A stretch of DNA of 33,824 nt, from the NCBI GenBank assembly GCA_947462875.1, contig CANHQJ010000034.1, positions 1-33,824 of the forward strand. The letters are read 5' to 3'. The position numbers were made by a program, and so were the translations under genes. This document shows positions 1 through 33,824 of the stretch, piece by piece. The notes beneath the pieces are model-generated. The model did not search any database and had not been told where the DNA came from. It saw only the letters and a list, made by a program, of their open reading frames with translations. Position 1 is the stretch's first letter. Every line of letters begins with the position of its first letter. This stretch comes from Verrucomicrobiia bacterium (lineage in GTDB: Bacteria; Verrucomicrobiota; Verrucomicrobiia; Verrucomicrobiales; Akkermansiaceae).

Positions 1-67
1 ACCTTGCGCGCATCTTCTTTGTGTATTCTTCGATGCTTTTTTCACTCATACTCATGGCTGGCGCCAT
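1..67 (-). CDS. N-terminal fragment of a minus-strand gene, probably an IS transposase/integrase
   Basis: Reading the minus strand gives an open frame that leaves the window at base 1. In-frame ATGs lie at 67, 55 and 49; the peptide includes MSEKSIEEYTKKMRAR. The 67 start is directly preceded by ACACC, a context seen at several other starts here. The basic N-terminus, together with the repeated terminal motif just upstream (66-146), fits a transposase or integrase reading inward from the end of an insertion sequence. Only about 22 codons are visible, so the family cannot be settled; the transposase call rests mostly on context. It could also be an ordinary chromosomal gene divergent from ruvA. 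Confidence 0.4.
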   Translation of the reverse strand, partial: MAPAMSMSEKSIEEYTKKMRAR

Positions 68-146
68 GGTGTCTCTATTTATGAGGCAACGGCACTCTCC
101 CAGTCACTCATGGAAATATTTATGGTGTCCGCTTCAATGAGGCAAC
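66..146. repeat. Two 25-bp imperfect direct repeats (66-90 and 122-146)
   Basis: Both copies read ATGGTGTC, then seven variable bases, then ATGAGGCAAC on the plus strand. The 18 fixed bases are identical and the copies start 56 bp apart. The outer copy is at the proposed IS edge; the inner copy overlaps the earliest possible start codon of the minus-strand ORF, so it could serve both as a transposase-binding site and as an operator controlling transposase expression. Confidence 0.65.
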
Positions 147-211
147 ACGACCGAAAGATCCATTGAGCTAAAACATTGACGGGAATCAAAGCCTGTGAAA
201 CGGTGGCGCGG

Positions 212-805
212 ATGATTGCACGGATACGCGGCAAGGTGTGGGAGGCATACCCGAATCGGCTGATTCTGGATGTGCAGGGCGTGGGCTATGAAATTCAGGT
301 GCCGCTCAGCACCTTCGATCGCCTCCACCCCAGCGAGGGGATCACGGTGGAGCTGCGCACTTATCTGCACATCCGCGAGGCGGCGCACACGCTCTATGGT
401 TTCGCCACGGAGGAGGAGCGCGATGTGTTTTTGCTGCTCATCGATCGCGTCAGCGGCATCGGTCCCGCCACGGCGATGTCGGTGCTGAGCGGCATGCCGG
501 TTTCCCGTTTCAAAGAGGCGGTGGTGAATGCCGATGTGGCCGAGCTCTCGCGCATCAAGGGTCTCGGGAAAAAAACCGCCGAGCGCATCGTGCTGGAGCT
601 GAAGGACAAGGTCGGCGTGACCGAAACCTGGGAGTCGGCCGCGGGCGGCGGCATCAGCAACATCGCAGCGGATGCCGAATTGGCCCTGATCGCGCTGGGC
701 TACAAGCAAGTCGAGGCGCGCAAGGCGGTGAAAAAAGTGCTCGAATCCGAGAGCAATGCCAGCGTGGAAGAACTGATCCGCGGCGCGCTGCGTTTGATGT
801 CATGA
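212..805 (+). CDS. ruvA: Holliday junction branch migration complex subunit RuvA
   Basis: RuvA forms the tetramer that binds four-way DNA junctions and directs the RuvB motor in recombinational repair. The 197-residue product has the family's three-part plan: an N-terminal OB fold beginning MIARIRGKV with the LDVQGVGYEI strand, two helix-hairpin-helix motifs (VSGIGPATAM near residue 92 and IKGLGKKTAER near 127), and a C-terminal RuvB-contacting domain after a glycine-rich linker. Length is close to E. coli RuvA (203). The ATG at 212 is chosen because family members begin at this MIA/MIG position; the frame stays open to a TTG at 176, which lies close to the IS edge. The stop overlaps the next start as ATGA, so the two are translationally coupled. 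ruvB and ruvC are not in the window. Confidence 0.96.
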   Translation: MIARIRGKVWEAYPNRLILDVQGVGYEIQVPLSTFDRLHPSEGITVELRTYLHIREAAHTLYGFATEEERDVFLLLIDRVSGIGPATAMSVLSGMPVSRFKEAVVNADVAELSRIKGLGKKTAERIVLELKDKVGVTETWESAAGGGISNIAADAELALIALGYKQVEARKAVKKVLESESNASVEELIRGALRLMS

Positions 806-2091
806 ACCCCGCCGCTCCGCAACTTTCGCTCGATTTCATCCATTCCGCCCTACCGGCGGAGGGCTTGTTTGGCGCGGGCTCGTGGCGCTGGTCGCCCGAG
901 CCCTTCGTTCTCTCCTCCTCCCAGGTTCGCGAACTGGAGGGGCTCGGTCACGTGCTCGCCCAGTTCCAACGTGCCAGCGATGCGATCTACCGCCGCAGCG
1001 CGAAGGGGAAACTCCCAACCTGGATCGCCGAGAGCCTCGACCGCGGCAAACCGGACTGGCTGATCGAAAACCAACGCCGTGGCGAAAATGCCGGACAGTT
1101 TCCCCGCATCATCCGCCCCGATCTGCTCCTCACCGCCGAGGGTTTTGCCCTGACGGAAATCGATAGCGTGCCGGGCGGCATCGGCATCACGGCCTGGCTC
1201 GCGGCGCAGTACGAAGCCGCGGGCTTTTCCGTGCTGGGCGGAGCGCGTGGGATGCCCGATGGCTTCGCTAGCGTCTTGCCGGCGGGTGGCGCGGTGCTGC
1301 TCTCCGAGGAATCCTCCGACTACCGCCCCGAAATGGCATGGCTGCTCCGGCAGCTCGGTGGCGAGCGAGGTATCGAGCCCGCCGAGTCTCTGCGAGCCGA
1401 AGAAACGCGCCCGCTCTATCGGTTTTTCGAATGTTTCGACTGGCAAAACATCCCCGCCCTGCCCGACTTCGCCGCACGCGGCGGCACCCTCCAGGCCCCG
1501 CTCAAGCCGCACCTGGAGGAAAAGCTCTGGCTCTCCCTGTTTCACCTCCCCGGCCTGCGCAAACTCTGGCAAAAAGAACTGCGCGGCAGCCATTACGAGC
1601 GCCTGAAGCAATTAATTCCGACCAGTTGGTTTATTCGCGATATCGAGCTGCCACCCGATGCCGTTTTGCCCGGTTTGGGCGTTTCCTCGTGGCAGGAGGT
1701 GGCGGAGTTCAGCCAAAAAGAACGACAGTTGGTGGTGAAAATTTCCGGCTTTGACCCCACTGCCTGGGGCTCGCGCGGGGTATTCATCGGCCACGATCTG
1801 CCCGCGCACGAGTGGCGCGAATGCCTGGAACGGGCGCTTCTGGATGCCCAGCACGCCTGGGTGATGCAGGCATTCCGTGAGACGAGCATCATCGAGCACC
1901 CGGTCTATCAAGCGGATGGCTCGGTGGCGCTGGAGCGCGGCCGGGCGCGGCTGTGCCCCTACTATTTCAACGATGAACAAGGCTACACCCGCCTCCACGG
2001 CTGCCTCGTCACCATCGTGCCCATCGACAAAAAGAAAATCCACGGCATGAGCGATGGCGTCCTGACCGTGGGAGCCCTCAGCGCAGAGTGA
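802..2091 (+). CDS. ATP-grasp-like protein of unknown function, coupled to ruvA
   Basis: A 429-residue cytoplasmic protein that I cannot name with certainty. The segments RPDLLLTAEGFALTEIDSVP and GGIGITAW (about residues 110-135), LVVKISGFDPTAWGSRGVF (about 310-330) and RARLCPYYF (near 385) resemble the permuted ATP-grasp folds seen in glutathionylspermidine-synthase-like proteins, in which acidic and basic residues bind Mg-ATP and activate a carboxylate. No signal peptide or membrane segment is visible. It begins with an ATGA overlap with ruvA, so it probably shares its transcript, though a role in recombination does not follow from that. Its last 14 bases overlap the 3' end of the convergent alkC gene. 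The ATP-grasp assignment is pattern-based inference. Confidence 0.6.
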   Translation: MNPAAPQLSLDFIHSALPAEGLFGAGSWRWSPEPFVLSSSQVRELEGLGHVLAQFQRASDAIYRRSAKGKLPTWIAESLDRGKPDWLIENQRRGENAGQFPRIIRPDLLLTAEGFALTEIDSVPGGIGITAWLAAQYEAAGFSVLGGARGMPDGFASVLPAGGAVLLSEESSDYRPEMAWLLRQLGGERGIEPAESLRAEETRPLYRFFECFDWQNIPALPDFAARGGTLQAPLKPHLEEKLWLSLFHLPGLRKLWQKELRGSHYERLKQLIPTSWFIRDIELPPDAVLPGLGVSSWQEVAEFSQKERQLVVKISGFDPTAWGSRGVFIGHDLPAHEWRECLERALLDAQHAWVMQAFRETSIIEHPVYQADGSVALERGRARLCPYYFNDEQGYTRLHGCLVTIVPIDKKKIHGMSDGVLTVGALSAE

Positions 2092-3199
2092 AGTCCGCTG
2101 CGGCGACGATCGAGCCATTGATCTTGATTTCGAGACGATGCAGGCCCGGGTAATACACGCGCGTCGTGATCGGGCGAAACGAATGCGCTTTTTCCAAACG
2201 AAGAACCTCGCCCGGCGCGAGCATGAGATCTTTCCAGCGGAAAACTTTCGGCGTGAGTCGTCCGTTGGCTTTTTGGTGATGCAGCACGTAGTCGAGCCGC
2301 AGCGTTTGCGGCGTTTTGGCGCTAGAATGAAGGTGTAGCGAAAAGGGCAGCGAGCCACCCATCGCCAGTTCATCTGCGCCGAGCGAGAGCGCGGTTTGTT
2401 TCAGGCGAGGCGCGGCAAGTTCATACAGTGCCAGGGCCTCCGGATGCCCTTGTTTCAGCAAATTCCGCAGCGCATGCCGCAGCAGCCGTTGGCGTTCGGT
2501 AGGCGCACCACTGTTCCAACGCCGCGCCACGTCCAGCGCCACCAGCGGGTGATCGCGAGCGATGTCGTTGAGATGATTCGCCACCGATTTTCTCACATAC
2601 GGCGAGGTATCATCGCGCAACGCCTCTAACAAAGGCACGGTCGCATGCGGATCCGCGATGAAGCCCGGCAACCGCATGCCCCAGGGCAATCGCGGGCGAG
2701 CTCCCTCGGAGACCAGCCGCCGCACGTGCTCGTTTTCATGCTGCGTCCACATTGCCACCACCTTCATCACCTCGCGCGGGCGCGCCAGCCACAAGTGACG
2801 GATGCCGAATTCCGAGGTGAAACGCATCGTCATTTCCTTCAGCAAATCCAAGCCCAAGGGCCAATGCGCGCCGCACTCGCGCCCCGCGTACTCCGCCAGC
2901 GGCATGATCATCCAGCCCTGAACGCCCTCCTCCGTCACCCCCAGCTTCTGCGCATTGCCATCGCAGGCAGGATGCAAGGAAGCGCGGATCACCTCCGCCG
3001 CGCGCGGAAAATCCTGCGGCAAGGTCGTGCACAGCGCGCGATAGATCTGATCGCAGCGCTGCTTCAGCTCCAGCGCTGCGAGATTTTTCAACGCCAGCGC
3101 CTCAAAGCGTTTGCGATCAAAGGTCGCATCGTGCCGCCCGATCACCTGCCCCAGGCACTGGATCGCACCGCGATGAAAAACTTCCTTGAACGGCTCCAT
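2078..3199 (-). CDS. alkC: DNA alkylation repair protein, AlkC-type DNA glycosylase
   Basis: AlkC-family proteins are HEAT-repeat DNA glycosylases that excise positively charged alkylated bases such as 3-methyladenine. The N-terminus MEPFKEVFHRGAIQCLGQVI is the recognisable AlkC signature, followed by alpha-helical HEAT-like repeats (for example EHVRRLVSEGARPRLPWG and SPYVRKSVANHLNDIARDHP, the latter strongly AlkD/AlkC-like). The last third (from about residue 275) turns into beta-rich sequence ending LEIKINGSIVAAADFTLR, matching the Ig-like C-terminal domain found in AlkC. The start at 3199 fits this signature and has a G-rich stretch upstream; the open frame continues to 3271 with an unlikely cysteine-rich extension. 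It is convergent with the ATP-grasp-like gene and divergent from the LpxR-like gene, with an 89-bp gap. Confidence 0.9.
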   Translation of the reverse strand: MEPFKEVFHRGAIQCLGQVIGRHDATFDRKRFEALALKNLAALELKQRCDQIYRALCTTLPQDFPRAAEVIRASLHPACDGNAQKLGVTEEGVQGWMIMPLAEYAGRECGAHWPLGLDLLKEMTMRFTSEFGIRHLWLARPREVMKVVAMWTQHENEHVRRLVSEGARPRLPWGMRLPGFIADPHATVPLLEALRDDTSPYVRKSVANHLNDIARDHPLVALDVARRWNSGAPTERQRLLRHALRNLLKQGHPEALALYELAAPRLKQTALSLGADELAMGGSLPFSLHLHSSAKTPQTLRLDYVLHHQKANGRLTPKVFRWKDLMLAPGEVLRLEKAHSFRPITTRVYYPGLHRLEIKINGSIVAAADFTLR

Positions 3200-3288
3200 A
3201 CCCCCGCATCCTGCACCTCCACCACACGCCGTCAAGAGCACAGAAAAAATCCTCGCTTTCGTCAAGAGCATCGTCTAACGTTCCGCCC

Positions 3289-4350
3289 ATGAGAACGATC
3301 ACTGCTGTTGTTGCATTGGCCAGCGGATTGGTGCCATCGCTCGCACTGGCGGGGCGCGAAACCCCCTTTGATTTCGGTCCCGGCTACCTGACCTTTTACC
3401 TCGACAATGATCTTTTTGGCAATCGCGACCGCGATTACACCAACGGCGCGCGCCTGTCCTGGATTTCCAGCAACCGCAAAATGAAAGACATCGGTGCCAT
3501 CCAACGCGCGCTCCGGCCTTTCACGGGCGATGAGACATCGCTGGAAGCGTTTCAGAAAATCACCGGCTTCGACGACCCGGAAAATGTTCACTACAACTAC
3601 GGCTTCTCCATCACCCAATTGATGTTCACACCGGAGGATTTTCAGTCGCAACCCCAACCGCTGGACCAGCGCCGCTATGCAGGCTGGCTGGCGCTCGGAT
3701 TTTCCCTCCATACCAAGGACGAAAACTGTCTCAATACCGTGGAGTTCCTGGTCGGCATGACAGGAAAGTATTCCTACGCGCATGACACGCAGGATTTCAT
3801 CCACGATCTGCGGGACATCGAGGACTTCAATGGCTGGGATGGACAGATCCCCACCGAGGTGACAGCGGATTTGGCTTTTGTGCAACGCCGCCGCCTGCCC
3901 TTCGGGAAATTCAACAATGTCCTGAGCATGGATGGATTCAGCGAATGGGGCGCGCGCCTCGGCACCTTCCGCACTTCCGCGCAGATCGGCGGCATGATCC
4001 GCTGGGGTTTTTACCTGCCCACGGATTTCAGCGATCCCCGCCTCAGCGAAACGGCATACACCCACAAGTTCTTCACCGAGGACGTCGAAACAAGTCCCTG
4101 GTCACTTTATTTTCTCAGCGGTTTCCGCGCCTTGGCCGTGCTGCACGATGCCACTCTCGACGGGCCTTTGTTTCATGATTTCACCACCGGTAATACCCGC
4201 GAGCCCTTCGTCGGTGAAGTGTATGCCGGCATCGGCTGGCGCATCCGCTCGGTGGAAATCAGCTACGCCCACACCTGGCGCACGGAAGAATATAAAGAGC
4301 AAAAAGGCGATTCCAATTTCGGCACCATCAGTGTGCGTTTGCAATTCTAA
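3289..4350 (+). CDS. LpxR-family lipid A deacylase (DUF2219), outer membrane
   Basis: LpxR removes the 3'-acyloxyacyl chain of lipid A on the outer membrane surface. The 353-residue product has a signal peptide (residues 1-21, ending ALALAG) and then the DUF2219 hallmark LDNDLFGNRDRDYTNGARLSW (N40-D41 matching the catalytic Asn-Asp pair of Salmonella LpxR, with DYTNG downstream). A second family motif, GMTGKYSYAHDTQDFIHDL, places a candidate catalytic His at 173. The remainder alternates polar and aromatic strands and ends in phenylalanine, as expected for a 12-stranded outer-membrane barrel. Residue mapping is by eye. It is followed after 12 bp by the Dus gene on the same strand. Confidence 0.88.
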   Translation: MRTITAVVALASGLVPSLALAGRETPFDFGPGYLTFYLDNDLFGNRDRDYTNGARLSWISSNRKMKDIGAIQRALRPFTGDETSLEAFQKITGFDDPENVHYNYGFSITQLMFTPEDFQSQPQPLDQRRYAGWLALGFSLHTKDENCLNTVEFLVGMTGKYSYAHDTQDFIHDLRDIEDFNGWDGQIPTEVTADLAFVQRRRLPFGKFNNVLSMDGFSEWGARLGTFRTSAQIGGMIRWGFYLPTDFSDPRLSETAYTHKFFTEDVETSPWSLYFLSGFRALAVLHDATLDGPLFHDFTTGNTREPFVGEVYAGIGWRIRSVEISYAHTWRTEEYKEQKGDSNFGTISVRLQF

Positions 4351-4362
4351 CCGATCAGCCGC

Positions 4363-5397
4363 GTGCGTGATTTGCTGCCCCATGACCGTCCCGCGCTGGT
4401 GCTGGCACCCATGCAGAGCGTCACCGATCTGCCCTTCATGCGCGTGATCGCGCGGCGCGGCGGACCGGACTGGTTTGTCACGGAATTTTTCCGCGTCCAT
4501 CCCGCCTCCAAGCCGGATCGCTACATCCTGCGCTCGATCCGCGAAAACACCACCGGCATTCCCATCTTCGCGCAAATCATCGGCTCGGATGCCGATGCCA
4601 TGGTCAAGGAAGCCAAGATCCTGCTGCGCGAAAACATCGCCGGCATCGACCTCAACCTCGGCTGCCCCAGCCCCACCGTCTGCGGCAAAAGCGCGGGCGG
4701 CGGATTGCTGCGACACCCTAACGAAATCGACCGCATGATCGGCATGCTGCGCGATGCCATCCCCACCCGCTTCACCGTCAAGACCCGCGTCGGCTATGCC
4801 GATGAAGGCGAGTTCGGGAAACTGTTGGAAATTTTCCGCAAGCACGCCATTGATGGCCTCACCATCCACGGTCGCACCGTCGCCGATCGCTACCAAACCC
4901 CCGTCCGCCCGCATTGCGTGGCCGCTGCGGTGACAGCTCTTCCTTGCCCGGTCATCGCCAATGGCAACGTCGTCAATGCCAGCGCCGGCATCCGCTACCA
5001 GACACTCACCGGCGCGAGCGGTCTGATGATCGGCAGAGGAGCCATCCGCAATCCCTGGATCTTCGATCAATTGCGGGCCAAGTACCTCGGCGGCGAAGCC
5101 CCGCAGCCGCGCGCGCAGGACCTGCTCGCATACATCGAGGAACTCTACGCCGAGCTCGCGCGAGAGAGCAAGGAATACCATGAACACCATCACATCCAGC
5201 GCATGAAAAAAACCATGCTCTACATCGTGCAGGGGCTGGGCGATGAGTTCGAGCAAGCCATGCGCCGCATGCGCACCGAAGCAGAATTTTTCCACCTCTG
5301 CCGCAGCTCGCTCGATCACGATGCCCCCATCCCCGATGTCCCGCCCGAGCAATCGAAACTCTTCTGCGGCTTCCACGAGCTGCTCACCTTGCCATGA
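4363..5397 (+). CDS. tRNA-dihydrouridine synthase, DusC-like
   Basis: Dus enzymes are FMN- and NADPH-dependent TIM barrels that reduce specific uridines in tRNA to dihydrouridine. The 344-residue sequence shows LAPMQSVTD near the N-terminus (FMN site), DLNLGCPSPTV with the presumed proton-donor C101, a GGGLL loop, KTRVGY, LTIHGRTV, and the FMN-phosphate loop IANGNV and MIGRGAIRNPWIF. The GCPSPTV...GGGLL spacing is closest to DusC-type proteins, but subfamily is uncertain. The start is GTG at 4363; no in-frame ATG lies close by. It sits 12 bp after the LpxR-like gene and its stop overlaps the next start as ATGA, suggesting a three-gene transcript. Confidence 0.92.
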   Translation: MRDLLPHDRPALVLAPMQSVTDLPFMRVIARRGGPDWFVTEFFRVHPASKPDRYILRSIRENTTGIPIFAQIIGSDADAMVKEAKILLRENIAGIDLNLGCPSPTVCGKSAGGGLLRHPNEIDRMIGMLRDAIPTRFTVKTRVGYADEGEFGKLLEIFRKHAIDGLTIHGRTVADRYQTPVRPHCVAAAVTALPCPVIANGNVVNASAGIRYQTLTGASGLMIGRGAIRNPWIFDQLRAKYLGGEAPQPRAQDLLAYIEELYAELARESKEYHEHHHIQRMKKTMLYIVQGLGDEFEQAMRRMRTEAEFFHLCRSSLDHDAPIPDVPPEQSKLFCGFHELLTLP

Positions 5398-6515
5398 TCC
5401 GCCCTTGCATCACGCTGGCATTCGCCTGGTTCAGTATCTGCCTCGCCACCGCCGAGACACTGGAGGAAATGCTCGCGCGTGTGAACCGCAACTACCAACT
5501 CCCCGGCATGGCCGCCATTGCCTTTCGCGGCGATGAAGTCCTGGAACAAGCCTGCACCGGCATCCGCTGCCAAGGGAAAACCGATGCCATCACTCGCGAT
5601 GACCGCTTCCACCTCGGCTCCCTCACCAAGTCCATGACCAGCAGCCTTGCCGCGTTGCTCATCGAGGAAAAACGCATGGCGTGGGACGACACCGTCGAAA
5701 AACTGTTAGGGAAAAAAATCCCCGCCATCCACAAAGACTACCGCACGGTCACACTGCGGCAATTGTGCGAACACCGCGGCGGCATGCCCGCACACAGCAA
5801 TGACTCGCTGTGGAAAGAACTTTGGAGGCGCAGCCTCACGCACGATGCCGCACAAAACCGCCTCTGGTATGTCGGCGAGCTTCTCAAACGTCCCCCTGCG
5901 CAACCCGTGGGCACCTTCGTCTATTCCAACAGCGGCTACATGGCTGCCGGATTGATGATGGAAACCGTCACCGGAGAAACATGGGATGTAATGCTTCAAA
6001 AGAAATTGTTAGAACCGCTGGGCATGACGCACACCGGTTTTGGCCCTGCCGCCACAGCGGACGCGCCGCTGTCACAACCTTGGCCGCACACCGATGGCAA
6101 TCCCATCGCCCCCGGTCTCAGTGCCGATAACCCCGCCGCCCTCGGTCCCGCCGGCACCGTGCACGCCAGCATCGGCGATCTCGCCCGCTACGGCCAATGG
6201 CACCTGCGCGCCGGAGAAAAAAAAGAAGTGCCCGCACTTCCTCCCGCGTCCTTCGCCCTACTGCACCAGTCACGCCATTTCCTCAGGGGGCAAGGCGGCT
6301 ACGCGTTAGGATGGAATGAAGTAGCCCGCCCCTGGGCGAGAGGAAATGCCTGGATGCATACCGGCACCAACACCATGAACTACGCTGTCATCTGGCTTGC
6401 ACCGCAGCAAAACCTCGGCTTCGCCGTGGTCACCAACGAAGGCCAACGCAATGCCGGCAAAGCCACCGACGACGTCTGCGCCTGGTTCGTGAAAAAATAC
6501 GCATCCGGGAAATGA
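5394..6515 (+). CDS. Secreted serine hydrolase of the beta-lactamase (class C)/DD-peptidase fold
   Basis: A 373-residue exported protein with a signal peptide of about 20 residues (MIRPCITLAFAWFSICLATA). It carries the three active-site motifs of the serine beta-lactamase superfamily: SxxK as S76-L-T-K79, YxN as Y177-S-N179, and the HTG triad H322-T-G324. This architecture covers AmpC-type beta-lactamases, D-aminopeptidases and esterases, so the true substrate cannot be read from the sequence; a periplasmic esterase or peptidase is as likely as a drug-inactivating enzyme. It starts inside the stop of the Dus gene (ATGA overlap). A REP-like inverted pair lies 10 bp after its stop. Confidence 0.9.
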   Translation: MIRPCITLAFAWFSICLATAETLEEMLARVNRNYQLPGMAAIAFRGDEVLEQACTGIRCQGKTDAITRDDRFHLGSLTKSMTSSLAALLIEEKRMAWDDTVEKLLGKKIPAIHKDYRTVTLRQLCEHRGGMPAHSNDSLWKELWRRSLTHDAAQNRLWYVGELLKRPPAQPVGTFVYSNSGYMAAGLMMETVTGETWDVMLQKKLLEPLGMTHTGFGPAATADAPLSQPWPHTDGNPIAPGLSADNPAALGPAGTVHASIGDLARYGQWHLRAGEKKEVPALPPASFALLHQSRHFLRGQGGYALGWNEVARPWARGNAWMHTGTNTMNYAVIWLAPQQNLGFAVVTNEGQRNAGKATDDVCAWFVKKYASGK

Positions 6516-6525
6516 AGTTTCCCGG

Positions 6526-6696
6526 GGCAGGGACCGTCTCTCCGAGCGGTCCGGTGGGGTAAACGATCTTATCGCCCTAACTCAATCAACCTTCACCCCG
6601 GCACTGTCTTCGCAAACAAAACGGAGTGATTCGGAAACCTCTCTGTGACCGAACTGGCTCCTCCCCGCCGGACCGCTCGGAGAGACGGTTCCTGCC
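6526..6696. repeat. Inverted pair of REP-like palindromes (34-bp arms, 103-bp core)
   Basis: The arms 6526-6559 and 6663-6696 are reverse complements at 32 of 34 positions. Each arm is itself a hairpin: GGACCG at 6531-6536 pairs with CGGTCC at 6547-6552, with an inner CTC/GAG pair, and the right copy does the same at 6670-6691 with one G-T wobble. Two palindromes in opposite orientation between convergent genes is the arrangement of REP doublets (BIMEs); a MITE with 34-bp inverted termini is the alternative. No target duplication is visible. It could also act as a bidirectional terminator or mRNA stabiliser for the flanking genes. Confidence 0.8.
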
Positions 6697-6705
6697 TGGC
6701 ACGCC

Positions 6706-7176
6706 TCACGGCAAAATATCACCATAGATGCCCGGGTCGCTGCCCTCGATGACGGTGGCCCCGCAGGCTTTTGCGTAGAATTCGCGCGGACCCACACCGC
6801 CGATCACCGCATAGGCATAGCCCATTTCTCTCATGGATTCGAGACACTTGAACAACAAGGCCTTGCCCAGACCCATGCCGCGCGCGGCTTCCTCCACTCC
6901 GGTGGGGCCGAAGTAGCCGCGCATCGTCGTTTCATAGCAGGCGAAGCCGAGGATGGCCTTGTCCTTGGTCGCGATGAAGCAACTCACGGGCTGCCGTGTG
7001 AGCGCCACTTCGATCTCGCTCACCCACTTCGGCGAGAAATGCTTGCGCGCGAACTCGGCGACGGTGTGTTTTTCAAAGGCGCGGGCGCGGCGCAGTGTCA
7101 CTCCGTGCGCGGCCACCGTTTCATACAATCCCGTCGCATCGGGCAGCGCATACAATCGAACCAGCATGTCAACCAT
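6706..7176 (-). CDS. GNAT-family N-acetyltransferase
   Basis: A 156-residue cytoplasmic protein with the GNAT fold: strand segment FIATKDKAILGFACYETT, the acetyl-CoA pyrophosphate loop region GVEEAARGMGLGKALLFKCL (R/Q-x-x-G-x-G/A type, MGLGKAL at about residue 100), and the C-terminal GVGPREFYAKACGATVIEG segment typical of the family. The acyl acceptor is unknown. The start is ATG at 7176, with a second in-frame ATG three codons later (7167); neither has a clear ribosome-binding site. It is convergent with the serine hydrolase across the REP-like pair and divergent from the HD protein with a 151-bp gap. Confidence 0.85.
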   Translation of the reverse strand: MVDMLVRLYALPDATGLYETVAAHGVTLRRARAFEKHTVAEFARKHFSPKWVSEIEVALTRQPVSCFIATKDKAILGFACYETTMRGYFGPTGVEEAARGMGLGKALLFKCLESMREMGYAYAVIGGVGPREFYAKACGATVIEGSDPGIYGDILP

Positions 7177-7327
7177 GCGTCCATGCTAGCGACTTTCCCC
7201 ACCGCTGCCAACCGGCAAATGCGCGAACGCGGGAGGAAACACGGAATTGCCTTGCGCCGCACTTCGAATCTTTTTATCGATGGGCGTTGCCAGAGCCTCG
7301 CCTCACAACCTCTCTCTTCACACACTC

Positions 7328-7966
7328 ATGGAATACGCAACCCGGCAACGATGGATGGAATTGGTCGAATTTCTCGGCGGCAGCAAGCTTGCGGCCCAGC
7401 AGTGGTTTGATCGCTTGGCCCGCTGTTACAACGAACCGCACCGGCGCTATCATACGTTCCAGCATCTGGAGGAATGCCTGGAAGAGCTGGATGAAATCGA
7501 GGGCGATGAGGAACGCCTGGCCCTGATCGAGGTCGCCCTGTGGTTTCACGATGCCGTGTGCCAACCGGCCTCCGCCACCAATGCCACGCTCAGCGCCTCA
7601 CTGGCCAAGGAATTTTTGTTAGAGTGCCAGGCGTCGGATTCCGTGATCGAGTTTGTTCACGACATGATCCTGTCCACGCAGGATCACCTCGCCAAAGACG
7701 ACCCGGATGCCGCCATCATGATCGCACTGGATCTGAATATCTTCGCCCGCAGCCCGCAGCGCTATGCCGCTTACGAAAAACAACTGCGCGAGGAATCCGC
7801 CGCGGTGCCCATGGCGGAGTATGCGCCGCGTCGTGCGGCATTGCTTCAAAGCTTCCTCGATCGCCCGGTGATCTACGAGAGCGAAACCATGCGCGACATT
7901 TACGAAGAGCAGGCGCGTTTCAATCTGGAAGAAGGGATCAAGCGACTGGAGCAGGGAAATCTCTAG
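7328..7966 (+). CDS. HD-domain protein, predicted metal-dependent phosphohydrolase
   Basis: A 212-residue protein of the family annotated as predicted metal-dependent HD superfamily phosphohydrolase. Visible signatures are NEPHRRYHTFQHLEE (H42 as the first metal ligand), WFHDAV with the HD doublet H74-D75, and later helical segments VHDMILSTQDH and IMIALDLNIFA giving further His/Asp ligands. The substrate is unknown for the family. The start at 7328 (MEYATRQRW) matches the usual beginning of the fold; the open frame extends to 7247 but the added residues look non-conserved. No Shine-Dalgarno site is evident. Confidence 0.85.
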   Translation: MEYATRQRWMELVEFLGGSKLAAQQWFDRLARCYNEPHRRYHTFQHLEECLEELDEIEGDEERLALIEVALWFHDAVCQPASATNATLSASLAKEFLLECQASDSVIEFVHDMILSTQDHLAKDDPDAAIMIALDLNIFARSPQRYAAYEKQLREESAAVPMAEYAPRRAALLQSFLDRPVIYESETMRDIYEEQARFNLEEGIKRLEQGNL

Positions 7967-8051
7967 CCCGCGATTCGAAATGATCAGCGTGAGTTAGCGC
8001 CATTCGGGCCACTGAAACCACCCAGGGCAAGGGCAGGTTCAGTCTGGGATC

Positions 8052-9455
8052 TCAGCGCGCCGCCACCAGATCGTAGCCGCGCCAGTCTTTGATGGTGACG
8101 TGGGCGAAGCTGCCGACGGGGATGTCCTCGGGGACGTGAACGGAGCCGTCGATCTCCGGCGCATCCCACTCGGTGCGGGCGATGCCGGGCTGCTCCACGA
8201 GCACCTTCACCGCCTTGCCCACCTGCTCCTGATTCACCTCGCTGGCGATGCGCTGCAGGGCTTTCATCGCACGGCTCCAGCGCGATTTTTTCGTGGCATG
8301 ATGGATGTGGCCGTCCATTTTGTTGGCGCGCGTGCCTTCTTCTTTCGAGTAGGAAAAGACACCGGCGCGCTCGAAGCGGAATTCCTCGATGAAATCCAGC
8401 AACTCCTGGAAATCCTCTTCCGTTTCGCCGGGGAAACCTACGATGAACGTAGTACGAATGCCGATGTTCGGGATGCCGGCGCGCATGCGGCGGAGCAGGT
8501 CGCGGATGTAGTCGCCGGAGGTCACGCGCTTCATCGCGGTGAGCATGCGATCGGAAATGTGTTGCAGCGGGATATCGACGTATTTGGCGACTTTATCGCA
8601 TTGCGCGATGGTCTCGATCAATTCATCGCTCCAGTGCGCGGGATGGGTGTAGAGCAAGCGCACCCAGAAATCTCCCGGAATTTCATTCAGTTCGCGCAGC
8701 AAGCTGGCGAGCGAATGGCCTTTGGTGGAATCGACGGGGGAATTCGGCTTCGGCCGCGATTCGTCCCAGAGATCCATGCCGAAGTAGGTGGTGTCCTGCG
8801 AGATGAGATTGATCTCCTTCACGCCCGATGCCACGAGTGCCTTGACTTCGTTGACCACGGACTCCTGCGTGCGCGAGCGATGGCGACCGCGGATTTGCGG
8901 GATAATGCAGAACGTGCAGGTGTGGTTGCAGCCCTCGGCGATTTTCACGTAGGCGAAATGATCCGGCGTGAGACGCATGCGCGGCGTCGAGTAGTCGGGA
9001 ATGTACTGCGGCTTCAGCGTGACGAAATCGCGCGGGTCCTCGGTGGCGGAGGGACCTTCGGTTTTTTGCACTTCTTCGGCATTGTTTTTGCCTAACAGAT
9101 TTTCGATGATGGGCGCTACCTTGGTGATCTGGTCGAGGCCGATGAAGGCATCCACTTCCGGCATGATGCCGGGCAGGTCCTTGGCGAAACGCTGTGACAA
9201 GCAACCGGCGACGATGATTTTCTGGCGGGCGCGGTCTTCATTTTCCGCACGCTCCTTGACGGCCTCGAAAATGGCATTCACGGATTCCGTTTTCGCCATG
9301 TCGATGAACGAGCAGGTATTGATGATGAGCACATCGGCGAGATCGGCATCGGGCGTGAGCGCCATGCCAGCTTGCGCGAGGTGGCCGATCATGACTTCCG
9401 AGTCGATGAGATTTTTGGCGCAGCCGAGAGAGATGAGACCGACAGTGGTTTGCAT
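8052..9455 (-). CDS. rimO: Ribosomal protein S12 methylthiotransferase RimO
   Basis: RimO is a radical-SAM enzyme with two 4Fe-4S clusters that adds a methylthio group to an aspartate of ribosomal protein S12. The N-terminal domain has the three cluster cysteines C12 (SLGCAKN), C48 (INTCSF) and C85 (VAGCLSQR); the radical-SAM core has EGCNHTCTFCIIPQIRG with C176, C180 and C183. A C-terminal TRAM domain follows (VLVEQPGIARTEWDAPEIDG to the end). SLGCAKNLIDSE and the IPQIRGRHRSR stretch separate RimO from the tRNA enzyme MiaB. At 467 residues it is slightly longer than E. coli RimO. The ATG at 9455 is directly preceded by CCCACC rather than an SD site. Its substrate gene rpsL lies at the right end of the window. 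Confidence 0.96.
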   Translation of the reverse strand: MQTTVGLISLGCAKNLIDSEVMIGHLAQAGMALTPDADLADVLIINTCSFIDMAKTESVNAIFEAVKERAENEDRARQKIIVAGCLSQRFAKDLPGIMPEVDAFIGLDQITKVAPIIENLLGKNNAEEVQKTEGPSATEDPRDFVTLKPQYIPDYSTPRMRLTPDHFAYVKIAEGCNHTCTFCIIPQIRGRHRSRTQESVVNEVKALVASGVKEINLISQDTTYFGMDLWDESRPKPNSPVDSTKGHSLASLLRELNEIPGDFWVRLLYTHPAHWSDELIETIAQCDKVAKYVDIPLQHISDRMLTAMKRVTSGDYIRDLLRRMRAGIPNIGIRTTFIVGFPGETEEDFQELLDFIEEFRFERAGVFSYSKEEGTRANKMDGHIHHATKKSRWSRAMKALQRIASEVNQEQVGKAVKVLVEQPGIARTEWDAPEIDGSVHVPEDIPVGSFAHVTIKDWRGYDLVAAR

Positions 9456-9503
9456 GGTGGGGCAGAGCGATAGCGCAAAAGCGGGCTCTTGAGAATCAGA
9501 AAA

Positions 9504-10157
9504 TCAGGAATTCTCCGTGCGCTTGGCGAGTTTGTGTTTGAGAAACTCGATCACCATGGGCAACAGCGAGAAGCCGATGATGCCAAACACCACGAGTTCG
9601 AAGTTTTCCTTCACCACCGGTATGCTGCCGAAGAAATAGCCTGCGGGAATGAGCAGGCCCACCCAGAGAACGGCTCCGGTGACATTGAAGGACATGAATT
9701 TTTTGGCGTCCATGTGTCCCATGCCCGCGACAAAGGGCGCAAAGGTGCGCACGATGGGCAGGAAACGGGCGATGATGATCGTCTTGCCACCGTATTTCTG
9801 GAAGAAGTGGTGGGTTTTATCGATGTATTCCTTTTTCACAATGCGCGGGAATGTTTTCATCATCCAGCGTCCCGCGAGGCGGCCGATCCAGTAGTTCACG
9901 ATATCGCCGAGGATCGCGGCGGCCAGCATCAGGAAACCGCAGATCCACAAGTTCAGATTCACCGTGTGCGATACCGCGCCTACGGCAAAAAGCAGCGAGT
10001 CGCCGGGCAGGAAAGGCGTCACCACCAGACCCGTTTCGCAAAAGATGATCGCAAACAAAATGCCGTAAATCCAAGGGCCGTAGAGCGCCACGAGTTCTGC
10101 CAGCTTCACGTCCAAATGCAAAAAGTAATCGAGAAACTCCTTCACGCGCGCCAGCAT
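9504..10157 (-). CDS. DedA-family integral membrane protein (SNARE-associated/VTT domain)
   Basis: DedA proteins are inner-membrane transporters or lipid scramblases; several members support undecaprenyl-phosphate recycling, proton-motive-force homeostasis and envelope integrity. This 217-residue member has the family landmarks [19 protein letters not shown] (re-entrant loop with the conserved acidic residue and PGD), [13 protein letters not shown], and [20 protein letters not shown], then two C-terminal membrane helices and a basic tail. It is close to the E. coli YqjA/YghB type in length. It ends 48 bp before rimO on the same strand, so the two may be cotranscribed. The exact substrate is not predictable. 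Confidence 0.92.
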
Positions 10158-10264
10158 CGCGAGGAACGGCTAAAGTGCAAGACAGGAAGGAGGAAAATTT
10201 GTGACGGCGCATTTTGCCAAGGTCCGTGCTTGTCAAAAATCGCAGTTCGATTGAACATGTCCGC

Positions 10265-12997
10265 ATGTCGGACTTCGCCACTCTCCAGGATATGCTCACG
10301 CTGGAGGAGTGGCAGGATCGTTTCGATGAGGAAATGATCGCCGCCGCTCGCAAGATCATCAAGGAGCGCCGCGTCGCCGATCTGGCCGTGGATGTGATCG
10401 ATGCGCAAAACCTCGCCATCACCGCGGCGTGCGCGGGCAAGCCTCCCGCACGCGTGGAGATCAATTTCTGGGAGCAACACGATGGTTGGGAGATCGACAC
10501 CTCCTGCTCTTGCACCGTGGCCCATTTTTGCGAACACGCGGCCGCCGTCCTGCAGACGTTGTCGATGCAGCAGAATTTGCTGCGACTCACCGATGGCCGG
10601 CAAGCCGCGCTCAAGGATCCGCTCACGCTCGCCAAAGCCAGCGCGTTGCTTCCACAGGATCGCCAGGACATCAGCACGCTGGTGACCACGCCGCGCTTCC
10701 GCCTCGATGTCTGCCGCGAGCCTGTGCGTGATCGCAGTGCCGCAATGATCTGCCAGTATCTCGGCGAAAAAGACCCGAGCGAGTGGGTCTTCGCGCGAGC
10801 GGTGGCCATTTACGACAGTTACGAGCTGCCCCTTTTTTCCTCGCATCCCGAACAGGAACGCCGCTGCACCGATGCGAAAGGTCAGCCCGTTCTGGTGCGA
10901 CGCGATCGTGCCAGCGAAACCATCGCCGCATTGGCCCTCCGCGAGATCGGCCTCAGCGCGTTTGACTCCACGCCCATGCTGCGTTTTTTGCACGGTGCGC
11001 AGAAACGGCAACTGCCCGATGACAATCCCTGGCTGCCTTCCCTGCCGCCCTCCGCCGCCGCCTCTTACTGGCATCAATTCCGCGCCTTCCACGCTCCTCG
11101 ATTGTTAGAGCGCGGCTGGAAGATTTCCTTCACCGACAATGTGGGCCATGAGGTCTATGATACGCTGCCGGACGACTGGGACACGGCACTGCTCGAAATG
11201 GATGGCGAGGGCGGATGGTTCTCGCTCTCCGTCGGCTTTCAAGTCGGCGACAAGCCCTACGACCTGCTCCCCATTCTGGCGAAGCTGATCGAGGAGGATT
11301 ATCTCGAGGAAACGCTCGACCGGCCCGATAGCGGATTTGTGCTGGCCCCGCTGCCCGATGGCTCGGCATTGAAAATTCCGTTAGGCAGGGTGCGCTCCAT
11401 TCTCAAGCACCTCGTCGCCCTGATCGATCCGAAGCACATCGGACCCGTCCGCATTCATGCGCTGGATGCCGTGGCGCTCAGCGCGGTGGAGGAGCTGGGA
11501 CTCGACACCCCGCCGGCATTGCTGGAACTGCGCGCGAAGATGCAGGACTTCACGGGCATCGAGGAAACACCCGCTCCCGATGGCTTGCAGGCGACCATGC
11601 GCGAGTATCAGATCACCGGATTCCGCTGGATGCAGTTTCTCGCCCATCATGGACTGCACGGCATTCTCGCCGATGACATGGGTCTGGGGAAAACCATGCA
11701 AACGCTCGCCCACCTGTTGGCCGAAAAAGAAAGTGGACGCAGCAAAGGACTGCCCTCCCTTGTCATCGCGCCGACCTCCGTGGTCTCGAACTGGCGCGCG
11801 GAAGCGATCAAGTTCGCTCCCTCGCTGCGCCTGCTCGTGCTCAGCGGCACCGATCGCAGCAAGTACTTCCGCAGCATGCCATATGCCGATGTGGTGCTCA
11901 CCTCCTATGCCTTGCTGCATCGCGATATAGAAAAACTCAAGGCGCAGCCGTTTCACCTCGTCATCCTCGATGAGGCGCAATACATCAAAAACCCGCGCGC
12001 CCAGGTGGCACAGGCCGCTTGCAAACTCACGGCCCGGCACCGGCTCTGCCTCTCCGGCACGCCCGTGGAAAATCATCTCGGCGAGCTCTGGAGCCTCATG
12101 CGTTTCCTCATGCCGGGATTTCTCGGCAACGAAAAATCCTTCAACGAGCGCTTCCGCAAGGCCATCGAAAAACAAGGGGACGAAGCGCGGTTCGATGCCC
12201 TCAAGCGCCGTGTCGCGCCACTCATCCTGCGCCGCACCAAAGACCAGGTCGCCAAGGAACTTCCACCGAAAACGATCCTCGTCCATCTGATCGAACTGAG
12301 CACCCCGCAGAAAGATCTCTACGAAACCATCCGCGCGACCATGGACAAGCGCGTGCGCGATGCCATCGCGGCCCGCGGCATCGAACAAAGCCAGATCCTC
12401 TTTCTCGATGCCTTGCTGAAGCTGCGCCAACTCTGCTGTCATCCGAGTTTGCTGCCGTCCGAGTTTTCGAACCAGATCACCGAGTCGGCCAAACTGAACT
12501 TCCTCACCGAACTGCTCAGCACCTTGTTAGAGGAAGGTCGCCGCATCCTGTTGTTTTCCCAATTCACCAGCATGCTCGCCATCATCGAGCGACACTTGCA
12601 ACAGCAAGGAATCCCCTATCTGATTCTCACGGGTAGCAGCAAAGATCGTGGTGCGTTGGTAGAACAATTCCAGACGGGCAAAGTGCCCTTGTTTTTGATT
12701 TCGCTGAAGGCGGGCGGCACGGGACTGAACCTCACCGCGGCGGATACGGTCATTCACTATGATCCCTGGTGGAATCCGGCTGCCGAGGCACAAGCCACCG
12801 ACCGCGCCTATCGCATCGGGCAGGACAAGCCGGTGTTTGTCCACAAACTCCTGTGCGAAAACACCGTCGAACAGCGCATCCACCTGCTCCAGCAGGAAAA
12901 AGCCGAGCTCGCCAACACCCTGCTCTCCCAGGCCGATCGCAGCGCCAAGCTGGACCCGTCAACGCTGCGCCAGTTGCTCGCACCGATCGAGGCGTGA
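10265..12997 (+). CDS. SNF2-family DEAD/DEAH helicase with N-terminal SWIM zinc finger
   Basis: A 910-residue Swi2/Snf2 ATPase of the bacterial RapA/HepA-like group. The N-terminus holds a SWIM zinc finger with C81, C83, C89 and H91 (SCSCTVAHFCEH). The helicase core begins about residue 440: MREYQITGFRWM, Walker A DDMGLGKT with K476, motif II DEAQ at 569-572, SGTPVENHLGELWSLMRF, then the second RecA lobe with LLFSQFTSML, SLKAGGTGLNLTAAD and the arginine-finger motif QATDRAYRIGQ. Such proteins remodel protein-DNA or transcription complexes using ATP. The open frame continues upstream to a TTG at 10214, but ATG 10265 (MSDFATLQ) is preferred. It is divergent from dedA (107-bp gap), and its stop lies only 4 bp from that of the convergent sulfatase gene. 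Confidence 0.93.
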   Translation: MSDFATLQDMLTLEEWQDRFDEEMIAAARKIIKERRVADLAVDVIDAQNLAITAACAGKPPARVEINFWEQHDGWEIDTSCSCTVAHFCEHAAAVLQTLSMQQNLLRLTDGRQAALKDPLTLAKASALLPQDRQDISTLVTTPRFRLDVCREPVRDRSAAMICQYLGEKDPSEWVFARAVAIYDSYELPLFSSHPEQERRCTDAKGQPVLVRRDRASETIAALALREIGLSAFDSTPMLRFLHGAQKRQLPDDNPWLPSLPPSAAASYWHQFRAFHAPRLLERGWKISFTDNVGHEVYDTLPDDWDTALLEMDGEGGWFSLSVGFQVGDKPYDLLPILAKLIEEDYLEETLDRPDSGFVLAPLPDGSALKIPLGRVRSILKHLVALIDPKHIGPVRIHALDAVALSAVEELGLDTPPALLELRAKMQDFTGIEETPAPDGLQATMREYQITGFRWMQFLAHHGLHGILADDMGLGKTMQTLAHLLAEKESGRSKGLPSLVIAPTSVVSNWRAEAIKFAPSLRLLVLSGTDRSKYFRSMPYADVVLTSYALLHRDIEKLKAQPFHLVILDEAQYIKNPRAQVAQAACKLTARHRLCLSGTPVENHLGELWSLMRFLMPGFLGNEKSFNERFRKAIEKQGDEARFDALKRRVAPLILRRTKDQVAKELPPKTILVHLIELSTPQKDLYETIRATMDKRVRDAIAARGIEQSQILFLDALLKLRQLCCHPSLLPSEFSNQITESAKLNFLTELLSTLLEEGRRILLFSQFTSMLAIIERHLQQQGIPYLILTGSSKDRGALVEQFQTGKVPLFLISLKAGGTGLNLTAADTVIHYDPWWNPAAEAQATDRAYRIGQDKPVFVHKLLCENTVEQRIHLLQQEKAELANTLLSQADRSAKLDPSTLRQLLAPIEA

Positions 12998-13001
12998 GGC
13001 A

Positions 13002-14366
13002 CTACTTGGCGGGAGCTCGCCACGGCGTTTCTTCGCCGCGCTTGATCTGGCGGTTCAGGGCGTTAGTGAGCTCTTCGAGTATGGCGGGGTTGGTCGAGGA
13101 TACATCGTTTTTTTCTGCTGGATCGTTTTTCACGTTGTATAGTTCATACGGTTGCGCAGGATGATTTCGGAGGATTTTCCAATCGCCGCGGATGAGGGCA
13201 TGATAGGCATTGCCGAGGTAGGGTTTGCCGCCTTCGCGGCGGACGAAGTAGAGTTCTCGCTCCGGCGTGTGCAGCGGCTGACCGCGCAGGAGTGGAGCGA
13301 GGCTGACGGCATCGATTCCGGCAGGCACCTTGGCCCCGGCCAGTTCGAGGCAGGTGGGGAAGATGTCGAACAGCAGGCCGGGGTAATCGCTGCGGGCACC
13401 GGGCTTGATTTGGGCGGGCCAGCGGACCAGGAAGGGAATGCGCAGGCCGCCGTCGTAGTGGTCTTGTTTGCCGCCGCGCCATGGGTCGTTATTCTGGGCA
13501 TGGGCAAGGGAGCCACCGTTGTCCGCACCAAAAATGACCACGGTGTTTTTGGCAAGACCGGCGGCATCGAGCGCATCGAGCAGGCGGCCGATGTGGTGAT
13601 CGAGATGCTCGACAAAAGCGACATTGCGCGCGCGGGCCTCGGAGAGCTGCGGGGCGCGTTGTTTGACTTTTTGCAGCCATTCCTCGGGCGGTTGGATGGG
13701 GAAATGCGGAGCATTGTAGGCGAGGTAGAGGAAAAACGGCGCGGTGTCCTTGCGCTGACGGAACGAGTCGATGGCCCAATCGGTGAAGATCTGTGTGGCA
13801 TGACCCTTTGTTTCGACGACTTCCTGATTTTTCCGCAGGTAGTTGTTTCCGTGGCGCTGGTGCGTGTAGTAGTCGTCCATCATGTCGCCGAGGAAGCCGT
13901 GGAAAAAATCAAAGCCGCGTTCGTTCGGCAGGTTGGGTGTGGTGAGGCCGAGATGCCATTTGCCGACGAGACTGGTGTGGTAGCCGGCGCGCTTGAGTTC
14001 ATCGGCGAGTGTGGGGACTTGGGGAGCAAAGTAGCCCCAGGTGTTTTCCGGCTGTGTGCGGATGACGCCGGGCACGCCCACGCGATCGGCATAGCGGCCG
14101 GTCAGCATCGCGGCGCGCGAGGGCGAGCAGACGGTGCAGTTCGCACGCATGGTGGTAAAAAGCATGCCCTCGGACCCGATGCGGTCGATGTTCGGCGTGC
14201 GGACGACGGTGTTTTGATAGGCGGAGACGTCGCCGTAGCCGTGATCATCGGCGAGGATGACAAGGAAGTTCGGCCGCGCAGTCTCGGCCGCTGTGAGCAA
14301 CGCGCAAGGGAAAACGCAAAAGAGAGCGGTGAGGATCGCGACGATGGGGCGGCAGCGGTGGCTCAT
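13002..14366 (-). CDS. Secreted type I sulfatase (arylsulfatase family)
   Basis: Hydrolyses sulfate esters, in this phylum usually from sulfated polysaccharides or mucins. The 454-residue product has a signal peptide (residues 1-27), the metal-binding start RPNFLVILADDHGYGD (D40-D41), and the formylglycine motif C80-S-P-S-R84 in NCTVCSPSRAAMLTGRY, so it should need maturation by a formylglycine-generating enzyme or anSME not present here. Further family motifs are SLVGKWHLG and VIFGADNGG (second pair of metal ligands). The start at 14366 is chosen because it opens the signal peptide; the frame is open upstream to 14678, overlapping the TPR gene, without plausible sequence. The substrate is unknown. 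Confidence 0.92.
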   Translation of the reverse strand: MSHRCRPIVAILTALFCVFPCALLTAAETARPNFLVILADDHGYGDVSAYQNTVVRTPNIDRIGSEGMLFTTMRANCTVCSPSRAAMLTGRYADRVGVPGVIRTQPENTWGYFAPQVPTLADELKRAGYHTSLVGKWHLGLTTPNLPNERGFDFFHGFLGDMMDDYYTHQRHGNNYLRKNQEVVETKGHATQIFTDWAIDSFRQRKDTAPFFLYLAYNAPHFPIQPPEEWLQKVKQRAPQLSEARARNVAFVEHLDHHIGRLLDALDAAGLAKNTVVIFGADNGGSLAHAQNNDPWRGGKQDHYDGGLRIPFLVRWPAQIKPGARSDYPGLLFDIFPTCLELAGAKVPAGIDAVSLAPLLRGQPLHTPERELYFVRREGGKPYLGNAYHALIRGDWKILRNHPAQPYELYNVKNDPAEKNDVSSTNPAILEELTNALNRQIKRGEETPWRAPAK

Positions 14367-14429
14367 GCAAAAGCATACGGGTGAAATCGAGAAATCTTCG
14401 AGCATTGCGGTTTGTTTTGCGGCAGAGAG

Positions 14430-14464
14430 CAATAAAGCCTCTGCCACACGCGGTGACAGAGGCT
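14430..14464 (-). terminator. Intrinsic terminator of the TPR gene
   Basis: On the minus strand AGCCTCTG (14464-14457) pairs with CAGAGGCT (14443-14436) around a 13-base loop, followed by TTTATT. It lies 36 bp past the stop of the TPR gene and before the sulfatase start, so the two minus-strand genes are probably separate transcription units. Confidence 0.75.
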
Positions 14465-14499
14465 GAAACATGGTGTTCCTGGCAGGAGGATGAAGGAAA

Positions 14500-15885
14500 T
14501 CAGGAGTAAGAGGATTCCACGCGCTGGGCGACGTCGCGGTAGCCGTAATCGACTTCGTAGATCTGCTTGAAGCAATCGAGCGCGGCGGCCTTGTCCCCCA
14601 TTTCGTCGTGAATGAGACCTTTGTCGTAGAGCACTTCCTTCTTGATGTTGTCCATGCCGTGCAAATCGGCGAGGGCATCGCTCAATTGCTTGAGCGAAAG
14701 GTCGAACATCGACTTGGCCTTGAAAGTGCGGCCTAGCAGAAGAAGTACCTTGGTGCGGATGTGCGGATTGCTCTTGGCTTGTTGCAGGTGAGGAATGGCG
14801 GCGCTGTAATCGCCCGCATTGTAGAGGGCGCTGCCGAGCTCGAACCGCAGTTGCGGGTCGGTGGGGTTTTCATCCACGCGTTGTTTCGCATTGGCGACCA
14901 TTTCCGCGGAGCGGGCCTTGAGCACCTCATCGAGTTGCGCGCGCAGTTCCGCGTTGTCCGGATCGGCCTCGACGGCGGCCTGGAGCGTGGCCATTTGCTG
15001 GGCGATGAATTTATCCGACATCTGGCGTCCCTTGGTCTTGAGCGCGGCGTCGCCGTTGCTGAGGCTGAAGGCCCAGTCATAGAACGTGGTCGCGTTTTCC
15101 CAGTCTTCGAGTTGCTCGAAAATATTGGCCAGCTCCTTGGCATTGCCGAGGTTGTTCGGGTCCTCGTTGTAGCGTGCGATGAGTCGATCGCGTTTTTCGT
15201 ACATCTGATCCTTGGTCATGCCGGCGCGGGAGGCGGCTTCGAGTTCCTGGAACTCGGACTGATCTTTCATCAGATCGCGCACGCTGGAATTTTCCGTCCA
15301 GTTCTGCCGTTGCATCGAGTGCTGGGCGGCGCAGTCCTTGGAGCCTTTGATGGCTTTGGCGTCGGTGGGTTCGGCCTTGAGGATGTCGTTGTAGACTTCC
15401 CCCGCGGCATCGGCACGGCCGCGTTCCAAATAGAACAGGGCCAGCTTGTGCATGTTTTTGGTGTTGTCCGGATGGCTCTTGCGCACGGTTTCCAGTGCGA
15501 AAGCGGCGCTATCGAACAATTCCATCTTGAGCAGGCAATCGTGCAGAAGATCATTGAGACCATCGTTGAACGGATCTTTTTCCAGTTCTTTTTCGATCAA
15601 AGGCACGGCGGAAGCCGGATCTTTTTTGGCGGCTCCCTGCAGCTTCATGCCCGGACCACCGGACTCCATGCCGAAGATTTTTTGTTTTTTCTTCGGACCG
15701 CCGGTGAGGTATCCTTCGCACTTGCGCAAGAGTTCGCGGCCGACGAGGAATCCGGGATTGTCCTTGAGGATCGCCTGCAGCAAGGTCACCGCATAGGCAT
15801 GATTTTTCACTTCCACCGCGGAGAGGGCCTTCAGCCAATAGGGACGTACGGATTGTGGCAGTTCTTTGTCGGTTATTTCGGGCAT
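14500..15885 (-). CDS. Cytoplasmic tetratricopeptide-repeat (TPR) protein
   Basis: A 461-residue protein without signal peptide, built of TPR-like helical pairs: YWLKALSAVEVKNHAYAVTL near residue 16, then repeats around 115-180 (ALETVRKSHPDNTKNMHKLA, YLERGRADAAGEVYNDILKA), 240-280 (NLGNAKELANIFEQLEDWEN) and 340-450 (LRFELGSALYNAGDYSAAIP, YDKGLIHDEMGDKAAALDCF). A low-complexity basic/glycine linker (GGPKKKQKIFGMESGGPGMK) follows the first repeat. TPRs mediate protein-protein contacts; the partner is unknown. The start is preceded by two AAACACC words and no SD site. A strong intrinsic terminator follows, so it is probably a single-gene transcript. Confidence 0.85.
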   Translation of the reverse strand: MPEITDKELPQSVRPYWLKALSAVEVKNHAYAVTLLQAILKDNPGFLVGRELLRKCEGYLTGGPKKKQKIFGMESGGPGMKLQGAAKKDPASAVPLIEKELEKDPFNDGLNDLLHDCLLKMELFDSAAFALETVRKSHPDNTKNMHKLALFYLERGRADAAGEVYNDILKAEPTDAKAIKGSKDCAAQHSMQRQNWTENSSVRDLMKDQSEFQELEAASRAGMTKDQMYEKRDRLIARYNEDPNNLGNAKELANIFEQLEDWENATTFYDWAFSLSNGDAALKTKGRQMSDKFIAQQMATLQAAVEADPDNAELRAQLDEVLKARSAEMVANAKQRVDENPTDPQLRFELGSALYNAGDYSAAIPHLQQAKSNPHIRTKVLLLLGRTFKAKSMFDLSLKQLSDALADLHGMDNIKKEVLYDKGLIHDEMGDKAAALDCFKQIYEVDYGYRDVAQRVESSYS

Positions 15886-15981
15886 GGTGTTTGGTGTTTT
15901 TGAAGCTGTGGATGTCCGCGCGGATTGTGCAAGGCGGGCGGCGTCTTGGCAAGCCCGCGTGAAAAAAAATCGGCGCGCGGC

Positions 15982-16437
15982 TCAAAATACGTTTTCGACG
16001 CGATTCACGATCGGCGGTTTTCCTTCCTCGAGGATGATTTCGATGACGTCGAAGCGCCAGGGGATGCGGCGGGTTTTGAGGAGCTTGAGCCAGGAGTTCG
16101 CGCCGCGCTCGATGAGTTCCTGCTTGCCGCGGTCCACGGCATCGAGCGGACGCCCCACGCCACCGGCGCGGCGGGTTTTGACCTCGATGAACAGGAGCAG
16201 CTTGCCGCGCCGCGCGACGATATCGACCTCGCCGCCCTGGGGCGCGCGGTAGTTCCGATAGAGAACCTTTTCCCGTTGCGCGCGGAGCCATTGGCAGGCG
16301 ATGCGTTCGCCGAACTCCCCCACTTCCTGCGGCGTCCACGCGCCACCGTCCTTATGAATCAAGCGGCAGGGAGAGTTGAGCAACCGGCTGAAACGAGCGA
16401 CGATGAATGCGACAGGGCCCGTGAAGATGGAGTGCAT
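15982..16437 (-). CDS. YraN-family (UPF0102) putative endonuclease
   Basis: A small restriction-endonuclease-fold protein of unassigned cellular role. The core reads VGEFGERIACQWLRAQ, VLYRNYR, then GGEVDIVARRGKLLLFIEVKTRR, which holds the PD-(D/E)xK-like pattern (E-x-D followed by E-V-K). Start choice is uncertain: ATG 16437 gives 151 residues and an 86-bp overlap with the 3' end of rnhB, while later TTG codons would shorten the overlap. rnhB followed by yraN is a common bacterial gene order, which supports both calls. The overlap implies translational coupling. Confidence 0.88.
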   Translation of the reverse strand: MHSIFTGPVAFIVARFSRLLNSPCRLIHKDGGAWTPQEVGEFGERIACQWLRAQREKVLYRNYRAPQGGEVDIVARRGKLLLFIEVKTRRAGGVGRPLDAVDRGKQELIERGANSWLKLLKTRRIPWRFDVIEIILEEGKPPIVNRVENVF

Positions 16438-16984
16438 GGAGGTGCTGCTTTGTACCATAGCCGCTGTGACGTTCAAAGCCATATTGCGGAAATTCCCTGG
16501 CGTATTCCGCCATGCGCTGATCGCGACTGACCTTGGCGATGATGCTGGCGGCGGCGATGGAGAGGGATTTCCCATCGCCCTTGACGATGCCCTGGTGCGG
16601 GAGGGGAAACTGTTTCACAGGCAGGCCGTCGATGAGGCAATGATCAATCGTGATCTGATACTTTTCCTGCAAGGACAGGGCGGCGGCGGCCATGCCGTGG
16701 TGGGTGGCGCGGAGGATGTTGAGGGAGTCGATGGTGGCGGCATCGATCTCGACCTGCGCCCACAGTACGGCGGGATGCCCGATGAGCTGGTGATACAGTT
16801 CCTCGCGTTTTTTGGCGCTGATTTTTTTGGAATCGTCCAGACCCGGCAGGGAAAAACCGGCGGGCAGGATGACGGCCGCGACCGACACAGGCCCGGCGAG
16901 AGGCCCGCGTCCGGCTTCATCGATGCCGCAAATCCGCGAGTGCCCCAACGCACGGGCCGCGTTTTCATAGTGCATGTCGGGCAT
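16352..16984 (-). CDS. rnhB: Ribonuclease HII
   Basis: RNase HII cuts RNA-DNA hybrids and single ribonucleotides embedded in DNA. The 210-residue sequence has the catalytic start GIDEAGRGPLAGPVSVAA (D22, E23), DSKKISAKKREELY, the central acidic motif IDHCLIDGLPV, the KGDGKSLSIAAASIIAKVSRD segment, and the SGYGTKQH loop used for junction recognition. Two in-frame ATGs compete (16984 and 16975); the first follows AAACACC-ATC. Its 3' end overlaps yraN. The small zinc-ribbon protein gene lies 48 bp upstream on the same strand. Confidence 0.96.
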   Translation of the reverse strand: MPDMHYENAARALGHSRICGIDEAGRGPLAGPVSVAAVILPAGFSLPGLDDSKKISAKKREELYHQLIGHPAVLWAQVEIDAATIDSLNILRATHHGMAAAALSLQEKYQITIDHCLIDGLPVKQFPLPHQGIVKGDGKSLSIAAASIIAKVSRDQRMAEYAREFPQYGFERHSGYGTKQHLHALHLHGPCRIHRRSFQPVAQLSLPLDS

Positions 16985-17032
16985 GATGGTGTTTGATTGG
17001 GGAAATGGTTAGTGGATCGGTGTTGGTAAGCG

Positions 17033-17389
17033 CTACTTGTCGCGCAAGGGAACCCGTAAACCGCAATGCAGGCAGGTCCACGAAAAGCAGTTAACGTAGG
17101 TGAAAGCGGGAAACTTGCGACAAGGGCGCGAGTGGAATTTCTGGCGGCATCGGGGGCAGATGAGACTACTCTCCCGCACACCCAGGACGAGCCATACACC
17201 CGCATACAGGAGAACAGCCATGAGCATGGCATTGGATTCTCCGAACAAATAGCCCAAGATCGCGCCATACGGAAGCCAGCAGATGCAGAGCAGCAAGGGT
17301 GCGAGCTTGATGTTGCGGATACGCCGGAGTTCTTGTTTCATGGGATCGGCATCTGGGTGATGCGGGTGATCTGCGGAATGGGGTGACAC
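17033..17389 (-). CDS. Small membrane protein with a C-terminal zinc-ribbon-like motif
   Basis: I do not recognise this 118-residue protein. It has two hydrophobic helices (about residues 29-49 and 55-71) followed by a cysteine-rich tail: C78-P-R-C81 and C106-L-H-C109, with C90 and C101 between, consistent with one zinc-ribbon knuckle pair exposed on one membrane face. The start is uncertain: GTG 17389 is directly preceded by AAAACACC, a context shared by other starts here, and would add a His-rich 16-residue head; ATG 17341 gives 102 residues. It precedes rnhB by 48 bp on the same strand. No function is assigned. Confidence 0.65.
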   Translation of the reverse strand: MSPHSADHPHHPDADPMKQELRRIRNIKLAPLLLCICWLPYGAILGYLFGESNAMLMAVLLYAGVWLVLGVRESSLICPRCRQKFHSRPCRKFPAFTYVNCFSWTCLHCGLRVPLRDK

Positions 17390-17542
17390 GGTGTTTTATA
17401 AAAGTTCGGTAATTTCCACAGGTGTAATCAATGCAAACGTCCTCCGCAAGCGCGGATTCCGAGCGATGAAACACGGGAAGGATAGAAGCGGCATCTTTTG
17501 CGCGTATCAGAACGAACACCTTGATGGGTGACTCTATTGATC

Positions 17543-18544
17543 ATGAATACAAAATTTTTCCTCTGTTTTTGCGTGCTCACATTCGGTGCTATGGCGGCGC
17601 CTGCTGATAAAGCCACGTGGATCGATCCCGAAGTGGCCTTGCGCGAGGATCCGGACTTTGCCGTTCAGGGGGAATACCGCAGTGCGGCGGAGGCGAGCCC
17701 GATGGGCGTGCAGGTGGTCGCGCTGGGTAGCGGGGCGTTTGACGCTTATCTGCTAGAAGGTGGCTTGCCGGGGGCAGGCTGGGAGCCGGGGAAAACACGC
17801 ACGCGGCTCACGGGAGCGCGCCAGGGACAGGCGATCGAGTGGAGCGATGAAACGAAAAAAATCCAGTGCCGCTGGGAGGAGGGAAAACTTCTGGTGACTC
17901 TCGCCGATGGCGCGAAACACACGCTCACGCGCCTGGAGCGGAAGAGCCCTACGCTGGGCAGCAAGCCACCTGCGGGCGCGGTGGTGTTGTTCGATGGCAC
18001 ATCGGCGGACGCATGGGAGAAAGGAAAGATGGAGAATGGTTTTTTGCAGGCGACGAGCTGCATGAGCAAACAGCACTTTGGCGATTACACGCTGCATGTG
18101 GAATTCCGCACACCCTACAAGCCGCAGGCGCGCGGGCAGGGACGGGGCAATAGCGGCATTTATCTGAACGGGCGCTGGGAGACGCAGGTGCTGGATTCCT
18201 TCGGTCTGGAAGGGCGCGACAACGAATGCGGCGGGGTGTATTCCCTCTCGCCGCCGCGCTTGAACATGTGCCTGCCGCCACTGGCGTGGCAGACCTATGA
18301 CGTGGATTTCACAGGAGCGAAGTTTGACGCGGAGGGCAAGCGCGTTGCCTGGCCGCGTGTCACCGTGCGACTCAATGGCGTGGTGGTGCATCAGGATCTG
18401 GAGTTGAAAAAGGACTGCACGGCGGCGGCACCGCTCTCCGCGCCCTTGCAGACGGCAAAGGGTCCGATTTTCCTGCAAGACCATGGCAATCCGGTGGTCT
18501 ATCGAAACATCTGGGTCATGCCCCGGGAGCAGGCGGGCAAGTGA
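17543..18544 (+). CDS. Secreted DUF1080 protein (3-keto-disaccharide hydrolase domain)
   Basis: DUF1080 proteins adopt a concanavalin-like jelly roll; some members cleave 3-keto-glycosides, and the family is abundant in Verrucomicrobiota and Planctomycetota. The 333-residue product has a signal peptide (MNTKFFLCFCVLTFGAMAAP). After an N-terminal region of about 120 residues comes the domain: VVLFDGTSADAW, then YTLHVEFRTP, GNSGIYLNGRWETQVLDSFG, and LNGVVVHQDLEL to GPIFLQDHGNPVVYRNIWV, all diagnostic. It ends 29 bp inside the convergent tilS gene. The start at 17543 is chosen because it opens the signal peptide. The natural substrate is unknown. Confidence 0.9.
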   Translation: MNTKFFLCFCVLTFGAMAAPADKATWIDPEVALREDPDFAVQGEYRSAAEASPMGVQVVALGSGAFDAYLLEGGLPGAGWEPGKTRTRLTGARQGQAIEWSDETKKIQCRWEEGKLLVTLADGAKHTLTRLERKSPTLGSKPPAGAVVLFDGTSADAWEKGKMENGFLQATSCMSKQHFGDYTLHVEFRTPYKPQARGQGRGNSGIYLNGRWETQVLDSFGLEGRDNECGGVYSLSPPRLNMCLPPLAWQTYDVDFTGAKFDAEGKRVAWPRVTVRLNGVVVHQDLELKKDCTAAAPLSAPLQTAKGPIFLQDHGNPVVYRNIWVMPREQAGK

Positions 18545-19481
18545 TGCGCCCGGCCTTGCGTCGCAACGTCCTGCCGCCGGGCAGGTTGATGCTGTGGGTG
18601 GCGGGATCGGTGAGTAACACGCGGCACCGATCTAACAGATCCCGGGAAATGCCGGTGACTTGCTGCTGGAGCAGGTAATCGCGGAAGACGAGATTTTGCA
18701 GTGCGGCGGGCAAGGCCTGCAGGACGGGCACGTGCAGGCGGCCTTGGGGATCCAGGGCGCGGATTTGCCGTAGGGCCCATGTTACGAGGGTCTCCTGATC
18801 CTGCTGCGCCTCGATCTGCCGCAGCAGGGTGGGTGTCACGTCACGGCGGGCGACATCGCAGAGCAGCGGCAGCACCTCGTGACGGATGCGATTGCGGGTG
18901 GCGATGGGCTGGGCGTTGGTGGCATCCTCGCGCCAGCGTTCGCCGTGTGCCTGCAACCAGTGCCGGAGTTCCTCGCGGCGGGCGGAAAGCAGCGGTCGGA
19001 TGACGTGGAGCGGACGGCCGGCGATGTCCATGGTTTGTTCGGCACGCATGCCTTTGCTGCCATGGGAGCCGCGAAGAAGATTCCACAATAGCGTTTCGGC
19101 CTGGTCATCGGCATGGTGGGCGAGCAGGAGACGCGGGCAGCGATGGGCGCGTGAGACTTGAGAAAAAAACTCGTATCGCAGATCGCGCGCGGTGGTTTCG
19201 AGCGAGGTACCGCGTTGGGCGGCGATGGAGGATATGGGAAGTCGCGTGCTTTCGAACGTTAGTCCGTGGCGTTTGCACAGTGCCTCGACAAATCGCGCAT
19301 CACCTCGCGAGGCATGGCCGCGCAACTGGTGATCGACGTGGCAGACCACGAGCTTGCGCAAACCGGCGGCCACCAGAAGGTGAAGCAGCGCGACCGAGTC
19401 CGCGCCACCGGAGACTCCGACAAGATACTTCCGCTGCGGCGGGAGCAGTGCGATGAGTTCTTCTGAGGTAGGCAGGGGCAC
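18516..19481 (-). CDS. tilS: tRNA(Ile)-lysidine synthase TilS
   Basis: TilS attaches lysine to C34 of the CAU-anticodon tRNA-Ile so that it reads AUA codons; the reaction uses ATP. The PP-loop motif is S24-G-G-A-D-S29, followed by VCHVDHQLRGHASRGD, LETTARDLRYEFF and LLLAHHADDQAETLLWNLLRG, all TilS signatures. At 321 residues it is shorter than the 430-residue E. coli enzyme and lacks most of the C-terminal tRNA-binding extension, as in short Aquifex-like forms. The start is GTG at 19481. The 3' end overlaps the DUF1080 gene by 29 bp (convergent). It is divergent from the HIT protein gene. Confidence 0.94.
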   Translation of the reverse strand: MPLPTSEELIALLPPQRKYLVGVSGGADSVALLHLLVAAGLRKLVVCHVDHQLRGHASRGDARFVEALCKRHGLTFESTRLPISSIAAQRGTSLETTARDLRYEFFSQVSRAHRCPRLLLAHHADDQAETLLWNLLRGSHGSKGMRAEQTMDIAGRPLHVIRPLLSARREELRHWLQAHGERWREDATNAQPIATRNRIRHEVLPLLCDVARRDVTPTLLRQIEAQQDQETLVTWALRQIRALDPQGRLHVPVLQALPAALQNLVFRDYLLQQQVTGISRDLLDRCRVLLTDPATHSINLPGGRTLRRKAGRITCPPAPGA

Positions 19482-19572
19482 GGAGTCATTGTAAAGGGTC
19501 GCTGCGGCTTGGCAATGCGGGACTGAGGGGATCGCGATTGCTTTTGTGCGGTGTGTGGGTCATGATGCCGAC

Positions 19573-19998
19573 ATGTCCGCGAAGTTTTCTCTTCATGAAC
19601 GCCTGGCCCGAGGCTGCGTTGACCTGGGTGTGCATGGCATTTGTCGTGTGTTGCTCAAGGATCAGGCGCATTTTCCGTGGATCCTGCTGGTGCCGGAAGT
19701 GCCTCCCGAGGTGACGGAACTGCACCATCTTACGGCAGAGCAGTACCGGCAGGTATGCGAATCAATCCGCGTTTTTTCCGCCGGAATGGCGCAATGGCCG
19801 GGGGTGGAAAAAGTGAACGTCGCCGCCATCGGCAATCAGGTGCCGCAACTGCACATCCACATCGTGGGCCGGCACAGCGGCGATGTGGCGTGGCCGGGCG
19901 TGGTCTGGTCTTGTGCGGAAAAAAGGGCATACGATCCCCGTGAGATCGAGGCTCATGGCGCGCGCATCCGCTCATGGATGGCGGCGGCACGCTTGTGA
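19573..19998 (+). CDS. HIT-domain nucleotide hydrolase/transferase
   Basis: A 141-residue histidine-triad protein, a family acting on dinucleoside polyphosphates or nucleotide conjugates. The motif QLHIHIVGR near the C-terminus gives H94 and H96; the first His of the canonical triad is replaced by Gln (Q92), a variant common in this bacterial subgroup, while the nucleophile position is kept. VNVAAIGNQVPQLHIH is the surrounding signature. The start at 19573 (MSAKFSLHERL) fits family members; the frame is open to 19546. It is followed by an AT-rich 224-bp gap before the secretion-like operon. Confidence 0.88.
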   Translation: MSAKFSLHERLARGCVDLGVHGICRVLLKDQAHFPWILLVPEVPPEVTELHHLTAEQYRQVCESIRVFSAGMAQWPGVEKVNVAAIGNQVPQLHIHIVGRHSGDVAWPGVVWSCAEKRAYDPREIEAHGARIRSWMAAARL

Positions 19999-20222
19999 GT
20001 CGGATCCTGACATTTTCTGCCTTGTGGCAAGAAAACTGCTGATCGCAATGATGTGGATCCCCCCCAAAAAAAACCGCATATACTCATGAATGAAATTCAT
20101 AGTGAAAATCAAACGACGTTTCTATTGTAACATGAGCGATTTTTATTTGATGAGTGGCCAAATTGCGGTAGTTTCGCTTGTGCAAATAAGTTGCAATATG
20201 CAGAATGTTTCGAAGGAAAAAC
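19999..20222. other. AT-rich leader of the secretion-like operon
   Basis: The stretch is clearly richer in A/T than its surroundings, with an A8 run near 20070 and small hairpins (20013-20035; ATGAAT/ATTCAT near 20086-20100), none followed by a U tract. A weak sigma70-like pair, TTGCGG at 20163 and ATAAGT at 20186 with a 17-bp spacer, would place a start near 20198. No gene is seen until the small ORF at 20223. Confidence 0.3.
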
Positions 20223-20375
20223 ATGATAGACAGGAATGAGAGAGAAAATGTGACGGAGCAGCCGTTGCCGCATCGGGTGCCGGCACCGCGATTCTATTTG
20301 CCAAGTGACCATCATGTGTGCATGAGTGCGTCGGTCACAGCTGAACCCCAATTCCATGGCCTACTAACCAAATGA
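20223..20375 (+). CDS. 50-residue small protein at the head of the ABC/HlyD/TolC operon
   Basis: An ATG at 20223 opens 50 codons (MIDRNERENV... to ...FHGLLTK) and ends in a TGA that overlaps the exporter's ATG as ATGA. An AAGGA site (20213-20217) sits 5 bases before the start, one of the clearest Shine-Dalgarno sites in the window. The peptide is hydrophilic, rich in His and Pro, has a single Cys (C33) in a DHHVCM segment, and shows no signal peptide, membrane helix or double-glycine leader. It may be an exported peptide, a small regulatory subunit of the exporter, or only a translated leader that couples ribosomes onto the exporter mRNA. I do not recognise a family. Being a real translated ORF is inferred from RBS plus coupling. 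Confidence 0.55.
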   Translation: MIDRNERENVTEQPLPHRVPAPRFYLPSDHHVCMSASVTAEPQFHGLLTK

Positions 20376-22486
20376 AGCACTCCAAGGGACCCACAGGAAA
20401 CTACATCGAGCGCATCTACCGGGCGCTGGAGACCGTATCACAGGAGACGTCGCTGGACCCGCTGGCGCGATGTGCGCCGGTGCTGGATCAACAAGGCTTG
20501 CGCATCACTTTGTACCGGTTCTCTCTGGCGAAAGCCGTGTGGCAAGCGCAGATCGATTCGCCTGTCATTGTATGGAGCGAGCCGGAAAAGCGGTTTTTGA
20601 TGATCCTTCATGCGGGAACATTCCGCGTCAGGCTGATCACCCAGGGCGATGCCGTCGATCATGTCACGACCCTATCGCGCGCGGCCCTGGCGAAGCGTTT
20701 GGGTCTGAGCAGCGTGAATCAGGAACTGGAGGTGGGGTTGATCCATCCGAAGCTGATGTCGGAGTCGGCGAGCACACAAACAGCCTTGCGTGAAATGCGC
20801 GAGGCGGGCCATTATGACGACGATTCCCATCACGATCCGCATGATCACATGCCGCCGTTTCGCCGGTTGCTCAAGATCCTGCGACCCGAGCGGAGGGAAA
20901 TCCTGTTGTTGCTGGTATTCGCCGTTTTCTCCGGCATTCTCTACCTGGCATTGCCGCTGGTGATTGATAATGTGGTGACGAATTTGGCATTCGGCTCACA
21001 AACCAAGCCCTTTTTTCAGGCCCTGGTGGTGATCGGTCAACTGCTGGCAGCCTGTTTGCTATTGCAAGCCTTGATCATCGGTTTCCAATACTATGTGGCG
21101 GAACTGATCCAGCGTCGAATCATTGTGCGCATCGCCGGGGATCTGTCATACCGCCTGCCGCGCGTGGCGGTGCGTGCGATCGATCATTTGCACGCTCCCG
21201 AATTGGTGAACCGCTTCATGGACTCGGTCACCGTGCAGAAAAACACCGCGTTTTTCTTGCTGGACGGCATCAATGTGGTGGTGGCGACCGTGATCGGTTT
21301 GCTGTTGCTCGCGCTCTATCATCCGTATCTCATCGTCTTTGTGGCGATCCTGATCCTGCTGATCGTGGCATTCACCTGGCCCTTCGGTCGCAAGGCCGTG
21401 GACTCGGCGATTCTGGAATCGCGCTGCAAGTACGACTTGGTCGGCTGGTTCGAGCAGGTGGCCACCTACCCTTTTATGTTCAAGGGCCGGGGCGGCTATG
21501 AAATGGCGTATCAGCGCACCAACCAGCTGGCCGCGCAGTATGTACATGCCCGCCGCTACCATTTCAAGCTGGTGCTGCAGCAAATCTCTGGATTGCTCTT
21601 CGTCTCGGTCATTTCGAGCGTGGCGCTGCTGATTCTGGGAGTGACGCTGGTGTTGCGCCAAGAGCTGACACTGGGGCAATTGGTGGCGAGCGAGCTCATC
21701 ATGAGCAGCATCGTGGCCTCTGTCATCAAACTCGGGAAAAAACTGGAAACGTGGTATGACACCCTGGCTGCGACCGATAAATTGGGGCACTTGCTGGATC
21801 TGGAGACCGAGACCGAAGAAGGTGAGGTGGTCGCTGTCGCACAGGACAGCAAGGGCATGAAAGTGGAAGCAAGAGGCGTGAGATTCGGCTACCACAAAGA
21901 CGATCCCATTTTCCAAAATCTCAGTTTCACCCTGGAACCGGGAACGCGTGCCTGCATCTGTGGTCCCCAGGGCAGTGGCGTCAGTTCTTTGCTGGACCTG
22001 TGTTTCGCGCTGCGCGATACGGACGACGGTTACCTGAGTTTCGATGGCCTGGACATGCGTTCCTGGCATCTGGAATCCCTGCGTCACTCCATGGAACTCC
22101 TGCGCCGCGATGAATTCGTGGCAGGCTCCGTGATGGAAAATCTCCGCCTCGGGAGAACGGATATCACGGTGGACGAGGTCCACACGGCCCTGAAAACCGT
22201 AGGCATGCTCGATGAGTGCCTGCATCACCCCGATGGCTTGGAACGAATGCTGCAAGTGGGCGGCTCACCCTTTTCCACGCGTCAACGCGTGGCCCTGCTG
22301 ATCGCGCGCTCATTGGTGCAGAAGCCCCGCTTGCTGTTGATCGATGAAATTTTCGACGGACTGGACGAGCGCACCTTCGGTCTGATCACGAGTGTGGTGT
22401 TTGATCGCAAGCGACCCTGGACCGTCGTGGTGGCCACCCGCATGAACGAGGTGCGTGAAATGTGTGAACAACGAATCGAACTCTGA
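20372..22486 (+). CDS. Type I secretion-like ABC exporter with a degenerate nucleotide-binding domain
   Basis: A 704-residue half-size exporter. Residues 1-140 resemble the catalytically dead C39-like domain of HlyB-type transporters (SPVIVWSEPEKRFLMILHAG) and lack a peptidase Cys motif. An Asp/His-rich linker (147-159) leads to six membrane helices (about 174-430), then the ATPase domain (about 505-704). That domain is abnormal: Walker A reads GPQGSGVSS with V537 where Lys is expected; the Q-loop Gln is R578; the signature is FSTRQ (634-638) instead of LSGGQ; the H-loop His is T689. Walker B (LLLID658-E659) is intact. It is coupled to the small ORF upstream and followed by HlyD- and TolC-like genes, so it should be the inner-membrane part of a tripartite exporter. 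Whether it hydrolyses ATP is doubtful. Confidence 0.85.
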   Translation: MKHSKGPTGNYIERIYRALETVSQETSLDPLARCAPVLDQQGLRITLYRFSLAKAVWQAQIDSPVIVWSEPEKRFLMILHAGTFRVRLITQGDAVDHVTTLSRAALAKRLGLSSVNQELEVGLIHPKLMSESASTQTALREMREAGHYDDDSHHDPHDHMPPFRRLLKILRPERREILLLLVFAVFSGILYLALPLVIDNVVTNLAFGSQTKPFFQALVVIGQLLAACLLLQALIIGFQYYVAELIQRRIIVRIAGDLSYRLPRVAVRAIDHLHAPELVNRFMDSVTVQKNTAFFLLDGINVVVATVIGLLLLALYHPYLIVFVAILILLIVAFTWPFGRKAVDSAILESRCKYDLVGWFEQVATYPFMFKGRGGYEMAYQRTNQLAAQYVHARRYHFKLVLQQISGLLFVSVISSVALLILGVTLVLRQELTLGQLVASELIMSSIVASVIKLGKKLETWYDTLAATDKLGHLLDLETETEEGEVVAVAQDSKGMKVEARGVRFGYHKDDPIFQNLSFTLEPGTRACICGPQGSGVSSLLDLCFALRDTDDGYLSFDGLDMRSWHLESLRHSMELLRRDEFVAGSVMENLRLGRTDITVDEVHTALKTVGMLDECLHHPDGLERMLQVGGSPFSTRQRVALLIARSLVQKPRLLLIDEIFDGLDERTFGLITSVVFDRKRPWTVVVATRMNEVREMCEQRIEL

Positions 22487-22518
22487 GAATCGGAAAACGC
22501 TGCTCTACCTCCTGATTT

Positions 22519-23829
22519 ATGAACTCTCCCACTCCCATCAAAAAGCAACCATGGCAACAAAGCCGGCTGCCCGCGATCAATCTCACGGGCTCGAACCGGC
22601 TGCCGCATTTGTTCAGCCGCGCACTGGTCATCGCGTTTTTCGTATTGATCCTCTTCGTGGCATTCACCCCATGGCGTCAGTTCGTGCGCGGCTCGGGCCG
22701 GGTGATCGCCTATGATCCGCTGGAGCGCCGCATCAATGTCGAGGCGCTGGTCTCCGGGCGCGTCAGCAAACTGCACATCAACGAGGGTCAGAAAATCAAG
22801 CAGGGTGATCTCATTGCGGAAATCCAGGACAATGACCCGAATCTTCTGGAGAATCTCCGCGCCCAACGCACGGCCGCGATGAATCGCATCGACCTGGTGA
22901 AAACCCGGGTCGAGGCGCTGGAATCGCAAATCGCCCAGCAAACCATGGCCAAGGAACAAGCCCTGGATGCCGCGCGCCAAAAAGTCAGCGCGGATAAAAT
23001 CGCGGCGGAAACCGCCATGCTCGACTACACCCGCGTGGACAATCTTTTCCAAAAAGGCCTCAGCTCGCGCCGTGAATTCGAGGCGGCGATCCTGCGTCGC
23101 GACTCCACCGCGGCGAACTTGCTCTCCTCCGAAGCCACCCTGAAACGCACGGAAAACGAGTTCAACGCGCTCATCTCCTCGACCACCGCCTCGCGCCAGT
23201 CCGCTCGCAGCGACATCGCCAAAGCACAGGAAGAGCTGACGGGGCTGGAAATCCGCGTCAGCCAAAACATGCGCCAGGTCATCACCTCGCCGCGCGATGG
23301 CATCGTGCTGCAAGTCCCGGTGACGGAAGGCAGCTACTTGAAACCCGGCGATCCGCTTTGCGTGGTCATTCCAGACACGCAAACGCGCTATGCCGAGGTG
23401 TGGGTGGATGGCAATGATGTGGCGCTCATCCGTGCGCGCAAAGAAGTGGATGGAGTGGTCACTCCGGGCAGCCCCGTGCGCTTGGTGTTCGAGGGCTGGC
23501 CGGCCATTCAGGCGATCGGCTGGCCGCAGCTCGCCGTCGGATCCTTCGGCGGCGAGGTGATGTATGTGGATGCCACCGACGATGGCGAAGGGAAATTCCG
23601 CGTGCTGGTGGCCCCCGCCGAGGACGTGGTGGACCGTGGCGATGGCAATGGCCCTGTTACCGTTCCCTGGCCCGATGGCGACCGCTGGCTGCGTCAGGGA
23701 GTGCAGACGAATGCCTGGGTCCTGCTGGATGAAGTGCCGCTGTGGTTCGAACTGTGGCGCCAGATGAACGGATTCCCCGCCATCGGTAAGGGGATGAAAG
23801 AGGAAACCGAAAAACTGAAAAAGAAATGA
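22519..23829 (+). CDS. HlyD-family periplasmic adaptor (membrane fusion protein)
   Basis: Bridges an inner-membrane exporter to an outer-membrane channel. The 436-residue protein has one N-terminal membrane helix (ALVIAFFVLILFVAFTPW), two lipoyl half-motifs (LVSGRVSKLHINEGQKIKQG near 76 and ITSPRDGIVLQVPVTEG near 255), a coiled-coil hairpin between them (about 110-245), and a beta-barrel region. The C-terminus is unusual for HlyD: tryptophan-rich with FEGWPAIQAIGWP, DATDDGEGKFRVLVAP, and LRQGVQTNAWVLLDEVPLWF then ELWRQMNGFPA, marking a distinct subgroup. It is 32 bp after the exporter gene and overlaps the next gene as ATGA. Confidence 0.92.
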   Translation: MNSPTPIKKQPWQQSRLPAINLTGSNRLPHLFSRALVIAFFVLILFVAFTPWRQFVRGSGRVIAYDPLERRINVEALVSGRVSKLHINEGQKIKQGDLIAEIQDNDPNLLENLRAQRTAAMNRIDLVKTRVEALESQIAQQTMAKEQALDAARQKVSADKIAAETAMLDYTRVDNLFQKGLSSRREFEAAILRRDSTAANLLSSEATLKRTENEFNALISSTTASRQSARSDIAKAQEELTGLEIRVSQNMRQVITSPRDGIVLQVPVTEGSYLKPGDPLCVVIPDTQTRYAEVWVDGNDVALIRARKEVDGVVTPGSPVRLVFEGWPAIQAIGWPQLAVGSFGGEVMYVDATDDGEGKFRVLVAPAEDVVDRGDGNGPVTVPWPDGDRWLRQGVQTNAWVLLDEVPLWFELWRQMNGFPAIGKGMKEETEKLKKK

Positions 23830-25250
23830 TCAGGCGCCACATTTCCCGTCTCGGTTGGCTGTGCTGTCTGCTGGCACCGTTTTCCTTACACAGCGCGCCC
23901 TTGCAACTGGATGATGTGCTAACGACGCTGCGCACCCAGTATCCGCCGCTGGTGGCTGCCTGGCTCCAACAGGATATCGCCAATGGCAAAATCCGTCAGA
24001 CTGTGGGCGCCTTCGATCCGATGCTCATCGCCTCGCTGAATTTCCGCCCGCTCGATTACTATGAGGGAGCGAACATGAGTTTCCTCGTCGACCAGCCTCT
24101 GCTCTCCGGGGGCAGCGTGTACGCGGGCTATCGCTTGAGCACGGGAGATCTGCCGGACTATGACCGCAAGGACCGCACCTCCTCCTCGGGGGAAGGGGTC
24201 CTGGGCGTGCGAATCCCTTTGCTGCGTGACCGGGCCATCGATTCCCGCCGCGCCAATATGGGCAAGGCGGCGGTCGATCGCGAGTTGGCCGATCCTTTGA
24301 TCCTGCGCCAGTATGTGACGTTCCATCGCAGCGCGCGGATCGCCTACTTCAACTGGATCGCCGCGGGAGAGCGGCTGGAAGTGGCGGAAAAGGTCCTGCG
24401 CGTCGCCAAGCAACGCGATGAATTTCTCAAAAAACAATCCGAGGAGGGTGCCATCGCGCCGATTGTCCTCGTTGACAACCGCCGTTTGGTGGTGAGCCGG
24501 GAAATCGCCGTGCTCAATGCGAACCGCCGGTTTCAGGCCGCCTGCATCGAGCTTTCTCTCTTCCATCGCGACCCGAAAACCACCGAGCCCATCTTGCCCC
24601 TGCGCGCCCAGTTGCCGCAGGCCTTTCCCAAGCCCCAGGCGGTCGATCAGCTCCAGTTCGTCTCCGACCGTGGCCGGGCCGTTTTTCGCAGACCGGAAGT
24701 ACGCGAAATCGATCTCCTGCTGCGCAAAGGTGACATCGACAAAAGCCTCGCCAACAACAACCTGAAGCCGAACCTAGATCTCGCCATGGAATTGAATCAG
24801 GCGATCGGTCACGATGTGCCCAAGGACATCGAAGAAACCGAGATCATGGGCTTGCTGCGTTTTTCGGTGCCCATCGGCCGGAACGAAGCGAAGGGGCGGC
24901 TCGAAGCCATCGAGGCGAGCATCAAACAGCTCCAGCAACGCCGGAAATTTGCCTGCGAGCAAATCACAGCGGAATCAAACAACACCTATCAGGAGCTGCG
25001 CACCGCTCTGGAAGCCCTGGATCAGACCAAACTCAACGTCGATCTGGCCCGTCAACTCGAGGCCGCGGAGAACGAGCGCTTCGCCCAAGGGGCCACTGAC
25101 CTGCTGACCTTGCAGATCCGTGAACAAGCTACCTTTGATGCGGAGATCCTGGAAATCGACGCGTTTCTGGCATTCTATCGCGCGCTGGCAGACTATCAGG
25201 CCGCCGTCGCCGCTGATGCGCCCTCCCACTTGCTCAGCAGTCAAAAATGA
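23826..25250 (+). CDS. TolC-family outer-membrane channel protein
   Basis: Outer-membrane efflux/secretion channel. The 474-residue product has a signal peptide (about residues 1-23, ending LHSAP) and two repeats of beta-hairpin plus long alpha-helices typical of TolC-type trimers: RSARIAYFNWIAAGERLEVA and EVAEKVLRVAKQRDEFLKKQ in the first half, IEASIKQLQQRRKFACEQIT and ALEALDQTKLNVDLARQLEA in the second, ending FYRALADYQAAVAAD. Coupled by ATGA to the HlyD gene, it completes the exporter-adaptor-channel set. No lipobox Cys is evident. The next gene is on the opposite strand and a terminator hairpin lies between the two stops. Confidence 0.9.
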   Translation: MIRRHISRLGWLCCLLAPFSLHSAPLQLDDVLTTLRTQYPPLVAAWLQQDIANGKIRQTVGAFDPMLIASLNFRPLDYYEGANMSFLVDQPLLSGGSVYAGYRLSTGDLPDYDRKDRTSSSGEGVLGVRIPLLRDRAIDSRRANMGKAAVDRELADPLILRQYVTFHRSARIAYFNWIAAGERLEVAEKVLRVAKQRDEFLKKQSEEGAIAPIVLVDNRRLVVSREIAVLNANRRFQAACIELSLFHRDPKTTEPILPLRAQLPQAFPKPQAVDQLQFVSDRGRAVFRRPEVREIDLLLRKGDIDKSLANNNLKPNLDLAMELNQAIGHDVPKDIEETEIMGLLRFSVPIGRNEAKGRLEAIEASIKQLQQRRKFACEQITAESNNTYQELRTALEALDQTKLNVDLARQLEAAENERFAQGATDLLTLQIREQATFDAEILEIDAFLAFYRALADYQAAVAADAPSHLLSSQK

Positions 25251-25258
25251 CACCGCAT

Positions 25259-25295
25259 AAAAAAAACATCTCTCATGACGGGCATGAGAGATGTT
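25259..25295 (-). terminator. Strong intrinsic terminator for the beta-barrel gene
   Basis: A perfect 13-bp stem (25265-25277 with 25283-25295, loop 25278-25282) is followed on the minus strand by a run of T continuing to 25259. It lies 33 bp beyond the stop of the minus-strand barrel gene. On the plus strand the hairpin lacks a U tract, but it may still limit read-through from the TolC gene, whose stop is only 15 bp away. Confidence 0.9.
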
Positions 25296-25327
25296 GCTAT
25301 GATAGAAGCTATGAATAAGAATACCGA

Positions 25328-26155
25328 TTAGAAGGCGTAGGTCACGGAAACGCCACCGTAGACATCATTGCGGGTTTCGTTCACGTTGAGATCTTTACGG
25401 GTCTCAAGGCCGAAGTTGCATGCGATGTAGGGGGTCACGGTGACGGAATCGGTGGCTTTGTAAGGAGCGGAGAGAGCCGCGCGAACGTGCGTGAGGCCTT
25501 CTTCGTCAGAGCCGTTGTTGGTGTAGTAGTCGATGGCGTAGCCCATTTGCACCACAGGCACGAGCGAGAGCTTGTCGTTGACTTCGTAGGTGTAGTCAAG
25601 GCCGGCCTCATAGTACCATCCGTCGATTTTGGTATCGAACCAGCTGCCCAGATACAGTTTGAAGTCGCCGAAGCTCTTCGTCATGGTAAGGCCGATGTCG
25701 AGCGCGTTTTTGACTTCCGCGTCATAGATGCCGCCTCCGTTGGAAACACCGTCGATTTCACCGGAGAAGGTTTCGAAGAAGTGGTAGTTGGTGACCACCA
25801 GGCCGAAAGTCGCGAAATCGTGCTCGTAGCTCAACGAGGCGATCAGGTCCATTTCGGAGTAGTCGAGTTCCCCGCCGCCGCCAGCGATATTGGTGTCAAC
25901 GGTCTCCGTGTAGAGAGCGCCGAGGCCAAGGGTCAATTTGTCGGCAATCGGAGCCGAGAGGTTGACGGCACCCCAGAAGTTGTTGTTGGAGAACCAAAGA
26001 CCGCGGAAGTAGTACGAGCTGTCAAAGCCAGCGCTGACGCTTCCCGTGATCCACGGTTCGGTGGTTGCCGTTGTCGCCGTTGCTTCCGTGGTGCCCGCAG
26101 CAGCGGCACTGGTAGCGAGGATTGCCAAGGAGGACAATTTCAATAGTGTTTTCAT
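25328..26155 (-). CDS. Outer-membrane beta-barrel (porin-like) protein
   Basis: A 275-residue exported protein: signal peptide about residues 1-20 (MKTLLKLSSLAILATSAAAA), then a Thr/Ala-rich segment and alternating amphipathic strands with many aromatic residues (GSVSAGFDSSYYFRGLWFSN, LGLGALYTETVD, YEHDFATFGLVVTNYHFFET, KLYLGSWFDTKIDGWYYEAG), ending in ...VSVTYAF with the C-terminal phenylalanine used in barrel assembly. The exact family is not certain; similar small barrels are annotated as putative porins. The ATG at 26155 is preceded by AACACCATACGA with no SD site. It has its own strong terminator and a long upstream gap, consistent with a separately controlled, well-expressed gene. Confidence 0.8.
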   Translation of the reverse strand: MKTLLKLSSLAILATSAAAAGTTEATATTATTEPWITGSVSAGFDSSYYFRGLWFSNNNFWGAVNLSAPIADKLTLGLGALYTETVDTNIAGGGGELDYSEMDLIASLSYEHDFATFGLVVTNYHFFETFSGEIDGVSNGGGIYDAEVKNALDIGLTMTKSFGDFKLYLGSWFDTKIDGWYYEAGLDYTYEVNDKLSLVPVVQMGYAIDYYTNNGSDEEGLTHVRAALSAPYKATDSVTVTPYIACNFGLETRKDLNVNETRNDVYGGVSVTYAF

Positions 26156-26369
26156 TCGTATGGTGTTGTTTTTAGTTTGTTTGTATCAACCAGATTGACC
26201 TGTGACGGAGCCACAGCCATTCAACACATTCATAAGCACGTGCCGTGCCAACGTAAGAAAATGACTTTGTCATGCATGGATTGATTGCCGGGATGCGCCC
26301 ATACGGTGACGCTCCTCCTTGTCTGTAAGAGGCTTCCCGCGAATTTTCAGGAGCGGATCTTGCGTCTGA

Positions 26370-26391
26370 AAAACATCCCCAGCTCTGGGAT
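26370..26391 (-). terminator. Probable intrinsic terminator of the rhodanese gene
   Basis: On the minus strand ATCCC (26391-26387) pairs with GGGAT (26379-26375), optionally extended by inner pairs, followed by GTTTTT. It lies about 50 bp past the rhodanese stop. The short stem makes this less certain than the others. The remaining space up to the beta-barrel start (26156-26369) shows no gene. Confidence 0.5.
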
Positions 26392-26440
26392 ACAGGCTTT
26401 TGCCAACACTCCCCCGTTGCCCTGAGATCGGACTGTCGCC

Positions 26441-27007
26441 TCAGTGAGAGGTGGAGCAGTTGCCATCGGCACAGCTCGATTGACCGGGCACGCGATTCCA
26501 CGGCATTTTCGACATCAGGATGGCCAGACCGCACCAGCCCGTGGAGCCGGCCATCGTCAGGCCCGCACCGAAAAAGGCGCAGAGAAACACCCAGTTCGGA
26601 TGCACCGTGAGCGCGAGGATCGCACCGGTCAGCACGCCCAGACCGATGGTGAGCTGCACCTGCTGCATCAGCGGCAGCCCTTTTTTTCCGCTGGTCACGA
26701 CGGGCAGGCCCGCTTCCTTCCAGCCGAGAATGCCGCCTTCCAGATTGCGCACCTGGGTGATGCCGAGAGCCTTCAGTTTGTTCATCGCCTCCGCACCGCG
26801 CTTGCCGCCACGGCACATCACGATGACGGGCACGCCGCGATCAATCTCCTGCACCCGCTGTTCGAGCTGGCCGAGAGGAATCAGCTTCGCGGCGGGAATG
26901 CGCATTTCCGCGTGTTCGACCGGTTCGCGCACATCGATGAGACAGCACTCGCCGGAAAGCAAGGGCTGGAGTTCGCGGGGCTGGATGGTATCGGAATGCG
27001 TATTCAT
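26441..27007 (-). CDS. Rhodanese-domain membrane protein (YgaP-like, DUF2892)
   Basis: A 188-residue protein with an N-terminal rhodanese domain carrying sulfane sulfur on C65 (VIVMCRGGKRG) and the family start LIDVREPVEHAEMRIPAA, followed by a DUF2892-like region with two membrane helices (QVQLTIGLGVLTGAILALTV and WVFLCAFFGAGLTMAGSTGW). This matches E. coli YgaP, an inner-membrane sulfurtransferase. The Cys- and His-containing tail (SSCADGNCSTSH) is an extra feature. The start at 27007 follows GCACCAGT and has no SD. It is divergent from an ArsR-family gene with a palindrome between them, paralleling the YgaV-YgaP partnership in E. coli. Confidence 0.9.
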   Translation of the reverse strand: MNTHSDTIQPRELQPLLSGECCLIDVREPVEHAEMRIPAAKLIPLGQLEQRVQEIDRGVPVIVMCRGGKRGAEAMNKLKALGITQVRNLEGGILGWKEAGLPVVTSGKKGLPLMQQVQLTIGLGVLTGAILALTVHPNWVFLCAFFGAGLTMAGSTGWCGLAILMSKMPWNRVPGQSSCADGNCSTSH

Positions 27008-27051
27008 ACTGGTGCGATTTTTTTCTTGTGAAGTTGTGAAACAAGATTACC

Positions 27052-27071
27052 ATATCGCCAGATAACGATAT
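27052..27071. promoter_or_regulatory. Candidate ArsR-family operator in the divergent promoter
   Basis: The inverted repeat ATATCG-n8-CGATAT lies between the divergent rhodanese and ArsR-type genes, 45 bp from the rhodanese start and 23 bp from the regulator start, in an AT-rich gap. This is the usual position and size for a site by which an ArsR/SmtB dimer represses both genes. Binding is inferred. Confidence 0.6.
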
Positions 27072-27093
27072 AGCAAACAATTTTTTTGAAAAA

Positions 27094-27456
27094 ATGAAGA
27101 CACGGAAAAAAGCCGCCAGCTCCAAAACGCTCACTCCGCTCGCCCTGGAGCTTATTGCCAGCCGTTTCCGCGCGCTATCCGAACCCGTGCGCCTGCGCCT
27201 GCTCAATCTGCTGATGCACAAAGAACAGTCCGTCGGCGCTCTCGTCGCCGCCTCCGGCTCGGGGCAGGCGAATGTCTCCAAGCACCTCGCCATCCTGAAA
27301 GAAGCCGGCATGGTCGGCACCCGCAAGGAGGGCCTGCAAACGATCTGCTTCATCGCCGATCCCATCATCAACGAGCTCTGCGAACTCATGTGCTCCCGCC
27401 TCCGCGAGGAAATGGAACACAAGGCCGCGGCCTTGAAGGCGACAGTGAAGGTGTGA
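27094..27456 (+). CDS. ArsR/SmtB-family winged-helix regulator
   Basis: A 120-residue repressor with the HTH core FRALSEPVRLRLLNLLMHKE, recognition helix region GSGQANVSKHLAILKEAGMV and wing TRKEGLQTICFIAD. Cysteines are C85, C96 and C100 (ELCELMC in the last helix). The sulfide/persulfide sensors BigR/SqrR use one Cys in the helix after the first strand and one near the C-terminus; here the first position reads LLNLL, without Cys, so sensing would have to use the C-terminal pair or C85. Its divergence from a rhodanese gene suggests control by sulfane sulfur or metal stress. There is no SD site before the ATG. Confidence 0.9.
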   Translation: MKTRKKAASSKTLTPLALELIASRFRALSEPVRLRLLNLLMHKEQSVGALVAASGSGQANVSKHLAILKEAGMVGTRKEGLQTICFIADPIINELCELMCSRLREEMEHKAAALKATVKV

Positions 27457-27480
27457 GAATACCGGAGTTTTCGCATGCGG

Positions 27481-27515
27481 AAAGAAAAACCCCGCCCGGA
27501 CGAACCGGACGGGGT
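27481..27515 (-). terminator. Intrinsic terminator of the choice-of-anchor/nucleotidase gene
   Basis: An 11-bp stem with one mismatch (27489-27499 with 27505-27515, 5-base loop) is followed on the minus strand by TTTTCTTT. It lies 26 bp past the stop of the large minus-strand gene and 32 bp past the ArsR gene's stop, so it may also stop plus-strand transcription, though no U tract follows on that side. Confidence 0.88.
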
Positions 27516-27541
27516 GAGCCAAGCGACAAGCAGCGACAAAC

Positions 27542-30500
27542 TTATTGCGGAAGAATCAGGCGGTAGAATTCCTTGTCTTCGATTTTCGGGAAGGTGATAT
27601 CGAGCGCACCGGCGGGATCCCAATCGTTTGCCTGAAGGGTGGAGGATTTTTCGATGGGCAGGCTGAGGGTGACGTTGCCATTTTGCACTTGCACCATCAG
27701 GTTGCCGGCACCGCGCAGGTCTTGGATCGACGCGGCGGTGTAGAGGCTGTAGCTGCCGGGGTTCGATGTCACATCGGTGCGACCCGCGGTCCGGATGCCG
27801 GCGAGCGCGGCATTGATCTGGGCGGAGGTGTTGATCACATCCGGATTCAGACCGAGCGATCCCACTTCGATGATGTTGCTGTAGCCGTCGCCGTCGCTGT
27901 CGGTGGTGCCTTGGAGGATGCGGCGGTCCAGTCCCACGACGGTGTCAGCCTTGGCGAAAGCGGTGACGTTGTGGAAGGCGCGCATGTATTCGGCGAAGGC
28001 ATCTTGCTCGGTGCCAGCACCATTCACACCACCGAGGGCGCTGATGGCGGAGGTGTAAGCATTGGCCGAGCCGTCGGTGGTGAGATCCACGCGATTCGCC
28101 GAAGCATTCGTGCGGATGGCCCAAGGATAAGGGTAGGAATCACCGCCAAAGTCCGAGCCGGTCGGCGAGGAATTGGCGAGGAAATTCAGCGTGACCAAAC
28201 GAATCGGACGATTCGGATTGAGCAAGATGCCGTTCGAGACCAGCACTTCCGTGGGATTGCCGTTGGCATCCACCAGCGCCGCATAGCGGATGCGAGTACC
28301 GCCAGTGATGGCGGTGATTTGCGTGGGGCTGCCGGAGCTGGTGTAGCTGATCGCGGTTTCCGCAAGGTCTGCCACGACCGTGATGCCGCCGAGCTGGCAG
28401 AACTGGCCGGGGGTGGCCTTGTCCGCACCAACGCCGTTGCTACCCTGGACGCCGTGCTCCAACAGAACCTTGAGCTGTGCTGCGGTGACCGTAAGCAAGC
28501 TGAGGTTGTTGTTGAACTTGAGCGAGTCTTCCACATCGAGCTGCGAGATGTCGCCCGCGGTTTTGAAGGCCGAGGGATTGGCAGCGGTGGGTTGGGGGAC
28601 GCCGTTGGAATCCACCGAGCCGATGGAGTTACGGATGCCGCCGCCATTCTTGATCGAGACCTCCACGGTGGAGTCGATCTGCTTCGCATACCAGAGGTTG
28701 GCATCAGCGGAGAGATTGCCAAAGTTGGTTTCCTGCTGGCGGACGTTGGTGCGGCGGCCTTCCAGATAGACGGAGGATTTGCCGATGATGAGGCCGTCTT
28801 TGGCAACGATGACGGCGTTGACCGCATCGGTGACCGCTTTCACGGTGCCGCCGCGTGTGCCGGTGGCGTAGGGATCCTGTGCGCCCCAGGCAGCGGTGAC
28901 GGCTGCGGCGTTCACGGTAATATTGTTGCTCGCGGCATCGATGCCGGTGATGTGACCCTGGGCATTGAAGTCCACGATGAGCTGACCGAGGTACTGATAC
29001 TGACCTTCGCCACTGACGACGGCGACGGTGCGTCCATCGAGGTCGGTGGCGGTGAAGGGGTAATTTTCCGCAATGCTGTCACCGGGCTGGAGCACGGTGC
29101 CGGGCTTGGCCATGATGGTGCCGGAACCACCGGCGACAATGATGTCCACGTGGCGCATCTTGGTGGCTAACAGTTTTTCGTTTTCCACCTGCTGCAACTG
29201 GGTGGCCATGACGATCTTGTTGCATCCGGCGGCGACGAGGGCGTCCACGGTGGGCTGCAAGTGAGCGGCGAGCGCATCAATGTCATAGGTGCGCGGGGAA
29301 ACGACGACGGCACCGGTGGGGCCGGTGACGGTGACGAGACCGGGCGAGGAGATGCTGGCGAGGTCCGGCGGCGTCACGCCGAGCACGCCGATTTTTTCGC
29401 CACCGCGCTCGATGATCGCGGCCTTGGCGAGTTTAGCATTGGTGGGCGAGGCGCTGAGACCGGGGTAGTTTTCGTTAGGATGCGGTGCGAAGGCGCCGAT
29501 GTTGCGGATGGCGCTGGTGAACCGCGGCGCGAGATCGGTCACCGCGGGGGGAACGGAAACGGCGGCGCTGAAGTCGAGGTTCGCACTGAGAAACGGGAAG
29601 GCCGCGCCGTAGTGGCGCATGTTCGTGCGACTGGTTTGCGGCACTGGCAGCACGATGTTGCCGAACTCGGTAGTGCCGAGGTCGAACTCGTGGTTGCCGA
29701 TACAGGTGGCATCGAAGCCGATGGAGTTCATGATCGCGATGTCCGGACGACCGGGGTTCTCGCGCAGGTCGGTGTTTGTCCCGCCGGCATTGTAGCCGAA
29801 GACGAAGCCTTGCGCGGTCTTGAGTGCATTTCGCGTGGAAACATCATTGCCTGCGGACAAAAACGCACCGGGGATGAAGCAGTCTCCCGCACCGATGGTA
29901 ATGGAGGCGCTGTTGCTGGAGATGTCTTCGAGCTTATCGACGAGGGCGGCGAATTGCGGTGCGGTGACGATGGAGGAGGTGTCAGCCTCCATGTCGGATG
30001 CGTGCAGCACTTGCAGGCGGAAGGAGGGTGGATTGATTTCATAAACACCCACGCCGCCAGCGACACCACCATCAGAGATACCTTCATAACCTACGATGGC
30101 CATAGTAATTCCGGTGGGGCTATCGGCAGCATCGACGATGGTGACGGTCTCGGGCGAGATCAGGCCTTTGCCGCTGTCGTTGATGTAGCGCAGGACTTGA
30201 GGTGAAGCGGGGTTGGTGATATCGACGACGATCACGCCGTTCTGGCGCTCCATGCCGGCGACGGCGATGACGGTGCCATTGGCGAGAGTGGTGACAGCCA
30301 CGGCTTCAGGCTCGGGGCCTTTGTCATCGGAGCGGGCATCGAAGGCGGTTTTCAGTCCGCCATCGTTCGCATTGTGGCGCTGGGGATCGCGTTGGAAGAG
30401 CTCATTCTCGAGTGGCAGGTGGGAAACGAAACTGAGCGAGTGATCGGCTTCTTTTTTCCACAAGGAAAGCCCGCGGGAGCCCATAGTGACGATCTTGTTG

Positions 30501-31702
30501 ATGTCGGAGTTGGGTGCCGTGGTCGGGAAAACTGGGCCGTTGAGCGATTGATCCCGCAGGACGTTGAGACGACCGTAGTCGTTGTTATTGGTGGAAACGG
30601 AGAATCCGGTGGCAAAGCCATAGGTGCTGGAAAAGGCAGCCAAACGCTGGATATCGCCATCATCGACGCGGGCGTCTCCTTCATCGGCGGTAATGACATA
30701 CACTTCACCATCTTTTGTCCATGAGGCAATGGCATCGGGCATGTGCAGGCCGAAGGCGGGATTGGTGACGTCGAAGATGTCATCGTTGTCCGAGGCATCG
30801 ATGGTGATGGCGCGCTGGCCGAGGTCGGTGACTTTTTCCCATGCGAGCGTGGCGACATCGAAGGTGGCGATGGCGTTGTTTTCTTGCAGGCCTACGAAGA
30901 TCTTCGTGCTATCGGGCGAGAAGGCGAGATACTCGGGCTCGATGTGGAAGTACTTCGCCTTGGTGTTGGCGGGATCGAAGGACGTGTGATCGCGCAGTCC
31001 GGCGATGAGAGTGGGCACGCTGCTGAAGTCGATGGTATTGACGGTGAGCGTAGAGAAGTTAAAGGTGGCGATGTTTCCGGCGTTCACGGCGGAGGCATCG
31101 ATGAACGTGATCGAACCGGGTTGCTGCACGCCATCGAAAGCCGCGACGTTGACGCCGCTACCAGCCCAGGCGTGCTGTCCTTCATTAGCGAAGGCGATTT
31201 TTCCGCCCTTGATTGTGACCATGTCCGGATGAGATCCGGCGGCTGCGGAGCCGAGAATGGTGCCGTCGTTCAGATTGAAATACAACACACGCCCGGTCTG
31301 AGGAACAGTGGTGGTATAGTTGGTGCCGCCTACGTTGACGGTGGATGCGTTGATTGCGGTGGCCACGCCGAGACCGGAGCCGTCCTTGTCAAGAGCCACG
31401 CCCGTGACATCGCTATAAACGAAGCCCGCGACAGGATTCGCCGCGAACCAGGCGGCGATGTCCACCGTGGTATGATTGACAAACTGCGTGCCGTTGTGGC
31501 GCATCAGGCGGATGCCGCCCGCGGAGTTGTCCGTGACAGCGAGCGTGTCGTTGGTGGGAGAAAAGGACACCACCTCACCGGCGGCAACTCCCAGTGGAAT
31601 GACTTGGTGCTGGCGCAGGCCAGTGACCTGCGCGTCGAGCGGGACTTGTGCGAGACCCATCAGGGTCGCAACGAACAAATAGTGAGTGAATTTTGCTTTC
31701 AT
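27542..31702 (-). CDS. Secreted choice-of-anchor I beta-propeller fused to a 5'-nucleotidase-like phosphatase
   Basis: A 1386-residue exported protein. After a signal peptide (MKAKFTHYLFVATLMGLAQV...DAQ) comes a choice-of-anchor I/propeller region to about residue 550 (SFSPTNDTLAVTDNSAGG, YVITADEGDARVDDGD, EPEAVAVTTLANGTVIAVAG). The metallophosphatase domain begins LQVLHASDMEAD (about 560) and includes GNHEFD (about 667), while the C-terminal 5'-nucleotidase domain has NFGNLSADA and KNGGGIRNSIG. A DSDGDGYSNIIE calcium-type loop and a terminal beta module end the protein. Classic metal ligands look altered (DxE instead of DxH, GGSGT instead of GHSH). It probably releases phosphate from nucleotides or organophosphates outside the cell. 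The start at 31702 opens the signal peptide; the frame continues to 31723. Confidence 0.9.
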   Translation of the reverse strand: MKAKFTHYLFVATLMGLAQVPLDAQVTGLRQHQVIPLGVAAGEVVSFSPTNDTLAVTDNSAGGIRLMRHNGTQFVNHTTVDIAAWFAANPVAGFVYSDVTGVALDKDGSGLGVATAINASTVNVGGTNYTTTVPQTGRVLYFNLNDGTILGSAAAGSHPDMVTIKGGKIAFANEGQHAWAGSGVNVAAFDGVQQPGSITFIDASAVNAGNIATFNFSTLTVNTIDFSSVPTLIAGLRDHTSFDPANTKAKYFHIEPEYLAFSPDSTKIFVGLQENNAIATFDVATLAWEKVTDLGQRAITIDASDNDDIFDVTNPAFGLHMPDAIASWTKDGEVYVITADEGDARVDDGDIQRLAAFSSTYGFATGFSVSTNNNDYGRLNVLRDQSLNGPVFPTTAPNSDINKIVTMGSRGLSLWKKEADHSLSFVSHLPLENELFQRDPQRHNANDGGLKTAFDARSDDKGPEPEAVAVTTLANGTVIAVAGMERQNGVIVVDITNPASPQVLRYINDSGKGLISPETVTIVDAADSPTGITMAIVGYEGISDGGVAGGVGVYEINPPSFRLQVLHASDMEADTSSIVTAPQFAALVDKLEDISSNSASITIGAGDCFIPGAFLSAGNDVSTRNALKTAQGFVFGYNAGGTNTDLRENPGRPDIAIMNSIGFDATCIGNHEFDLGTTEFGNIVLPVPQTSRTNMRHYGAAFPFLSANLDFSAAVSVPPAVTDLAPRFTSAIRNIGAFAPHPNENYPGLSASPTNAKLAKAAIIERGGEKIGVLGVTPPDLASISSPGLVTVTGPTGAVVVSPRTYDIDALAAHLQPTVDALVAAGCNKIVMATQLQQVENEKLLATKMRHVDIIVAGGSGTIMAKPGTVLQPGDSIAENYPFTATDLDGRTVAVVSGEGQYQYLGQLIVDFNAQGHITGIDAASNNITVNAAAVTAAWGAQDPYATGTRGGTVKAVTDAVNAVIVAKDGLIIGKSSVYLEGRRTNVRQQETNFGNLSADANLWYAKQIDSTVEVSIKNGGGIRNSIGSVDSNGVPQPTAANPSAFKTAGDISQLDVEDSLKFNNNLSLLTVTAAQLKVLLEHGVQGSNGVGADKATPGQFCQLGGITVVADLAETAISYTSSGSPTQITAITGGTRIRYAALVDANGNPTEVLVSNGILLNPNRPIRLVTLNFLANSSPTGSDFGGDSYPYPWAIRTNASANRVDLTTDGSANAYTSAISALGGVNGAGTEQDAFAEYMRAFHNVTAFAKADTVVGLDRRILQGTTDSDGDGYSNIIEVGSLGLNPDVINTSAQINAALAGIRTAGRTDVTSNPGSYSLYTAASIQDLRGAGNLMVQVQNGNVTLSLPIEKSSTLQANDWDPAGALDITFPKIEDKEFYRLILPQ

Positions 31703-31769
31703 ATGGTGGACGCATTTCGACAATGCAATCGCACGATAGAAACCGTGGCGTCATCGGCAACCGGTTTGC

Positions 31770-31880
31770 TGTGACAAACATTTCACGCACGTGACGCAAC
31801 ATGTCACGGTGTAGATGATATGTGGTTTTTGTGTGACAACCCTGATGCGGTGACGGCACAAACTGACTGACAGAACGTCA
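31770..31880. promoter_or_regulatory. Cluster of GTGAC/GTCAC words upstream of the nucleotidase gene
   Basis: GTGAC occurs at 31771, 31791, 31833 and 31850 and GTCAC at 31803 and 31876. Two form inverted repeats: GTGA-n8-TCAC at 31771-31786 and GTGAC-n7-GTCAC at 31791-31807. TGAC also recurs every 17 bp at 31834, 31851 and 31868. The region is the 5' leader of the minus-strand nucleotidase gene, so a multi-site operator is plausible. The spacing does not match a standard Pho box or CRP site. Confidence 0.5.
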
Positions 31881-31952
31881 CGAAGGATGGATCAGGCTAA
31901 CGGCAGAAGCACCTCTGTTAGGCGGAATCCTATCACGGCAGGAAACGCGGGC

Positions 31953-32483
31953 TCACTGAATCGACAGCGACCGGGTGCCGTGCGTGCTCGCGGTGCGCCG
32001 GTCGTCAGGCGCGGCAGGGGCTTGGGAAACATCCACCAGGTATTCGTCCTCAAGCCAATTCCGGCCGAGCAGCAGAGGATAGGTGAGACCGGAGCGGTCA
32101 TTGAGATTGACGCAGACCTGTTTGCTGCGGCCTTCGTGTTGGACGGTCATTTCGACATACACCCGCTCCTTGGTGCCGCCGGAGTTGCGCACGCGCGCGG
32201 TTTTCGCCAGTGGCAGACGCAACGGCACGCGAGCGCCGTCCTGATTGACCGCGATGAAATCGACGATGCCATTTTGAATCAGCACCGATTCGGCATGCAG
32301 CGAGGTGCTGGCAGCGCCGGTGTCCACGCGAGCGACGAACTCCAGCGCGGCCTCCTCGATCCCGACGCGCGCCGTTTGACCGATGACCTGCTTTTTCTCT
32401 TCCTGCGCAAACTGCATGCCGCCCCAGCCGAGACCCAGTGCACAAAGCGCAAGAAACCATGTCGGTGATGTTCTGCGATTCAT
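31953..32483 (-). CDS. RimB-like retropepsin-fold aspartic protease (Zn_protease/PF05618 family)
   Basis: The family includes RimB, which processes glutamylated ribosomal protein S6 with RimK, and other ATP-grasp-associated proteases once annotated as ATP-dependent zinc proteases. The 176-residue product has an N-terminal hydrophobic segment (WFLALCALGLGWGG) that is a likely signal peptide or anchor, then the catalytic D54-T-G56 in FVARVDTGAASTSLHA, and the conserved RVPLRLPLAKTARV and LTYPLLLGRNWLE blocks. The exported N-terminus argues against a ribosomal role and for a periplasmic one. GGTGAG lies just upstream of ATG 32483; a GTG two codons earlier (32489) is also possible. No rimK is in the window. 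Confidence 0.85.
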   Translation of the reverse strand: MNRRTSPTWFLALCALGLGWGGMQFAQEEKKQVIGQTARVGIEEAALEFVARVDTGAASTSLHAESVLIQNGIVDFIAVNQDGARVPLRLPLAKTARVRNSGGTKERVYVEMTVQHEGRSKQVCVNLNDRSGLTYPLLLGRNWLEDEYLVDVSQAPAAPDDRRTASTHGTRSLSIQ

Positions 32484-32676
32484 TCTCACCCCATTACAGC
32501 AAGAACCGAGCCGATGTTACGGAGAAGTGGAAGAATTTTTCCGATGTGCTCCATCGGGCAATGTCTCCAGCCATGGCGGCATGGTAGAGGGCGTTGTTTG
32601 CAGCGCGATTCATCCATTTCAAGCCCAAACGGCATCTATGTCTCAAACGCTGTATGAAATCGCATCCTCTGCCATC

Positions 32677-32693
32677 ATCAGGATGATCCTGAT
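32677..32693. repeat. Short palindrome spanning a stop codon
   Basis: ATCAGGAT and ATCCTGAT flank a single central base, giving a 17-bp near-perfect palindrome over the final codons of the minus-strand hypothetical gene. With a one-base spacer it is unlikely to form a stable RNA hairpin, and no U tract follows, so a terminator role is doubtful; a protein-binding site is possible. The rest of 32490-32676 shows no gene. Confidence 0.35.
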
Positions 32694-33163
32694 CTCCTGC
32701 GTGCACTGCGTCTCCAAGAGAGAGCCACCAGCCAAAAGGAAAAAAGTTGTATGGGTTCGGGAACGGTGGGCGAACAATCGATCACAGCGCGCCGCGTAAA
32801 AGCGTGAGCGGGCAAGATCCTGCCGAGTAACTGATTTCCGCTCATGATCTCAAACGCACGGTGAAACGGCGACTGCGCCCGAAGCGTGAAGTGCAGATCC
32901 CCGCTGGAAACTTCATACGTCCGTGTCAGCGCCGACGGCTTCTGCGCATCGGCAATCACATGTTCGGACTGCTCAAGTGTCCACTGGCCACTGAAGAACC
33001 CGTGCTTCCTGATGTCGTATTCCATGTTCCCGCTCGCGATCACGCCCTGCTCCGTCAACCAGTCATACGCGATCGCAGCGTGTCCCGTAGAAAGTCCGCG
33101 CATCGTGTAGTCCCACGAGCAAAGTGAATTCGGCAAGCACTCAATCACGGTCGGATTTTGCAT
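32678..33163 (-). CDS. Hypothetical protein, unrecognised family
   Basis: A 161-residue protein starting MQNPTVIECLPNSLCSWDYT. It lacks a signal peptide and is beta-rich, with alternating charged/hydrophobic strands (ASGNMEYDIRKHGFFSGQW, LTRTYEVSSGDLHFTLRA), and ends in FTRRAVIDCSPTVPEPIQLF then SFWLVALSWRRSARRRSGSS: one short hydrophobic helix followed by an arginine-rich tail. That plan suggests a small beta-fold tethered by a C-terminal membrane helix, with the Arg tail on the cytoplasmic side. The open frame runs back to 33301, but the added residues look non-coding. The ATG at 33163 has no SD site. No function is assigned. Confidence 0.65.
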   Translation of the reverse strand: MQNPTVIECLPNSLCSWDYTMRGLSTGHAAIAYDWLTEQGVIASGNMEYDIRKHGFFSGQWTLEQSEHVIADAQKPSALTRTYEVSSGDLHFTLRAQSPFHRAFEIMSGNQLLGRILPAHAFTRRAVIDCSPTVPEPIQLFSFWLVALSWRRSARRRSGSS

Positions 33164-33630
33164 CGTGATCGGAAAAACGTAAAGAGCATTCCCATGGAGC
33201 GCTAGCCTGCTTGCCCAGGCACAGAAGAAAAATCCCCTGCTGTTTAAAATTTTGATAATGTAGCGGAGTGAATTCCGCGCTCCCTTTTGTAGCAAAACCA
33301 CCCCTGCCCCACTGTTTTTTTGCGTTTTTCCCGAGGTGAGGGAATTGTTTTACAAAAGAAAAGCTCGAAAAATCATTCGAAAACCCTTGATAAATCAATG
33401 AATCCTAAAAAATCTCAAAAAAACTCAAATTGGTGCTTGCGCTGGCGGCGAAAATAGAGAGAATCCGCGCCCCACATCGCGCCCCGCGAATGACTTTTGT
33501 GTCAAACGCCGCGCTTTATCAACCTTTTGCTATCGGGTGCAGCTCCGGAAAACAGGCTCCTGCGAAGAATTTCGCGGCCTGCGGAATGTCCCCTGATGGC
33601 AGACATCTAACCAACAATCGCAGGAATCTC
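33164..33630. other. 467-bp gene-free region upstream of rpsL
   Basis: I see no credible gene here; the open frames are shadows. The region is AT-rich from about 33250 to 33430 with A-tracts (AAAAAATCTCAAAAAAACTC near 33405-33425), which resemble the UP-like sequence common before ribosomal-protein promoters, then turns GC-rich toward rpsL. The sequence TTGATAAATCAA lies at 33387-33398. A leader of about 170 bases would separate the best promoter candidate (33430-33458) from rpsL. Confidence 0.6.
33430..33458 (+). promoter_or_regulatory. Candidate promoter of the rpsL operon
   Basis: TTGGTG at 33430-33435 and AATAGA at 33453-33458 are separated by 17 bp and preceded by phased A-tracts. Matches to the sigma70 consensus are partial; the call rests on position upstream of rpsL and the A-rich upstream DNA. 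Confidence 0.3.
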
Positions 33631-33824
33631 ATGCCGACCATCAACCAACTAGTTCGCAAAGGGCGTAAAACACCCGTGGACAAGTCCAAATCTCCCGCCC
33701 TCGCCAACTGCCCGGCCCGCCGTGGTGTTTGTTTGCAGGTGATGACCCGTACGCCCAAGAAGCCCAACTCCGCGTTGCGTAAAGTGGCCAAAGTACGTCT
33801 CACCAACGGTTTCGAAGTCATCGC
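33631..33824 (+). CDS. rpsL: 30S ribosomal protein S12, N-terminal part
   Basis: S12 lies at the decoding centre and controls fidelity. The visible 64 codons ([13 protein letters not shown]... to ...LTNGFEVI) match the S12 N-terminus, including the [11 protein letters not shown] loop with both lysines (K42/K43 region) that contact 16S rRNA; unmodified lysines here mean no classical streptomycin-resistance substitution at this site. The gene runs off the right edge, so the aspartate modified by RimO is not seen. An AGGA site (33622-33625) precedes the ATG, unlike many genes in the window. rpsG and fusA would be expected next. Confidence 0.97.

What the first reader, a model, noticed from the sequence alone, without database searches (positions are those of the whole stretch)
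20372..22486. ABC exporter with a gutted ATPase domain inside an intact tripartite secretion operon
The exporter keeps Walker B (D658-E659) but has Val for the Walker A lysine (537), Arg for the Q-loop glutamine (578), FSTRQ for LSGGQ (634-638) and Thr for the H-loop histidine (689). The frame is intact and codes cleanly with HlyD and TolC partners, so this is not a decayed pseudogene. A homodimer would lack two functional ATP sites by known ABC chemistry. Either it pairs with another ATPase, uses a different energy source, or acts as a gated channel or sensor. This may be a distinct, undescribed exporter class.
Basis: partly seen in the sequence, partly recalled or inferred. Interest (0 to 1): 0.72.

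Follow-up and report, generated by a model that had tools for sequence, protein, structure and literature searches.

The report
Secretion pump with dead ATPase domain
A three-gene secretion pump whose ATP-burning part has lost its working residues is not a one-off broken gene but belongs to a conserved family seen in three bacterial phyla, so it probably runs on something other than ATP.

Summary
The 704-aa exporter at 20372-22486 lacks the Walker A Lys, Q-loop Gln, second signature Gly and H-loop His. Among 86 Verrucomicrobiota sequences (window included) the Lys is aligned in 1 (an outlier with a destroyed P-loop), the Gln in 0, the second Gly in 0, and the His in 0 of 84; 51 of 51 canonical half-exporters of the same order have each. 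HlyD follows in 77 and TolC in 73 of 80 loci, the rest ending at contig edges. The NBD is under purifying selection. Plasmid searches found relatives, mostly with the same operon, in Bacteroidota and Sphingomonadales, with ATP sites eroded in other ways. Across 100 sequences TM6 Glu441 is invariant (0 of 51 controls), and Asp463 meets SbmA residue E378 in an ungapped match. No partner half-exporter tracks the system among eight genomes of its genus. Best reading: a tripartite exporter with a pseudo-ATPase NBD, probably proton-driven. The dead-site family is well supported; the energy source is inferred.

The parts
20372..22486 (+). pseudo-ABC exporter (704 aa), first gene of the operon
20459..20749 (+). 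N-terminal domain, residues about 30-126, probably C39-peptidase-like fold, no conserved Cys
   Evidence: model m537fc250333a and Foldseek (no hit with E <= 0.001); alignment A4
20852..21796 (+). type IV exporter transmembrane domain, residues 161-475; more conserved in the family than the NBD
21692..21694 (+). codon of Glu441 in TM6: 100 of 100 family sequences, 0 of 51 controls
21758..21760 (+). codon of Asp463 in TM6: 98 of 99 family sequences, 0 of 51 controls; meets SbmA E378 in the ungapped TM6 match
21857..22483 (+). pseudo-NBD, residues 496-704
21962..21985 (+). altered Walker A, GPQGSGVS (Lys to Val537)
22103..22108 (+). Q-loop position: R578 (conserved) and R579 (aligned with the canonical Gln)
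22271..22285 (+). altered signature FSTRQ 634-638
22331..22348 (+). Walker B, LLLIDE, retained
22436..22438 (+). H-loop position, Thr689
22519..23829 (+). HlyD-family periplasmic adaptor (436 aa), conserved Trp-rich C-terminus
23826..25250 (+). TolC-family outer membrane factor (474 aa); start overlaps the hlyD stop by 4 nt (ATGA)
25265..25295 (-). terminator-like 13-pair stem after tolC; consensus match only

Best explanation
This is the inner-membrane pump of a tripartite (type-I-secretion-like) exporter whose nucleotide-binding domain has become a non-hydrolysing pseudo-ATPase. SHOWN by sequence comparison: the catalytic residues are lost across the family; the NBD and the TMD are both under purifying selection; the TMD is the more conserved part; exporter, HlyD and TolC stand together and diverge together; relatives in Bacteroidota and Sphingomonadales have eroded the ATP site in other ways while keeping a TMD set of charged and aromatic residues. 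INFERRED: the protein works as a homodimer, with the NBDs holding the dimer together and contacting the coupling helices; alternating access of the ABC-type TMD is driven by protonation of membrane acids (candidates Glu441 and Asp463 of TM6, with His317), as in the proton-driven SbmA and in NBD-less MsbA; substrate passes through HlyD and TolC to the outside. The substrate is unknown. The probable C39-like domain, where present, hints at a peptide or protein, but some family members lack it.
For: (1) Conserved losses. Among 86 Verrucomicrobiota sequences (window included) the Walker A Lys is aligned in 1 (outlier L124, whose P-loop is destroyed), Q-loop Gln in 0, second signature Gly in 0 and H-loop His in 0 of 84; controls have each in 51 of 51. 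(2) Erosion elsewhere. Of 10 Sphingomonadales sequences none keeps the Walker A Lys, and none of the 9 that reach Walker B keeps its Asp. The 4 Bacteroidota keep an aligned Lys but none keeps the Walker B Asp or the second P-loop Gly. (3) Operon. HlyD in 77 and TolC in 73 of 80 loci; the exceptions lie at contig ends. Distances of the three proteins correlate at r 0.89-0.92 against at most 0.26 in 300 permutations (72 loci). In 288 phylum genomes the adaptor is found in the same 6 as the exporter. (4) NBD dN/dS 0.035-0.155 in the 18 pairs where it could be computed. (5) Reversed conservation: median identity within the family (first 60 rows) 0.63 for the TMD and 0.53 for the NBD; among controls 0.20 and 0.48. 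(6) E441, K353, W359 and Q404 each 100 of 100, Y462 99 of 99, D463 98 of 99, all 0 of 51 in controls. The SbmA segment starting at 347 is the best ungapped match to family TM6 (12.3, next 2.6) and puts E378 on D463. (7) In outlier L124 58 of 68 TMD core columns survive, and 19 of 26 NBD core columns, but not the P-loop. (8) Literature: NBD-less MsbA exports ethidium with a pH gradient (PMC4979069, passages); SbmA is an ABC-type TMD driven by protons (PMC13316013, abstract, section 6 and passages).
Against: I know of no transport, ATPase or ATP-binding measurement for any member; none turned up in the searches listed under Tried and rejected. In Verrucomicrobiota the second and third P-loop glycines (85 of 86 each), the Ser after the lost Lys (82 of 86), Walker B Asp (86 of 86) and Glu/Asp (81 of 86) and an A-loop Tyr (70 of 86) remain, so nucleotide may still bind. 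Near-misses: 18 of 86 have a Gln one residue after the Q-loop position, and 2 of 84 (L104, L106) a His one residue after T689. The SbmA parallel rests on one ungapped TM6 match; a profile comparison over the TMD finds no homology (HHalign probability 0.1), and the SbmA paper says ATP-type YddA also carries part of the ladder. MsbA without only the Walker A Lys is strongly inhibited or transport-inactive, so loss of that Lys alone does not make a proton pump. The 51 controls are half-exporters of the same order; I did not read the E441 and D463 positions in HlyB or PCAT1. Glu441 could line a substrate path rather than carry protons.
Confidence: 0.5

Rival explanations
1. Gated channel, passive conduit or sensor: the dimer opens a path to HlyD-TolC when something binds, without active pumping.
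For: No energy-coupling residue is proven; CFTR is a precedent for an ABC protein that became a channel (recalled).
Against: The dedicated HlyD and TolC partners and a strongly conserved charged TMD network look like an active exporter; a permanent passive route across both membranes would be costly (inference).
Confidence: 0.15
2. Heterodimer: the degenerate half pairs with an ATP-competent half-exporter encoded elsewhere.
For: Degenerate sites are common in heterodimeric exporters (review PMC7756269, passages).
Against: No second ABC gene directly beside the operon: an NBD ORF within the fetched flanks (at most 9 kb, often less) in 4 of 80 loci, the nearest about 2 kb downstream on the other strand (L100). 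Among eight genomes of the genus, the half-exporter groups shared by the five positive genomes also occur in the three negative ones. The groups are coarse (42% identity, single linkage), so a housekeeping half as partner is not excluded. The family's own signature also lacks the second Gly, so even the partner's ATP site would be damaged.
Confidence: 0.12
3. Re-engineered ATPase: ATP is still bound or hydrolysed with substitute residues, for example conserved R578 standing in for the missing Lys.
For: R578 in 82 of 86 (0 of 51 controls); Walker B, P-loop glycines and A-loop Tyr mostly kept in Verrucomicrobiota; purifying selection on the NBD.
Against: H-loop His, Q-loop Gln and the second signature Gly are lost too; the Sphingomonadales and Bacteroidota relatives have lost the Walker B Asp, the former also the P-loop pattern.
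Confidence: 0.15
4. Decaying pseudogene in one lineage.
For: The copy in one genome (L010/L039) carries an in-frame stop; the Sphingopyxis copy is interrupted next to an IS3 transposase.
Against: Shared losses in 86 sequences, dN/dS far below 1, operons intact wherever contigs reach.
Confidence: 0.01

Closest known systems
HlyB / PCAT1-type ABC exporters of type I secretion
   Same: Overall fold, probably including a C39-like N-terminal domain (HlyB 8dck Z 27.1 over 609 residues but rmsd 20.8; PCAT1 best Foldseek hits); operon with HlyD and TolC.
   Different: Catalytic Walker A, Q-loop, signature and H-loop residues lost family-wide; scores 173 bits against a curated cut-off of 693 for TIGR03375.
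SbmA/BacA (SLiPT) proton-driven peptide transporters
   Same: ABC-exporter-type TMD; SbmA runs without ATP; an acidic TM6 residue in the position of SbmA E378.
   Different: Here the NBD fold and coupling-helix motif are kept, HlyD and TolC are present and the direction is presumably export; no sequence homology detected.
Heterodimeric exporters with one degenerate site (TM287/288, TmrAB, BmrCD, TAP)
   Same: Degenerate NBD motifs; similar fold.
   Different: No canonical partner found; the losses hit both halves of the site.
SecA_DEAD / M50-HlyD loci of Planctomycetes and Verrucomicrobia (PMC4452313)
   Same: Type-I-like modules without a canonical ABC ATPase.
   Different: Those authors found no ABC transporter there and describe SecA_DEAD and M50 proteins (abstract and passages); here no further gene is broadly conserved.
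'HlyBD2-OMP2' of Blastomonas fulva (PMC9505733)
   Same: Three genes HlyB-HlyD-OMP, 1659-bp hlyB, best match in Novosphingobium aromaticivorans (passages); possibly a member.
   Different: Filed there as an ABC-type pump; its sequence was not examined here.

Membership tests
Type I secretion ABC exporter (HlyB/PCAT class) | type IV ABC exporter TMD | tested here: met
   PF00664 39.4 bits over cut-off 28; fold matches; sequence match of the TMD to solved exporters weak, best E 1.2e-7
Type I secretion ABC exporter (HlyB/PCAT class) | NBD with functional Walker A Lys, Q-loop Gln, LSGGQ and H-loop His | tested here: not met
Type I secretion ABC exporter (HlyB/PCAT class) | C39 or C39-like N-terminal domain (optional) | tested here: inconclusive
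   best Foldseek hit Josephin-2 (E 0.002), then mostly C39 domains at E 0.017-0.1; none at E <= 0.001; absent in some members
Type I secretion ABC exporter (HlyB/PCAT class) | operon with membrane fusion protein and TolC | tested here: met
Type I secretion ABC exporter (HlyB/PCAT class) | ATP-driven transport | not testable with these tools
   needs biochemistry
NCBIfam TIGR03375 type_I_sec_LssB | score over curated cut-off 693 | tested here: not met
   173 bits
SLiPT (SbmA/BacA) | no NBD and no coupling helices | tested here: not met
   NBD fold present; coupling-helix residues R281 (100 of 100) and D284 (95 of 100) kept as in controls
SLiPT (SbmA/BacA) | glutamate ladder in the TMD | tested here: inconclusive
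   only the E378 position mapped, to D463; the rest could not be aligned
SLiPT (SbmA/BacA) | proton-driven transport | not testable with these tools
   needs biochemistry
Heterodimeric exporter with one degenerate site | an ATP-competent partner half | tested here: inconclusive
   none directly beside the operon, none tracking it in eight genomes of the genus; a housekeeping half is not excluded
SecA_DEAD/M50 type-I-like loci | SecA_DEAD and M50-HlyD genes in the locus | tested here: not met
   only exporter, HlyD and TolC are broadly conserved among 80 loci (general clustering, no SecA or M50 profile was run)

The most novel reading that the evidence does not exclude
A class of tripartite exporters in at least three phyla in which an ABC exporter became a proton-driven secondary transporter while keeping its NBD as a catalytically dead scaffold. 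That would be the export counterpart of SbmA, secreting through HlyD and TolC.
Probability: 0.42. Interest if true: 0.87.

Novelty: new variant of a known kind. Interest (0 to 1): 0.76.

Why it matters
Of the 10 plasmid members with a gene table, 7 are named 'ABC transporter ATP-binding protein' and 3 'ABC transporter transmembrane domain-containing protein', yet none of the 100 sequences examined keeps a complete ATP site. If they pump, they show that the ABC exporter frame can change its energy source while keeping its NBDs. They offer natural variants, from mildly to fully eroded ATP sites, for asking what the NBDs do besides burning ATP. They would also make whether ABC-type TMDs are intrinsically proton-coupled (claimed for MsbA) testable in a natural system.

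Tried and rejected
Pseudogene: rejected by shared losses and dN/dS. Operon or genome partner ATPase: not found. SecA/M50 loci: a different system. SbmA homology over the whole TMD: HHalign probability 0.1, so only the TM6 match is kept. Distances inside the modelled ATP site could not be measured: no model coordinates were found among the session's files. The monomer model (pLDDT 84.6, pTM 0.65) shows rmsd about 20 A over the full length against known exporters; the NBD alone fits the TAP1 NBD at 2.0 A over 218 residues. Candidate substrate gene: no broadly conserved neighbour.

No title or abstract start in their listings describes such a family; the bodies of most listed papers were not read. 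PMC9505733 may contain a member filed as an ABC pump. Subscription journals are mostly missing from the library and bioRxiv preprints are not held.

Limits: 123 relatives were confirmed but only the best 80 kept, so 43 weaker ones were not seen and could include canonical members. The two peptide patterns used there favour this family. In one search, 22 plasmid records matched and 14 loci were analysed (3 further Riemerella records and 5 sphingomonads not fetched). In some searches only 3 to 6 candidates per genome were scored, so absences are not certain. For the partner test, 12 genomes were searched and 8 compared: G009 (same genus, 82% complete) and G014, G017 and G029 (other genera) were not compared, G002 was not searched, and short or partial hits were left out. 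In one search, 22 of 28 selected pairs were run; saturated ones gave no ratio. One-residue shifts between alignments exist at the Q-loop and H-loop (against 50, 55, 104); searches are followed here.
Full report
OBSERVATION. The gene at 20372-22486 encodes an intact 704-aa protein with ABC_membrane and ABC_tran matches. One position needs correction: aligned to 51 canonical half-exporters from the same order, the Q-loop Gln falls on residue 579 (Q in 51 of 51 controls), which is also Arg here; R578 is the neighbouring, family-conserved residue. The H-loop stretch is one residue shorter than in canonical exporters; HMMER against P-glycoprotein and the control alignment put T689 opposite the His. 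Of the genome's 52 ABC_tran matches this one is the weakest of those covering nearly the whole domain.

NOT AN ISOLATED COPY. In a search of 57 genomes (own included), 14 clear relatives (44-88% identity) were found. A scan of GTDB contigs confirmed 123 relatives and kept 80. A set of 86 Verrucomicrobiota sequences, window included, gives: Walker A Lys replaced in 85 (A 40, C 14, V 10, S 8, G 6, T 4, I 2, M 1), the one remaining K belonging to outlier L124, whose P-loop is destroyed; Q-loop Gln 0 of 86, with a Gln one residue later in 18; second signature Gly 0 of 86; H-loop His 0 of 84 (T 79, S 5; two contigs end before it), with a His one residue later in 2 (L104, L106); Walker B Asp 86 of 86, Glu or Asp at the next position 81 of 86. 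The 51 controls have K, Q, second G and H in every case. Prevalence: 70 of 386 genomes drawn from the order and 6 of 288 drawn from the phylum, with only 3-4 candidates per genome scored.

SELECTION. For 22 close pairs, NBD dN/dS was 0.035-0.155 in the 18 pairs where it could be computed, TMD dN/dS 0.015-0.082 in 20, and the N-terminal domain was looser, up to 0.295. The NBD is kept, not decaying, though it changes faster than the TMD. Within the family (first 60 rows) the TMD (median identity 0.63) is more conserved than the NBD (0.53); the controls show the reverse (0.20 and 0.48).

OPERON. Exporter, HlyD and TolC stand in this order. Over 80 loci HlyD is found in 77 and TolC in 73; the missing cases lie at contig ends. 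In the window the tolC start overlaps the hlyD stop by four bases. Distance matrices of the three proteins over 72 loci correlate at 0.89-0.92 (largest of 300 permutations 0.26). In 288 phylum genomes the adaptor is found in the same six genomes as the exporter. No other neighbour is broadly conserved: apart from overlapping shadow frames inside the three genes, the largest neighbour group covers 16 of 80 loci.

NO PARTNER FOUND. An ABC ATPase ORF occurs within the fetched flanks (at most 9 kb, often less) in 4 of 80 loci, the nearest about 2 kb from the operon on the other strand. From eight genomes of the genus, 37 other half-exporters were compared: the groups shared by all five genomes with the operon also occur in all three without it. 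What was left out is told under Tried and rejected. A housekeeping half-exporter as partner is not excluded, but the family's signature also lacks its second Gly, so either site of a mixed dimer would be damaged.

OTHER PHYLA. tblastn of plasmids with the whole protein (E <= 1e-40) found 2 Persicobacter records; with the TMD alone it found 22 records, all Bacteroidota or Sphingomonadales by organism name; with HlyD it found 20 records of the same genera apart from Sphingopyxis. Searches with the Novosphingobium and Riemerella TMDs return only these same genera. Fourteen of the 22 loci were read. Twelve show exporter, HlyD and TolC by annotation or by homology. The Sphingopyxis locus is interrupted next to an annotated IS3 transposase. 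For Novosphingobium sp. RL4 the stretch shows no annotated features; an adaptor match lies next to the exporter (H32), and TolC was not checked. In Sphingomonadales the P-loop pattern is broken (one residue shorter, Lys gone) and the Walker B Asp is Ser or Gly in 9 of 9; in Bacteroidota the Walker B Asp is Asn or Lys in 4 of 4; none of the 14 has a Gln in the Q-loop stretch, and none of the 13 that reach the H-loop has a His opposite T689. The second signature Gly is present in 4 of 9 Sphingomonadales, so which motifs are lost differs by lineage. In a TMD tree all 100 sequences form one clade without any of the 51 controls (support 0.81); the Sphingomonadales branch inside a clade with the Verrucomicrobiota (96 leaves, support 0.997).

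WHAT IS KEPT. Across the 100 sequences E441 (TM6), K353, W359 and Q404 are invariant, D463 is present in 98 of 99 and Y462 in 99 of 99; none of these occurs at its position in any of 51 controls. H317 is invariant too (5 of 51 controls). The coupling-helix Arg281 and Asp284 are kept as in canonical exporters. No control has an acidic residue at 441 or 463; the controls are half-exporters of the same order, and HlyB or PCAT1 were not read at these positions. In outlier L124, from another family of the phylum, the P-loop is gone, while 58 of 68 core TMD and 19 of 26 core NBD positions survive, with HlyD and TolC next to it.

FOLD. The model of the full protein (pLDDT 84.6, pTM 0.65) matches PCAT1 and HlyB best, with rmsd about 20 A or more over the whole chain; the NBD alone matches the TAP1 NBD at 2.0 A over 218 residues. 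The N-terminal domain modelled alone (pLDDT 85.7) gives Josephin-2 first (E 0.002) and then mostly C39 peptidase domains (E 0.017-0.1), none at E <= 0.001. No Cys is conserved in it, as the catalytic Cys is missing in the HlyB domain (PMC8277102, passages).

MECHANISM. Two precedents make an ATP-free ABC-type exporter plausible: NBD-less MsbA shows pH-gradient-driven ethidium efflux (PMC4979069, passages), and SbmA is a proton-driven transporter with an ABC-type TMD and a ladder of glutamates (PMC13316013). The best ungapped placement of SbmA on family TM6 puts ladder residue E378 on D463 (score 12.3, next best 2.6). This is suggestive only: profile comparison over the TMD gives nothing, and ATP-type YddA keeps part of the ladder. 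I hold the dead-ATPase family at about 0.95, ATP-independent operation at about 0.7, and proton drive at about 0.45-0.5.

KNOWN OR NEW. Reviews seen in passages (PMC7756269, PMC8277102) treat degenerate sites in heterodimers and ATP-driven type I systems; the searches listed under Tried and rejected showed no description of this family as ATP-dead. Filed as a new variant of a known kind: it stands in the place of a type I exporter but fails that family's defining ATPase test.

Noticed in passing
L010 about 1852-1854 (= L039 about 9352-9354): The closest relative (88% identity) has an in-frame TAA between the N-terminal domain and the TMD; the rest reads open. Real or assembly error unknown.
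   Followed up: partly
L178 about 6220-7583: In Sphingopyxis sp. 113P3 the exporter frame ends inside the NBD next to an annotated IS3 transposase, and no HlyD or TolC is annotated after it.
   Followed up: no
L020 (G003) against the window: A genome of the same genus carries a copy only 47% identical, which suggests horizontal transfer or old paralogy of the operon.
   Followed up: no
L108-L112, L114-L118, L124, L170-L177: Some Verrucomicrobiota members and the Aureibacter, Riemerella and Sphingomonadales members appear to lack the N-terminal domain, so it is not essential to the family.
   Followed up: partly
L110: A contig labelled Deltaproteobacteria carries a member that groups with the Verrucomicrobiota sequences; the label may be wrong, or the gene was transferred.
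   Followed up: no
window 27542-31723: ORF of 1393 aa on the minus strand with a choice-of-anchor I domain and a 5'-nucleotidase C-terminal domain.
   Followed up: no
window 25328-26155: 275-aa protein convergent with tolC, without Pfam match; a homologue stands at the same place in 3 of 80 other loci (L039, L040, L064).
   Followed up: no
window 17528-18544 and 13002-14678: A 3-keto-disaccharide hydrolase and a sulfatase lie upstream, typical of polysaccharide-degrading Verrucomicrobiota (the lifestyle remark is recalled).
   Followed up: no
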